A stretch of 64,000 nt of DNA, from the NCBI GenBank assembly GCA_903835255.1, contig CAILMI010000061.1, positions 1-64,000 on the forward strand. Direction: 5' to 3'. Made by a program: the position numbers and the translations under genes. Position 1 is the first letter of the stretch. The number at the start of each line of letters is the position of its first letter. Source of the DNA: an uncultured Verrucomicrobia subdivision 3 bacterium. GTDB taxonomy: Bacteria > Verrucomicrobiota > Verrucomicrobiia > Limisphaerales > UBA11358. The notes beneath the pieces are model-generated. The model was not told where the DNA came from. It worked only from the letters and a program-made list of their open reading frames with translations, and did no database searches. Positions 1-64,000 of the stretch are shown piece by piece.

Positions 1-663
1 ATTCTGGCGCTTAACGCGGCGGTGGAAGCCGCGCGCGCGGGAGAAGCGGGCGCGGGGTTCGCCGTGGTGGCCGACGAGGTGCGCTCGCTGGCCCAGCGCA
101 GCGCGGCGGCCGCCAAGGAGACGGCCGCCAAGATCGAGGCGGCCATCGCCAGCAGCCGCAACGGCTCAGCCAGCTGCCGCAATGGATCCACTAGCTCGAC
201 CAAGGTGGGAGAATCTCTAAAAAATATTGCGGATAAGATTTCCGCCACCGATACGCTGGTGGCTGAAATCGCCACGGCCGCGCGGGAGCAGGCGCAGGGC
301 ATCGAGCAGATCAACGGGGGCATTGCCCAGATGGAGCAGGTGACGCAAAGCAACGCCTCGAGCGCCGAGGAAAGCGCGAGCGCCGCCGAGGAGCTCGCTG
401 CCCAGGCCGAAACCCTCAACGAGCTCGTGAGCAAACTGCGCGAGCTCATCGGCGGAGCCGCCGCAGACTCTGCCCCGACCGGATCCACACCTGGATCTGC
501 GCCTGCATCCAAGGCCCGCTCCACCGTGGTGGTACCGTCCCACAAGACAGCCGCCCGCAAACCGGCGCCGCCTCTGCCGGCCAAAAGCCGCATCAGCATT
601 CCTATGCCCAAAGAACCCGCGGCGGGCGCGATAGGCGAAGATCAAAACTTTCGCAATTTTTAA
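1..663 (+). CDS. Methyl-accepting chemotaxis protein, C-terminal part (receptor 1)
   Basis: The reading frame is already open at base 1, so the sensor, membrane segments and first half of the hairpin lie outside the window. What remains is the highly conserved signalling tip ([18 protein letters not shown], then [13 protein letters not shown]) and the descending methylation helix. After that come a Pro/Ala-rich flexible tail with a conserved SIPMP segment and the C-terminal residues NFRNF. The tail fits a tether ending in a CheR-docking pentapeptide. The descending helix carries an extra heptad, a 7-residue tandem repeat [14 protein letters not shown] encoded at 157-198. The first ~100 bases are almost identical to receptor 4 from base 6567, so the genes are recent duplicates or are homogenised by gene conversion. 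It is followed after 23 nt by cheW. Confidence 0.95.
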
Positions 664-686
664 ATAAACCGGAAGACACACTCCTT

Positions 687-1196
687 ATGACCTCAACCGC
701 TCCCAAAGCTACCGCTGTCAAACCGACCCGCTACCTGACCTTCAGCCTGGGGCATGAGTCCTATGGCCTGCCGGTTCTCAATGTCCGCGAGATCATCCGG
801 CTCTGCCCCATCACGCCCGTTCCTAACATGCCGTCCCATATCAAGGGCGTCATCAACCTGCGGGGCACCGTGATCGCCGTCCTTGACCTGCGCGCCAAAT
901 TCCAGATGCCCTCGGGCGACTACAACGAGCGCACCTGCATCATCGTCATCCAGGTCGCCTCCCCCTCGGGTCAGCCCCTTCTCATGGGCGCCATCGTCGA
1001 TGCCGTCGAGGAGGTCATCCAGCTCACCGACGCCGAAATCGAGCCCGCACCCGATTTCGGCACAGGCACCGGTCCCGGATTCATCACTGGCATGGCCACC
1101 ATTCAGGGTGGCGTCAAAATCCTCCTCAACATCGACAAAGTCTTCCTCGAGGAAGGCACCATTGCCCTCGCTTTAAATAAAACCAACCCCCACTAA
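687..1196 (+). CDS. cheW: Chemotaxis coupling protein CheW (copy 1)
   Basis: A 169-residue single-domain CheW that links receptors to the CheA kinase at the cytoplasmic face of the membrane. Typical CheW features are visible: [21 protein letters not shown] at the start of the fold, the [15 protein letters not shown] core, a [10 protein letters not shown] segment and a C-terminal [13 protein letters not shown]. It is closely similar to the second copy at 4808-5311, and the short spacer before each copy is also alike (GGAAGAC), pointing to duplication of a receptor-CheW pair. CheA itself is absent from the window. The start follows the receptor stop by 23 nt. Confidence 0.95.
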   Translation: MTSTAPKATAVKPTRYLTFSLGHESYGLPVLNVREIIRLCPITPVPNMPSHIKGVINLRGTVIAVLDLRAKFQMPSGDYNERTCIIVIQVASPSGQPLLMGAIVDAVEEVIQLTDAEIEPAPDFGTGTGPGFITGMATIQGGVKILLNIDKVFLEEGTIALALNKTNPH

Positions 1197-1272
1197 AACA
1201 GCCACGCAAGACCATAAAATTGATAGACGGATGCGAATAACTTAAAACCTCAAAATCAAAAAACAATCCCCC

Positions 1273-2955
1273 ATGAACACTCCTATGAACACCGGCCCCA
1301 ACGATTCCAACAACTCCAGCTCCAGTTTCTGGACCATTTCCCGGCGCATTATCACCGGGTTTATCGCCCTGCTCCTTATCACGTCCGCGCTGGGAATCTT
1401 TACCCTGACAAAGTCGGACAGCCTCAAGAAAAATATTTTCGACTTGGGGAAAAACACGCTGCCGAGCCTTGAACTCCAAGTTGAAATCGTCGACGGAATT
1501 AAAGATAAAATGATTTTCATTCAGCAGCTGAATGACAATTTAAGTTCCGAACGCCGGGCCGACTTGATGAAGAAACTGCAACATGCCATCGATGAAACGG
1601 CGGCTGGCCTTAAAAAGTATGAATCCCTGCTGTCCGACGAGCGCGATCGGAGCCTCTGGTCGGAAGCCACCAAGCAAAACGAAAATCTGACCGCCTCCAT
1701 TCATCAAGCGGTGGACTTAATCAACAAGAACATCAGCGCCGCCGCTGGGAACGGCGCTGCCACTCAGGAAGCCCTTTCCAAATACCTGACGGGGACACTT
1801 GACCCTGTTTTCGCCACCGCGATGGAAGCCGCTCGTGCGGACTATGATTACAATGTCCAATTGGGCGGGGCCGCCTCTGAATCGGGAGATAAAAATGTTT
1901 CTTCCACTATTTCACTGACCCGCGTTTTCTTGGGCATCGCCATCGGGGTCAGCATCCTGATCTCCTGGATCATTATCCGGAGCACCAACAAGGCCTTGGG
2001 GGATATCACCCTGAATCTGGACCATGGCGCCCTTCAGACCGCCTCCGCCGCGCGCCAGGTGGCCTCGGCCAGCCAGAGCTTGTCCTCCGGCGCCAACGAG
2101 CAGGCCTCGTCCGTGGAAGAGACCAGCACCTCGCTGGAGGAAATGTCCAGCATGATTCAAGCGACGGCTGAGAACGCCCAGAAAGCGAAATCGCTGGCTT
2201 CGGAAGCCCGCGCCGTGGCTCAGGCCGGTTCCAAAACCATGGTGGAAATGACCCAGGCGATGGCGGCGATTGATTCTTCCAGCGCCGAGGTGGCTAAGAT
2301 TGTTAAAAACATTGATGAGATTGCTTTCCAAACCAATATTCTTGCACTGAACGCCGCGGTGGAAGCGGCGCGCGCGGGTGAGGCGGGCGCCGGATTTGCC
2401 GTGGTGGCCGACGAAGTCCGCTCGCTCGCGCAACGCAGCGCGGCGGCCGCGAAGGAGACCGCCGATAAGATCGAAGCGGCCATTGTCAACAGCCGCAAAG
2501 GATCGCTGAGCACGGCCAAAGTGGAGGAAGCCCTCACGCAGATCGCAGAAAAAGTCACCAGCACGGACTCGCTGGTTGCGGACATTGCCACGGCCGCGCG
2601 CGAGCAGGCTCAGGGGATTGAACAGATCAACAGCGCCATCGCCCAGATGGACAAGGTTTCCCAGAGCAACTCGGCCAGCGCCGAGGAAAGCGCCAGCGCC
2701 GCGGAAGAACTGGACGCGCAGGCGAAGGGCCTCAAAGATCAAGTGACCAAACTCCGCCAACTGGTGGGCGGCGGCACTAGCCGTGGCAAATCGGACGCTT
2801 CCCAATACAGTGTTTCGGTCAATTCATCGGCGCCCCAGCGCTCCCGGAATAAGACGGCTTCTGCTGTCAGCGGCGGACCCCGTCGGGCAGCCATCCCGAT
2901 GCCGGAAGACGCCCCCGCAAAAAATGGCGGCGAAGATGAATTCCGGAATTTTTAA
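1273..2955 (+). CDS. Methyl-accepting chemotaxis protein with small helical sensor (receptor 2)
   Basis: 560 residues. A short Ser/Asn-rich N-terminus precedes TM1 (about 26-46). A ~165-residue periplasmic region, predicted helical and of 4HB-like size, precedes TM2 (about 216-236). Only ~20 residues separate TM2 from the signalling helix ([16 protein letters not shown]), too few for a canonical HAMP domain. The signalling tip is standard ([16 protein letters not shown]). Compared with the other receptors this one lacks one heptad on each arm of the hairpin, making it a shorter length class. It ends in EFRNF, a probable CheR tether. The first ATG is used; another ATG lies 12 nt downstream. 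Ligand unknown. Confidence 0.93.
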
Positions 2956-2967
2956 GAATAGGGTTCC

Positions 2968-4785
2968 TTGACCCGCAGCACCAAACCAATCCAGCGGATG
3001 ACAAAAACCAGGAGCCAACTGGGCACTAGCGCCCTTTCCACGACCCTTGTGGTAATTCTTCTCATGCTGGCCATGGGAGGGATTATGGCTTGGATGCTGG
3101 GCAATCAATCCCAAATCCTCTCCGCTCAGGAACGGCGGTATGAATCCTATCGCCTGGCGGATGAACTGCGGCAAAGCTCGGATGACCTCACACGTCTGGC
3201 GCGTACCTATGTCACCACTGGGGACGCTCAGTATGAATCCCAATATTGGACTATCCTGAATATCCGGAACGGTACCGCCCCCAGGCCCCAGGAATATGGA
3301 AGGATTTATTGGGATTTCATGGCCGTGGACGGCGTCAAGCCGAGGCCCGATGGAAAGGTCATCGCCCTCCGTCAGCTGATGGAAGACCAAGGATTCACCG
3401 AAACAGAATTCGCCAAGCTCAAGGTGGCTCAGGACAATTCAGATGGCTTGGTTAAAATTGAGACCATCGCCATGAACGCGGTCAAGGGGCTTTTCGATGA
3501 CGGCAACGGCGGCTACAGCAAAAAAGGGGAACCCAACCCCGAACTGGCGAGAAAGCTGATGAATAGCCGGGAGTATCACCTTGAAAAAGCCCGGATCATG
3601 AAGCCCATTGACGAGTTTTTCGTCATGCTCGATCAGCGGACTCAGAGCGAGGTGCAAAACTTTGTCCAGCGCGGCTACATCCTGTTCTACACGCTGCTGG
3701 GTATGGCGGCATTGACCATCGTCGTGGTCATCCGCATGTGCGCTACCTTTTTCACCAAAATCATTCGCCCGCTCGACGCGCTGGCTAACGAGCTTTCCCA
3801 TGCCAGCCAGGGACTGGAAGGAGCCTCATCCCAACTCGCCCGCTCAAGTCAAAACCTTTCAGCCGGAGCCAATCATCAAGCGGCTTCCGTGGAAGAGACG
3901 AGCGCCTCGCTGGAGGAAATTTCCAGCATGGTCCGCGCCACGGCCGATAACGCGCACAAGGCCAAAACCGTCGCCTCCGAAACCCGGCTCATGGCGCAAA
4001 CCGGGTCGGGCAACATGGTGGACATGGACCGGACGATGGGGGAGATGAACCAGGCGATGGCGGCGATTGAATCCTCGAGCGGCGAGGTGGCCAAGATTGT
4101 CAAGGGCATCGACGAGATTGCGTTCCAGACCAACATTCTGGCGCTCAACGCGGCGGTGGAAGCCGCGCGCGCGGGAGAAGCGGGCGCGGGATTCGCCGTG
4201 GTGGCCGACGAGGTGCGCTCGCTGGCCCAGCGCAGCGCCGCCGCCGCCAAGGAGACGGCCGCTAAAATCGAGGCGGCCATTGCCAGCAGCCGCAACGGCT
4301 CAGCCAGCTGCCGCAATGGATCGGCCAGCTCCCTCAAGGTGGGAGAATCTCTAAAAAATATTGCGGATAAGATCTCCGCCACTGATGCATTGGTAGCCGA
4401 CATCGCCACTGCCGCGCAGGAGCAGACTCAGGGAATCGAGCAAATCAATCGAGCCATTGGCGAGATGGAGCAGGTGACGCAGAGTAACGCTTCCAGCGCC
4501 GAGGAAAGCGCGAGCGCTGCCGAGGAGCTCGCTACTCAAGCTGAAACCCTCAATGAGCTCGTCAGCAAACTTCGCGAGCTTATCGGCGGAGCCGCCGCAG
4601 ACCCTGCCCCGACCACACCAACGCCAGTTTCCAAGGCCCGCTCGACCGTGGTGGTGGATACCCATAAGCCCGCCGCCCGCAAACCCGCACCCCATTTGCC
4701 CCCCAAAAGCCGCGTCAGTATCCCCATGCCCCAGGACCCACCGGTCGGCGCGGCGGGCGAAGATCAGAATTTCCGCAACTTTTGA
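2968..4785 (+). CDS. Methyl-accepting chemotaxis protein with large periplasmic sensor (receptor 3)
   Basis: 605 residues from a TTG start 12 nt after receptor 2; ATG at 2998 is an alternative. The TTG start gives an N-terminus closer in length to receptor 4. TM1 is about 23-45 and TM2 about 236-256. Between them lies a ~190-residue helical region with [14 protein letters not shown] and [14 protein letters not shown], shared with receptor 4 and not assignable to a named sensor family from sequence alone. After TM2 only a half-HAMP-like helix ([13 protein letters not shown]) is visible. The signalling hairpin has an extra heptad on each arm: DRTMGEM (4027-4047) and a tandem RNGSAS-type repeat (4291-4332). 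The C-terminus is NFRNF. Confidence 0.93.
4291..4332 (+). repeat. 21-bp tandem duplication in receptor 3 (one extra heptad)
   Basis: Two diverged 21-base units (4291-4311 and 4312-4332) encode RNGSASC and RNGSASS. Equivalent pairs lie at 157-198 in receptor 1 and 6723-6764 in receptor 4; receptor 2 has one unit. A 21-base unit is exactly one coiled-coil heptad. Confidence 0.85.
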
Positions 4786-4807
4786 ACGGACGGAAGACGC
4801 CATTGAT

Positions 4808-5311
4808 ATGACCTCAGCCGCCCCCGCTGTTATTGCCACCAAGCCGGCCCGCTACCTGACTTTCAGTCTGGGGCGCGAGTCCTACGGCCTGCCGGTTCTC
4901 AATGTCCGCGAAATCATCCGGCTCTGCCCCATCACTCCCGTTCCCAAAATGCCGTCGCATATCAAGGGCGTCATCAACCTGCGCGGCACCGTTCTGGCCG
5001 TGCTCGACCTGCGGGCCAAATTCCAGATGCCCCTGGGCGACTACAACGAGCGTACCTGCATCATCGTCATCCAGGTCCCCTCCCCCTCGGGCCAGCCCCT
5101 CCTCATGGGCGCCATCGTCGACGCCGTCGAAGAGGTCCTCCAACTCGCCGACAGCGAAATCGAGCCCGCCCCCGACTTCGGCATGTCCTCCACTCCCGGC
5201 TACATCATCGGCATGGCTACCGTCCACGGCGGCGTCAAAATCCTCCTCAATATCGAAAAAGTCTTCCTCGAGGAGGGATCCATCTTGCTGCCCCTACACC
5301 TTCCCCAGTAA
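4808..5311 (+). CDS. cheW: Chemotaxis coupling protein CheW (copy 2)
   Basis: 167 residues. The frame is open well upstream inside receptor 3, but the ATG at 4808 gives a protein that aligns end to end with copy 1 and begins 22 nt after the receptor stop, as in copy 1. It has the same CheW core: [35 protein letters not shown] and [13 protein letters not shown]. It scaffolds receptors and CheA. Two CheW copies beside receptors of two length classes could serve different arrays or simply reflect duplication. Confidence 0.94.
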
Positions 5312-5333
5312 ACCCGGAGTATCCATTCAAAGC

Positions 5334-7202
5334 ATGAACCCCAAAGTTGATCACATTAAGAAAACGAGCCACCAACAGGGCGGCAGAATGCTGTTGGCGT
5401 CCGGCAGCTTCATCCTCTTGCTGCTGATGATTGGAGGCATGACCTGGCGCATGCTGGCGAACCAGAAAGACATCACCGATGCCCAGGAAAGACGCCACCA
5501 ATCTTATCTGCTGGCGGCTGAAATGCGTCAAAGTTCGGATGACTTGACGCGTCTGGCCCGCACCTACGTGGTCACCGGCGAGCCCAAGTATGAGGAGCAA
5601 TACTGGACCGTGCTAGCGATTCGGAACGGGAAAAGTCCGCGCCCCCAGGAATACAACCGCATTTACTGGGATTTCATGGCTGCGGATGGGATCCGTCCGC
5701 GCCCCGATAACCAGACTATTTCCCTGCAGCAGTTGATGAAGGACACCGGATTCACCGAGGCGGAATTTGCCAAGCTCAAGGAGGCGCAGGCCAACTCGGA
5801 CGGACTGGTCAAGATTGAGACCATCGCCATGAACGCCATGAAGGGCCTCTTTGATGATGGCCGCGGCTACTACACGAAAAAGGGCGAACCCAATCCGGAG
5901 ATGGCCAGGGAATTAATGCACAGCAAGGCGTATCATCTTGAAAAAGCACGGATCATGAATCCCATTGATGAATTCTTTGCCATGCTGGAAAAACGCACCA
6001 GCAGCGAGGTTCGGCTCCGCGTGGATCAAAGCTATTTCCTGTTCCGGGCCCTGCTGGTCCTGGTGGGCTTGGGCACTCTGGCGGTGGCCATTTATTCATG
6101 GCGGATCAGGCGCGCCAATCAGGAGGCGCTGGTGCAGATCGACCTCGAATGGAAATCCATCCTGGCGAAGATCGACTGCGACTGGAAAGTCATTCTAACC
6201 AACGTTTCAGAGGTCATCGTGGAACTCGACCGCAGCGCCGTCCAGACCGCCTCCGCCGCTCGACAGGTCTCCCTGTCCAGCAACACCCTCTCCTCTGGAG
6301 CCAGCCTGCAGGCCTCCTCGGTGGAGGAGACCAGCGCCTCGCTGGAGGAAATGACCAGCATGATCCGTGCGACGGCGGACAACGCGCAGAAGGCCAAGGC
6401 GCTGGCCTTGGAATCGCGCTCGGTGGTCGCTGCCGGCTGCCAGACGATGGGGGAGATGGACCGCACGATGGTGGAAATGAACCAAGCGATGGCGGCGATC
6501 GAATCCTCGAGCGGCGAGGTGGCTAAGATTGTCAAGGGCATCGACGAGATTGCGTTCCAGACCAATATTCTGGCGCTTAACGCGGCGGTGGAAGCCGCGC
6601 GCGCGGGAGAAGCGGGCGCGGGGTTCGCCGTGGTGGCCGACGAGGTGCGCTCGCTGGCCCAGCGCAGTGCCGCTGCCGCCAAAGAGACCGCCGCCAAGAT
6701 CGAGGCGGCCATCGCCAGCAGCCGCAACGGTTCGGCCAGCTGCCGCAATGGATCCGCCAGCTCGACCAAGGTGGGGGAATCCCTCAAGCACATCGCGGAT
6801 AAAATCTCCGCCACCGATTCGCTGGTGGCTGAAATCGCCACTGCCGCGCGGGAGCAGGCGCAAGGCATTGAGCAGATCAACGGGGGCATTGCGCAGATGG
6901 AGCAGGTGACCCAGAGCAATGCTTCCAGCGCCGAGGAAAGCGCGAGCGCTGCCGAGGAGCTCGCTGCCCAGGCTGAAACCCTTAATGAACTCGTCGGCAA
7001 ACTCCGCGAGCTCATCGGCGGCGCCTCTACTCCGACCTTGGTAGAACCGCCGCCCGTTTCCAAGGCCCGCTCCACCGTGGTGACGGATGCCCGCAAACCC
7101 GCATCGCATCTGGCGCCCCAAAGCCGCATCAGCATCCCTATGCCTCAGGAGCCAACCATCGGAAGCGCGCCGGGCGAAGACCGCGATTTCCGTAACTTTT
7201 AA
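5334..7202 (+). CDS. Methyl-accepting chemotaxis protein with large periplasmic sensor (receptor 4)
   Basis: 622 residues from ATG 5334, 22 nt after cheW copy 2; longer upstream frames overlap cheW and are rejected. TM1 is about 22-42 and TM2 about 234-255, enclosing the same helical sensor type as receptor 3 ([23 protein letters not shown]). No HAMP is visible. Instead residues 269-290 are two tandem 11-residue units ([22 protein letters not shown]) between TM2 and the signalling helix. The hairpin has the extra heptad on both arms (DRTMVEM at 6459-6479; tandem repeat at 6723-6764). The Pro-rich tail has SIPMP and ends in DFRNF. The last 636 nt closely resemble receptor 1. Confidence 0.93.
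6138..6203 (+). repeat. 33-bp tandem repeat in the receptor 4 membrane-to-signalling linker
   Basis: Units 6138-6170 and 6171-6203 encode [11 protein letters not shown] and [11 protein letters not shown]. An 11-residue (hendecad) period suits a continuous helix joining TM2 to the signalling hairpin where a HAMP domain would normally sit. Confidence 0.75.
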
Positions 7203-7213
7203 ACCCAGCAGAC

Positions 7214-8056
7214 ATGAGCGATCTCCGCGACGATTTATTTACCGATAGAGCTTACCGAACGCTGACAGAGTTGGTTTACGAGCACAGCCGCATCCGGCTG
7301 GGTTCGGACAAGCAGACGCTGCTGGCCAATCGGCTGCGGAAGCGGCTTCAAGTTCTGGGGCTGGACTCGTATGACGACTACTGCGAGGTGCTGCATTCCG
7401 CCCAGGGAAAAGCAGAGATTGAAGAACTGGTCGATCTGATTTCAACCAATCACACGCGGTTTTACCGGGAGGAAGAGCACTTCACTTTTCTGACCCGGCG
7501 GGTGCTGCCTGTGCTCGTCCCCCAGCTGCTCGCTGGCAAGGCGCCTTTGAGGCTGTGGTCTGCGGCCTCCTCTTCCGGCGAGGAGCCGTACACGATGGCG
7601 TTGGTGGTGTCAGAATTCATGATGGCCTTTCCCTCGGTGGAATGGCAGATCACTGCCTCCGATATCTCCCGGCGAATGCTGAACACCGCTCAACAGGGAA
7701 TCTACCCGATGGACGCCGTCAAACCCGTGCCCCCGGACCTGCTGAGGCGCTACTTTCAAAAAGGCGTTGGAGCCCGATCCGGAGTCTGCCGGGTGAGACC
7801 TGAACTCCGGAAGCGCGTGCACTTTGAACGCGTCAACCTGTTCCAGTCGGAATATCCCGTGCCCCTGAAGCAGCACATGATTTTCTGCCGCAATGTAATG
7901 ATTTATTTTGATCCCCCGTCCCGGGCGACGGCGGTTCAGCGCCTTGCCCACTATCTGGCTCCAGGGGGGTATCTGGTTGTGGGCCATTCAGAAAGTCTGC
8001 TAGGCATCCGCCATGGACTGCATTCGGTACAACAGGGAGTGTATCAAAAAACATGA
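7214..8056 (+). CDS. cheR: Chemotaxis receptor methyltransferase CheR
   Basis: 280 residues. It transfers methyl groups from S-adenosylmethionine to glutamates of the receptors. The N-terminal helical subdomain is followed by a Rossmann methyltransferase core with WSAASSSGEEPYTMAL (SAM-binding loop), FCRNVMIYFD and a C-terminal GGYLVVGHSESL. The beta-subdomain (LLRRYFQKGVGARSGVCRV) keeps the glycine-rich loop and the length I recall for E. coli CheR, which docks on receptor C-terminal pentapeptides. That fits the FRNF ends of the receptors next door. It starts 11 nt after receptor 4 and overlaps cheB by 4 nt (ATGA). Confidence 0.96.
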   Translation: MSDLRDDLFTDRAYRTLTELVYEHSRIRLGSDKQTLLANRLRKRLQVLGLDSYDDYCEVLHSAQGKAEIEELVDLISTNHTRFYREEEHFTFLTRRVLPVLVPQLLAGKAPLRLWSAASSSGEEPYTMALVVSEFMMAFPSVEWQITASDISRRMLNTAQQGIYPMDAVKPVPPDLLRRYFQKGVGARSGVCRVRPELRKRVHFERVNLFQSEYPVPLKQHMIFCRNVMIYFDPPSRATAVQRLAHYLAPGGYLVVGHSESLLGIRHGLHSVQQGVYQKT

Positions 8057-9132
8057 AGCCCCCTGTCAAACGAATCCGGGTGCTGGTGGTGGATGATTCT
8101 GCATTGGCGCGTCGCGCCATCAGCGATGCCCTGGCGCGCGATCCAGAGATTGAGGTGGTGGGTTCCGCGAGCGATCCCTATGTGGCACGGGATAAAATTA
8201 TTGCCCTTCAGCCAGATGTGATCACGCTCGATCTGGAGATGCCGCGCATGGACGGGCTGACCTTTCTTAAAATCCTGCAGGAACATCATCCGGTTCCCGT
8301 CGTGGTGGTGAGTTCCCTGACCCAAGCCGGATCAGCCAAAGCCATGGAGGCGCTGGAAGCAGGCGCTCTGGACGTCCTAGGCAAGCCGGACGGCAGCCGC
8401 AGCTTTGCCCAAATGGCTCATCAGCTGGCGTACCATGTGAAAGCGGCGGGGCGTTCCCGCCGCAAATTAGGCCGCGTGCAGAAGGTCGCCAAGCCGATCA
8501 AGGTGGTGAAACCCACCGCTCCTTCCATCGCGCCCGGAGACTTCTCCTCCCGCCGGATCATCGTCATCGGCGCGTCGACCGGCGGTGTAGAAGCGCTGCG
8601 CTTCCTCCTGCCGCGGCTGCCCGCCGGACTGCCTCCGATCGTCGTGGTCCAGCACATCCCTCCCAACTTTTCTCGGATTATGGCCGAGCACCTCGACGAG
8701 CTATGCCCCTACACCGTCCGCGAGGCGGTGGACGGCGAAGAGCTGCGGCCAGGACTGTGCTTGATTGCCCCGGGCGATTATCACCTTGCGCTCGCGCGGG
8801 CCGGGCTGGGCTACCGCGTGCGCCTGACCCAATCGCCCCCCGTCCATCACTGTCGCCCCTCGGTGGACATTCTCTTCCGTTCGGCCGCAGAGCAGGCGGG
8901 ACACCATGCGGTGGCCGCCCTTCTGACTGGGATGGGAGTGGATGGCGCGCACGGCCTGAAATTATTGAGGGCGGCGGGATCCCGCACCCTGGCTGAGGAC
9001 GAGGAGAGCTGCGTGGTGTTCGGCATGCCTCAGGCAGCGATCAACTTGGGGGCTGCCGAGCAAATTGTCCCCCTGCCCCGGATGCCGCAAGCCATCCTAA
9101 ACGCCCTTGCTCAACCCCTCATCAAACCATGA
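8053..9132 (+). CDS. cheB: Protein-glutamate methylesterase/deamidase CheB
   Basis: 359 residues. The N-terminal receiver domain has acidic D14/D15, phospho-acceptor D60 (TLDLEMPRMDG) and a Lys in GKPDG. A linker (about 130-165) leads to the methylesterase domain with the expected triad: S175 in GASTGG, H201 in VVQHIPP and D297 in GMGVDG. It removes receptor methyl groups and is activated by CheA phosphorylation. ATGA overlaps join it to cheR and to the next gene, so the three are translationally coupled. Confidence 0.96.
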   Translation: MKPPVKRIRVLVVDDSALARRAISDALARDPEIEVVGSASDPYVARDKIIALQPDVITLDLEMPRMDGLTFLKILQEHHPVPVVVVSSLTQAGSAKAMEALEAGALDVLGKPDGSRSFAQMAHQLAYHVKAAGRSRRKLGRVQKVAKPIKVVKPTAPSIAPGDFSSRRIIVIGASTGGVEALRFLLPRLPAGLPPIVVVQHIPPNFSRIMAEHLDELCPYTVREAVDGEELRPGLCLIAPGDYHLALARAGLGYRVRLTQSPPVHHCRPSVDILFRSAAEQAGHHAVAALLTGMGVDGAHGLKLLRAAGSRTLAEDEESCVVFGMPQAAINLGAAEQIVPLPRMPQAILNALAQPLIKP

Positions 9133-9620
9133 CCGCAATAACGACTTCAGAACTGGGCCTCATGGCCGCCAGCGCTCTGCAAGAGGTGCTTGCCACCCAA
9201 TTCAAAATTTCCGTCGCGCCGGCCGTCGCTGGAGATACTTCGCCCACCAAAAAAAACGAGCCTTTTCTGGATGGATCTGTTCGCCTTCACGGCCCAAAAC
9301 TGTTTGGCAGTCTTCATCTTCAAGTGCCCGCCGCCTGGGCTGCCCGGCTGAATGATTCCCTGCAGGCGCCGGGAGATCCCCCTTCATCGGAAGCCGACCA
9401 GGAAGATCTGGTGGGCGAACTCTGCAACATGGTGGCGGGGCGCTTGGGCGCAAGCCTTGCCGCCAGCGGTTACGCCGGCACCCTGAGCACCCCCGATATC
9501 CAGCGCGGCAGGTTTGCGTCCTCGGAACCCCCGCCGGGAAGCCAGCAGAGCCGCACAGACTGGACATGCGAGGGACATCTGCTTACGCTCATTCTGCGGA
9601 TAGACTTAAACCCGAAATGA
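9129..9620 (+). CDS. CheX-like CheY-P phosphatase
   Basis: 163 residues. The second half has the CheC/CheX-type signature: DLVGELCNMVAGRLGASLAA, with E97 and N100 in the E-x-x-N arrangement used to position water for CheY-P hydrolysis in that family. A conserved-looking TLSTPDI segment follows. There is only one such motif, as in CheX rather than most CheC proteins. It lies between cheB and cheY with 4-nt overlaps on both sides, a position that fits a dedicated phosphatase for the CheY downstream. CheX usually acts as a dimer; that is family knowledge, not seen here. Confidence 0.75.
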   Translation: MTAITTSELGLMAASALQEVLATQFKISVAPAVAGDTSPTKKNEPFLDGSVRLHGPKLFGSLHLQVPAAWAARLNDSLQAPGDPPSSEADQEDLVGELCNMVAGRLGASLAASGYAGTLSTPDIQRGRFASSEPPPGSQQSRTDWTCEGHLLTLILRIDLNPK

Positions 9621-10015
9621 CCCAAAAAATCCTCAGCGTCGACGATAGCAAAACGGTGCGCCGCATGCTCGCCCGCGTGTTTCAGCCCTACGACTGCACC
9701 CTCTGCGAGGCTGCCAACGGGGAGGAAGGACTGGCGGTGGCCGCGCGTGAAAAACCGGACTTGATTGTTCTGGATTACAACATGCCGGTCATGGACGGCA
9801 TCACCATGCTGCGCAAGTTGCGGGAGGACGCCGCCCTCCGAAACACGCCGGTGATCATGCTGACGGCCGAAACAAGCGCGACGAACATGGCCGTCGCCGC
9901 CCGGCTGGGCGCACGCGATTACATCACCAAACCTTTCCAGGAAGACCGCCTTGTGGCCAAGGCCTCCCGAGTTATCCCGCTGCTCCCCCGCCTCGACACG
10001 CAAAAACAACCTTAA
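9617..10015 (+). CDS. cheY: Chemotaxis response regulator CheY
   Basis: 132 residues, a single receiver domain. The active-site set is complete: D9/D10, phospho-acceptor D53 (VLDYNMPVMDG), T83 (MLTAE) and K105 (ITKPF). The ATG at 9617 overlaps the CheX-like stop (ATGA); an upstream in-frame start at 9566 lies inside that gene and is rejected. There is no output domain, so it presumably signals by protein contact. No flagellar or pilus motor genes are in the window, so its target is unknown. Confidence 0.93.
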   Translation: MTQKILSVDDSKTVRRMLARVFQPYDCTLCEAANGEEGLAVAAREKPDLIVLDYNMPVMDGITMLRKLREDAALRNTPVIMLTAETSATNMAVAARLGARDYITKPFQEDRLVAKASRVIPLLPRLDTQKQP

Positions 10016-10041
10016 CCGTTTCCCCTTTTCACTGAACACCC

Positions 10042-11286
10042 ATGAGCTCTATTCCTACAGAAACCGCCCCTCAAGCTGCCCCGTCCGCCGCGCCGGCCGC
10101 CACGGTCCAGCAGGCCTCCATCCTCGTGGTGGATGACAGCCGCACCATGCGGATGGCCCTGATCCGGGCGCTCAACGGCCTCGGTTTCCAAAACATCACC
10201 GAGGCCGCTAATGGACGCCAGGCTGTGGATCTCATCGTTCAAAAATCGTTCGACCTGATGTTGCTGGACATGGAAATGCCTGAGATGAACGGTATGGAAG
10301 TGCTGGCCGCTGTGAAGCAAAATCCCCAGCTGAGCGGTCTGCCGATCATTGTCATCTCCGGAGCCGAGCAGGTGGAGAACGCCGTCAAGTGCATTGAGGC
10401 CGGCGCCGAAGATTACCTGCCCAAACCGTTCAATCCCACCCTGCTCCGCGCGCGGGTGAGCACCTCTCTGGAAAAGAAACGGCTGCGCGATCTGGACCGC
10501 GTTCGCCTCGTGCAGCTGCAGACGGAAAAAGAGCTGCTGGAAAAAACCCAGCGCCGCCTAGACGAGGAACTGGGCGAGGCCGCCCATTATGTCCGCTCCA
10601 TCTTTCCGGCCCCGACGGAGACTCCGCTGCCGGTGGACTGGCACCATCAGCCCTCCACCGAGCTGGGCGGCGACGCTTTTGGCTATCACTGGATTGATGC
10701 CGATCATTTCGCGATTTATCTGCTCGATGTCTGCGGCCATGGCGTGGGCGCCTGCCTGCTCTCCGTCACCGCGATCAACATGATCCGTTCCGGCTCATTG
10801 CCCAACACTGACTTCCGCGATCCAGGGGCCGTCCTCACGGGTCTCAACAACGCCTTTCTGATGGAGCGCCAGAACAACATGTATTTCACCCTGTGGTACG
10901 GGGTCTATCATGCACCCACCCGGACGCTGCGCCACGCCAGCGGCGGACATCCCGCCGCCCTGCTATTGACCCCCGATGCCTCTGGCGCGACCGCCAGCGT
11001 CCGCATGCTGGCCCCGGGCCTGATCATTGGGGCCATGGAGGACATGGTCTACACGGCCAAGTCCGATCCCGTCCCTCCCGGATCCAAATTGCTGGTGCTC
11101 TGCGACGGCTGCTACGAGGTGGCGGACTCCGCGGGCCAGATGCTTGAGTTCGATGAATTTGAACGGTACATGCAAACCCAGGGCACGCAACCCGAGGGCT
11201 TGGCCCAGCTTTTCAAATGGCTTCAGGCGCGGCACGGCCCCGGCCCCCTCGATGATGATTTCACCATCGTGCGCGCCCATTTTTAA
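10042..11286 (+). CDS. Response regulator fused to SpoIIE/RsbU-type PP2C phosphatase
   Basis: 414 residues. An Ala/Pro-rich N-terminus precedes a receiver domain (about 25-140) with D31/D32, phospho-acceptor D76 (LLDMEMPEMNG) and K128 (LPKPF). A helical coiled-coil-like linker runs about 140-185. The phosphatase domain (about 190-414) has the metal-binding motifs ELGGDAF (D211) and LLDVCGHGVGA (D229), a GGHPAAL segment and the terminal DDDFTIVRAHF. This family dephosphorylates phospho-Ser/Thr on STAS anti-anti-sigma proteins. The next gene encodes a STAS domain, so a phosphatase-substrate pair is likely. It follows cheY by 26 nt, which links the circuit to chemosensory phosphorelay. Confidence 0.9.
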   Translation: MSSIPTETAPQAAPSAAPAATVQQASILVVDDSRTMRMALIRALNGLGFQNITEAANGRQAVDLIVQKSFDLMLLDMEMPEMNGMEVLAAVKQNPQLSGLPIIVISGAEQVENAVKCIEAGAEDYLPKPFNPTLLRARVSTSLEKKRLRDLDRVRLVQLQTEKELLEKTQRRLDEELGEAAHYVRSIFPAPTETPLPVDWHHQPSTELGGDAFGYHWIDADHFAIYLLDVCGHGVGACLLSVTAINMIRSGSLPNTDFRDPGAVLTGLNNAFLMERQNNMYFTLWYGVYHAPTRTLRHASGGHPAALLLTPDASGATASVRMLAPGLIIGAMEDMVYTAKSDPVPPGSKLLVLCDGCYEVADSAGQMLEFDEFERYMQTQGTQPEGLAQLFKWLQARHGPGPLDDDFTIVRAHF

Positions 11287-11419
11287 AATACATTTTGCTT
11301 GGGCGACATTCGGGCGAGACTGTCGCTGTTCTCTTTGCCATTGCCATCGCCATCGCCAACCACGAAAGGCTGCGATTCAGAATTGTAATTTTTAAAAGCG
11401 GCTTTTTTAAAGCGACCTT

Positions 11420-13714
11420 ATGGAAATCACCACCCAACTGGAAGACCTGATTCCCATACTCACACTCTCCGGACGTTTTGATGGAGCCGGCGCGGTGGAC
11501 TTTGACAAGGCCGCCGAATCCGTTGCGGCCCATGCCCCGTTTCTAGTCCTCGACCTGACAGGAGTTCATTACCTCTCCAGCATCGGACTTCGCTCCCTCG
11601 TGGGACTCGAAAAAGCGCTCAAGCTTCGCGAGGGCGGACTGGTTCTGACGGGAATGACCGCCCCGATTCTGGAAGTGCTTCAGGTGTCGCGTCTGGATTC
11701 TCTGCTGCGCCTCGCACCCACCCGCATGGCGGCACTGTCGGTGGCCCGGGCGGCTCACGCTGCCGGTCCCGTGGTGGAACATCGCCTGCCCGGCTGCCAC
11801 TTGCGCGTCCGCCGGCTGGCCGGATGCGGCAGCGCGATTGAATGGTGGAAGGCCGCCCCCGCCGGCGCCACGGGCAGCCAGCGGCTCATCCGAACCCGGC
11901 CCGAGGATTTGGGGTTTGGCTTTGGAACCGGTTTTTTGGGTGAAAGCCAGGCCGCTTCCCCCACCCTTCCGGGCCGGCTGATCAGTGCCCCGACCTTTGC
12001 CGGCGTCCTAGGAAGCGCCGCGGGCGATGTCTCCGACTTTATCAGCGGAGGCGCTGCCGGCGCGGTGCCCGTTCAAGTATCGCGAGCCCTGGGCCTAGCC
12101 GGCTGCCCAGCGTTCGTGGTGGAAGCCACCGGCTCGCAGCCGTTCCGCCTGCTGGAACTGTTGGACGGATTGTTTCCCATCGTAGCCGGCTCGGGCTCGA
12201 CGCTTCCGCTGCTAGGCTTTGTGATGATGGGAGATTACCCGGAGAACCGGGGAGCGGTTCTCGTCACGGGCCTCGCCTTTGAAGCGGGGTCCGAATTGAC
12301 TCGAGTGGACCCGGACGGGCATATCGCGCAATGGGCCGAGTCCAGCCGGCTTCCCTCGGGGCGACGGGCCCTGGGAGGCGGCGTCACGCTGATCCCTGGC
12401 ACAGCCGTCTCCACGGGAAACGATCCGGCAGAAGCCGTGCGTACCCGGGCCACCCTTGAGGCGCTGCAGGCGGTGGTCGGTCTGGAAGCCGTCGGCCCCC
12501 TTTCCCGGGCGGTGCTCTGGCTGTATGTGCCCGAAACAGTCCGGGGCGGCGCAGAGAAACTCCTGCAGGTGACCCGGGAAGGCGAAGGCGAGGGCAAGGG
12601 TGAATGGCGCGAAGAATGGGACACTATTCTGCGTCAGTTGTACGGCGATTGCCGGTCCGTCCATCTGACCCCGCTGCACGGCGGCTACATGTCCAAGACC
12701 TTCCGCGCGGTGGCCTATGATGGCGAAGGGCGGCGGATGCTGCCGACGGTGGTCAAGATCGGGGCGGCGGCCCTGACGGCCCGTGAGGAGCTAGCCAACC
12801 GGGAGTATGTGTCGCGCTTTATCTTGAACAACGCCACCACCCTGCTGGGAGGCGCCCGGGCGGGGAGCTGGGCGGGCTTGCGCTACAATTTTCTGGGAGT
12901 CAACGGCCCCGAGAGCCGCCTGGTCTGGCTGCGGGAACATTACCTGTCCCGCCCAGTGCCCGAGGTGCTGGGGCTTTTCGAGACGCTCCTGAGCCGCGTC
13001 CTCAAGCCGTGGTACGGCCAGCCCAAATGGGAACAGGTGAGCCTCTACCGCGACCACACGCCGCTCCGGCTTTTTCCCACACTGATCGAGACCGCCGAGA
13101 CCGTGCTGGGCATATCCGCCGACGACCCCGACTTTGACTGCCACGAGCTGGGCTTGAAACTCCCGAACCCGTTTCATTTTCTGAAGCACGAATATCCGCG
13201 GCGGGCGTCGCACTCGCGCCTCTGGTACACCACCATCTGCCACGGCGACCTAAATCTGCAGAACGTGCTCGTGGACGAACGGGACAACCTCTATGTCATC
13301 GATTTCTCCGAGACGGCTCCGCGCAATGCCGTGTCCGATTTCGCGCGACTGGAGCCGATCCTCAAGTTTGAGATGACCCGCCTGGAGACGGACGAGGACC
13401 TGCGCCAGCTGCTGGAGTTCGAGGTGGGCCTGACCGGTGTCACGCGCCTGAGCGATCCGCCGCCGCTCGAATATCGCGGCGATGATCCCCGGGTGGCGCG
13501 CGCCCATGCGGTCATCACCTCCCTGCGCCGCTGCGCCGACACGGTCACCCTTTTTGAGCAGGACCTGATTCCCTACTGGCTGGCGCTTCTGGAATGGACT
13601 TATTCGGTGGTCTGCTATTCCCAGCTCTCGCTCCGGCACAAGCGCTACGCCGCCTGCAGCGCGGCGTTGATCTGCCGCTCGATCCAGCAGCTGGAGAGCG
13701 CTCCAAGAAAATGA
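11420..13714 (+). CDS. STAS domain, uncharacterised middle region and APH/choline-kinase-like phosphotransferase
   Basis: 764 residues. Residues 1-100 are a STAS domain; YLSSIGLR (51-58) aligns with the phosphorylation loop of SpoIIAA, placing S54 at the phosphoserine position, while the preceding Asp is Ser. Residues ~115-395 are an alpha/beta-looking region I cannot name. Residues ~400-740 resemble aminoglycoside/choline kinases: K446 in VVKIG, catalytic HGDLNLQN (H608, D610, N615) and metal-binding D628 in VIDFSET. All kinase catalytic residues appear present. It sits 133 nt after the PP2C phosphatase and overlaps the aldehyde dehydrogenase by 4 nt. I infer a STAS switch carrying its own kinase; the phosphorylated substrate is unproven. 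Confidence 0.75.
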   Translation: MEITTQLEDLIPILTLSGRFDGAGAVDFDKAAESVAAHAPFLVLDLTGVHYLSSIGLRSLVGLEKALKLREGGLVLTGMTAPILEVLQVSRLDSLLRLAPTRMAALSVARAAHAAGPVVEHRLPGCHLRVRRLAGCGSAIEWWKAAPAGATGSQRLIRTRPEDLGFGFGTGFLGESQAASPTLPGRLISAPTFAGVLGSAAGDVSDFISGGAAGAVPVQVSRALGLAGCPAFVVEATGSQPFRLLELLDGLFPIVAGSGSTLPLLGFVMMGDYPENRGAVLVTGLAFEAGSELTRVDPDGHIAQWAESSRLPSGRRALGGGVTLIPGTAVSTGNDPAEAVRTRATLEALQAVVGLEAVGPLSRAVLWLYVPETVRGGAEKLLQVTREGEGEGKGEWREEWDTILRQLYGDCRSVHLTPLHGGYMSKTFRAVAYDGEGRRMLPTVVKIGAAALTAREELANREYVSRFILNNATTLLGGARAGSWAGLRYNFLGVNGPESRLVWLREHYLSRPVPEVLGLFETLLSRVLKPWYGQPKWEQVSLYRDHTPLRLFPTLIETAETVLGISADDPDFDCHELGLKLPNPFHFLKHEYPRRASHSRLWYTTICHGDLNLQNVLVDERDNLYVIDFSETAPRNAVSDFARLEPILKFEMTRLETDEDLRQLLEFEVGLTGVTRLSDPPPLEYRGDDPRVARAHAVITSLRRCADTVTLFEQDLIPYWLALLEWTYSVVCYSQLSLRHKRYAACSAALICRSIQQLESAPRK

Positions 13715-15147
13715 TGAAACCCGCCGAACTCGTCCCATCAAATCAGCTGGTCGACCCTTATAAAGGAACGGTGATTGCCACTTATCCCCTGGAATCGTTT
13801 ACTTCCGCCGACGCCAAGATCAGGAGCGCCAAGGCGGCCCAACAACGCTGGCAGCAGCTGCCCTTCAGGAAACGGCGGGAGCTTTATCTGGACGCGCTGG
13901 CCACCATTGAAAAAAACCTGGACACCTACGCCGCCCGGATGACGCAGGAAATGTTCAAGCCCCTGCGCCACGCTCAAGGAGAACTTGAAAGCGGGGTTGC
14001 CAAACTGAAACGCATTGCCGATCTGGCTGAAGCCGCGCTGCAAGACCGGCCGGTCGCTGCCAACGGAGCCGCTTTTGAGTTCCACATCCAGCGCGTGGCC
14101 AAAGGGGTCATCTATACGATCGCGCCCTGGAACTATCCCTTCTTCACCGCGCTCAACAGCATTGGCCCGGCGCTGCTTGCGGGCAATGCGGTGGTGCTGA
14201 AACACGCCTCAACGCCGGCAATCGGCGAACTGTTTGAGCGCGCCTTCAATCATATGGGCGGGATCGCGGGCCTCTGCCAGCATCTGTCCCTCGACATCCC
14301 CACCTCCAATCGGGTGATTCTGGAATCTGCCATTGACCACATTGTCTTTACCGGTTCAGTGGCCGGGGGCGCCGCCATCGCCCAGCTGACCGGACAGCGG
14401 GCAGCGAACCTCACGCTCCGCGAACCCTTTTTGCAGACGTCGCTGGAACTGGGCGGCAGCGATGCCGCCTACGTTGCCGCCGATGCCGATCCCGTGCACG
14501 CCGCGCAGATGCTGATATCCGTCGGGCGCCTGGACAATTCGGGCCAATCCTGCTGCGCCACCAAGCGCCTTTTTCTGCACTCACGGATTGCCGGGGCATT
14601 TCTGGCCGAGGCGAAAGCGCTAATGGAAAAGGAAGTTTCCGGATCGCCTCTGGATCCCCGCACCACCCTAGGGCCCCTGTTTGGCGGTCCCAAAGCCATT
14701 GATGCCCTCATGGAAATGATTGGTGACGCGAGCGCCGCGGGCGCGCAGATTTTGACGGGCGGCGCCGTGATCCAAAAAGACGGCTACCGATTTCTTCTCC
14801 CGACCCTCATTACGGGTGTCAGCTTGAATATGAAGATCATGCAAGCGGAGACGTTCGGCCCCGTCCTCCCGGTGATGATTGTCAAAGATGACGAGGAAGC
14901 CCTGGCGCACCTGAATCATCCCCTGTTCGGTTTGACCACGGCGGTATTCACCCACGATGCCGGGCTGCAAAAACGGGTGATCGACACAGCCCAATCCGGA
15001 ACCGTTTTCATCAATTGGTGCAACGACGTCCATGCGGAAGTGCCATGGAACGGCTGGGGTCACTCGGGCAACAGCATGGCGGCATTGTCCCATTATGGAT
15101 TTGACGCCTTGACCCGCCCCAAGTCCATCGTCAAGGCATTGCCATAA
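13711..15147 (+). CDS. NAD(P)-dependent aldehyde dehydrogenase family protein
   Basis: 478 residues. It oxidises an aldehyde to a carboxylate with NAD(P). Family motifs are intact: IAPWNYPFFTALNSIGPALLAGN (cofactor fold), FTGSVAGG, general base E246 in LELGGS and catalytic C281 in NSGQSCCATK. The C-terminal half has AETFGPVLPV and GTVFINWC. It resembles succinate-semialdehyde or betaine-type members, but the substrate cannot be read from sequence. ATG 13711 overlaps the stop of the STAS-kinase gene (ATGA); a frame opening at 13594 lies inside that gene and is rejected. Its coupling to two STAS-kinase genes is unexpected for a metabolic enzyme. Confidence 0.92.
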   Translation: MMKPAELVPSNQLVDPYKGTVIATYPLESFTSADAKIRSAKAAQQRWQQLPFRKRRELYLDALATIEKNLDTYAARMTQEMFKPLRHAQGELESGVAKLKRIADLAEAALQDRPVAANGAAFEFHIQRVAKGVIYTIAPWNYPFFTALNSIGPALLAGNAVVLKHASTPAIGELFERAFNHMGGIAGLCQHLSLDIPTSNRVILESAIDHIVFTGSVAGGAAIAQLTGQRAANLTLREPFLQTSLELGGSDAAYVAADADPVHAAQMLISVGRLDNSGQSCCATKRLFLHSRIAGAFLAEAKALMEKEVSGSPLDPRTTLGPLFGGPKAIDALMEMIGDASAAGAQILTGGAVIQKDGYRFLLPTLITGVSLNMKIMQAETFGPVLPVMIVKDDEEALAHLNHPLFGLTTAVFTHDAGLQKRVIDTAQSGTVFINWCNDVHAEVPWNGWGHSGNSMAALSHYGFDALTRPKSIVKALP

Positions 15148-15157
15148 CCATTTCACC

Positions 15158-15193
15158 GCCGACCGTTTGCAGGGTCGGCAAATTCGTTATTTT
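15158..15193 (+). terminator. Hairpin terminator after the aldehyde dehydrogenase gene
   Basis: A 7-bp stem GCCGACC (15158-15164) and GGTCGGC (15173-15179) with an 8-nt loop is followed by an AT-rich stretch ending in TTATTTT. The U-tract is imperfect, so termination may be partial. It begins 11 nt after the stop. Confidence 0.6.
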
Positions 15194-15199
15194 AACCCC

Positions 15200-15227
15200 T
15201 TGGATCCATCCTTTTAAATCATATAAT
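15200..15227 (+). promoter_or_regulatory. Sigma70-like promoter giving a probable leaderless transcript
   Basis: TTGGAT (15200-15205), a 16-bp spacer and a perfect TATAAT (15222-15227) stand directly before the ATG at 15234. Transcription would be expected to start at or next to that ATG. No Shine-Dalgarno sequence precedes it. Confidence 0.6.
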
Positions 15228-15233
15228 AGCCCC

Positions 15234-16400
15234 ATGAAAATCGTCTCCCAAAAGAATGGCAGCGCGCTAAACATCTCCCTGTCGGGACCGCTCGACATGG
15301 CCTCCGCCGCCGCATTGGAAAAGGATCTGCAATTGGACGGCGTGGAGCACCTCACCCTGGACCTGAACGAGTGCGCCTACATTTCCAGCGCGGGGCTGCG
15401 GGTGCTCATGGGCGCCCAAAAGCGGATGGCCGGCGGAAACCGGACGATGGTTTTGACGCATGTTTCCAAGGAGGTTTACGCCGTGTTCGACCTGACGGGG
15501 CTTTCCAAAATGCTCACCATCAAACAAAAGGTCCGCGAAATTTCCCTGGATGGTCTGGAGTTTCTCTCCGCCGGCGTGTGCGGGGAATGCTACCGGCTGG
15601 ATCCCGAGCGCATCGTGAAGCTTTACAACGAGGGCGTGGGACCGGAGATCGCCGAGCGCGAAAAGGAGTACGCGAAAGCCGCTTTTGTGATGGGCATCCC
15701 CACGGCGATTTCCTATGACGTGGTCGCCTGCGGCAGCCGGACGGGCATCGTCTACGAAATGCTGGAGGCGGAACTGTTCAGCACGGTCATCCGGAAAGAC
15801 CCGGATAATATGGATCAGCATGCCCGCACCCTGGCGCAAATTGCCCAGTCCATCCACTCCACCCCGGCGGGCGCGGGCGTGTTTCCCAACATGAAGGAGC
15901 GGTTCCGGGGATATATCCGGCAGATGGATTTCTTCCTGAGCGCCGAGGACATCGCGTTTCTCTTGGGTAAATTGGAGTCCATTCCCGAGGCGGACACCTG
16001 CGTCCACTTTGACATCCACAGCAGCAACATCATGATCCGCAACGGCGAGGCGCTGGTGATCGACATGGGGGATCTGTCCGTGGGCAGCCCCCTATTTGAT
16101 GTCGCCCTGCTCTACATGATCTACGGCGTGCCGGAGATGGGGATTTCGGAGCTGGCCACCAAGATCCCTAACGCCCGCGGCGTGGAGCTCTGGAACGGGT
16201 TTGTGAAGCATTACTTTGCCGGCCAGCCGCCGGAAGCCTATGAAGTATTTCACCGGGACCGGTATTTTTTCGCGTCGCTGAGGATTATCTACACCATTAC
16301 CTTCCTGCCGAAACTCCGGGAACAATGCGTTCACTGGGTCCGGGACATCCTACTTCCGAAAATGCGGGAGTGCGAAACCGCTGCGGCAGGGCGACGCTGA
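15234..16400 (+). CDS. STAS domain fused to aminoglycoside-phosphotransferase-like kinase
   Basis: 388 residues. Residues 1-100 form a STAS domain; YISSAGLR puts S52 at the phosphoserine position of anti-sigma-factor antagonists. Residues ~105-330 are an APH-type kinase: K129 (RIVKLYNEG), Glu-containing helix, catalytic HFDIHSSN (H258, D260, N265) and VIDMGD (D277, D280). The architecture recalls the STAS-plus-kinase or TIGR02172-type family, though I cannot run the model. It lacks the unnamed middle region of the larger homologue at 11420. It appears to be transcribed separately from a leaderless promoter. Likely partners are the PP2C phosphatase at 10042 and an unknown STAS client. Confidence 0.8.
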   Translation: MKIVSQKNGSALNISLSGPLDMASAAALEKDLQLDGVEHLTLDLNECAYISSAGLRVLMGAQKRMAGGNRTMVLTHVSKEVYAVFDLTGLSKMLTIKQKVREISLDGLEFLSAGVCGECYRLDPERIVKLYNEGVGPEIAEREKEYAKAAFVMGIPTAISYDVVACGSRTGIVYEMLEAELFSTVIRKDPDNMDQHARTLAQIAQSIHSTPAGAGVFPNMKERFRGYIRQMDFFLSAEDIAFLLGKLESIPEADTCVHFDIHSSNIMIRNGEALVIDMGDLSVGSPLFDVALLYMIYGVPEMGISELATKIPNARGVELWNGFVKHYFAGQPPEAYEVFHRDRYFFASLRIIYTITFLPKLREQCVHWVRDILLPKMRECETAAAGRR

Positions 16401-16518
16401 CAGAAAAAGGCCAACGCAGCAGACGGCACAGTCGCAGGATTGTAACACTTTATAATTCGCCCGCGCACGTCCCCGTTACCTATACTTATTTGGTAATCGA
16501 TTTCCAAACATTTGCTCA

Positions 16519-18129
16519 ATGATCACTGAAATATGCGCCAATTTATTTGCCGGGTTGGGGCTATTTTTTATTGGAATCAAGTTCATCTCTGAGAACATGA
16601 AGCAAATGACCGGCCGGAGCTTCCGGCGGTTTGCTTCCCTCTTTTCGACGAATCGCTACCTCGCCGCCTTCGCCGGCCTTGTTTCCGGGGCGCTGGTGCA
16701 GAGCACCACGGCGGTGACCTTCATCATGGCCAGCTTGGTCTCCAGCCGGATGATTCCGCTGAGGAACTCCATCCCCATGGTCGCTTGGTCCAATGTCGGC
16801 AGCACCTTAATCATCCTGCTGGCGGTGCTCAATCTCCATGTCGCCTCCCTATTCCTCATGGGGTTGATCGGCTTATTATATTACCTGAATCTTCATAAAA
16901 GTGATTCCTTTCGCTCCGGAATCGGCGCCCTGCTCGGCCTGGGCGCCATCCTGACCGGCCTCACTTACATCAAGGCGGGCTCAGCGCCGCTGAAGGAAAT
17001 TCACGACGTCACGGTCGTTCTCAATTATATCAAAGATTCGCATGCGCTTCCCTTTCTCGTCGCTGGACTGCTGACCTTGGTTCTTCAATCCTCCACCACC
17101 ATGTCTGTCATCGCCATCGCCCTGGCCCGGTCCGGACTGCTGAGCGTGGATCAAACTATCATGGTGATTTACGGGGCGAATCTGGGTTCGGGCGTCAGCA
17201 CCTGGATCCTCTCCTCCACTCTCAGCGGCAGCGCGCGCCAGCTGGCTTTATATCAGTCGGTCTTCAAGGTCGTTGGGACGGTGATTCTCGTGCCCCTTTT
17301 CTACGCCGAATACTACCTGCACCTCCCCGGCATCCATTCCCTGCTGCCGCTCCTGAGCTCGGACTTTGGCCGTCAGATGGCCTATGTGTCCCTGATTTTT
17401 CAACTGATCTCCACGGCGACCACCTTAGCCGCTCTGAAATGGGTTTTATCCTTTCTGGAGCGGATATCCCCCGTAACCCGCGAGGAGCAGCTGAGCCTCC
17501 CGCAATTCATTTACGAAAAAGCCCTTGAAGAGCCGGAGACGGCCGTGGACTTGGCGGAGAAGGAGCATCAGCGGCTGGTGAGCCATCTGCCCAGCTTTCT
17601 AGATACCGTCCGGGAAGAATCCGCCGCCTCTCCCGCTGACAATGCCGACACCCTGCACCGGTCCGTCTCGAGCGTGGCGGGAGAAGTGACCCAGTTCGTG
17701 AACTCGCTGATGGAGCGGCAGCCCTCGCGCGAGTGTCTGGAGCGGGCGCTGAATCTCCAGAACCGGAATGACCTCCTTATTTCGCTGTCGGACAACCTTA
17801 AAACCTTTGTCGCCGTCTCGACTGAGTCCAAGGATTCCCCGCAGATCCTTAGTTTCAGCCAGCGGGCGGCGGAAGCGCTTCATCTCATCCTTACAACCGC
17901 GCAGGAGACCGTGGAAACCCCGGACGAAGACAACCGCCAGATCCTACTTCAATTGACCGCGGACCGGGGCGAGATGATGGGGCAGATGCGCCGATCCCTG
18001 AACAACATCGGGCAGGACCTGACGGCGGCACAGAATCAGTTTCTGATGTCGCTGACCACGCTATTCGAGCGCATCATCTGGCTGCTGCAACGCCTCGGAA
18101 CCCTCCTCGCCCGCCCCGCAACCGCCTGA
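16519..18129 (+). CDS. Na/Pi-cotransporter family membrane protein with PhoU-like tail
   Basis: 536 residues. The N-terminal ~315 residues carry two inverted-repeat transport modules with the family QSS signatures (GALVQSTTAVTF and LVLQSSTTMSV), glycine-rich partner motifs (SNVGSTLI, GANLGSGV) and about eight or nine hydrophobic segments. Residues ~330-536 are hydrophilic and helical, as in the PhoU-like domain of bacterial NptA-type proteins. It probably moves phosphate with sodium across the inner membrane. Upstream, TATAAT occurs at 16451 without a convincing -35. It follows the STAS-kinase gene by 118 nt on the same strand; a functional link is possible but unsupported. Confidence 0.88.
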   Translation: MITEICANLFAGLGLFFIGIKFISENMKQMTGRSFRRFASLFSTNRYLAAFAGLVSGALVQSTTAVTFIMASLVSSRMIPLRNSIPMVAWSNVGSTLIILLAVLNLHVASLFLMGLIGLLYYLNLHKSDSFRSGIGALLGLGAILTGLTYIKAGSAPLKEIHDVTVVLNYIKDSHALPFLVAGLLTLVLQSSTTMSVIAIALARSGLLSVDQTIMVIYGANLGSGVSTWILSSTLSGSARQLALYQSVFKVVGTVILVPLFYAEYYLHLPGIHSLLPLLSSDFGRQMAYVSLIFQLISTATTLAALKWVLSFLERISPVTREEQLSLPQFIYEKALEEPETAVDLAEKEHQRLVSHLPSFLDTVREESAASPADNADTLHRSVSSVAGEVTQFVNSLMERQPSRECLERALNLQNRNDLLISLSDNLKTFVAVSTESKDSPQILSFSQRAAEALHLILTTAQETVETPDEDNRQILLQLTADRGEMMGQMRRSLNNIGQDLTAAQNQFLMSLTTLFERIIWLLQRLGTLLARPATA

Positions 18130-18254
18130 GTCGCGAAGCGCCCAGAAACCGAAGTTTTCTCGATCCTCGAACGCGTCGCCTCGAACCGTCGCTTCACTTC
18201 AGGTCTCGCAAATCGCCCTTGGGCATCAAGCGCTTCATCCCGGCACCCGGCACC

Positions 18255-19571
18255 TTAATTGCCACCGCCGGCGCCATTGTTGCCGCCCCGACCGCCCCGA
18301 CCACCAAAAAGTCCTCGCATCACATCCGGCTGAATCGGCTGATTTTTTTGCAGGGCGTCCACCACAGCCGGAATCAACTTGGACAGGGCCGGGTCGTTGG
18401 CGAATTGGGACTGCATGGAATTCAGCAGCCCGATGCGGTTGGCGGCCACCTGGGGATCGGTGGGAACCTCGCTGCTGGCCGGCCCGAAGTCGCCGCCTGC
18501 CAACTGCATGATCATGAAACTTTTCATGCGAGAATCCAGATCCGGATTCCCCATCGTCTGGGTGAAGAGCGCGTTGGCCTGGGAATTCTGGCCGACGTAA
18601 TTCAGCACCTCGCGCCCGACCCGCATCTTGTCGAACTGGTTGGTCAGCGCCGGGTTCTCATAAGCCGCATACAGGGCGGAAACCGACTGGTCCTTCATCA
18701 CCGTGGCCAGATAATCCATGGCGTCCTGATCCAGGCGGCCGTCCTTGCCTACCAGCATCTGCTGCGCGTTGACGGCAAAGGTGGTGTCCTTGAAATATTC
18801 CAACACGCCGTAGAGATAGGATTTGGACAGTTCGTCGAGGCGGTCCGGGCTATCGATCGCCGGGGGATTCATCAGCAGATCCCGCGCGGCGGCCACTGCG
18901 GAATCCCGGTGTTTTCCAGGCGCCATTTCCTCGAGCAGCACCGCCAGATAGGCGACTTCCACCCCGCGGCCGGTGGTGGCCAGCATCTCGGCCATGGCCG
19001 CCTCGGATTCTTCCCCGCCGATTTCCTTGAGGGTGCCGACCAAGCCGAGGCGCAGGGACGGCGGCACCACCCAGTCTGCTTGCAGCGTTGTCAGATTCCG
19101 GGCCCGGCGCGAACTGCTGCGGTTGTTGCCGCCCCGGTTATACCCGCGGTTGTTGCCGGCTGTGGCATCCGCCGCATTGGTGGGGCTGTTGGCATTGTCC
19201 TGCGCGCTGTAGGTGATATCCACGTTGCGTCCGATGAAATCGTGGATGGCGGGCACCGCTGAGTTGCCGCGCAGCGTGAGTGTTTCCAGCTTGAAAACCA
19301 CCTTCCGGAGGCCCGCATTGTGCGCGTTTCCGGAGCCCAGTTTCAGGTTCAACAGATCATTGAGAATGTCCTGAGCGGTTTCCTCGGGAGGAGCCGGCAC
19401 CAGGACCACTTTTTCGACCGGGGCCGGGGTCGGCGCCGGAATGGCCGGGGCTACCGGGACCTCCGCCGCGACGACCTGCACCGTCTGCGGGACGGAATGG
19501 GAAGAGAAACCAAAATAGGCGGCGGCGAAGCCCACGCCGAGGGCCAGCACGGTGATGAGGATGGTTTTCAT
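18255..19571 (-). CDS. Membrane-anchored or secreted helical-repeat protein, function unknown
   Basis: 438 residues. An N-terminal hydrophobic segment (ILITVLALGVGFAAAYFGF) acts as signal anchor or signal peptide. A Pro/Ala/Val-rich spacer follows (about 30-62), then an alpha-helical body that looks like degenerate HEAT-type repeats, and a Gly/Arg/Asn-rich tail (GLFGGRGGRGGNN). An internal low-complexity Asn/Arg/Gly patch lies near residues 140-165. It is predicted to sit in the periplasm. No catalytic motif was recognised. It converges with the transporter gene and diverges from cysI. Composition suggests a lineage-specific family. Confidence 0.7.
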   Translation of the reverse strand: MKTILITVLALGVGFAAAYFGFSSHSVPQTVQVVAAEVPVAPAIPAPTPAPVEKVVLVPAPPEETAQDILNDLLNLKLGSGNAHNAGLRKVVFKLETLTLRGNSAVPAIHDFIGRNVDITYSAQDNANSPTNAADATAGNNRGYNRGGNNRSSSRRARNLTTLQADWVVPPSLRLGLVGTLKEIGGEESEAAMAEMLATTGRGVEVAYLAVLLEEMAPGKHRDSAVAAARDLLMNPPAIDSPDRLDELSKSYLYGVLEYFKDTTFAVNAQQMLVGKDGRLDQDAMDYLATVMKDQSVSALYAAYENPALTNQFDKMRVGREVLNYVGQNSQANALFTQTMGNPDLDSRMKSFMIMQLAGGDFGPASSEVPTDPQVAANRIGLLNSMQSQFANDPALSKLIPAVVDALQKNQPIQPDVMRGLFGGRGGRGGNNGAGGGN

Positions 19572-19731
19572 CGGATAAAATGGTTTCAGGCTCAGTAAAT
19601 AGGGTTTTTAAAGGATATCAGCATCCGATTGACGCGCGCGGGGCTGGGATAGTTACAGAATTCTCACCTTCAAACACTCCAACGCGGTGCTTGAATTCAA
19701 CAGGGGCCCCCGCTAAGCTTTGCGTCCGTTT

Positions 19732-21396
19732 ATGAGCGCTGAATCACCCGTTAAATTGACACACAACGAAGAAATCAAGGCCGCCAGCCCGACTTTGGCC
19801 GGCACTCTGGCTGCCACCTTGAACGATCCCGCCCAGGATCACTTCTCCGATGATGACAATAATTTCCTGAAGTTTCACGGGTCCTATCAGCAGGACGACC
19901 GGGACCTGCGCAAGACCGGCAAAAAATACATCATGATGATCCGGGGCCGCATCCCCGGCGGCGTGATGACGGCCCAGCAGTGGTGTGTGTTTGACGAGCT
20001 GGCCTCCGCCTACGGCAACAACACGCTCCGCATCACTACCCGCCAGAGCATCCAGTTCCACGGCGTGGTGATTTCCGGTCTCCGCCCGCTGGTGAAAAAA
20101 ATCAATGAATCGCTCCTGTCCACGCTGGCCGCGTGCGGCGATGTGAACCGCAACGTGCTCGCCCCGGCCACGCCCGCCTACACCCTGGCGCGCGAAGACG
20201 TGTTCCGCGACTGCCACAAAGTGACGATGGCGCTGGCGCCCCAGACCCAGGCCTACCACTCCATCTGGATCGATGGCGTCCAGCTCGACAACGAGGCGGC
20301 GGAAAACAAAGATTTCGCGGACCCGCTCTACGGCAAAACCTACCTGCCCCGGAAATTCAAGATCGCCTTTGCCATCCCCCCGGTGAACGACTTGGACATC
20401 TTCACCAACTGCCTCGGCTTTATTGCCGTTATCGAGCAGGACCGGCTCATCGGCTACAACCTGTCGGTGGGCGGAGGACTGGGCCGCAGCCACGGCAATG
20501 AAGCCACCTACCCGCGCCTCGCCGACGTCATCGGGTTTTTCACGCCGGATAAAATCGTCGAGGTGGCGAAAGCCGTTCTGACCATCCACCGCGATTTTGG
20601 GGACCGCTCGGACCGCAAGCATGCGCGACTGAAATACGTGGTGGCTGAGCGCGGGGTAAAATTCATGCAGGACGAGGTCAACCGCCGCGCCGGCATCACT
20701 CTGGAGCCGGCAAAGCCTTACGTCTTCACGACCATGCAGGACATGCTCGGCTGGCATAAAGCCGTGGACGGCTCCTGGTTTCTGGGCCTGTTTGTGAACA
20801 TGGGCCGTGTGAAGGACTCCCAGAAAACTGCGCTGCGCCAGATCGCTGAACAATTTCCCGGCGTCGAATTCCGCCTGACCGCCAACCAGAACGTCCTGCT
20901 TGCCAAGGTGAGCGAGGCCGACAAAAAAGCCATCACCGCCCTTCTGAACGCTGCCGCGGTGAAAATGGAAAACCAGACGTCCGTCCTGCACGCGGCTTCG
21001 ATGGCTTGTCCGTCGCTGCCGACCTGCGGCCTCGGCCTTGCGGAATCCGAGCGCTACCTCCCCGGGCTGATTGACCGGATTGAGACGGTGTGCGCCGATC
21101 TCGGCCTCGGCGGCGAGGAGATCATCATTCGCTCGACTGGCTGCCCGAACGGCTGCGCGCGCCCGTACATTGCGGAGATCGCGTTTGTTGGCAAGGCGCC
21201 CGGCCGCTATCAGGTCTGGCTTGGCGGCAACGCCTCCGGCACGCGGCTCAACCGGGTGTGGAAAGAGGTGGTGAAAGATCCGGACATGGAAACCGAACTA
21301 CGCCCCGTGCTGACCCGCTTCGCCAAGGAGCGCGCGTCCGGCGAACGCTTTGGCGACTGGTGCAACCGCGTCTTGTTAAATGAACCCAGGAATTAA
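19732..21396 (+). CDS. cysI: Sulfite reductase hemoprotein subunit (CysI type)
   Basis: 554 residues from ATG 19732; an in-frame TTG lies 12 nt upstream. It reduces sulfite to sulfide at a coupled siroheme-[4Fe-4S] centre. The four cluster/siroheme cysteines are C426 and C432 (ACPSLPTCG) and C471 and C475 (CPNGC). Other CysI landmarks are FHGSYQQDDRDLR, RIPGGVMTAQQW, YLPRKFKIAF and VGKAPGRYQVWLGG. The DRDLR and PGGV wording follows the NADPH-type hemoprotein more than ferredoxin nitrite reductases. No flavoprotein cysJ is nearby, so the electron donor is unknown. It is the first gene of a sulfate-assimilation operon and overlaps cysH by 1 nt. Confidence 0.92.
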   Translation: MSAESPVKLTHNEEIKAASPTLAGTLAATLNDPAQDHFSDDDNNFLKFHGSYQQDDRDLRKTGKKYIMMIRGRIPGGVMTAQQWCVFDELASAYGNNTLRITTRQSIQFHGVVISGLRPLVKKINESLLSTLAACGDVNRNVLAPATPAYTLAREDVFRDCHKVTMALAPQTQAYHSIWIDGVQLDNEAAENKDFADPLYGKTYLPRKFKIAFAIPPVNDLDIFTNCLGFIAVIEQDRLIGYNLSVGGGLGRSHGNEATYPRLADVIGFFTPDKIVEVAKAVLTIHRDFGDRSDRKHARLKYVVAERGVKFMQDEVNRRAGITLEPAKPYVFTTMQDMLGWHKAVDGSWFLGLFVNMGRVKDSQKTALRQIAEQFPGVEFRLTANQNVLLAKVSEADKKAITALLNAAAVKMENQTSVLHAASMACPSLPTCGLGLAESERYLPGLIDRIETVCADLGLGGEEIIIRSTGCPNGCARPYIAEIAFVGKAPGRYQVWLGGNASGTRLNRVWKEVVKDPDMETELRPVLTRFAKERASGERFGDWCNRVLLNEPRN

Positions 21397-22130
21397 TGGG
21401 TCCGACCCCCGGCGCTAACTTCCGAGAAGCCGCAGAGCACTCTTTCACTTATCAAATGACACGCGACCAAATCGCCCAGGCCAACGCCGAACTGCGTTCC
21501 CAATCGCCGCAGGAAATTGTGAGATGGGCCCTTGCGCAGTCCCAGGGGCGCGCTATCGCCTCCACGAACTTTCGCCCCTACGAGGCCGTACTGCTGCACC
21601 TTGTCACCCGGGAGCAGCCCGATATCCGAGTTTTATGGGCGGATCACGGCTACAATCGCCCGGCGACGTACACGCATGCCGAGCAGCTGAAGAAGCAGCT
21701 CAAACTGAATATTCAGGGCTATGTTCCGAGGATGACGGCGGCGCACTACGACGCCGCGCTGGGCGGGGCGCCTGCGCCCACGCCCGAGAATGAGGAGCGC
21801 ATCAAGGCCTTCAGCACCGTGATGAAGCTGGAGCCGTTCCAGCGCGGCATGAAGGAGCTGGCGCCCACCCTGTGGATCACGGCGCTGCGCCAAGTGCAGA
21901 ACCCCAACCGCGCCGGACTGGACATCGTGGTTGCGGACACAAATTTCAACACCATCAAGGTCAGCCCCCTGTTTTACTGGACCGATGCCCAGATGGAATC
22001 CTATCTCCAGCAGCATTCTCTGCCGAATGAGTGGGATTATTTTGATCCCGCCAAGGCGGATGAAAAGCGCGAGTGCGGGCTGCATGCCAGCTGGGGCGGC
22101 GCGGCCATCGAAGGCGGCGCGACGATTTAA
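21396..22130 (+). CDS. cysH: Phosphoadenylyl-sulfate (PAPS/APS) reductase
   Basis: 244 residues from the TAATG overlap with cysI; ATG 21456 is a shorter alternative. It reduces activated sulfate to sulfite with thioredoxin. ILWADHGYNRPATY-like substrate-binding wording, MKLEPFQRGMKEL, TALRQVQNPNRA and catalytic C227 in RECGLH are visible. The paired cysteines that bind an iron-sulfur cluster in APS-type reductases are absent, so it looks like the cluster-free PAPS type. No APS kinase gene is in the window. It is followed by cysD after 6 nt. Confidence 0.9.
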   Translation: MGPTPGANFREAAEHSFTYQMTRDQIAQANAELRSQSPQEIVRWALAQSQGRAIASTNFRPYEAVLLHLVTREQPDIRVLWADHGYNRPATYTHAEQLKKQLKLNIQGYVPRMTAAHYDAALGGAPAPTPENEERIKAFSTVMKLEPFQRGMKELAPTLWITALRQVQNPNRAGLDIVVADTNFNTIKVSPLFYWTDAQMESYLQQHSLPNEWDYFDPAKADEKRECGLHASWGGAAIEGGATI

Positions 22131-22136
22131 TTTTAA

Positions 22137-23075
22137 ATGAACAGCTATCACTTGGATCATTTGCAGTATCTGGAGACGGAGGCGATTCACGTCATGCGTG
22201 AGGTCGCTGCCGAGTTTGAGCGCCCTGCCCTGCTCTTTTCCGGCGGCAAAGACTCCATCTGCCTCCTGCGCCTGGCAGAAAAAGCGTTCCGCCCCTCGGA
22301 CATCCCCCTGCCGTTTCTGAACGTGGAAACCGGGCACGAGTTTCCCGAATTGCTGGAGTTCCGAGATCGCCGCGCCAAGGAGCTAGGGGCCAAGCTGATT
22401 GTCCGCACGGTGGATGAGGCCATTGCCAAGGGGCAGGCGCATCCGGCGCCCGGCGAAGTCAGCCGCAACAAGCTGCAGATCCCCGTCCTGCTCGGCGCGA
22501 TCGAGGAATTTCAGTTTGACTGCGCCATCGGCGGCGCCCGGCGCGACGAGGAGAAAGCCCGCGCCAAGGAGCGCTTTTTCAGCTTCCGCGATGCGTTTGG
22601 CCAGTGGGACCCCAAAAATCAGCGCCCCGAGATCTGGAACCTTTACAATGGACGGGTGAATCCGGGAGAGAACATGCGCGTGTTCCCGCTCTCCAACTGG
22701 ACGGAGATGGACGTCTGGGAATACATCAAGACCGAAAAGCTGGAGGTGCCAAACATTTATTTCAGCCACGAGCGCGACTGCTTCCGGCGCGGCGGACAGT
22801 GGCTGCCCGTTCCCCCGCCCCACACGGATGTCGCCAAGCCCGACCCTTACGCCGGGGCACGGCCCAAGGCGACGGAGCCGATTAAAAAGCTTGTCGTCCG
22901 CGTGCGCACGATTGCCGACATGATCAGCACCGGCATGATTGAATCGCGCGCCGACTCCGTCGAGGACATCATTGCCGAGGTCAGCGCCGCGCGCGTGACC
23001 GAGCGCGGCACCCGGGCCGACGACAAGGCTAGCGAGGCCGCGATGGAGGACCGTAAAAAAGCCGGATATTTTTGA
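22137..23075 (+). CDS. cysD: Sulfate adenylyltransferase small subunit CysD
   Basis: 312 residues, close to the usual CysD length. It is an ATP-pyrophosphatase-fold enzyme that forms APS from ATP and sulfate together with the GTPase CysN. The PP-loop LLFSGGKDSICLL and the family segments NVETGHEFPE, GGARRDEEKARAKER, FPLSNWTEMDVWEYI and the C-terminal GTRADDKASEAAMEDRKK are present. Its stop overlaps the possible TTG start of cysN. Confidence 0.96.
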   Translation: MNSYHLDHLQYLETEAIHVMREVAAEFERPALLFSGGKDSICLLRLAEKAFRPSDIPLPFLNVETGHEFPELLEFRDRRAKELGAKLIVRTVDEAIAKGQAHPAPGEVSRNKLQIPVLLGAIEEFQFDCAIGGARRDEEKARAKERFFSFRDAFGQWDPKNQRPEIWNLYNGRVNPGENMRVFPLSNWTEMDVWEYIKTEKLEVPNIYFSHERDCFRRGGQWLPVPPPHTDVAKPDPYAGARPKATEPIKKLVVRVRTIADMISTGMIESRADSVEDIIAEVSAARVTERGTRADDKASEAAMEDRKKAGYF

Positions 23076-23080
23076 CCGCT

Positions 23081-24400
23081 ATGCCACACACGCAGCATCC
23101 CATCGAACTTTTGCGCTTCAACACCTGCGGCAGTGTTGATGACGGCAAGTCCACGCTCATCGGCCGACTGCTGTATGATTCCAAAAACCTGATGGAAGAT
23201 CAGATCGAGGCGCTTGAACGCAGCGCCGACATCACCGGCGGCGGGCAAATCAATCTGGCCAACCTTACCGACGGCCTGCGCGCCGAACGGGAGCAGGGCA
23301 TTACCATTGACGTGGCCTACCGCTACTTCGCCACCCCCAAGCGGAAATTTATCGTCGCCGACACACCCGGGCATGTGCAATACACGCGCAACATGGTCAC
23401 CGGGGCCTCGACGGCCAACCTCTCCATCGTGCTGGTGGATGCGCGGCAGGGTGTGATTGAACAAACGCGCCGCCATACATTCATCGCCGCGCTGCTGGGG
23501 ATTCCGCATCTGGTCATCGCGGTGAACAAGATGGATCTGGTGGAGTGGAGCGAGGCTCGCTTCACGGAGATCCGGGACGAGATTGAAGCGTTTCTGCCGA
23601 AGCTGGGCGCTTTCCATGACGTGAAGTTCATTCCCATGAGCGCGCTGAATGGCGACAACGTGGTGGAACTCTCCAAGGACTGCCCCTGGTATGGCGGGCC
23701 CACCCTGCTGGACCATCTGGAAACGGTCCACATCGCCAGCGACCGGAATCTGAATGCACTCCGCTTTCCGGTGCAATGGGTCAACCGCCCGAACAATCCC
23801 ACCGATGCGGCCCTGCATGATTTTCGAGGCCTGAGCGGCCAGATCGCCAGCGGCATCGTGCGCCGCGGACAGGAAGTTGTCGTGCTGCCCGCCGGCATCA
23901 AGACCCGGGTCGCCACCATCTGGACCTACCAGGGACCGCTGGAGGAGGCCTTCAGCCCGCAATCCGTCACGCTCTGCCTGGAGCACGACATCGACATCAG
24001 CCGGGGCGATATGATCGTCGGTCTAGATCAGCTTCCGGGACACAGCGCGGATCTGCACGCCCAAGTCTGCTGGATGCACAGCCGCCCGCTGCAGGCCGGT
24101 AAAAAGTATTTTCTCAAGCACGGCACGCAGACCGTTCAGGCCATTGTCAGCAGCCTTGAAAGCAGGATTAATATGACCACGCTGGATCCGGAACCGGCCC
24201 CGGCGGCCCTGGCCATCAACGATATCGGAGGCATCCGCCTCAAGACCGCCAAGCCGCTGATCTATGACGGCTACGCCACCAATCATCTGACCGGGGCATT
24301 CATCCTGATCGAACAGGGCACCAACGCGACGGTCGCCGCCGGCATGCTGTCCGCGCCCACGGAGACGGCGCGGCCGGAGTACGCCGATTTTGCGATATAG
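23081..24400 (+). CDS. cysN: Sulfate adenylyltransferase large subunit CysN (GTPase)
   Basis: About 439 residues from ATG 23081; an in-frame TTG at 23072 overlaps the cysD stop and would add three residues. It is an EF-Tu-like GTPase that drives APS synthesis by CysD. G motifs are GSVDDGKSTLIGRLL (G1), GITIDVAYRYF (G2), DTPGH (G3) and NKMDL (G4), followed by two beta-barrel domains. The length shows no C-terminal APS kinase fusion, unlike CysNC. It is the last gene of the cysIHDN operon. Confidence 0.95.
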   Translation: MPHTQHPIELLRFNTCGSVDDGKSTLIGRLLYDSKNLMEDQIEALERSADITGGGQINLANLTDGLRAEREQGITIDVAYRYFATPKRKFIVADTPGHVQYTRNMVTGASTANLSIVLVDARQGVIEQTRRHTFIAALLGIPHLVIAVNKMDLVEWSEARFTEIRDEIEAFLPKLGAFHDVKFIPMSALNGDNVVELSKDCPWYGGPTLLDHLETVHIASDRNLNALRFPVQWVNRPNNPTDAALHDFRGLSGQIASGIVRRGQEVVVLPAGIKTRVATIWTYQGPLEEAFSPQSVTLCLEHDIDISRGDMIVGLDQLPGHSADLHAQVCWMHSRPLQAGKKYFLKHGTQTVQAIVSSLESRINMTTLDPEPAPAALAINDIGGIRLKTAKPLIYDGYATNHLTGAFILIEQGTNATVAAGMLSAPTETARPEYADFAI

Positions 24401-24401
24401 C

Positions 24402-24548
24402 CGTTCTTGGCCACTTAGGGACAGGTAGGGCGCGTCACTCCGTGCGCGCCGACGTGGCAAACCAGGACGCGTGGGTTGGCAATCGCGGCGGGCAAGGGAC
24501 GGCCCGCCCTACCTACCGATGTCCCAAGGTTCAGTTGAACTGCCACAT
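24402..24548. repeat. Palindromic-ended intergenic repeat, copy A
   Basis: A core at 24423-24514 begins AGGTAGGGCG and ends CGCCCTACCT, an inverted terminal pair. The left flank CCGTTCTTGG and the right flank GGTTCAGTTGAACTGCCA recur, reversed, around copies at 39824-39937 and 40085-40197. It sits between the convergent cysN and helicase genes, where it may act as a bidirectional terminator. No coding capacity was seen. Confidence 0.75.
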
Positions 24549-24601
24549 AACTCGGATACCGCGGTGACATCGCAGCGTTCGGCTTCAAAGGCCATAGCGC
24601 T

Positions 24602-26671
24602 TCATCGGAGATTCCACTCATTTAAAAGATCCCGGGGAATTTCTGAGAGGAAGCGGGACGGGGACTGCATGGAATCCATTCCGGTGCTGCCGTATCCGGC
24701 GCGGATCAGCGGGTAGGAGATGTAGAGTTCGTTCTTCGCGCGCGTGAGGGCCACATAAAACAGCCGGCGCTCTTCCTCCTCGCCCTCGCTGCTTTCCATC
24801 GAGCGCTTGGACGGAAATAGGCCGTCACACAGCATGATGACGAACACGGCATCGAACTCCAGTCCCTTGGCCTGATGGATGGTGGAGAGCTTGAGCTTTT
24901 CCGCATCGCCCTCCGCGCCCGCGTCGTCCTCCGCCTCCACGTTGGTGAGCAGCGCGAGCTGGGTGAGGAATTCCTCCACGCTCCCGAACTGATAAGCAAA
25001 CTCGGCCAGCTGCTGCAATTCCTCCAGCCGGCGGGCGTAGTTGGCGAACGTCTCCTTCAGGTAATCGTCATAGCCCGCGTCCATGACCAGCCGCAGCATC
25101 TTCGCCGCGCTCTTCCGCACGATCGGATCCTCCAGCTGGGAAATCGTGGCAGCAAACTGCGCCCACGCCACGACGGCCTTCTTCGGCACCGCCTTGGAAC
25201 ACGCTTGGAGGGCCGTCGCAATCCTGCAGGAGGAGTGTTGCGACGCCTCTGAATGGGGCGCGGCCTCCGTTTTCAGAGGGCCGTCATTTTGAATTTTGAT
25301 TTGAAAGGATTGAAACAGCTTGTCCGCGCCCTTGGCCGCGATGCCGGGCTGTAGCTGGACCAGCCGCTTGAAGGAGATTTCATCGCGGGGATTGGCCACA
25401 AATTTCAAATAGGCTGTGGCGTCCTTGATATGCGCCTGCTCAAAAAAGCGGAGGCCGCTGGTGATGGAGAACGGGATCTGCTGCCGCGTGAGCTCCAGCT
25501 GCAATTCCAGGGCATGAAAATGGGAGCGGTACAGCACGGCCACCTGGTTCAAGCTCACTCCCTCGTCGCGCAACTCCAGCGCGCGCTGCGCGATGAAGGC
25601 CGCCTGCTGACCGGCGTCCTGGCAGGCTACGAGCGCGGGCTTCACCCCGGGCGGACGGGCGGGCGCGAGCTCTTTGGCGAACTGGCGGAGGTTGGCGGCG
25701 ATCGCCGCATTGGCCACGGCGAGAATCTGCGGCGTGCTTCGGTAATTGGTCTCGATCTTGAAGACATTGGCGCCCGGATAACGACGGGGAAACTCCAGAA
25801 TGTTCGCAAAGTTGGCGCCCCGCCACGCGTAGATGCTCTGCGCATCATCGCCCACCACGGTGACGTTGTGATGTTTCTCCGCCAGCAAATCCACCAGATC
25901 GCTTTGAAGCTGATTGGTGTCCTGATACTCATCCACCAGGATGAATTGGAACCGGCGCTGGTACTGTTCCCGAACCTCGGCGTCGTCCTGCAGCAGTTTG
26001 AGCCACAGCGCCAGCAGATCGTCAAAATCCATCGCGTTGGTCGCACGCTTGCGAGCGGTATAGCGCCCCGCCAGATCCACAATCGGTCCGGCAAACTGGG
26101 ACAAATAGCTGAACTGACCCTCCATCAACTCCCCGGTGCTTTTGTGAGTGTTGGCCGTCATTGAAAAAATCTCGTTCAGCACCGCCGGCTTCGGAAAATG
26201 AGTGCCCTTCGTCTCAATCCCCGCATCGGTCACACAGGCCTTAATCAGGTCCTGCGCGTCGTCCCGGTCGAGGATGGTGAAGTCCGTCCGGTAGCCGATC
26301 CGGTCGGCGTGCTGCCGGAGGATCCGGGCGCCGATAGAATGAAAAGTGCCGCCCCAGAGTGCCCGCAATTCATGGCCCAGCAAATCCCCGATGCGCCGCA
26401 TCATTTCGCCCGCCGCCTTGTTGGTGAAGGTCAGCAGCAAGATCCGGTCGGCGGGGATCCCCTGCTCCAGCAGATACGCGACCCGGTAGGTGAGCGTGCG
26501 CGTCTTGCCGGAGCCGGCGCCGGCGATCACCAGGGCCGGCCCGGGCGGCGCGGTGACGGCCGCCAGCTGCTGGGGATTGAGTTCGCGCGCATAATCGATC
26601 TCGAGCCGCACCTCCGGCTGATAGGGTTTGAGGACGTATTCGCGCGACATGCGAGAGAATTGAACGGGCAA
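24602..26671 (-). CDS. UvrD/Rep-family ATP-dependent DNA helicase
   Basis: 689 residues; M8 (start at 26650) is an alternative. This is a superfamily 1A 3'-5' helicase. Motifs are the Q-motif (LNPQQLAAVT), Walker A AGAGSGKTRTL (K57), LLTFTNKAAGEM, GTFHSIGARILR, VDEYQDTNQLQ (motif II), VGDDAQSIYAWRGA (motif III), ETNYRSTPQI (IV), QAKGLEFDAVFV (V) and VALTRAKNELYI (VI). It is Rep/PcrA-like in layout, with a Ser/Ala/Gln-rich insertion near residues 455-495 in the 2B region. It probably acts in repair or fork restart. The C-terminus is short and lacks the extended tail of UvrD. Confidence 0.93.
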   Translation of the reverse strand: MPVQFSRMSREYVLKPYQPEVRLEIDYARELNPQQLAAVTAPPGPALVIAGAGSGKTRTLTYRVAYLLEQGIPADRILLLTFTNKAAGEMMRRIGDLLGHELRALWGGTFHSIGARILRQHADRIGYRTDFTILDRDDAQDLIKACVTDAGIETKGTHFPKPAVLNEIFSMTANTHKSTGELMEGQFSYLSQFAGPIVDLAGRYTARKRATNAMDFDDLLALWLKLLQDDAEVREQYQRRFQFILVDEYQDTNQLQSDLVDLLAEKHHNVTVVGDDAQSIYAWRGANFANILEFPRRYPGANVFKIETNYRSTPQILAVANAAIAANLRQFAKELAPARPPGVKPALVACQDAGQQAAFIAQRALELRDEGVSLNQVAVLYRSHFHALELQLELTRQQIPFSITSGLRFFEQAHIKDATAYLKFVANPRDEISFKRLVQLQPGIAAKGADKLFQSFQIKIQNDGPLKTEAAPHSEASQHSSCRIATALQACSKAVPKKAVVAWAQFAATISQLEDPIVRKSAAKMLRLVMDAGYDDYLKETFANYARRLEELQQLAEFAYQFGSVEEFLTQLALLTNVEAEDDAGAEGDAEKLKLSTIHQAKGLEFDAVFVIMLCDGLFPSKRSMESSEGEEEERRLFYVALTRAKNELYISYPLIRAGYGSTGMDSMQSPSRFLSEIPRDLLNEWNLR

Positions 26672-26776
26672 ACTGTCCCCGGTAAAAGGAAATAATCAGC
26701 CGCCCTTGGGATTTGCGTTTCCCCACCCCGTTGTTTACCTATTGTTTTAATTCCGGTTTGAATCCGGCTCGAGTCT

Positions 26777-26830
26777 TACCCCTTTGCGTCCTCGGCGCCT
26801 TGGCGGTTCATTCGCACCACAGGGTTCTGG
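26777..26830. repeat. Dispersed intergenic repeat (GCGTCCT..GGCGGTTCATT), copy 1
   Basis: TTGCGTCCTCGGCGCCTTGGC followed by GGTTCATT and AGGGTTC recurs at 58508-58560 and, more diverged, at 61585-61630. It lies in the 250-nt gap between the adenosyltransferase and helicase genes; otherwise that gap shows nothing recognisable. Confidence 0.6.
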
Positions 26831-26921
26831 GTCACAGCGGCTAACACCCCACGCGCGCCAGCCTCATCGGGGCAGTGAAGGCATGCCGCCGCACTGCGGC
26901 GTGTGGGTCTCTGCCGGATGT

Positions 26922-27461
26922 TTAGCGGGCTTCCTGCTGCGTCTCCGTCCAGCGCGCCATCAGCCAGAGCAAATCGGATAGACGGTTCAGAAATATCATC
27001 ACTTCCGCGTTCGGCAGGTCGCCCGCCGATTGCAAGTCGTACACCCGCCGCTCCGCGCGCCGGCATACTGTCCGCGCCACGTCCAGCGCTGCGGAATCCG
27101 GCGTCGCTCCCGGAGTGGCCCAGCCCTTAAAACTCACGTGTTGCGATTCGATTTCCTGCACCTGCACATCCAGCTTGGCGGTGAGTTGCGGCGTCACCAG
27201 CGTGTATCCTCCCTGAACATAGCGCGTCACATCCTCATTGCTCACGGCCAGCTCCCCCATCAGCACAACCAGATCTTTTTGGATGATCAGCAGCGCCTCC
27301 TGGAGCCGGGGATGCACGGTGGTCGCGCGCGCCAGGCCGAGGGCGGCGTTCAGTTCGTCCACCGTGCCGTAGGCTTCCACGCGCGGATGGTTTTTGGGGA
27401 CGCGCCGCCCGTACATCAGGCCTGTGAGTCCCTCGTCGCCGGTTTTAGTCGCAATGCTCAT
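26922..27461 (-). CDS. Cob(I)yrinic acid a,c-diamide (cob(I)alamin) adenosyltransferase, PduO type
   Basis: 179 residues. It transfers the adenosyl group of ATP to cob(I)alamin to make adenosylcobalamin. PduO-type motifs are all present: N-terminal TKTGDEGLTGL, VEAYGTVDELNAALGLAR, SAALDVARTVCRRAERR and FLNRLSDLLWLMAR. It forms a homotrimer in characterised homologues. Its start overlaps the stop of the upstream amidase gene by 4 nt, so the two are co-translated although functionally unrelated. B12-dependent metH starts on the other side of the amidase in the opposite direction. Confidence 0.95.
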   Translation of the reverse strand: MSIATKTGDEGLTGLMYGRRVPKNHPRVEAYGTVDELNAALGLARATTVHPRLQEALLIIQKDLVVLMGELAVSNEDVTRYVQGGYTLVTPQLTAKLDVQVQEIESQHVSFKGWATPGATPDSAALDVARTVCRRAERRVYDLQSAGDLPNAEVMIFLNRLSDLLWLMARWTETQQEAR

Positions 27462-28519
27462 TTGAATTTATATGTTTCTGGCGGTTTCACCGCCCGTTTA
27501 CGGACTGGGGCGGCGGCGCTGGCCGCCGTCGATTTGACTTTCGCAGGCACCGAAGCCGGTTTCTGATACGCCAAGATTCCTTTCACAATCGCTGCAGCCA
27601 TCTGCCGGCGATAGGCCGAATCAAAAATCTTCTTTCCCTCAACCGGATGGCTCAGATAGCCGCCCTCGATCAGGAGGGCCGGCATCGTCGCATCGCGCAG
27701 CACGGCGAACCGTGCCCGCCGCACGCCGCGGTCCTCCGCACGGAGGGTTTGCACCAGCGATTTTTGCATTTGATAGGCCAGCTGCAAACTTTTATTTTCA
27801 GACCGGTTCGCCGCGGTCGGACCGTGACGGCTCCCCTCCCCCTGCGCGTTGGAGGAACTGGCCCCCACCGGGGTGATGCAATAGGTCTCCACGCCGTCCA
27901 CCTCATTTTTGCTGGAGGGCGTTCCGTTAAAGTGCAGGCTTAAAAAAAGGTCCGCGCCGACCCGGTTGGCCAGCGCCACCCGCGCGGGGAGCTCTACAAA
28001 GCTGTCCCGGTTCCGTGTCAGAATCACATTGAAGCCGGCGCGCTTGAGCTGGTCGCGCAGCTCCTGGGCCAGCGCCAGTGTATAGGTTTTCTCATTGCGC
28101 CCGAACATCCCGCCCACGTGGTTGCCGGTATCCTTGCCGCCGTGCCCCGGATCCAGGCAGATGGTCGTGATGCGGCGCGGCGCCGGGTCGCTTCCCGGCG
28201 ACAGCAGCGGGCGGAGCGTTTTGTCCAGATCCAATTGGGCCAGGTGCGGCGCCCCCCTCACGCTCGCCACCGGAAAGCACAGCCGCACATTGACGCCATT
28301 GATACGGGATTGGGCGGAGTCCACCTCAAATTCCAGCCGGTTGACGCGATTGGTCACCACCACCCGCGCGCCGCGCCAGGATCCGGCCGGCCTCAGACTA
28401 TTGGCGCCAGCCCAATCCGACACCGGCACATACCACTGCCCGTTGAGGGACGCCGCATGCCCCAGCGCCGCGCACCCCGCAATCCCAAGCATCAACATCC
28501 CTAGCCGGAAAAAGTTCAA
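27458..28519 (-). CDS. N-acetylmuramoyl-L-alanine amidase (Amidase_3)
   Basis: 353 residues. The N-terminus MNFFRLGMLMLGIAGC is a signal peptide; IAGC fits a lipobox, with GHA-AS as an alternative type I cleavage site. The C-terminal half is the zinc amidase domain: TICLDPGHGGKDTGN (first His), a Glu in the LTRNRDSFVELPAR region, FLSLHFNGTP (second His) and LLIEGGYLSH. It cleaves the peptide stem from peptidoglycan during cell separation or recycling. The preceding ~110 residues are a beta-rich, AMIN-like region that may target it to the wall. It has a basic Pro/Ala-rich tail. Confidence 0.93.
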   Translation of the reverse strand: MNFFRLGMLMLGIAGCAALGHAASLNGQWYVPVSDWAGANSLRPAGSWRGARVVVTNRVNRLEFEVDSAQSRINGVNVRLCFPVASVRGAPHLAQLDLDKTLRPLLSPGSDPAPRRITTICLDPGHGGKDTGNHVGGMFGRNEKTYTLALAQELRDQLKRAGFNVILTRNRDSFVELPARVALANRVGADLFLSLHFNGTPSSKNEVDGVETYCITPVGASSSNAQGEGSRHGPTAANRSENKSLQLAYQMQKSLVQTLRAEDRGVRRARFAVLRDATMPALLIEGGYLSHPVEGKKIFDSAYRRQMAAAIVKGILAYQKPASVPAKVKSTAASAAAPVRKRAVKPPETYKFK

Positions 28520-28650
28520 AGGCGCACAGTGCCAGACCGGCCGCCGGATTCAAGGGAAAGCTGCCCCGCATGAGCTAATAAACATATCTTCAAATCAGGA
28601 TGCGTTGATTTTTGAGTTGAATTAGGCGGCGGTTGCCCTATGGTGGCGGC

Positions 28651-32523
<3,873 letters not shown>

Positions 32524-32565
32524 ACCTGGACTTGTTTTCCAGTCGTTTTCGCCTAGATTAACCGC

Positions 32566-33021
32566 ATGAAGAACGAAGTTGTGCCGGTCCAAATCCGGGG
32601 CATCCTGCCCGCCAATAGCGGGTGTGCGCTCTTCGTCGGCAATGAAGAGAAAGTTTTCGTTATCAACGTCGAGCCCCAGATGGGTGCGGTCATCGGTATG
32701 TTCCTGCGCAACGAGCCCAAGGAACGCCCGCTCACGCACGACCTGATGCAGCGCATCTTTCAGGGCTTTAATATCACCGTCGAGCGCGTCATCATCACCG
32801 ACCTCAAAAATTCCACCTACTTCGCCCGACTCATCCTGCAGCAGCAGAACGAAGTCGCCCGCAAGATTGTGGAAATCGACGCCCGCCCCAGCGACTGTCT
32901 GGCGATTGCCGCGGCGCAGAAGAAGCCCATCTTTGTGGCCACGCCGCTGTTTGAACAGGTGGAGGACATGAGCGAGGTGCTCAACCGGATCAACGAGACC
33001 GGCAGCGACGCCTCCGAGTAA
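32566..33021 (+). CDS. Bifunctional nuclease family protein (DUF151/BFN)
   Basis: 151 residues. It matches the BFN/DUF151 fold: the N-terminal beta-rich half with FLRNEPKERPLTHDLMQRI and the conserved RPSDCLAIAAAQKKPIFV signature. Characterised members in mycobacteria and plants have RNase/DNase activity, but the role here is inferred only from family. It lies 42 nt after metH and 6 nt before holA, so probably in the same transcript. Confidence 0.9.
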   Translation: MKNEVVPVQIRGILPANSGCALFVGNEEKVFVINVEPQMGAVIGMFLRNEPKERPLTHDLMQRIFQGFNITVERVIITDLKNSTYFARLILQQQNEVARKIVEIDARPSDCLAIAAAQKKPIFVATPLFEQVEDMSEVLNRINETGSDASE

Positions 33022-33027
33022 CCTGGC

Positions 33028-34158
33028 ATGCCCCCCGCCCCCGATTCTCCCCTAGCCCTGGTCTGTGGCGACGATGAGTTCGCCGTAAAGCAGCGCGCCC
33101 GGCAGCTATTTCAGCAGTGGTCAGAAGATCTTGGCGGCATGGATCACGAAATCATCGAGGCGTCCGTTGCCAACAGCGGCGACGCGCTGGCGGCCCTGGG
33201 CCGCTTGCGCGAAGCGCTGCAAACCCTCCCCTTTTTCGGTTCCGGCAAGGTCGTCTGGCTGCGCGACTGTAATTTTCTGGGCGATGAGCGCACCGCCTCC
33301 TCCCAGGCCGTCACTGCCGCACTCGGGGAACTAGCGGAAGAGCTCAAGGCTTTCACCTGGAAATCGGTGCGACTGCTCATCAGCGCGGGCAAAGTGGACA
33401 AGCGAAAATCTTTTTACAAGACGCTCGACAAGATTGGCTCGGTTGAGCTTTTCACGGCCTGGTCGGCGGACGACCGGGATTGGGCGGAGCGGGCCGAGGC
33501 GTCGGCCCTGGCCACCATCCGCTCCCGCCAGAAGGAGATTTCTCGTGCGGCTCTCGCCGAACTCGTCAGCCGGGTGGGGCCCCATGCGCGCCAGCTGGAC
33601 AGCGAAATTGAGAAGCTGTGCCTTTTCACCGGTGACCGGAAGCAGATTGAGGTCGCCGATATCGCCACCATTTGCACGCAAAATAAAACCGCTCGGGCCT
33701 TTGCCTTGGGCGATGCTCTGGGCGACCGCGATCTGCCCCGTCTGCTCAAACGGCTGGATGAGGAGCTCTGGGAAATGAAGACCGACAAGGATAAGTCGGA
33801 AATCGGCCTGCTCTACGGCCTGATCGGTAAAATCCGGGCGATGCTGCTGCTCAAGGAGATGCTGCGCGAGGGCTGGATCAAGCCGGAAGCCGATTACAAC
33901 CGGTTCAAGACGCAACTGGAGCGGGTGCCGGCGGACAAGCTGCCGGCGGACAAGCGTTTTAATCCCCTGGCGCTCAATCCCTATGTGCTTTTCAAGGCGC
34001 TGCCCCAGGCCAAAAAATACACCCGGAATGAACTGGTCCGAGCCATGGAACTGCTGCTGCGCTGCAATCAGCGGCTGGTGTCCAGTTCCCTCGAGGAAGC
34101 GCTGGTGCTGCAGCAGGCCCTGGTGCAGATCATCACCCCGCAACCGGCTGCGGCCTGA
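33028..34158 (+). CDS. holA: DNA polymerase III delta subunit
   Basis: 376 residues, slightly longer than E. coli HolA. It is an AAA+-like clamp-loader subunit that opens the beta clamp. Evidence is CGDDEFAVKQRARQLF near the N-terminus, a long segment with LPFFGSGKVVWLRD, and the C-terminal helical domain (LLYGLIGKIRAMLLLKEML, NPYVLFKALPQAKKYTRNEL). There is no functional Walker A, as expected for delta. It is followed after 9 nt by a STAS-domain gene. Confidence 0.9.
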   Translation: MPPAPDSPLALVCGDDEFAVKQRARQLFQQWSEDLGGMDHEIIEASVANSGDALAALGRLREALQTLPFFGSGKVVWLRDCNFLGDERTASSQAVTAALGELAEELKAFTWKSVRLLISAGKVDKRKSFYKTLDKIGSVELFTAWSADDRDWAERAEASALATIRSRQKEISRAALAELVSRVGPHARQLDSEIEKLCLFTGDRKQIEVADIATICTQNKTARAFALGDALGDRDLPRLLKRLDEELWEMKTDKDKSEIGLLYGLIGKIRAMLLLKEMLREGWIKPEADYNRFKTQLERVPADKLPADKRFNPLALNPYVLFKALPQAKKYTRNELVRAMELLLRCNQRLVSSSLEEALVLQQALVQIITPQPAAA

Positions 34159-34167
34159 ACCCGAAAA

Positions 34168-34692
34168 ATGACACTTCCCTCGGCCAGTTTAACGGTGTTG
34201 GTGGGTGATAATTTCGTCTGCGTCAAAATCGCCGGGCGCGCCAACTTCGTTTCCAGCCCGGATTTCAAGACCCTGATCGAACAGCTCCAGCAGAAGGACT
34301 ACGCGCATTTCATCATCGACCTCTCAGAATGCGCTTTAATGGACAGTACGTTTCTGGGGGTTTTGGCGCAGTTCGGTTTACGGCTCAACACGGCTGGCGC
34401 CGCCACCAGGGCCGGCATCGAATTGTCCAACCCCAATCCGCGGGTGACGGAACTGCTTGAAAACTTGGGCGCCCTTCACCTTTTTAAAATTCTCTCAGGA
34501 GAACTGGCCCTGCCCGGCGTCGTGGAGACCTCCACTCCGACTTCCATCCATCCCTCGCGGGAGCAAATTGCCCGCACTAGCCTCGAAGCACATCAGACCC
34601 TCATGCAGGTGAATCCTGACAATTACGCCCGCTTCAAGGATGTGACCCAGTTCCTCGCCGAGGATCTCCATAACCTTCAAAAAGCCCGGTGA
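34168..34692 (+). CDS. Stand-alone STAS-domain (anti-sigma-factor antagonist-like) protein
   Basis: 174 residues. Residues ~8-110 are a STAS domain with the canonical phosphorylation loop LMDSTFLGVL (D59, S60, T61). This is closer to RsbV/SpoIIAA than the SS-G loops of the two STAS-kinase proteins at 11420 and 15234. A ~50-residue helical tail (REQIARTSLEAHQTLM..QFLAEDLHNLQ) follows. No anti-sigma kinase or sigma factor is adjacent. It could be a client of the PP2C phosphatase at 10042, but that is speculative. It appears to be last in the metH-BFN-holA-STAS run. Confidence 0.88.
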   Translation: MTLPSASLTVLVGDNFVCVKIAGRANFVSSPDFKTLIEQLQQKDYAHFIIDLSECALMDSTFLGVLAQFGLRLNTAGAATRAGIELSNPNPRVTELLENLGALHLFKILSGELALPGVVETSTPTSIHPSREQIARTSLEAHQTLMQVNPDNYARFKDVTQFLAEDLHNLQKAR

Positions 34693-34781
34693 TCAGAGAC
34701 GCCGTCTGCAGTAAAAAAAGCCTTCCGCCGGAAAAATTAATTTCTCAGGGAGCGTATCAATTCCTGCTGAATAGTATTAAT

Positions 34782-34862
34782 CCCGAATTCTGAAATGGGG
34801 ATAGGGATGGCGCGCGGCGCCATCCCTACCCTTGTCCGCAAAGGTTCGCTTCGGAATTCGGG
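34782..34862. repeat. Long imperfect palindrome
   Basis: Inner arms TAGGGATGGCGC (34802-34813) and GCGCCATCCCTA (34817-34828) are perfect with a 3-nt loop. Outer arms CCCGAATTC and GAATTCGGG lie at the ends. It would form a stable hairpin and may end the upstream transcript. The TAGGG ends recall the other intergenic elements in this window. Confidence 0.8.
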
Positions 34863-35025
34863 TTTATGCCTCCTCCAATAGGATCTCCAAAAGATCACAC
34901 CACCGTCAGGAAATCCTACAGGAATGACGTCGGATTGAGTGCTGCAGGGGTTCACATATTGATGGTTGTCTTATTGAATCTGGCCAGCGTTGCAACTTGG
35001 AAATGGCAAGGGTTGATTCTGAAAA

Positions 35026-35106
35026 GGGTCGGTTCTTGATATCGACTACTGTAATCCTCCCGTCTGCCAATACCAATTCGCGTCAATTAGTGAAATTCGT
35101 GTCTGG
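35026..35106 (+). repeat. Direct repeat flanking the prepilin-like gene, left copy
   Basis: GTTCTTGAT, then a CGA-T spacer, then ATTCGCGTCAATTAGTGAAA and TTCGTGTCTGG. The right copy in the same orientation is at 36040-36116. Both are followed within ~30-50 nt by TGCGTTCTyTGCGGTTAAA. Confidence 0.75.
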
Positions 35107-35420
35107 ATTTAATAATGGGGTCCCGCCCCCCTATCTCTGCGCTCCCTGCGTTCTTTGCGGTTAAAAATTTCCCCTCCCATTCGCGTTAATTCGTGAAATT
35201 CGTGTCTCAATGGAGTCCAGCGTCACGCTGGCGTTAGCAACTCCAGCAGCCACGGCCAATCCGACGACCACGTCTTTTCCCTTAACCCCTTCACAATCCT
35301 CCTGAACTTCGCATCCGGTTTCTCCAGCGAAACCGGGACCTGCGCCGGCGCCGCCGCCGCGTGAAATTTAATAAAAATTTTGACATTAAAATAAAAAACG
35401 CCACCATCCCGAAAAATCAT

Positions 35421-36017
35421 ATGAAAATACATAACATGTCTCCTGCGCCCATTCGTTTACGCGACGCCCGCAGTGGTTTTACTCTGGTCGAACTCCTCGT
35501 CGTCATCGCGATCATCGGGACCTTGGTTGGCTTACTGCTCCCGGCAGTACAATCAGCCCGCGAAGCGGCAAGGAGGAGCACAACGGTGCCGGAACTTAAA
35601 CCCTTAGCGGAACAAATCCTTTCAATCCTTGGCGATACTAATCTGGCGCCCGCTTCGGGATCCACAATGGCAGGCAGATCAATTCAGCTACCGGCGTCTC
35701 TCTCAGTAACTATCGATCAAGTGGAGGCTGTTATTGCCGAGGTTGAAAATAACGGCACTGTTCCTCAACGTAAAATAATCGACAGACTGGTTCAGGATCT
35801 CCAAAGGGCAGAAATAGAACTCAAGAAAATCGAGGGCCGACTTGAGGCGGTGTACGTTGGTTGCACTTCTCCTAACTTCGAAGCATTAATCATATGCCGT
35901 AGTGAAGCAGAGGCGTTGCGCGAGGAACTGATTGTGCGCATCGAGGAGGTATTGTTGGTGGTTGAAAGGCTTAAAACAAAGCTGAAAATGGTCCGTCCCG
36001 CGACCACGACCGGCTAG
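35421..36017 (+). CDS. Prepilin-type leader protein with coiled-coil-like tail
   Basis: About 198 residues from ATG 35421; the frame also opens at 35361. A basic leader is followed by the type IV prepilin/pseudopilin signature [20 protein letters not shown], then [16 protein letters not shown], the wording typical of DUF1559-type proteins in Planctomycetes and Verrucomicrobia. The remainder is not the usual DUF1559 beta-rich domain with its C-terminal H-x-DG signature. It is a short, charged, mostly helical segment ([40 protein letters not shown]). It should be processed by a prepilin peptidase; none is in the window. Base composition is less GC-rich than neighbours and it is bracketed by direct repeats, suggesting insertion or decay. 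Confidence 0.7.
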
Positions 36018-36520
36018 CAGCTGTCGAGGTTTCGTAAGAGGTCCGTTCTTGATAGCGATTCCGCCCGCCTGCAAAGCAGATTCGGATTCGCGTTAATTAG
36101 TGAAATTCGTGTCTGGTTTTCATCAGGGAATTCGTTCGCTTCTTTATAAGAGCTGCGTTCTCTGCGGTTAAATTATTCTTCCTCGTCGGAGCCCAACAAT
36201 CCCCGCAGCCCGCGACCCCCTTTAAATAGCGGAATCGGCTCCAGGGTTGAAAAGCTCTCTAAATTCGAGCCGCTAAAATCCAAAGACCATGGCTGAAGTT
36301 GATTAATGCCCAATTCTCACCGGGTGAGTGCTCGCCATTTTACCCTGAACTTTGAACTCAGAGTTTGCGCCCGCGTGGCAGGGTCATCGCGGTGCGATAA
36401 CTTCGCCAAATGAGGAGGTCGAATTAAGCCCGCTCTCGGACTTGCCATCCTTCCATGGAAGAGGTGAGCGTGATGGCATAGGCCAACCCGATGTTTCCGG
36501 GGTGTGCGCCCCCGCCCGGA
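36018..36520. other. Intergenic region, 503 nt
   Basis: It holds the right copy of the direct repeat (36040-36116) and TGCGTTCTCTGCGGTTAAA (36154-36172). The rest (36180-36520), downstream of ftsH on the - strand, shows only short inverted repeats such as CACCGGGTGAGTGCTC and no convincing gene. Confidence 0.6.
36040..36116 (+). repeat. Direct repeat flanking the prepilin-like gene, right copy
   Basis: It matches 35026-35106 in order and orientation: GTTCTTGATAGCGATT, CCGCCTGCAAA, then CGCGTTAATTAGTGAAATTC and GTGTCTGG. The two copies are ~1 kb apart. Confidence 0.75.
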
Positions 36521-38578
36521 TCAGGCTGCGGCGGGCGCTGCGGTGCCCAGTCCCGGCAGCTTGGGCGGGACGGCTTTGGGCGGGACTTCCGGCAGCGATG
36601 TGGCCGCTTGGGCGCCCGTGGGCGGTTCTATCTTGGGCGGCGGCGGCGGCGGCGTGAAATGGCCCAGCTTCACAATGTCCGCCACCTGCACTCCATCCAG
36701 AGTCTCATATTCCAGAAGCGCATTGGCGATCATCTCCAGCTTGTCGCGGTTGGCATAGATGATCTCGTGCGCGCGCTGATAGCAGCGGCTGATGATGCCG
36801 CGCACTTCCGTGTCGATCTCCTGCGCGGTCGCCTCGCTGTAGGTCTTGCGCCGCATCATGTCCCGGCCCAGAAAAAACTCATCGTCTTCGGCATATTGCA
36901 CCATGCCCAACTTCTCGCTCATCCCGTACTGGCAGACCATGGCGTGCGCCATCGCCGTCGCCTGCTGAATGTCGCCGCCGGCCCCGGTCGAAATGTCCCC
37001 GGAAGTGATCTCCTCGGCGATGCGTCCGGCCATCGTCATGGTGATGCTGTCGAGCAATTCTTTTTTCCGATAATTTAAAATGTCTTCCTTGGGCAGGGAC
37101 ATGGTCGAGCCCAGCGAGGGCCCGCGCGGGATGATGGTCACCTTGTGCAGCGGATGGGTGTGCTCGAGAAGCACATTCACCAGCGCATGGCCAGCCTCGT
37201 GCCACGCGGTCAGCTTTTTGTTCTCATCGGTCATCGCCAGGCTGCGGCGTTCGCGGCCCCAGCGCACCTTGTCGCGCGCCTCTTCTAGCTCCGCCTGGCC
37301 GACAAATTTCTTTCCCGTGCGTGCCGCCAGCAGCGCGGCCTCATTCAGCAGGTTGGCCAGCTCCGCCCCGGAATAGCCGGGAGTTCCCCGCGCCGTCACC
37401 GACAAATCCACGGCCGGATCCAGTTTCACGTTGCGGGAATGCACCTTCAAAATCGCCTCGCGCCCGCGGACGTCCGGCAGGTTCACCGTGAGGCGACGGT
37501 CAAACCGCCCAGGCCGCAGCAGCGCCGGGTCCAGCACATCCGCCCGATTGGTCGCCGCAATGATGATGATCCCTTCCTGGGTGTCAAAGCCGTCCATCTC
37601 CACCAGCAAAGCGTTCAGAGTCTGCTCCCGCTCATCGTTGCCGCCGCCCAAACCCACCCCGCGGCTGCGGCCGACGGCGTCGATCTCATCGATGAAAATC
37701 AAACAGGGCACATTCTTGCGGGCCTGCTCGAACATGTCGCGCACCCGGCTGGCGCCCACGCCTACAAACATCTCCACAAAGTCCGAGCCGCTGATGCTGA
37801 AGAAGGAGGCGTCTGCCTCGCCGGCAATGGCCTTGGCCAGCAGGGTTTTTCCCGTGCCTGGCGCGCCCACCATCAGCACGCCCTTGGGAATCCGCCCGCC
37901 GAGACGCTGGAATTTTTTCGGGTCCTTCAGGAAATCCACAAGCTCGGAGACTTCGTCGATGGCCTCGTCGATCCCTGCCACATCCTTGAAAGTTGTCTTG
38001 TTGCGGTCTTTGGCAAGCATCCGGGCCTTGCTCTTGCCGAAGCTCATCGCGCCCTTACCCGCCATCTTGATCTGGCGGATAAAGAAAAACCAGAACAGCA
38101 GGCCGATCAGCAGGAACGGCGCGATGTTCATCAGCAAGCTGAACAACACCGTGTTCTGCTGGACGGCGGTGAATTTGTGCGAATCCCTCAGCTTGTCCAG
38201 CGTGCTGGAGGTCAGCAGGACCTGCGACACCGTGAAGGGCAACTCCACGGGCTTGCCGTTTTCCTTGACCTGATTGCCGCTGGTGTCGGCCTTGTAATAC
38301 GTGCCGCTGATATCGTTGAACGTCGCGTTGGGATAGGACGATTGCGGGGCGTAATCGATGGTGGCATGCGCAATCAGATTCGACTCAAACAGTCTGAAAA
38401 ACTCGCCCTCGGTGATTTGATGAGTCGGCGCCTGCATCCGCTGATGAAGAAAGGTCAGCCCCACAATGCTGCCCAGAATCAGAATCCATACCACCCAGGT
38501 GCTCACGGGGAACTGAAAATTCGCCGCCGGTTTTTTCGGTGCGTCCCCGCCTTTTTTATTTTGTTCGTCGTCCGCCAT
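36521..38578 (-). CDS. ftsH: ATP-dependent zinc metalloprotease FtsH
   Basis: 685 residues from ATG at 38578; a longer open frame to 38686 runs through the divergent promoter region and is rejected. TM1 is about 27-45 and TM2 about 144-168, with a periplasmic domain between them. The AAA+ module has GAPGTGKT (238-245), [10 protein letters not shown] and the pore motif [13 protein letters not shown]. The zinc protease site HEAGH is at 460-464. It degrades misfolded membrane and regulatory proteins. The C-terminus is an unusually long Pro-rich tail (PPPPPPK.., [11 protein letters not shown]). It diverges from the dihydrouridine synthase gene. Confidence 0.97.
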
Positions 38579-38654
38579 GTCGTTTAAAGTTGAAACTGAA
38601 ATTATCATGGCATTGACGCTTTCGCAATCAGCGAATTCTGCTAGGCTTGCAGTC

Positions 38655-39809
38655 ATGCGCCTCGGTTCGCTGGTCCTGCACTCCAACCTGTTTCTCTCGC
38701 CGCTGGCCGGTTACACCAACCTGCCCTTCCGGCGGGTCGTGCGCGAACTCGGCGGCGTGGGGCTCTGCACCACCGACCTGGTCAACGCCCGCTCGCTCTT
38801 GGAAAAAAATCCGCGCGCGCTCAAACTCATCGAAACCGACCCGATCGATTCCCCCCTCGCCGTCCAGCTCTTCGGCTCCGTGCCTGAGGAGATGCGGGAT
38901 GCTGCCGCCTATGTCGAATCTCTTGGCGTTCATTCCATCGACATCAACATGGGATGCCCCGTCAAAAAAGTCTGCAAGGTCGGCGGCGGCTCCGCCATGA
39001 TGACCGAGCTCCCCAAAACCGCCGCGCTTGTGAAAGGCATGGTTCAAGCCGTTAAAATTCCCGTCACCGCCAAAATGCGGCTCGGCTGGGACGACGACAA
39101 TCTCACCGCCCCGGATCTGGCCCGCACACTCGAGGACGTCGGGGTCGCCGCCATTTTTGTGCACGGACGCACCCGCGAACAGGGTTTTGACGGGACGGTG
39201 AACCTGGCCGGCATCCGCCGGGTGGTAGAATCTGTGAAATCCATTCCCGTCATCGGCAACGGCGACATCCTCACGCCCCAAGCCGCCCGCAAGATGTTCG
39301 AAGATACCGGCTGCGCGGGCGTCAGCATCGGGCGCGGCGCATTTTACGATCCGTGGATTTTTAAGCGCACGCACCAATACCTCAGCTCTCTGCCGAATGC
39401 TCCACGAAGCTCGGAGCCGGAGTCCGGTCCCAACGAAGGATTGCCGCCCGAGCCTTCCTTTGAGGAGCGGATCCGCATTTTGTGCCGTCATCTGGATCTG
39501 ATGGTGGAGGTTTTTGGCGAGGAGCTCGGCTGCCGGATGTTCCGAAAGGTGGCGCCGTGGTATGCCAAGCGATTTGGCCCGTCCCACGAATTTAACAAGC
39601 AGGTGGTTCAGGTTTCCACCCGGGCCGGATTTCAGGCCGTTTTGGAGCATTACATCCAATGGCGCCGGCAGTTTGTGGATGAGCGGGGAGAACTCCTGCC
39701 GCGCTACCGTCAGCCGCCCATGATTGCCTCCTTCATGCGCGAACCCGAGCCCGCGTCCACCCGGCGCGAACAGATCCCCGTGCCCCGCGGCCCTGTCGAG
39801 GTCTGGTAA
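38655..39809 (+). CDS. tRNA-dihydrouridine synthase (DusB-like)
   Basis: 384 residues from ATG 38655; in-frame ATGs upstream (38607, 38577) would run into the ftsH start region. It is an FMN enzyme reducing uridines in tRNA. Family motifs are [26 protein letters not shown] near the FMN site, the [21 protein letters not shown] signature with catalytic Cys, [31 protein letters not shown] and [14 protein letters not shown] Pro/Ser-rich insertion near residues 250-275 and a ~50-residue C-terminal extension are unusual. DusB is the best guess among the Dus classes. Confidence 0.9.
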
Positions 39810-39823
39810 GCGTCCCGCTCCTA

Positions 39824-39937
39824 TGGCAGTTCAACTGAACCTAGGCCCATCGGCGGGCAGTCCTCTGCCCGCCGCGGTTGCCAACCCGCGTCTACTTATA
39901 CCCCGGGGCGGCGCGCACGGAGTGACGCGCCCTACCT
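39824..39937. repeat. Palindromic-ended intergenic repeat, copy B
   Basis: In reverse orientation to copy A: TGGCAGTTCAACTGAACC, then GCCCGCCGCGGTTGCCAACC, ending GGCGCGCACGGAGTGACGCG and CCCTACCT. Confidence 0.75.
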
Positions 39938-40084
39938 GACCGCGATCCAGCGAGGGAGGTGGCCGGTCCTTGGGTCGATCCATCCGGATCCAAGCATCCT
40001 TCATCCATCGGGGTGTATTCGGTCTGCTCTTGCTGCTAAAGCCGGGGTCATAACAAAGCGATCCGCTTGCGCAAAAAAGCGCGC

Positions 40085-40197
40085 AGGTAGGGCGGGCAGT
40101 CCCCAGCACGCCGCGGCTGCCAACCTACGTCACCTGATGCCCCGGGCGGCGCGCACGGAGTGGCGCGCCCTACCTGACCCACAATTGCCAAGAACGG
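40085..40197. repeat. Palindromic-ended intergenic repeat, copy C
   Basis: It starts AGGTAGGGCGGGC, has CGCCGCGGCTGCCAACC, then GGCGCGCACGGAGTGGCGCG and CCCTACCT, and ends with the flank GCCAAGAACGG that also borders copy A. It is in the same orientation as copy B. Confidence 0.75.
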
Positions 40198-40251
40198 CTA
40201 TAAGGGATTGGGCTAATGCCTACGGCGGCTTAAAGTGGGGGGACGGCGAGG

Positions 40252-41622
40252 TTATTTCCCGAGGCAAAACTGGCTGAAGATGGAGTCAAGCAGATCGTCG
40301 GTGGTGGTTTTTCCCACAATCTCGCCAACCGCTCCGACGGCGATCCGCAAATCCAGCGCCACCAGCTCCAGAGTTGCCTCGGCGCGCAATGCCGCGATGG
40401 TTTCCCGCGTGGCGGTGCGGGCCCGGCCCAGCGCCTCCTGATGCCGCGAATTAATCATCACCTGCAGCATCCCCGCCTCCGTCCTGCCCGCCCAAACCAT
40501 TCCTTTGATGGCATCCTTCAAGGGCTCGATCCCCTGCCCGCTCAGACAGCAGACGTCCACGGCCGGCAGACTTTCCTCCCCGACATGGGAGCATTGCGAC
40601 GGCAGATCGGTTTTGTTGCGGACCAGGATCCGCGGCTTTCCGGCAAATTCTTTCAGATAGGCCTCGTCTTCGGCCGTGAGCGGTTCGCTGGCGTCGAGAA
40701 CGTGGAGAATTAATTCCGCTTGGGCTAGGGAGGCGCGGCTGCGACGGATACCCTCCACCTCAATGGCGTCCTGCGAATCGCGCAGCCCGGCGGTGTCGAT
40801 GAACACCACCGGCAATCCGCGGATGTCCGCGGTCTCCTCAATGGTGTCGCGCGTCGTGCCGGGCACTGGCGAGACGATGGCCCGGTCATGGCCCAGCAGA
40901 CGGTTCAGCAGGCTGGACTTGCCCGCGTTAGGACGGCCGATAATAGCCGCGCGGATGCCGCGCCGGAGGATCTGCCCCTCGTTGGCGGTGCGCAGCAATT
41001 CCTCCAGGAACGCCGCGCCTTTTTCCAGGCGCTGAATCAACTGGAGCCGCGTTTCCGGCGCGATGTCTTCATCTGGGAAATCGATATGCGCCTCGACATG
41101 GGCCAGCGTCCGCATCAGCTCATCTCGGAGTTCATTGATGCGCTGCGAAAGTTTGCCCGCGAGCTGTTCGTTAGCCGCCGCCAGCGCCAGGGCCGTGCGC
41201 GAGTGAATTAGATCCGCCACGGCCTCGGCCTGCGCGAGGTCGAGGCGTCCATTGAGGAAGGCGCGCCGGGTGAACTCGCCCGGGTCGGCCAGCCGCGCGC
41301 CGTTTTCTAAAACTGTGTCGAGCACCAGCTTGGCCGGCAGCAGTCCTCCGTGGCAGGAAATTTCAACCGTGTCCTCCCGCGTGAAGGTGCGCGGCCCGCG
41401 CAGAACCGAGAGCAGCACCTCGTCCACCAGCACCTCGCTCCGGAAAATCCGGCCGTAAAGAATCGTGTGGGTGGGCGCAGCGGACGGGGCGGGTGAATTC
41501 TTTCCTGCCGGACGAAAGACCCGGTCCGCCACGGCCAGAGTGTCCGGGCCGGAAATGCGGATGACAGCAAGCCCCCCCTCGCCCAGCGGCGTGGCAATGG
41601 CGGCAATGGTGTCGTCAAACAT
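40252..41622 (-). CDS. mnmE: tRNA uridine-5-carboxymethylaminomethyl GTPase MnmE
   Basis: 456 residues. With MnmG it modifies the wobble uridine of certain tRNAs. The N-terminal formyl-THF-binding domain starts DTIAAIATPLGEGGLAVIR and includes EISCHGG and GEFTRRAFLNGRLDLAQAEA. The G domain has GRPNAGKSSLLNRLL, PGTTRDTIEE, DTAGLRD and NKTD. The C-terminus ends FCLGK, matching the usual C-(I/L)-G-K with its catalytic Cys. An 83-codon gene overlaps its start by 8 nt. Confidence 0.97.
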   Translation of the reverse strand: MFDDTIAAIATPLGEGGLAVIRISGPDTLAVADRVFRPAGKNSPAPSAAPTHTILYGRIFRSEVLVDEVLLSVLRGPRTFTREDTVEISCHGGLLPAKLVLDTVLENGARLADPGEFTRRAFLNGRLDLAQAEAVADLIHSRTALALAAANEQLAGKLSQRINELRDELMRTLAHVEAHIDFPDEDIAPETRLQLIQRLEKGAAFLEELLRTANEGQILRRGIRAAIIGRPNAGKSSLLNRLLGHDRAIVSPVPGTTRDTIEETADIRGLPVVFIDTAGLRDSQDAIEVEGIRRSRASLAQAELILHVLDASEPLTAEDEAYLKEFAGKPRILVRNKTDLPSQCSHVGEESLPAVDVCCLSGQGIEPLKDAIKGMVWAGRTEAGMLQVMINSRHQEALGRARTATRETIAALRAEATLELVALDLRIAVGAVGEIVGKTTTDDLLDSIFSQFCLGK

Positions 41623-41866
41623 GGCGGCAGTTCCCCGCTTGATTCTCCGCCTCCCGGCCCTCCAAAAAGAGCCGCGCCTTCTCGTAGCTTTTCTTGTGCA
41701 GATAATGCAGGAGAGTCGGGTCGGTGTGGGGCGGCAGCTGCGCCGTCAGTTCGTCCAGACGCGCAAACTGCGGCAGGAGGTTGGGCTTGGGATGGGAGGT
41801 GGCCATCGTTTTGACAGTGCGATCCAGCTCCACCAGCTCCGTTAAAATGGTCTTTAATAGGTCCAT
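41615..41866 (-). CDS. Small conserved-looking protein of unknown function upstream of mnmE
   Basis: 83 residues from the ATG at 41866 (MDLLKTILTELVELDRTVKT); the frame also extends to 41905. It is helical and charged, with a central LARLDELTAQLPPHTDPTLL-type segment (QFARLDELTAQLPPH) and YLHKKSYEKARLFLEG. There is no signal peptide and no known domain. The 8-nt overlap with mnmE implies translational coupling. It is supported by position and codon usage rather than by family recognition. Confidence 0.6.
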   Translation of the reverse strand: MDLLKTILTELVELDRTVKTMATSHPKPNLLPQFARLDELTAQLPPHTDPTLLHYLHKKSYEKARLFLEGREAENQAGNCRHV

Positions 41867-41955
41867 GGGGAAAGTCTTGCCGTTCGTTGGCGCGCTGACA
41901 ATCAAATCCGTTCCGGACCCATTTGCGCTCCCCCAAAAAAAGGGTAACTTTCAAC

Positions 41956-42306
41956 GTGAAAAAGGGAGGGCTCACGTATTTTTCCGTACTGGTTCTGGCT
42001 GGCTGTATCACAGCCGGGAATAACCAATGGGCCGCCCGCATAGGCCATTACACCCTGGAACAGGCCATGTTGGAGCTCGGTCCGCCACAAAGGTCCGCCC
42101 AGCTAAAGGACGGTGTGGTTGTGGCGGAATGGATCAACAAACTCGATGGAAACGTAAAACCGGGCGGTCCCAATCAAGAATGGCCGACCCATTTCCACAA
42201 CGGAGCGGCGGGCGCGTCCGCCCCAGCTGGTTTTCCGGCCTCTCATCTCCGGCTGACGTTTGCACCCGACGAAACGCTCACCGACTGGAAAATGTACAGC
42301 CGCTGA
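41956..42306 (+). CDS. Small lipoprotein, function unknown
   Basis: 116 residues from a GTG at 41956. The N-terminus KKGGLTYFSVLVLAGC is a lipoprotein signal with lipobox VLAGC; a TTG at 41923 would give a longer, less typical leader. The mature part has YTLEQAMLELGPPQRSAQLK and VVAEWINK, then HLRLTFAPDETLTDWKMYSR. This SmpA/BamE-like wording (a short motif about a pairwise product followed by a WK-ending strand) suggests a small outer-membrane-associated alpha/beta protein, but the match is only an impression. Confidence 0.6.
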   Translation: MKKGGLTYFSVLVLAGCITAGNNQWAARIGHYTLEQAMLELGPPQRSAQLKDGVVVAEWINKLDGNVKPGGPNQEWPTHFHNGAAGASAPAGFPASHLRLTFAPDETLTDWKMYSR

Positions 42307-42349
42307 AAATCCGCTTCCTCCCCCGCAGCCTGCATGGTTTACTGCTGCT

Positions 42350-42673
42350 GTGAATGTTGACCTCGGCATCTGGAGCAAACTGACGAAACTGGTCGTCGGT
42401 CTTGTCGTGCTCGCCGTGCTGCTGCTCATCGGCTTGTGCTATCTGCCGGTGATCAAGGAGAACGAGCGCATGCGCCGACAGATTCTGCGGTTTCAAAATC
42501 AGATCGAACGGGAAGAAGCCCGCTCCAAAGAATTGCAGGCGCAGGTGGACGCCCTGCTGCACGACCCTAAAACCGTCGAGCGCCTGACCCGGGAAAAACT
42601 CGGGTACGCCAAGCCGGATGAAGCTGTCGTGCGCTTTGAGACGGCACTTACTAATTCTCTCATCCGTCCTTAA
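42350..42673 (+). CDS. ftsB: FtsB/DivIC-like septum formation initiator
   Basis: 107 residues from GTG 42350; the frame is open upstream to 42260 but that part overlaps the lipoprotein gene. A short cytoplasmic start, one TM segment (LVVGLVVLAVLLLIGLCYL) and then a coiled coil (ENERMRRQILRFQNQIEREE) are followed by DPKTVERLTREKLGYAKPDE, the segment typical of FtsB/DivIC. It should bridge FtsL and FtsQ at the division site. No other divisome gene is adjacent, so the name rests on architecture. Confidence 0.8.
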   Translation: MNVDLGIWSKLTKLVVGLVVLAVLLLIGLCYLPVIKENERMRRQILRFQNQIEREEARSKELQAQVDALLHDPKTVERLTREKLGYAKPDEAVVRFETALTNSLIRP

Positions 42674-42752
42674 ATTTATTGGCTCTCCGGCCGGCATCTT
42701 GGAATGCCTTGGGGGGCTGACCCATACTAACAGGCACGCGGCAGCACTCGGT

Positions 42753-44522
42753 CTAATCGCGGTCCGCAGATTCCGGATCGGAGCTCAACAGGGACCGGGC
42801 ATGTTTTCGAGCCGCGTCAGTCTGGCCGCCCAACATCCGCGCCAGTTCGGTCACGCGCTCCTTGGGGGTCAGCCGCGTGATCTCTGAAACCGTGCGCCCG
42901 TCCCGGATGAGCTTGGTCACGACGTAATGGGCGTCCGCAGGGGCGGCCACCTGCGGGAGATGCGTGATGCAGAGCACCTGCCGGTTGGCGGCAATCTGCT
43001 TCATCTTTTCGCCCACCGCATGGGCCGTCTCGCCGCCGACATTGGCGTCCACCTCGTCGAAAACCAGCACGGGAATCTCGTCTTGCGCCGCCAGCACCGT
43101 CTTGAGGGCCAGCATCACGCGCGCCATTTCGCCGGAGGATGCGATGGCCCGGAGCGGACGCGCCGGCTCTCCCGGATTGGGGGCAAACTGGAATTCAATC
43201 TCATCCAGGCCGGTGCGCAGCGGGGCCGCACGCTCGGCCGCAACAGCCGGACCGTCCGCCAACGCTGAGGTTTCGGGTAAGGAAGACGCCCCCGCCGGAC
43301 GCGGCGACGGGGCGGCGGCGCTGCGAATGTCCACATCAAACTGGCTCTGCCGAAACCCGAGATCGGCCAGCTGGCGAACCACGGCCTTGGTCAATAGCGG
43401 AATTACCTTCCGGCGGGCGGCGGTCAGTTTTTTACCTGCCGCCAAAAGGGTTGCATCCAGCGCGTCCAAAGCCTGATTGATCCGCGCCAGCTCGGCGTCG
43501 CGGCCTTCCAGCGCCGCGAGTTTCGCCGCCGCCTCGGCTCCAAAGGCCATCACTTCCGGAAGCGTCGCGCCGTACTTGCGCTTGAGGGACCGGAGCAGGT
43601 CCATCCGCGCCTCCAGCTGCTGAAGCTGCGCGGGGTCGATGTCCACGTTTTCGGCGTAGCGCGACAGCTCCGACTGCAATTCGCGCCATGCCCCGGCAGC
43701 CTGCGCGTGCAGCGCGACCATGCCCTCCGCGCCCGCGTCCACGCGCTGCAATTCCTGCAGGGTGCGCCCCATCTGACCTGCTTGGGCCATCAGGGGATTG
43801 TCGTTCTCGCTCAGGGCGTCCAGCGCGGTCTGGCTCAACTGCAGCAGTCGGGCGGCGTTGCTGGACCGCTGGAAAGCCGCCTCCACCTGCTCGTCCTCGC
43901 CGGGCTGAAGCCGGGCGCTCGAAATCTCCTTCACCTGGAAGCGCAGGAGGTCGAGCTGCTGCGCGTAGGTTTTCTCATCGACGATGAGCGCCGACTTTTC
44001 CGCAGCGAGCGCGGCGCGCGACCGGACCCGTTCGCCGAAGGCCGCCCGCTCTTTTTCCAGGCCGCCAAACGCATCGAGGATGGCGAGCTGTTTTGCCGGA
44101 TGCAGCAGGGACTGGTGATCGTGCGGCCCGTGCATGTCCACAAGCCATTCGCCAATCGTCGCCAACGTGGCCAGGGACGTGGGCGTGCCGTTGATGAACT
44201 GACGGTTCGCCCCGGCGCTGTTGAGGGTGCGCTTGAGGACCAGCTGATGATCGTCGCAGGGCTCCAGGCCGTTCTCCTCCAGAAAGGGTCCGAGCGGCGC
44301 GCGCAGTTTTTTTATTTCGAAGACCGCCTCGACGGAACAGCTGTCGCTTCCGCTGCGGAGGAGGGAGCGGTCGGCGCGATCGCCGAGGACGAGGTTGAGC
44401 GCGCCAATGATGATGGATTTGCCGGCACCGGTCTCGCCGGTGATGACGTTGCAGCCCGGCTGGAGTTCCAGCGTGAGGTCCGGGACCAGCGCGAGGTTTT
44501 TGATGCGGAGCGTCGTCAACAT
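42753..44522 (-). CDS. recN: DNA repair protein RecN
   Basis: 589 residues. It is an SMC-like ATPase in double-strand-break repair. The N-terminus LRIKNLALVPDLTLELQPG leads to Walker A GETGAGKSIIIGALNLVLG. Coiled-coil arms occupy the middle (about 155-370). The C-terminal half has the signature IASSGEMARVMLALKTVL, Walker B VLVFDEVDANVGG and ITHLPQVAAPADAHYVV. An Ala/Pro-rich insertion at about 415-450 is longer than usual. It is divergent from the MBL-fold gene with 65 nt between starts. Confidence 0.95.
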   Translation of the reverse strand: MLTTLRIKNLALVPDLTLELQPGCNVITGETGAGKSIIIGALNLVLGDRADRSLLRSGSDSCSVEAVFEIKKLRAPLGPFLEENGLEPCDDHQLVLKRTLNSAGANRQFINGTPTSLATLATIGEWLVDMHGPHDHQSLLHPAKQLAILDAFGGLEKERAAFGERVRSRAALAAEKSALIVDEKTYAQQLDLLRFQVKEISSARLQPGEDEQVEAAFQRSSNAARLLQLSQTALDALSENDNPLMAQAGQMGRTLQELQRVDAGAEGMVALHAQAAGAWRELQSELSRYAENVDIDPAQLQQLEARMDLLRSLKRKYGATLPEVMAFGAEAAAKLAALEGRDAELARINQALDALDATLLAAGKKLTAARRKVIPLLTKAVVRQLADLGFRQSQFDVDIRSAAAPSPRPAGASSLPETSALADGPAVAAERAAPLRTGLDEIEFQFAPNPGEPARPLRAIASSGEMARVMLALKTVLAAQDEIPVLVFDEVDANVGGETAHAVGEKMKQIAANRQVLCITHLPQVAAPADAHYVVTKLIRDGRTVSEITRLTPKERVTELARMLGGQTDAARKHARSLLSSDPESADRD

Positions 44523-44587
44523 GGGTAACGTTTGCTGCGACCATTTGAACGGTTATTGTCCCATTGGGCAAAAAGAAAATTTCAAGT

Positions 44588-45376
44588 ATGTCATTCAGCG
44601 TCACCTTTCTCGGCACCGGCACCTCCCAGGGAGTGCCGATCATCGGCGTGGACTATCCGCCAGAATACTTGGCAAACCCGAAGAACTGGCGCACCCGTCC
44701 CGCCATCCACGTCTCCACCGACGCGGTGAAGCTGGTGGTGGACACCCCTCCGGAATTCCGGCTCCAGTGCCTGCGCGAAAACATCAAGCATCTGGACGCG
44801 GTGCTAGTCACTCACGCCCACGCCGACCATGTGCTCGGCATGGACGACTGCCGCCGGTTCTGCGATTTGCGCGGCGGCACCGCCCTGCCCATCTACGCGA
44901 GCGAGGAGACGATGGCCCATCTGCGGCGCGTTTTTCTCTATGCGTTTCATCAGGGACCGTGGCCGAGCGGGTATTTTATCCCGCAGGAACACGTTTTAAA
45001 GGGCCCCTTCGTCATCGGCGATTTAAAAATCACGCCGCTGGACCTGCCGCATGGCCGGATGACAACGACCGGCTTTCTCTTTGAGCAGGGCGGCCGCAAG
45101 CGGCTGGCGTATTTGAGCGACTGCAAGGAAATCCCGGACGCCGCGATGGAGCAGGTTCGCGGGGTGGAGGTGGCTGTGCTGGACGCGCTGCGCCACAAGC
45201 CGCATCCGACGCACATGTGCTTGGATGAGGCGCTGACGGCAGCGAGGCGCATCAATGCCCGGGAGACGTTTTTCACGCATCTCACACATGATTATGACCA
45301 CGACCTCTCCCAGGCGGAATTGCCTCCGGGCATCCGGCTGGCCTGGGACGGGCTGAAAGTGAACGCGGACGAATGA
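44588..45376 (+). CDS. MBL-fold metallohydrolase, PhnP-like
   Basis: 262 residues from ATG 44588. It starts [20 protein letters not shown] and contains the metal-binding [13 protein letters not shown], a [10 protein letters not shown] segment, [23 protein letters not shown] and [12 protein letters not shown]. This is the PhnP/cyclic-phosphodiesterase-like branch of metallo-beta-lactamases. No phosphonate genes are nearby, so the substrate is open; nucleotide or phosphodiester hydrolysis is likely. It overlaps the next gene by 4 nt (ATGA). Confidence 0.88.
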
Positions 45377-47013
45377 ATTTCATCCGGCTCATATTCCTGG
45401 CGCTGATGGCTGTCGGAGGGGGCACCTATGCCGGGGCTGCTGCTGTAGCCGCCGGAGGGGGCGATGAAGTGGTAGTAATCTATAACAGCAACGTGCGGGG
45501 TTCAAAAAAAGTTGCCGATCATTATGCCCAGGCCCGGCAAGTTCCCCGGCGGCAGGTTTACGGATTCCCCCTGCCCGCCGCGGAAGAGATCAGCCGCACT
45601 GAATTCCGGGAATTGCTCCAGCAGCCGCTCGTTCAGAAACTCGAGGCGGACAACCTCTGGACCTTCCGCTGGATGAAGACGTCTGCGATTCCCAGCCAGC
45701 CCGGGCGCGAGGGGCGTCTGGTAGCGGCCTCCCAAATCCGCTACGCCGTGCTGTGCTATGGCGTGCCGCTGAAAATCCGTCCGGATCCCGGTGCTCTTGA
45801 GGCGGGCAAAACCAATTTGCAGGCGGAACTCCGGCATAACGAGGCCGCGGTGGACTCGGAGCTGGCCCTGCTGCCACTGATCAACCTCGAGCTGACGCTG
45901 ACGGGCCCGCAGGGCAATTCGTTTTACGGGGCGACCAATGCGGCGGACCTCCATCCGACCAACGGCATCCTGCTGGTGGCGCGGCTGGACGGCCCCACGC
46001 CGGAGATAGCCTGTGGGCTCGTGGATAAGGCCCTGGCGGCAGAGCGGGACGGGCTATGGGGCCGGACTTATTTTGATGCGCGCGGGCTGGGCAAAACCAA
46101 CGCGTATTTTCTGGGCGATGAATGGATCCTGGGCGCGGCGAAACTGTGCCGCGAGCTTGGTTTTGAAACCACGGTGGACAACTTGCCAGAGACGTTTCCC
46201 GCGAGTTTCCCGTTGAGCCAGATTGCAATTTATTGCGGCTGGTATGACGGGAATGTCTCCGGGCCATTTGCGGCGTCCCAGGTGGAATTCATGCCCGGCG
46301 CCTTTGCTTATCATCTCCATTCCTTCAGCGCCAGCACGCTCCGCAGCACCCATGAAAATTGGGCTGGGCCGCTGCTGGCCCGGGGGGCGACCTGCACCCT
46401 GGGTTGCGTGTACGAACCGTATCTCGGCGCCACGCCCAACGTCGCCATGCTTCTCGCCCGGCTTACGGTGTCGGGCTTTACCTTCGGCGAAGCCGCCTAC
46501 GCCGGGCAGCCGTTTTTATCCTGGCAGACGACCGTGGTGGGCGATCCCCTCTATCGTCCGTTCGGGAAAGCACCCACGGTCCTGCATGAGCAGCTGACGC
46601 AGCAAAAAAGCCCGCTGCTGGAATGGTCCTATCTGCGGCTGGCAAACACGGCGCTGGCGCACGGCTCCCGCGCATCCGCCGTCGCCAGCCTGATTGAGAA
46701 CTTGGACGTGGCCGCCCACAGCGCGGTGCTCACAGAAAAATTGGGCGACCTCTATGCTCTGGAAGGCAAGCCTTCCTCGGCGATTTGGGCCTATCAAAAC
46801 GCCCTGAAAATGAATCCATCGCCCCAGCAAAAGCTCCGCCTGCGGCTGTCGCTCGGCGAAAAACTCCAGGAGCAGGCGCGCAATGCCGAAGCGATCGAGA
46901 ATGACCGGAAACTGTTGTCCGAGACCCGCGATTATCCCGGCAAAAATTCGGTGGAGGTGAAAATAAAATCTCTGTCACCAACGGCCACCCCCCCTGCCCT
47001 CCCAGCGCCATGA
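45373..47013 (+). CDS. TIGR03790-family secreted protein
   Basis: 546 residues with an N-terminal signal peptide ([20 protein letters not shown]). The core matches what I know of TIGR03790 proteins: [32 protein letters not shown] near the start, [50 protein letters not shown] and [14 protein letters not shown]. Function is unknown; the family is common in Verrucomicrobia, Planctomycetes and Acidobacteria. The C-terminal ~130 residues look like TPR helices ([20 protein letters not shown]). It is coupled to the MBL-fold gene. Confidence 0.85.
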
Positions 47014-47048
47014 CCTGGATCACCCAGCAATCAGGGCCCTCAGATAGC

Positions 47049-47077
47049 CTGAGCCTCCTCGGGCTCAGCGTTTTTTT
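47049..47077 (+). terminator. Rho-independent terminator
   Basis: CTGAGCC (47049-47055) pairs with GGCTCAG (47062-47068) around a 6-nt loop, followed by CG and seven T residues (47071-47077). It ends the MBL/TIGR03790 transcript only 11 nt before the tatD start. Confidence 0.9.
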
Positions 47078-47088
47078 AGGTTTAAATC

Positions 47089-47910
47089 ATGCCCCACTTT
47101 TTTGACACTCACGCCCATCTGGATTATCCGGATTACGCGCTGGACTTGCCGGAGATCATCGCCCGCGCCCGGGCCGCCGGAATCACCCGGATCATCTCCA
47201 TCGGGACCCGGCTGGACAGCAGTGAGCGCGCCGTCCAGCTGGCCGAACGCTATCCGGAAGTCTACGCCGCCATCGGCTGGCATCCGACGGAGGCCCTGGA
47301 GGCGCCGGAAGATTTGCGGCCGGCCCTGCGCGCGCTCGCGCGCCATCCCAAAGTCGTGGCCATCGGGGAAACCGGTTTGGATTATCACCATTTGCCGAGC
47401 GAAAAGCCGGGCGGCACTGCGGACGACGACACGCGTTACAAACAAAAGCAGGCGGATATTTTCCGGCAACAGCTGGAGATCGCCTCTGAATCCGGCCTGA
47501 ACTGCGTCATCCATCAGCGCACCGCGTTTGAAGACACGCTGGAGCAGATGCGCCCGTTCATCGGCCGGACGCGCGGGGTGTTCCATTGTTTTGGCGAGAC
47601 CGTGGCGCGGATGGAGCAGGTTTTCGCAATGGGCTCCCTGGTGAGCTTCACCGGGATTGTCACCTTCAAAAATGCGCAGAATGTGAGGGACGCCGTGGCG
47701 GCCGCCCCGCCGGACCGGTTCATGTTGGAAACCGACTGCCCCTACCTCGCCCCGGTGCCGTACCGCGGCAAACGCTGCGAACCGGCTTATGTGCGGGAGA
47801 TCGCCGAGGCCGTGGCTCGGGTCCGAGGCTGGACTCTGGAAGAACTGAGTGCGGCAACGGAAAAAACAGCGCTGGATTTTTTTAGGAAATTGTCCTCCCC
47901 GGCTGCTTGA
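47089..47910 (+). CDS. tatD: TatD-family metal-dependent deoxyribonuclease
   Basis: 273 residues. The TIM-barrel hydrolase motifs are FFDTHAHLDYP (H8 and H10), AIGETGLDYHH (Glu), KQADIFRQQLEIA, VFHCFGE and LETDCPYLAPVPYRGKRCEP. It acts as a 3'-5' DNA exonuclease or D-aminoacyl-tRNA/DNA repair factor in homologues. A strong terminator lies immediately upstream and leaves no room for a conventional promoter between it and the ATG. Confidence 0.95.
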   Translation: MPHFFDTHAHLDYPDYALDLPEIIARARAAGITRIISIGTRLDSSERAVQLAERYPEVYAAIGWHPTEALEAPEDLRPALRALARHPKVVAIGETGLDYHHLPSEKPGGTADDDTRYKQKQADIFRQQLEIASESGLNCVIHQRTAFEDTLEQMRPFIGRTRGVFHCFGETVARMEQVFAMGSLVSFTGIVTFKNAQNVRDAVAAAPPDRFMLETDCPYLAPVPYRGKRCEPAYVREIAEAVARVRGWTLEELSAATEKTALDFFRKLSSPAA

Positions 47911-47985
47911 TTTTAAACTGAATTCCCAAAACAGAGGCTCGCTCATCCTAGCCGGGGCAGCGCCGAAAAAAAACGCCCCCCCGGG

Positions 47986-48027
47986 GCCTCTCCCCACTCC
48001 TGCTTCGCGGAGCGAGGGGGAGAGGGC
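47986..48027. repeat. GC-rich intergenic hairpin
   Basis: CCTCTCCCCACTCCTGC pairs imperfectly with GCGAGGGGGAGAGG around TTCGCGGA. It lies between the convergent tatD and permease genes (gap 47911-48105) and could terminate both. A related GCGAGGGAGAAG sequence occurs at 58430. Confidence 0.5.
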
Positions 48028-48105
48028 GGCGAGAGCGCGGCCCGCTTTGGAATTCGTGTTTTGCAGAGTAGGCGGGGCGGTGCGGTTTGGGGTTTTTGTC
48101 CGCGC

Positions 48106-49506
48106 TCAGCCCACCCGGCCCCGGACAAAAATGAAATAGAGCACCAGCAGCGCGGCCAGCCCTCGAGACAGCCAGCCGGCTTCCCGACCGCGGCCGCTCA
48201 AGATTTTGATGACCGGATAACTGATGAACCCCAGCGCCAGGCCGTCGGCGATAGAATACGATAACGGGATGCCGATCAGGGTCAGGAATGCCGGCACGGA
48301 TTCGCTGGGATCTTTCCATTCAATCTTGGCGACATTTTGAAGCATCATCGCCCCGACGATCACCAGTGCCGGGGCGGTGAGCGGGGGATAACTTCCAATC
48401 ATGGCGATCAGCGGGCTGAAGAACAGGGCCAGGAGGAAAAATCCCGCCACAACCAATCCTGCCAGACCGGTGCGCCCGCCCTGCTCCACTCCGGCCGTGC
48501 TCTCGATGAAACTCGTCACCGTGCTGGTCCCCAGAGCCGCGCCGGCTACCGTGCCGACGGCGTCGGAAACCATCGCCTGGCGGGCGCGCGGCAGACGGTT
48601 GTCCCGCATGAACCCAGCCTGCTCGCTGACGCCGATCAGCGTGCCGAGGGCGTCGAAGGTGAGCATGAACAGGAATACCAGCACGCAGGGGAGCATGGAG
48701 AGGGACAGCGCATGCCGGAGATCCATTTGCAGGAACGTAGGGCCCAGGGACGGCGGCAGGGAGACCACGCTGTGGGCCAGGGTGAACTGCTTGATCAACA
48801 GGGACTGGGCCGCCTGAGGGGAGGCATCGGGCGACAGCGTCCCTTTCAGCACGACGGCCAGGAGTGTGGCGGCGACGATGCCCCAGAGGATAGCGCCGCG
48901 CACTTTCCGGGTGAGTAACACGGCGGTCGCAAAGAGCCCTGTGAAGAATACAATCAGATCGGGCGAGTTGAAATGGGGGTTGAGCTTCACCGCCGAGCCG
49001 GGGTCTTTGACGATCAGTCCGGTATTTTGGAGGCCGATGAAGGCGATGAACAGGCCGATGCCGCCTGCGATCCCATTCCTCAGGCTGGGAGAGAGAGTAT
49101 TGAAAATCATCTCGCGCAGACCGACCAGCGACAGGATCAGGAACAGGATTCCGGAGAAGAAAACGCAGCCCAGCGCCACCTGCCAGCTATTGGAAAAACC
49201 CGCAGCGGCCGCGGTGGGGATGGCAGAAAAAACAAAGAAGAAATTCTCGCCCATGCCGGGAGCCTGGGCGATGGGATAGCGCGCCAGAAGCGCCATGAGC
49301 GCCGTGGCCAGCGCCGCCGCCAGACAGGTGGCTGTGGTCACCGCGCCGAAATCCATGCCCGTCTCAAACCCGAACATCCGGCCGGACAGCACTGCGGGCT
49401 GGACCACGATGATGTAGGCCATGGTCAGAAAGGTGGTTGCTCCCGCGAGAACCTCCGTCCGCACCGTGGTATGGTTTTCCGCCAGATTAAAAAAACGTCC
49501 GAGCAT
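48106..49506 (-). CDS. NCS2-family purine permease (AzgA/GhxP-like)
   Basis: 466 residues with about 12-13 hydrophobic segments. The signature AQAPGMGENFFFVF near residue 80, FLTMAYIIVVQP at the N-terminus, FDALGTLIGVSEQAG and GTSTVTSFIESTAGVEQGGRTGL identify the hypoxanthine/guanine/adenine branch of NCS2 symporters. It imports purine bases with protons across the inner membrane. It stands alone; the next gene on the same strand starts 99 nt upstream of it. Confidence 0.93.
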   Translation of the reverse strand: MLGRFFNLAENHTTVRTEVLAGATTFLTMAYIIVVQPAVLSGRMFGFETGMDFGAVTTATCLAAALATALMALLARYPIAQAPGMGENFFFVFSAIPTAAAAGFSNSWQVALGCVFFSGILFLILSLVGLREMIFNTLSPSLRNGIAGGIGLFIAFIGLQNTGLIVKDPGSAVKLNPHFNSPDLIVFFTGLFATAVLLTRKVRGAILWGIVAATLLAVVLKGTLSPDASPQAAQSLLIKQFTLAHSVVSLPPSLGPTFLQMDLRHALSLSMLPCVLVFLFMLTFDALGTLIGVSEQAGFMRDNRLPRARQAMVSDAVGTVAGAALGTSTVTSFIESTAGVEQGGRTGLAGLVVAGFFLLALFFSPLIAMIGSYPPLTAPALVIVGAMMLQNVAKIEWKDPSESVPAFLTLIGIPLSYSIADGLALGFISYPVIKILSGRGREAGWLSRGLAALLVLYFIFVRGRVG

Positions 49507-49605
49507 AATTTGAGAGTGGCCGAGTTTAAAAGGCCGGTGACGATTTCAAAGCCTGAAATGCCTGAGGCTTTTTCTGCCGGCCGGGTTTGCCGGGCAGCTG
49601 GAGTG

Positions 49606-50388
49606 TCACTCCATGGTCTGGTTGTACTGCCGGACGATTTTGCGGGGAATCGACCGGGGCAGAAGCCGGTTCAAAAAGACGAACAGCTTATTTTGAAATC
49701 CGGGCACGGCGGTGACAACCCCCCGGCGATAGGCCCGGTGCCCATGGTCCGCCACCGCTGCGGAGGTCATCTTAGAAGTCTTCAGGCGCCGGACTTTTGA
49801 GCCGCGCGCCACGCGGCCGAAATCGCTCTCAGTCGGGCCGGGGCACAGCACCGACACGGTCAGGCCCGTGCCGCGAAGTTCCTCGGCCAGCGCCTCGCTG
49901 AAGGACAGCACAAAGGCTTTGGTCGCATAATAGACCGTCATGCCGGGGCCGGGCAGGAATCCGGCGACCGACCCGACGTTGAGGATTCCGCCGCGCCGGC
50001 GCTGGAGCATGCCAGGCAGAAACAAGCCGGTCAGCTCCGTCAGCGCCGCGAGGTTGACCTGAACCATTTCAAGCTGACGCGCCAGGGAGATTTCAGCAAA
50101 AGACCCGCTGGCTCCAAAGCCGGCATTGTTGACCAGCACGTCGACCGAAATTTTTTCGCTGGCCAGCTCGTCAAAAATCCGCCGGGCCTCTCCCGGGCGA
50201 GAGAGATCGGCCGTCAGGACGCGCACCTGGCTCGGATGAGCCTGGTGGAGTTCCTCGGCGAGCGCCTCGAGCGCCTCGGTGTTGCGGGCAAGGAGGATCA
50301 GCTGAGCGCCGTCGGCGGCGAAGCAGCGGGCGAGATCCCGGCCGATGCCCGAGGACGCGCCGGTGACTAAAACGGTTTCTTGATTCAT
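49606..50388 (-). CDS. Short-chain dehydrogenase/reductase (SDR)
   Basis: 260 residues from the ATG at 50388; the frame stays open to 50472 into lepB and that extension is rejected. It is a classical SDR: cofactor motif TGASSGIG, structural NNAG, catalytic Ser in VGSVAGF and YYATK. The C-terminal part (PRKIVRQYNQTME, a basic helix) resembles the DltE/YqjQ-type of uncharacterised SDRs. The substrate is unknown. It follows lepB on the same strand after 44 nt. Confidence 0.92.
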   Translation of the reverse strand: MNQETVLVTGASSGIGRDLARCFAADGAQLILLARNTEALEALAEELHQAHPSQVRVLTADLSRPGEARRIFDELASEKISVDVLVNNAGFGASGSFAEISLARQLEMVQVNLAALTELTGLFLPGMLQRRRGGILNVGSVAGFLPGPGMTVYYATKAFVLSFSEALAEELRGTGLTVSVLCPGPTESDFGRVARGSKVRRLKTSKMTSAAVADHGHRAYRRGVVTAVPGFQNKLFVFLNRLLPRSIPRKIVRQYNQTME

Positions 50389-50432
50389 AGGAAGCGCAAG
50401 ATGCTGGCGCCCAGCCGCACCGTAAAACGGGG

Positions 50433-51641
50433 TTACTGGTTGCCCCAGCCAAACCGCGCGGTGATGGGCCAATAGACGAAAAAGGATTTGCCGATGACAT
50501 TCCGGGCCGGGAAAGAACCCCAGGCGCGCGAATCGAAACTATTGCAGGTGTTGTCCCCCATCACCATGTAGGAATCACCGTCATTATTAAAGACGGTGGA
50601 CGCATCCGGAAAGAGGGGCGCCAGGCTGGGATAGAGCCCAAACTGCTGAGCCACCGCGCCGTTGACGTGGCCGGAATACAGGCTGTCTGCCGGGGCCGTT
50701 TTCGGATTGAAGCCATAGATGTTCTCGAAGTGCGGCGTGGAGGCGTCCAGACGCTCGCCGTTGATGATCAGGTGCCGGTCGTCCCCGATTTGCACGCGAT
50801 CGCCCGGCATCACCACCATGCGTTTGATATAAAACTGGTCCTGCTTCATCTGGGCGTGCTCGATTCCCCGGGTCTCGAACACCAGGATTTCGCCGCGCAC
50901 CGGCTTGCGGAAATTATAGGAGATCCGGTCCACGAACAAATGGTCTCCGGCCACGATGCGCACACTGGCCACCACGTCGCCTTTATGATAGATGTGCCCC
51001 TGCTCCAGCCGGGCCCGATAGGCGAACGCATCCGCCCCGGGATAGGGCGGCTCGCCATAATCCGGCGGAAACCACATGACATGTTCCACCCCGCCAATCC
51101 ACAGCGATTGCTTGAGATTGAAAATCAGGAAGCGGCGCATCGGGCTGATCTTTTCAATCTCGCCGTCCGCCTGCGCCACCACGCGGACGTAGGAGACGCC
51201 GGCAAACCATTCCCGGACGCGTTCCCAGCCGGTGGGAATCTTGTAGTCGGGCTGCTCCAGCAGGTTTTTAGCTGTGACGCCAAAGAGCGTGGGCTGCATC
51301 GATCCGGTGGGGATCTTGAACGGCTGGACGAAGAAAGTGCGGATGGCCATGGCGACGGCGAGCGCCACCAGCAGCACCTCCACATTTTCACGCCAGGCCG
51401 GATGCGGATACGGCTTGAGCGACTGATTAGCGGCGGCTTCAAGCTTGTTCACTTCCAATTTTAATGCCGCCCCCTTGGCACCCGCGCGCAAGGCGGACGC
51501 CAGACCCTCCAGGGCGCGCTGGACATTTTCCCGCGCCGTGGGCGGGAGCAGGTCTCGCTGTGCGCCCAGCATCCGGCGGACATGCTTCATCATCGCCGCC
51601 GCCTCGCGCACCTCAGCAGAAAGAAACCAGCGTAACATCAT
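50433..51641 (-). CDS. lepB: Signal peptidase I
   Basis: 402 residues. It cleaves signal peptides on the outer side of the inner membrane. TM is about 87-105; the catalytic Ser is S114 in KIPTGSMQPTL and the general base is K273 in YIKRMVVMPGD. The C-terminal GDNTCNSFDSRAWG box is present. The N-terminal ~85 residues before the TM form a charged helical cytoplasmic extension not found in E. coli LepB, and a ~100-residue insertion separates S114 from the region leading to K273. It lies downstream of lepA on the same strand (81 nt). Confidence 0.94.
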   Translation of the reverse strand: MMLRWFLSAEVREAAAMMKHVRRMLGAQRDLLPPTARENVQRALEGLASALRAGAKGAALKLEVNKLEAAANQSLKPYPHPAWRENVEVLLVALAVAMAIRTFFVQPFKIPTGSMQPTLFGVTAKNLLEQPDYKIPTGWERVREWFAGVSYVRVVAQADGEIEKISPMRRFLIFNLKQSLWIGGVEHVMWFPPDYGEPPYPGADAFAYRARLEQGHIYHKGDVVASVRIVAGDHLFVDRISYNFRKPVRGEILVFETRGIEHAQMKQDQFYIKRMVVMPGDRVQIGDDRHLIINGERLDASTPHFENIYGFNPKTAPADSLYSGHVNGAVAQQFGLYPSLAPLFPDASTVFNNDGDSYMVMGDNTCNSFDSRAWGSFPARNVIGKSFFVYWPITARFGWGNQ

Positions 51642-51722
51642 ATATTTGTTTCTGAACGCGGTGTCCCGGTCGGGAGCCCCTGCCCGGCCGGTCGGTTGAA
51701 GTGAGTGCGCATGGGCGGCGGA

Positions 51723-53513
51723 TCAGGATTTGAGCACGGCGATGAACGCCTCCTGCGGGATTTCCACATTGCCGATGGATTTCATGCGCTTCTTGCCTTC
51801 CTTTTGCTTTTCCAGCAGCTTGCGTTTTCGCGACACATCGCCGCCGTAACATTTCGCCGTCACATCCTTGCGGAAGGCGCTGATGACCTCGGAGGCGACG
51901 ATTTTGCCGCCGATGGCCGCCTGGATTTTGACCTGGAACTGCTGGCGCGGGATCACTTCTTTCAACTTCTCAGCCAGCGTCCGCCCCCGGCCCTCGGCCT
52001 TGGTGCGGTGGACGATGCAGGAAAATGCGTCCATCGGCTCGGTGTTCACGAGCATGTCCAGCTTCACCATGTCGGATTCCATCTCCCCGTCAAATTCATA
52101 ATCCATCGAGCCGAAGCCCCGGGTCATGCTTTTGATCCGGTCGTGGAAATCAATCAGGATTTCGTTGAGCGGCAGCCGGCTGGTGAGCATCACCCGCCGC
52201 GCGTCGAGCGTCTCCGTGTGGTCCACGGCGCCGCGCTTCTCAGAGATCAGCGCCATCAGGTCTCCAATATTTTCGTTCGGGCAAATGACAAACGCCTTCA
52301 CCATCGGCTCCTCAATTTTGGCGATGTGGCTGGGATCGGGCATAAACACCGGATTGTCCACCAGCTTGACCGAGCCATCATTCATCGTCACCCGGTAGAT
52401 GACGCTGGGATAGGTGGCGATGATGTCCATGCCATATTCGCGCCGCAGCCGCTCCTGCACGATTTCCAGATGGAGCAGCCCCAGGAAGCCGCAGCGGAAC
52501 CCGAAGCCGAGCGCCACGGAGCTTTCCGACGAATAGACAAAGGCCGAATCGTTCAACTGCAACTTGCCCATGCTCACCTTGAGCGCCTCGTAATCGGCCG
52601 TGTTGATGGGGTAAATGCCGCTGAAGACCATCGGATGAATCTCCTGAAATCCGGGCAGGACATCGGAGGGATTGCGGGAATCGGTGATGGTGTCGCCCAT
52701 CTTCACTTCCTTGGGGGACTTGATGTTGGCCGTGAAATACCCCGTCTCGCCCACCTCCAGTTTTTCGCGGGCGTAGGGCTTGGGATTGAAGCTGCCGACC
52801 TCCTTGACCTCGACGGTTTTTCCGGAATGCAGCAGCTTGACCATCATGCCCGGTTTCAATTCCCCGTTGAAAACGCGGACGTGCGTCACGACGCCCTTGT
52901 AGGTGTCGAAATAGGAATCAAAGCCCAGCGCCTGCAGGCTCGGCGCCCCGGTGGGCTTGGGGGGCGGGATGCGCTCCACCACGGCTTCCAGAATGTCCTC
53001 GATGCCGATGCCCTGCTTGGCGCTGGCCAGCACGGCGGTCTCGGCGGGGATGGCCAGAATATCTTCCAGCTGCTGCCGGGCCATGGCGACGTCGGCATGC
53101 GGCAGATCAATCTTATTGATGACGGGGATGATCGTCAGATTCTGCTTCATCGCCAGGTGCACGTTGGCCACTGTCTGCGCTTCCACGCCCTGCGCCGCAT
53201 CGATGATGAGCAGCGCGCCTTCGCAGGCACTCAGACTGCGCGACACCTCATAGGAAAAATCCACGTGGCCGGGGGTATCGATCAGGTTCAGCTCGTAGGT
53301 TTCCCCGTTCCGGGCCTTGTACAACATGGTGACCGGATGCGCCTTAATAGTGATGCCGCGCTCGCGCTCGAGATCCATCGCGTCCAGGAGCTGGTCCGAC
53401 ATATTGCGGGTGGCAATTGTGCCTGTCAGGTGCAGCAGGCGGTCGGAAAGCGTGGTCTTTCCATGGTCGATGTGGGCAATGATGCTGAAATTACGTATGT
53501 GTGCGGCGTCCAT
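51723..53513 (-). CDS. lepA: Elongation factor 4 (LepA)
   Basis: 596 residues, full length. It is a ribosome-associated GTPase that back-translocates or assists translation. G motifs are NFSIIAHIDHGKTTLSDRLL, GITIKAHPVTM, DTPGHVDFSYEVSRSL and NKIDLPHAD. Domains II-IV and the LepA-specific C-terminal domain (QVKIQAAIGGKIVASEVI, KDVTAKCYGGDVSRKRKLLE) are intact. The order lepA-lepB matches many bacteria. Confidence 0.97.
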   Translation of the reverse strand: MDAAHIRNFSIIAHIDHGKTTLSDRLLHLTGTIATRNMSDQLLDAMDLERERGITIKAHPVTMLYKARNGETYELNLIDTPGHVDFSYEVSRSLSACEGALLIIDAAQGVEAQTVANVHLAMKQNLTIIPVINKIDLPHADVAMARQQLEDILAIPAETAVLASAKQGIGIEDILEAVVERIPPPKPTGAPSLQALGFDSYFDTYKGVVTHVRVFNGELKPGMMVKLLHSGKTVEVKEVGSFNPKPYAREKLEVGETGYFTANIKSPKEVKMGDTITDSRNPSDVLPGFQEIHPMVFSGIYPINTADYEALKVSMGKLQLNDSAFVYSSESSVALGFGFRCGFLGLLHLEIVQERLRREYGMDIIATYPSVIYRVTMNDGSVKLVDNPVFMPDPSHIAKIEEPMVKAFVICPNENIGDLMALISEKRGAVDHTETLDARRVMLTSRLPLNEILIDFHDRIKSMTRGFGSMDYEFDGEMESDMVKLDMLVNTEPMDAFSCIVHRTKAEGRGRTLAEKLKEVIPRQQFQVKIQAAIGGKIVASEVISAFRKDVTAKCYGGDVSRKRKLLEKQKEGKKRMKSIGNVEIPQEAFIAVLKS

Positions 53514-53646
53514 TATATCTTAAATCAGAGCGTGCAGCTTAGCGGGAAAACGCTTAATGAAAAGCAAATTTGCCAAAAGCTCCAGTTGCCAAAAGCACCT
53601 TTCGGTTCCCCCGAAAAAAGAATCAACCCGCGACTGGCGCAGCGGC

Positions 53647-54888
53647 TCACTGCGCGTACCAGCGGCAGAGCCGGACGATGTCATTGCGCTGGTGGAGCAG
53701 GCGCGTCCGCCAGCTCATATATGGCGAATAGCTGTAGGAATGATCAGCCAGCCTGACAGCCCGCACCACGTCGGACTCGGACAGCGCAGAACGGCCGTCG
53801 CTCACGGCCAGCCAGCGCGCCAGCCAGAGGATCACCGGATAAAGCAGCGCCAGATTCCGGAACCCTTCAATCAGGGGGCGCCCATGAAACGCCCGCCCGC
53901 AAAAGTGGAGGCTCTGAACCTTGACCCGGAAATAACGGGTCAGCAGCGCCTCGGCTCCCGGCGGAATCGGGCCGAACGGTTTTTCAATGTCGGCGAACTC
54001 CACGCGCTTGAGCCCCTCCCGCAAGGCCGGGGTGCGGCCCCGGGAACGGGCCAGGCGGAAAGCGGCCGCCAGAGTTTTCCAGCGCGAGGCGCTCCGCACA
54101 TCCTGATCGGCAACCGTCACCGATCGCGCATGTTCCAAGACCAGGAGGCGCAAGAACAGTCGACCGATGGGGCTCGGCTTTTCAATGTCCGCCGGCAGCC
54201 CGGTCGTTTTTTCCGCCGCGCTCGCCACCAGGGCGTCCAGGATTTCCTCGGCACCCTCCCCGGCAATCTGGTCCAGGCAGCCCCGCTCGACCCGGTTCAA
54301 CCAGTCGAGCGCCTGCACTAATTTGAGCGACACCGGGATTTCAGGGGCGGCGAGGGTGTGATCCAGCCACCGCGTGAACCGCAGGAAATCCGGCCACCCC
54401 AATCCCGATGCCTCGGCCACCGGCGGCGGCGGGCTTTGTTTCCATCCCTCCGGCAGAACTTCTTTCGCCAGCTTTTGCAGGGCCGCCCCCTGCTCCGCCA
54501 GAGGCCGCCCCCGGTTATCCGTCGCGGAGGGACAGCTGAACCGGAGCCCGACCTTCCATTCATTCCCGGCCGGATGGATTACCAGCGGATACAGGCGGCA
54601 GGCCAGCGGCTTGGCTGCCTCGCCGAACTTGCTATGGATGCGGCAGCGGGCGGAAGAGTCGAGAAATACACAGGCCCCATCCACCTGATGCCCGAGCCGG
54701 TGCCGCCCCAGCCCCGAAACGATCAGCCCTAAGGGATTCACCCCATCCGCCGCCGTCCAGTTCTGTTGTTCGATGCGCTGCTTTTCCTCCGGCGATACCG
54801 TGATCAGCAGATGGTTCCGGCAGCATTCCCCGCAGCTGTGACAGCTCCAGTTCTGGCCGGCCGAGGGGTCCATATGCGCGGTTTTCAT
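53647..54888 (-). CDS. YkgJ-type cysteine-cluster protein
   Basis: 413 residues. The N-terminal ~110 residues carry a cysteine-rich putative zinc/iron-sulfur module: CHSCGECC, then C in GACVFLD, CRIH and KPLACRLYP. The remaining ~300 residues are helical with no motif I can name; a FliB-like lysine methylase resemblance is possible because YkgJ-type clusters occur in that family. There is no signal peptide. Its start is 103 nt downstream of the PPDK stop, separated by a strong terminator. Confidence 0.7.
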   Translation of the reverse strand: MKTAHMDPSAGQNWSCHSCGECCRNHLLITVSPEEKQRIEQQNWTAADGVNPLGLIVSGLGRHRLGHQVDGACVFLDSSARCRIHSKFGEAAKPLACRLYPLVIHPAGNEWKVGLRFSCPSATDNRGRPLAEQGAALQKLAKEVLPEGWKQSPPPPVAEASGLGWPDFLRFTRWLDHTLAAPEIPVSLKLVQALDWLNRVERGCLDQIAGEGAEEILDALVASAAEKTTGLPADIEKPSPIGRLFLRLLVLEHARSVTVADQDVRSASRWKTLAAAFRLARSRGRTPALREGLKRVEFADIEKPFGPIPPGAEALLTRYFRVKVQSLHFCGRAFHGRPLIEGFRNLALLYPVILWLARWLAVSDGRSALSESDVVRAVRLADHSYSYSPYMSWRTRLLHQRNDIVRLCRWYAQ

Positions 54889-54933
54889 TGTGAGCCCAAG
54901 GCTAATTCTTTCCCGCGCTCGGCAAAAGAAAAA

Positions 54934-54959
54934 CCGCTCCGTTTCCGGAGCGGTTTTTT
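54934..54959. terminator. Bidirectional Rho-independent terminator after ppdK
   Basis: CCGCTCCG (54934-54941) pairs with CGGAGCGG (54946-54953) around TTTC, with an A-run on the left and TTTTTT on the right. It ends the - strand ppdK transcript, whose stop is at 54992. Confidence 0.9.
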
Positions 54960-54991
54960 GAATTTATCGGGAGCGGGTCGCCCCGCTGGAA

Positions 54992-57739
<2,748 letters not shown>

Positions 57740-57967
57740 AAATGATATTCGCCGCCGCGCGTTGTGTGTGTTTTGTGTGTGTTGTTTAAAACCGCAAAAA
57801 ACGAAGGGAGAATTTATCAAAGCCCCTTTCGGAGTCAATCCACGAGTCGCGGATTTCGAGGCTCCGGGCAGAAATCAACTTTTTCAGAGTCATCCGCACA
57901 AACCTTGGGATAGGAAGGCGACCAGAACGGACGCCCGCACACGTCCCTCCCGCGCCAGTTTTTGATC

Positions 57968-58107
57968 GGTAGGGATCGCCGCGCTGCGGCGTCTCCCGGC
58001 GCCGAGCGCAGCGTCAGGCGCCGTAAAACGAATCGCACTGCGAGTGTCTTTTTCCCATTCGTTCCGCCCTCCCAGGCGGGGGCATCGCAGCGCGATGCCC
58101 TCTACCT
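57968..58107. repeat. 140-bp palindromic-ended element, copy 1
   Basis: It starts GGTAGGGATCGCCGCGCTGC and ends GCATCGCAGCGCGATGCCCT followed by CTACCT, an inverted terminal pair. Inside are GGCGCCGAGCGCAGCGTCAG and GCGAGTGTCTT. It matches copy 2 over its whole length with scattered changes. Confidence 0.85.
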
Positions 58108-58210
58108 GCTTGGATGGCGGAATCTCATTTTGAAACCCGTTCCCGAATAAAAATGTTGCACCGCGCCACCCCACGCCACACTTCAATGATCTTAGCCGTC
58201 CCAACGCCCC

Positions 58211-58350
58211 AGGTAGGGATCGCCGCGCTGCGGCGTCCCCCGGCGCCGAGCGCAGCGTCAGGCGCCGGAAAACGCGTCGCAAAGCGAGTGTCTTATTCCC
58301 ATTCGTTTCGCCCTGTCGGGCGGGGGCATCGCAGCGCGATGCCCACTACC
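58211..58350. repeat. 140-bp palindromic-ended element, copy 2
   Basis: In the same orientation as copy 1, 243 nt further on. Differences are point changes and compensating changes in the arms, suggesting an older duplication with conserved folding. Confidence 0.85.
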
Positions 58351-58507
58351 GTTGCTTCGCGTTCGGGTTTAAGCGCCTTTTTTCATTGGCGTTCCCTGCC
58401 CCCCCCCCCGGCCCTCGCTCAAGCTTTCGCGGGGCGAGGGAGAAGAACTGGGATCGTGGCCTACTTCGGCAGTCGGGTTCAATGACGGCATGAATCCGCC
58501 CCAGGTC

Positions 58508-58560
58508 TTACCCCTTGGCGTCCTAGGCGCCTAGGCGGTTCATTGGGACTTCAGGGTTCC
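58508..58560. repeat. Dispersed intergenic repeat, copy 2
   Basis: TTACCCCTTGGCGTCCTAGG, CGCCTAGGCGGTTCATT and AGGGTTCC match the copy at 26777-26830. Confidence 0.6.
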
Positions 58561-58654
58561 GGCTTGCGCGCTCTGCACCCTCTTCAGCCACCCCATTTTA
58601 CTTGCACGCGCCGCTCCACATGTTAACAAATCACTGTCTAAAATAAAAAGCGTC

Positions 58655-59671
58655 ATGCCCAAAATCTCCGTCATCATCCCCTGCTATAACGAGGAGGCGG
58701 TCTTGCCACAATTGTTCCAGAGGCTGAGCGCCGTTGCCGCAACATGGGCGATGGATTACGAAATCGTTTGCGTGGACGACGGCTCGCGCGACCGGACCTG
58801 GGAGATGCTCAAGCTCCAGAACGGCAAAGATTCTCGCTGGCGCTGCCTTTCCTTCGCGCGAAATTTTGGCCATCAGGTGGCCGTGAGCGCCGGGCTTTAT
58901 CATGCGGCCGGCGACGCGGTGGTGATCATTGATGCCGATTTACAGGATCCGCCCGAGGAAATCGCCCGGCTGCTCGCCCAATGGCGCGAAGGCTTTGAAG
59001 TCGTTTTTGCCACTCGCAAACAGCGCAAAGACCCATTGCTCAAACGGATGCTCGCCTGGGGCTTTTATCGGCTGCTGCAAAAAATGACACCCCTGCCAAT
59101 GGCACGCGATGCCGGCGACTTCTGCCTGCTGGACAAAAAAGTCGTCGCTGTAATGAATGCGCTGCCCGAACGCAGCCGCTATCTGCGCGGCCTGAGGACT
59201 TGGTGCGGCTTTCGGCAGACCTCCGTCGAGTTTGACCGCGCCGAGCGGGCGGCGGGTGTGCCGCAATACACCTTCCAAAAATCATTCAAGCTCGCCATGG
59301 ACGGCCTGTTCTCCTTTTCCGCCGCGCCGCTGCGGCTAGCGACGTATTTTGGCCTGTGGGCTTCCGGCTTCGCCTTTTTTGGCGTTCTGTTTACGCTCCT
59401 GCAGAAAATTTTTGCCGGGCAGTTCGCCAAGATCGGCCTCGCGCCGGGCGCGGGTTTTCCGACGATTGTGATTTCAGTCCTGTTTCTCGGCGGGGTGCAG
59501 CTGATTTGCCTGGGCATCCTCGGCGAATACATCGGGCGCATCTACAACGAAGTCAAAGGTCGGCCCCTTTGGGTCTTGCGTGAAAGCGTTGGCTTGGGCG
59601 CGCCCGATTCCTTCATCCGGGGAAAGCCCGAAAGCGGCAGCGCTGCGGCGAAAATAGCGGAGGAGGGTTAA
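58655..59671 (+). CDS. Family 2 glycosyltransferase (DPM1/GtrB-like)
   Basis: 338 residues. The GT-A domain begins KISVIIPCYNEEAVLPQLF, has VDDGSRDRTW and the metal-binding DADLQDPPEEI, then FVFATRKQRKDP-type wording and AGDFCLLDKKVV. Two C-terminal TM segments (about 225-255 and 265-300) follow, as in GtrB/ArnC-type polyprenyl-phosphate glycosyltransferases. It probably loads a sugar onto undecaprenyl phosphate. The GtrA-like flippase gene is next (8 nt). Confidence 0.92.
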   Translation: MPKISVIIPCYNEEAVLPQLFQRLSAVAATWAMDYEIVCVDDGSRDRTWEMLKLQNGKDSRWRCLSFARNFGHQVAVSAGLYHAAGDAVVIIDADLQDPPEEIARLLAQWREGFEVVFATRKQRKDPLLKRMLAWGFYRLLQKMTPLPMARDAGDFCLLDKKVVAVMNALPERSRYLRGLRTWCGFRQTSVEFDRAERAAGVPQYTFQKSFKLAMDGLFSFSAAPLRLATYFGLWASGFAFFGVLFTLLQKIFAGQFAKIGLAPGAGFPTIVISVLFLGGVQLICLGILGEYIGRIYNEVKGRPLWVLRESVGLGAPDSFIRGKPESGSAAAKIAEEG

Positions 59672-59679
59672 AAACCCGC

Positions 59680-60075
59680 GTGAAGAATCTCCTGTCTCAA
59701 AATAATCAATTCCTGCTCTATTTCATCATCGGCGTCATCGGCGTCATGTTGGATTTTACCGGTTATTCGCTGCTGCTGACGTTCACCGGGCTGCACTATC
59801 AGGCGGCCAATGCCGCGGGCTACACGGCAGGCACTCTGCTGTCGTTTGTCCTCAACGCGCGCTATAATTTCCGCACCCGCGACTGGCTGGCGGTGCGGTT
59901 CCTAAGCTTCCTCGGCGTGGCGCTGCTGAGCTGGATGGCATCAGCCGGGCTCTTAGGCTGGCTGGTGGGGCATCTCCAATGCAATCCCTACGCCGCTAAG
60001 CTCGGCACGCTGGTGGGGGTTGTGCTATTGCAATACAACCTCAACCGCCTGCTTTCCTTCCGCAAATTCAGCTGA
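59680..60075 (+). CDS. GtrA-family membrane protein
   Basis: 131 residues from GTG 59680. Four hydrophobic segments and the family wording (FIIGVIGVMLDFTGYSLLLT, AAGYTAGTLLSFVLNARYNF, QYNLNRLLSFRKF) identify GtrA, a proposed flippase or accessory for polyprenyl-linked sugars. It overlaps the next gene by 1 nt (TGATG). Confidence 0.92.
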   Translation: MKNLLSQNNQFLLYFIIGVIGVMLDFTGYSLLLTFTGLHYQAANAAGYTAGTLLSFVLNARYNFRTRDWLAVRFLSFLGVALLSWMASAGLLGWLVGHLQCNPYAAKLGTLVGVVLLQYNLNRLLSFRKFS

Positions 60076-61388
60076 TGCCCGCGCCAAAAAAAATCCTCAT
60101 CATCGGCGGCGGCTTCACCGGCCTCACCGCCGCGTGGCGGTTATCGGCGGACCCAAGATTTTCCGTGACGCTGATCGAAAGCTCCGGCCAGCTAGGCGGA
60201 CTGGCGGCAGGCTTTCCGCTGGCGGGAACATCGCTGGAAAAAACCTACCACCATCTTTTTTTGACCGACACGGCGATTTTGGACCTGGTTCAGGAACTGG
60301 GGCTGGAAGACAAATTGATGTGGTGCGAAAGTTCGGTCGGAATTTTCCGCGATGGAAAGATCCATTCTTTCAAGACGCCGCTGGACTTGCTCCGGTTTGC
60401 GCCGTGCAGTTTCCTGGGGCGGCTGCGCACGGGTCTGGCCGCGCTGTATCTCAAGCACCTGAAAAACTGGCGCGGCTTGACACGCCAGACCGCGCACGAT
60501 TGGATGCGGCGCGCCTGCGGGCGAAGCGCGATGGAGACCATCTGGACACCGCTGCTCAAGGGCAAGTTCGACGGCCATTCCAAAAATGTTTCGATGGCCT
60601 GGTTCTGGGCGCGCATCCATATCCGCGCCAACTCGCGCTCCGGCGGCGGCGGCGAAAAACTGGGCTACTTTCGCGGCGGATTCAACGTCCTCACGTCCAA
60701 ACTCGAACAGGAAATCCGCCGCCGCGGCGTGGATGTTCGGACCAGCGCAACAGTCGAAAAAATAACCCAGCACTACACCGCCGTCGTGAGCGGCGAGGAG
60801 GTGCCGTTTGATTTCTGCATCTTCACCGGCCCGTCGCCCGCCTTTGCCCGGCTGCTGCCCACGCAGGCATCGCTCGAGGACTACGCGGCACGGCTCCGCA
60901 GCATTGACTACTTGGGCGCGGCGTGCCTGGTTTTCACCAGCGACCAGTGCCTCGGTGATTTTTATTGGGTCAATGTCAACGAGCCGGAGGCCCCGTTTCT
61001 CGTCTTCCTCAACCACACGCGGCTGGTGGATAAAAGCTTCTACGGCGGCCAATATGTTTATTACATCGGCGCGTATCTGCAGCCGGACGAAAAAGTGTTT
61101 TCACTCGCGGACGATGAACTGGCGAAACTTTGGCTCCACTACCTGCTGAAAATATTCCCCACCTTCGACCCGGCGCGCATCAGCGAACGCCATATTTTCC
61201 GGTTCCGGGCGGCGCAGCACATCGCGGGCACTGATTACGAGGAAAAGATTCCCGATTACCAGACACCGCTGCCGGGGGTATTTCTGGCGAATTTCTCACA
61301 GATTTTCCCGGAAGACCGGGGCACCAACTTTGCCGTGCGGGAAGGCCTGAAAATAGCCAGGCGGGTGTCGCAACCTCCCAACAGTTGA
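60075..61388 (+). CDS. FAD-dependent amine-oxidase-like oxidoreductase
   Basis: 437 residues. The N-terminal FAD-binding Rossmann fold has ILIIGGGFTGLTAAWRLS and GGLAAGFPLAG; the C-terminal ending FSQIFPEDRGTNFAVREGLK closes the FAD site. It belongs to the protoporphyrinogen-oxidase/amine-oxidase/UDP-galactopyranose-mutase-like superfamily. Coupling to GT2 and GtrA suggests a substrate in cell-surface glycan or polyprenyl-sugar metabolism rather than heme. That is inferred from neighbours only. Confidence 0.88.
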   Translation: MPAPKKILIIGGGFTGLTAAWRLSADPRFSVTLIESSGQLGGLAAGFPLAGTSLEKTYHHLFLTDTAILDLVQELGLEDKLMWCESSVGIFRDGKIHSFKTPLDLLRFAPCSFLGRLRTGLAALYLKHLKNWRGLTRQTAHDWMRRACGRSAMETIWTPLLKGKFDGHSKNVSMAWFWARIHIRANSRSGGGGEKLGYFRGGFNVLTSKLEQEIRRRGVDVRTSATVEKITQHYTAVVSGEEVPFDFCIFTGPSPAFARLLPTQASLEDYAARLRSIDYLGAACLVFTSDQCLGDFYWVNVNEPEAPFLVFLNHTRLVDKSFYGGQYVYYIGAYLQPDEKVFSLADDELAKLWLHYLLKIFPTFDPARISERHIFRFRAAQHIAGTDYEEKIPDYQTPLPGVFLANFSQIFPEDRGTNFAVREGLKIARRVSQPPNS

Positions 61389-61820
61389 TGGATTCCCATG
61401 ATCGGCATTCCTCCGGCAAAAAGATCAGGCTGGCAAACCTGGATCATGATGGCTGGCATCTTGTCACTCGGCGCGCTGGGTTAGCGCAAGTCTTTTCCCG
61501 CCAGGCGAGACGCCCCGGCTCTACGGCAGGCCAGAGGCCGCCGCTACAAACACTGGGGGGGGAATCTGCGCCGTTCCGGAGCGCCCCTTAGCGGGCTTGG
61601 CGGTTCATTCTCGCGACTTGGTTCCGGCTTAAAATGCGGGGCCGAGACCACGGAGTTGGGATCGTGGCCTGCCTTGGCATTGGGGTTTAAGCGCCTTTTT
61701 CATTGGCGTTCTCCGGGGTTTTTTGGAAAGGTTCCCTACCTGCCCGGACACCCTTCCTGCTCCGGCAACGGGCGAAGAGCGGCGATTCGGTTCTATACCG
61801 ATGGTGGCGGATAAATAATT
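61389..61820. other. Intergenic region, 432 nt
   Basis: No gene was recognised. It holds a diverged copy of the dispersed repeat (61585-61630) and GGGATCGTGGCCTGCCTTGG (61658-61677), which also occurs near 58451. TTTAAGCGCCTTTTTCATT is at 61686-61704. An A/T-rich stretch (GATAAATAATT) precedes the HEAT-repeat gene. Confidence 0.6.
61585..61630. repeat. Dispersed intergenic repeat, diverged copy 3
   Basis: CCCCTTAGCGGGCTTGGCGG, TTCATT and GGTTCCGGCTT align with the copies at 26777 and 58508 but have lost the GTCCT centre. Confidence 0.5.
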
Positions 61821-63134
61821 ATGATTTCGTGGTGGACTTATCAACAGCTGCGGTCGGGTAATCCGAAGACGCGGCAGGCGGCGGTGGCACGGCTCGCTGA
61901 CTCCGGACATCCGGATTCGGTGGAACCGCTGGTGTTCGCCCTGAAAGATGCGGCGGCGGCAATCCGCGGCGCGGCTGTTGCCGCGCTGGCGCGATTTCAG
62001 GATCCCCGATCGCTCGAACCGCTCCTCCAGCGAGCGGGCGATCCGGTTGCAATCGTAAGGTCCGCGGTGGCGGAGACCTTGGGCCACTTTCAAGCAGAAC
62101 GGAGTCTCGAAACGTTAACCGGCCTGCTAGGGGATCCGGATGGCGCGGTGCGCTTGTGCGCCGCCCGCAGCCTGGACCGGCTCGGCTGGCATCCGACCGA
62201 CGCCGACCTGCACCGGGCGTATGCGCTGGCGACGGGCAATCTCGGGGGCGTGGCGGATCTGGATGCGGACCACATTGGCCCGCTGCTGGAATGGCTGGAG
62301 CGCGGCCCGCTAGAAAAGCAGCTGGCGGCGATTCAAGCGCTCCGGCAAATCAGCGATCCGCGCCTATCCGGCTGGATGCAGGCGGCACTCCAAAAGGACA
62401 GCGTGCCGCTGCGGCTGGCGGCGCTGGAAGCATTGGAACAGCTGGCCGATCCCTCGGCGTACGAGGCGGTGGAACGCCTTTTAAAAGACAAGGCCTCAAA
62501 ACTCCGTGCGGCGGCCGCGATGTCGGCGGCGCGATGCGATCGCAAGCGGGCCGGGCCGATTCTGGCGGGGATGCTAAAGGATGTTTCCTGGGAAGTCCGT
62601 CTGGCGGCGGTGAGGGCATTGGGGACCACGGGGGATGCCGGCGCTCTGGACAGTCTTTGCAGGGCTCTGCAGGACATGGACCATGATGTGCGCGAGGGAG
62701 CGGCGCAGGCCCTGGGCCGGATGGGCGATGCGCGGGCCATCCAACCACTAGTACTGGCCCTGCTGGATGTGCAAAGCTTTGTCCGCACCGCGGCGCATCA
62801 CGCCCTTGTACGGATCGATACCAGCTGGGAAAAAACCGCCGCTGCCAGGAGCGCCCTGCCCCAAATTCAGGCTGCCCGAACCCATCGCGAACACTGGATC
62901 AGTGAAAGTGCCGGAAAATTGCTGGAACAAATCCAACCCGCGACCGAAGGCCCCGCCCTGACTCTTCTGCTAGAGCTGCTGGAAGATTCAAATTGCGATC
63001 TACGGCTGGCGGCGGCGCAGGCGTTGGGCGAATTGCGCGACCCTAACGGGGCGTCTGGGCTACGCGCCGCCACCGAGGACAAGGATCCCTCGGTGCGCCA
63101 GGAGGCCGGACGCTCCCTCGCCGCGCTGGGCTAA
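61821..63134 (+). CDS. HEAT-repeat protein
   Basis: 437 residues built of about ten to twelve ~31-residue helical pairs with the recurring pattern VRxAAAxALGxLxDPxxxxxL (for example VREGAAQALGRMGDARA and LRLAAAQALGELRDPN). This is the PBS-lyase/HEAT type, a protein-binding scaffold. There is no signal peptide or catalytic motif. A segment near residues 120-165 is less regular. It is followed by a response regulator gene 116 nt downstream, which hints at a signalling role but does not prove it. Confidence 0.9.
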   Translation: MISWWTYQQLRSGNPKTRQAAVARLADSGHPDSVEPLVFALKDAAAAIRGAAVAALARFQDPRSLEPLLQRAGDPVAIVRSAVAETLGHFQAERSLETLTGLLGDPDGAVRLCAARSLDRLGWHPTDADLHRAYALATGNLGGVADLDADHIGPLLEWLERGPLEKQLAAIQALRQISDPRLSGWMQAALQKDSVPLRLAALEALEQLADPSAYEAVERLLKDKASKLRAAAAMSAARCDRKRAGPILAGMLKDVSWEVRLAAVRALGTTGDAGALDSLCRALQDMDHDVREGAAQALGRMGDARAIQPLVLALLDVQSFVRTAAHHALVRIDTSWEKTAAARSALPQIQAARTHREHWISESAGKLLEQIQPATEGPALTLLLELLEDSNCDLRLAAAQALGELRDPNGASGLRAATEDKDPSVRQEAGRSLAALG

Positions 63135-63250
63135 AGCCCGGCTTTTAATGCCCGGCTTGCAACTTGTTTTTCCGGGCCGCCGTTGGCAATCTTCCGAAAG
63201 AGATTGTTAGCCGCCGCCGGAAACCCTGAATCCAAAATCCTGAATCCATC

Positions 63251-64000
63251 GTGTCGCCACCTGCCAGACAACAGCAGATTTTATTCGTGGATGACGAGAA
63301 ATATTTTCTCGAAATCATCCGGCCGCTGTTCACGGATTGGAGCCAAAACCGCTGGGGGATCGAGGTCGCCACCTCCCCGGATCAGGCGCTGGAAATCCTC
63401 AAGACCCGGCCGATCGATCTCATCGTGGTGGACGTGAATATGCCGGTGCTGGACGGCGGACAATTTCTCACCCTCCTCACCCGGCGTTATCCCGCCCTGA
63501 AGAAAGCCGCCCTCACCGCGCTGGCCACCGAGGAAAAACGGTCCACCTGCCTGGCCAATGGGGCCGAGCTGTTCATCGAAAAACCCGGCACGCTGGAGGG
63601 ATTGAAATCCGCCTTCGCCATGCTGGACGAACTGGTCAGCTGGAAAATGCAGCCCGGCTTTCAGGGCATGCTGCGCCGGGTCGGCCTGCAGGATGTCATT
63701 CAGATGGAATGTCTCGGGCGCAATTCCTCCATCCTCGAGGTCAACGACCAGACCGTCAGCGGCCGGATTTACATCCAGGACGGACGCCTCCTTCATGCTG
63801 TTGCCGGCAGCCTGACGGGGGAAGCGGCTTTTCAAAAACTGCTCTCACTCCCCGGCGGCGCCTTTCAACTGCAACCCTTCGCACCGCCGCCCGCCCGCAC
63901 TCTGGACGGGCCGTGGGAATTTCTGCTGTTGGAAGCCGCGCGCGTCCACGATGAATCCGGCCCCAAATCTCTGGAACCAGCGCGGGGTCAGGAATCCCCA
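63251..64000 (+). CDS. Response regulator with DUF4388-like domain, 3' end beyond the window
   Basis: At least 250 residues from a GTG at 63251; the frame is open to the last base. The receiver domain (about 8-130) has acidic VDDE, phospho-acceptor Asp in VVDVNMPVLDGG, Thr in ALTALA and Lys in FIEKPG. After it, GMLRRVGLQDVIQMECLGRN, GRIYIQDGRLLHAVAG and GEAAFQKLLSLPGGAF match the DUF4388 (PatA N-terminal-like) pattern, seen in gliding/chemosensory regulators. The start is uncertain because no ATG precedes the receiver domain. Confidence 0.85.
   Translation, partial: MSPPARQQQILFVDDEKYFLEIIRPLFTDWSQNRWGIEVATSPDQALEILKTRPIDLIVVDVNMPVLDGGQFLTLLTRRYPALKKAALTALATEEKRSTCLANGAELFIEKPGTLEGLKSAFAMLDELVSWKMQPGFQGMLRRVGLQDVIQMECLGRNSSILEVNDQTVSGRIYIQDGRLLHAVAGSLTGEAAFQKLLSLPGGAFQLQPFAPPPARTLDGPWEFLLLEAARVHDESGPKSLEPARGQESP

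Follow-up and report, generated by a model that had tools for sequence, protein, structure and literature searches.

Genes of the locus

The window, meaning the whole stretch of 64,000 nucleotides analysed here, covers positions 1-64000 of the 69595 of contig C61 in a draft genome of 3.17 Mb. On its plus strand lie, in this order, the end of an MCP gene, CheW, three MCPs, CheR, CheB, CheX, CheY, a receiver-PP2C phosphatase, a STAS-TCAD9/APH fusion, an aldehyde dehydrogenase, a STAS-APH fusion and an Na/Pi cotransporter. A truncated MCP gene (1-1196) opens the chemotaxis cluster, which runs off the contig start, and no CheA was recognised among the profiled genes. CheR (7214-8056, plus strand) was named from our own reading of the sequence, without a profile. 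CheB, CheX and CheY (8053-10015, plus strand) stand directly 5' of the phosphatase gene and are the likely origin of the signal to its receiver. The MCP genes (149-6762) contain 21-base tandem repeats, as heptad coiled coils would give.

The phosphatase gene (10042-11286, plus strand) closes the chemotaxis run. A first-pass annotation of this DNA had described its product as a receiver-PP2C protein in a chemosensory cluster, which is borne out by the neighbouring genes and by the Pfam scores (Response_reg, 106 bits; SpoIIE, 123 bits; both far over cut-off). By motif position both domains are intact (receiver D31, D32, D76 and K128; PP2C D229, D355 and D404-406), and the protein has the SpoIIE-type PP2C with intact metal-binding residues that belongs to an Rsb-type system. 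HsbR/HsbA and RssB of Pseudomonas are receiver-PP2C regulators acting on a STAS protein. The phosphatase shares the RssB-type architecture, its best solved full-length relative being the probable two-component response regulator 3eq2, but it scores 116 bits with the NCBIfam RssB model (NF045505), far under the cut-off of 700.

Downstream follow a long fusion (11420-13714) and a short fusion (15234-16400), each joining a STAS domain to an APH-fold kinase. The first-pass annotation had listed the phosphatase and then the two fusions; all three genes were confirmed, but an aldehyde dehydrogenase that it did not mention (13711-15147, plus strand; Pfam Aldedh, 325 bits; start inferred, at 13711 or 13714) sits between the fusions, which are therefore not adjacent. 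The Na/Pi cotransporter (16519-18129, plus strand; Pfam Na_Pi_cotrans, 129 bits) runs in the same direction and is a candidate member of the unit. The whole is a candidate unit of same-strand genes and, as an operon, an unproven grouping; a terminator scan found 9 terminators against 8.9 expected by chance. Both STAS fusions lie less than 5 kb from one of just two SpoIIE phosphatase genes over cut-off in the genome, the other being on contig C45. This arrangement, a phosphatase and two STAS-kinase fusions in a chemosensory cluster, is real and unusual.

Domains and conserved residues of the fusions

The long fusion, assigned from Pfam and residue alignment, begins with a STAS domain (11420-11725; 45 bits, cut-off 22.6) that carries a putative phosphoserine, S54 (codon 11579-11581), and continues through a middle region into a TCAD9/APH kinase domain (12617-13540; K446, H608, D610, N615 and D628), recognised by Pfam, alignment and motifs. 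The kinase is well over the cut-off for TCAD9 (PF19974, Ternary complex associated domain 9; 147.8 bits, cut-off 40), of which it is a member, and also exceeds that for APH (28.4 bits, cut-off 23.2). No Pfam match was found in the middle region (amino acids ~103-400, window 11726-12616), which among the collected ORFs matched only its own family. The AlphaFold2 model of the 764-aa protein was poor (pLDDT 52.8). S53, S54, K446, H608, D610, N615 and D628 are invariant in all seven aligned homologues. The name of PF19974 refers to ternary (vWA-MoxR) conflict systems. Here the domain is fused to STAS, and no vWA/MoxR gene was recognised beside it among the profiled window genes (1-18129: chemotaxis, PP2C, aldehyde dehydrogenase, Na/Pi); the homologous loci are partly annotated. 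A paper on ternary conflict systems describes a few active APH-type kinases, which may act on small molecules (PMC7159879); elsewhere in the literature searched, TCAD9 was mentioned only in passing.

The short fusion (plus strand; assigned from Pfam, NCBIfam, alignment and AlphaFold2) consists of an RsbV/SpoIIAA-like STAS domain (15234-15539; Pfam STAS, 52 bits) with a putative phosphoserine, S52 (codon 15387-15389), and an APH-fold kinase domain (15543-16397; 41.5 bits, cut-off 23.2; K129, E143, H258, D260, N265 and D277), defined by alignment and fold match. Its kinase domain aligns over the entire model of TIGR02172, an APH-like paralogous family, but reaches 122 bits against a curated cut-off of 228 and has an N-terminal STAS domain fused to it; going by these scores, it is a TIGR02172 relative and not a member. 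The AlphaFold2 model (pLDDT 92.1, pTM 0.82) matches RsbV in 6m36 over residues 1-98 (Z 18.4, 1.2 Å over 98 residues) and also SpoIIAA in 1th8. For the remainder of the chain the matches are APH kinases, 4ej7 among them (Z 18.4), and mostly small-molecule kinases, for example APH(3') and choline kinase. With phmmer the STAS domain finds SpoIIAA 1auz (E 1.2e-9), S52 aligning with the first serine of the DSSGLG motif (S58), so that the RsbV/SpoIIAA-like STAS domain with its phosphoserine position, as in an Rsb-type system, is present. Taken together, the first-pass annotation was right that the STAS domains are RsbV/SpoIIAA-like (for the short fusion by the match to 6m36), and that the catalytic residues H608/D610/N615/D628 and H258/D260/N265/D277 are present; the STAS, APH and SpoIIE domains, for which it had suggested profile searches, all score over their Pfam cut-offs. 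Both kinases belong to the APH superfamily (PF01636) by score and catalytic residues, the fold having been checked for the short fusion only.

Among 41 aligned STAS-TIGR02172 proteins, S52 is kept in 40, while H258, D260, N265 and D277 occur in all 41, as do K129 and E143, whose conservation is limited to this family. Judged from the alignments, residue conservation in the fusions is far beyond chance. The single exception is an Akkermansia protein of HD_4-STAS-APH architecture, with tyrosine at the serine position, an intact kinase and an adjoining GHKL gene. Two Lachnospiraceae proteins outside the set have phenylalanine there, one of them (L073) again HD_4-STAS-APH. Among 90 related kinases, STAS was undetected in 50, yet H258, D260, N265 and D277 are kept in every one. 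The catalytic residues are thus retained where the STAS domain is undetected or has tyrosine or phenylalanine in place of the serine, suggesting that the kinase is kept without a STAS serine to phosphorylate.

Distribution and neighbourhood of the fusions

A single scan of genome contigs yielded 80 loci, comprising 37 full-length orthologues of the short fusion (47-78% identity) and 43 more distant ones. The orthologues come from Verrucomicrobiota, Planctomycetota, Gemmatimonadota, Pseudomonadota, Armatimonadota and Chloroflexota, placing the family in at least six phyla, although some taxon labels are titles of metagenome-assembled genomes and may be wrong (for example a 3.1 Mb 'Klebsiella'). 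Within its own phylum, a match extending beyond the STAS domain occurs in only 2 of 388 genomes, own included, and plasmid tblastn gave partial kinase or STAS matches only. In the tree the window protein groups with another Verrucomicrobia sequence (100/100). A second copy in the same genome, on the 4147 bp contig C62, falls among Planctomycetota sequences and is possibly a recent transfer, or else a contaminating contig or binning error; the tree groupings suggest transfer more generally, but the bins may be mixed.

No PP2C or GHKL gene neighbours any of the 37 orthologous loci (314 kb of flanks, searched with phmmer and iterated profiles), and with Pfam SpoIIE run over the whole carrier genomes no phosphatase gene turned up on the same contig at less than 100 kb, many of these contigs being short. 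The first-pass annotation had named the lack of a neighbourhood link between STAS-APH fusions and PP2C genes in other genomes as refuting its proposal, and this check went against the proposal: no such link was found, either at these 37 loci or beside the STAS-TCAD9 homologues. Nor is any other neighbour conserved across phyla at the 37 loci beyond likely antisense ORFs, so the place of the fusion beside the window's PP2C may be a one-off. Apparent cross-phylum neighbour families look like antisense ORFs or stem from near-identical genomes, and the one family checked, a divergent gene in four Gemmatimonadetes, encodes an ABC transporter protein that was matched only weakly elsewhere. At the genome level, SpoIIE was found in 36 and RsbW-type GHKL in 35 of 38 carrier genomes (those of the 37 orthologues and that of L072), as against 5 and 4, respectively, of 14 control genomes not matched by group. 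SpoIIE was not detected in G445, and neither SpoIIE nor RsbW in G446, a possibly incomplete genome with an intact STAS-TIGR02172 protein. More distant loci do have such neighbours: 7 of the 43 have PP2C or GHKL nearby, with operon-like runs at L078, L080 and L093 and a complete module, GHKL included, at L078, L087 and L093.

Homologues of the long fusion, STAS-TCAD9, were found in four genomes that carry STAS-TIGR02172 as well, three from Gemmatimonadota and one labelled Armatimonadetes, and in two further Gemmatimonadota without it; the frequency in Gemmatimonadota was 4 of 298. In the other 387 Verrucomicrobiota genomes the search gave STAS-only matches at most, and a scan of viral contigs with the STAS-TCAD9 alignment found no relatives. 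A stand-alone STAS gene stands ahead of STAS-TCAD9 at four loci, two of which have a MesX-like gene, a gene for a cNMP-binding protein and a further STAS gene downstream (Pfam for L124 only). Besides our genome, 4 of the 38 carriers have both fusions, which in L044 are separated by about 3.3 kb; this co-occurrence is suggestive of a link, the numbers being small.

GHKL kinases in the genome and beside related phosphatases

The first-pass annotation had proposed that the GHKL kinase of the RsbU/RsbV/RsbW system is replaced here by the fused kinase, and that no GHKL anti-sigma factor is present. The latter holds for the window locus, but not for the genome, in which PF13581 has one strong match, on contig C68 (C68:39178-39537; 83 bits, all others at most 34 bits). 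This RsbW-like GHKL gene (HATPase_c_2/RsbW) lies between two STAS genes in a second partner-switching cluster (C68:38541-47233; L203 8541-17233), which comprises, in order, STAS, the GHKL gene, STAS, a PHO4 phosphate transporter, STAS, an ABC substrate-binding protein, a STAS-containing 419-aa protein and a permease-like gene. No PP2C was found in the 20 kb read around it. With GHKL and STAS but no PP2C, the C68 cluster complements the window locus. Phosphate transporters stand near STAS genes at both places, the one in the window being the Na/Pi cotransporter.

Relatives of the receiver-PP2C were found in 21 of 338 genomes of the phylum (E 1e-60, own included), and 19 loci were read. A GHKL gene is fused or within 1 kb at ten of these, lies 7 kb off at one and is absent at eight, most of which have as neighbours CheB and genes with a receiver that are about as long as CheA; a STAS-kinase fusion stands beside none of the 19. 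The closest relative (G350) is 59% identical in the PP2C part and has a GHKL gene directly downstream. The order PP2C-GHKL-STAS was seen at two of the ten GHKL-bearing loci (L196 and L200), and two of the ten (L200 and L201) gave no receiver profile match. In a small tree with long branches the C68 protein groups, weakly supported (82/86), with the GHKLs of G350, G202, G297 and G370, which stand beside or are fused to such phosphatases. A GHKL kinase of the RsbW/SpoIIAB type, absent at the window locus and present on C68, may pair with the window's PP2C; such a link between C61 and C68 would draw on their complementarity and this weakly supported tree, not on adjacency. The proposed replacement is not supported, because the genome still encodes an RsbW-type GHKL elsewhere; GHKL genes near related phosphatases and in nearly all carriers speak against it as well.

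A partner switch that may gate output kinases

We tentatively propose, while holding it to be somewhat short of probable, that these genes belong to an ordinary partner switch, in which the C68 GHKL, acting in trans, and the chemosensory receiver-PP2C set RsbV-like STAS domains that gate APH-fold output kinases. The receiver-PP2C would be the output phosphatase of the chemosensory array; the C68 RsbW-like GHKL would phosphorylate S54 and S52 in trans, and the receiver-PP2C would dephosphorylate these serines. The phosphorylation state of the STAS domain would then gate the attached kinase, an output enzyme that probably acts on a small molecule. The domains, their intact residues and, for the short fusion, folds like those of RsbV and of APH kinases are read from sequence, as is a genomic GHKL with STAS partners; from these we infer the mutual action of C68 RsbW, PP2C and STAS domains, the control of the kinase by STAS and the nature of its substrate. 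An RsbW in trans and a chemosensory PP2C that together set the STAS domains would seem the most economical reading.

The likeness to RsbU/RsbV/RsbW (SpoIIE/SpoIIAA/SpoIIAB) consists in the SpoIIE-type PP2C, the RsbV-like STAS with its conserved serine and the RsbW-type GHKL in the genome. It differs in that the GHKL is on another contig, the STAS domains are fused to APH-fold kinases, and the phosphatase bears a receiver and sits in a chemotaxis cluster. A precedent for control of a STAS-type antagonist by a receiver-PP2C comes from Mycobacterium smegmatis, where RsfR, such a protein, dephosphorylates RsfB (PMC10950880); there the action has been shown, and here the corresponding genes are seen. 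Unlike in RsfR/RsfB, HsbR/HsbA and RssB, the phosphatase gene here belongs to a chemotaxis cluster and has STAS-kinase fusions as neighbours. Should a STAS switch indeed gate the APH-fold kinase attached to it, an enzyme would come under the direct control of partner switching, chemoreceptors would supply the input, and chemosensing would be linked to a new output.

A possible, if doubtful, alternative takes each STAS-APH protein for a small-molecule kinase complete in itself, in which STAS serves docking or allostery with no tie to the phosphatase, the neighbourhood in this genome being incidental. This would account for the orphan contexts at all 37 orthologous loci, the lack of a neighbour conserved across phyla and the rare, scattered distribution, and it agrees with the predominance of small-molecule kinases among the fold matches and with the fusion of sister kinases to HD_4 and HAD hydrolases. 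It fits less well with the near-invariant serine in core members and the RsbV-like fold, with the presence of RsbW and SpoIIE in nearly all carriers, with relatives in operon-like runs with PP2C, GHKL and STAS genes, or with two STAS fusions so close to one of only two PP2C genes. The orphan contexts would also suit the switch favoured by the first-pass annotation, in which the APH-fold kinase phosphorylates the STAS serine of its own chain without any GHKL and the chemosensory receiver-PP2C resets it. We now consider this unlikely. An invariant serine and intact kinase residues do share one chain, carrier G446, possibly incomplete, has no detected RsbW or SpoIIE, and Rv1364c of Mycobacterium tuberculosis, likewise a kinase and STAS in a single chain, is reported to autophosphorylate its STAS serine, but that chain has a GHKL-type kinase domain and a PP2C and no APH kinase (cited in PMC10950880). 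The cis-kinase idea is weakened because this genome retains a GHKL, as do the loci of related phosphatases; it is weakened, too, by the lack of PP2C beside orthologues, by the 50 related kinases in which STAS went undetected, and by the Akkermansia and Lachnospiraceae HD_4-STAS-APH proteins, which keep the kinase residues with tyrosine or phenylalanine for serine. More improbable still is that the STAS domains are decoys or alternative RsbW clients, the kinase standing outside the switch and the PP2C freeing other STAS proteins for a target of sigma or second-messenger type. Several STAS proteins do accompany one GHKL in the C68 cluster, and HsbR-HsbA of Pseudomonas is reported to be a partner switch with multiple outputs (PMC5085249, PMC6482189), but the strict conservation of the kinase residues indicates that the kinase is itself under selection.

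The substrate of the STAS-TIGR02172 kinase is a testable question, for a family with 47-78% identity to the window protein across its phyla. In the literature searched we found nothing on TIGR02172 and no description of this family. Related kinases without a detected STAS, and others fused to HD_4 or HAD hydrolases, suggest that the substrate is a small molecule. Such architectures were seen mostly in gut bacteria (HD_4-STAS-APH at L073 and L080, HD_4-APH at L076, HAD-APH at L107), and at L093 (676-1980) an RsbW-like GHKL is fused to a lipid-kinase-like domain (DAGK-YegS-GHKL). Fusions to hydrolase or lipid-kinase-like domains are a possible clue to what the kinase acts on.
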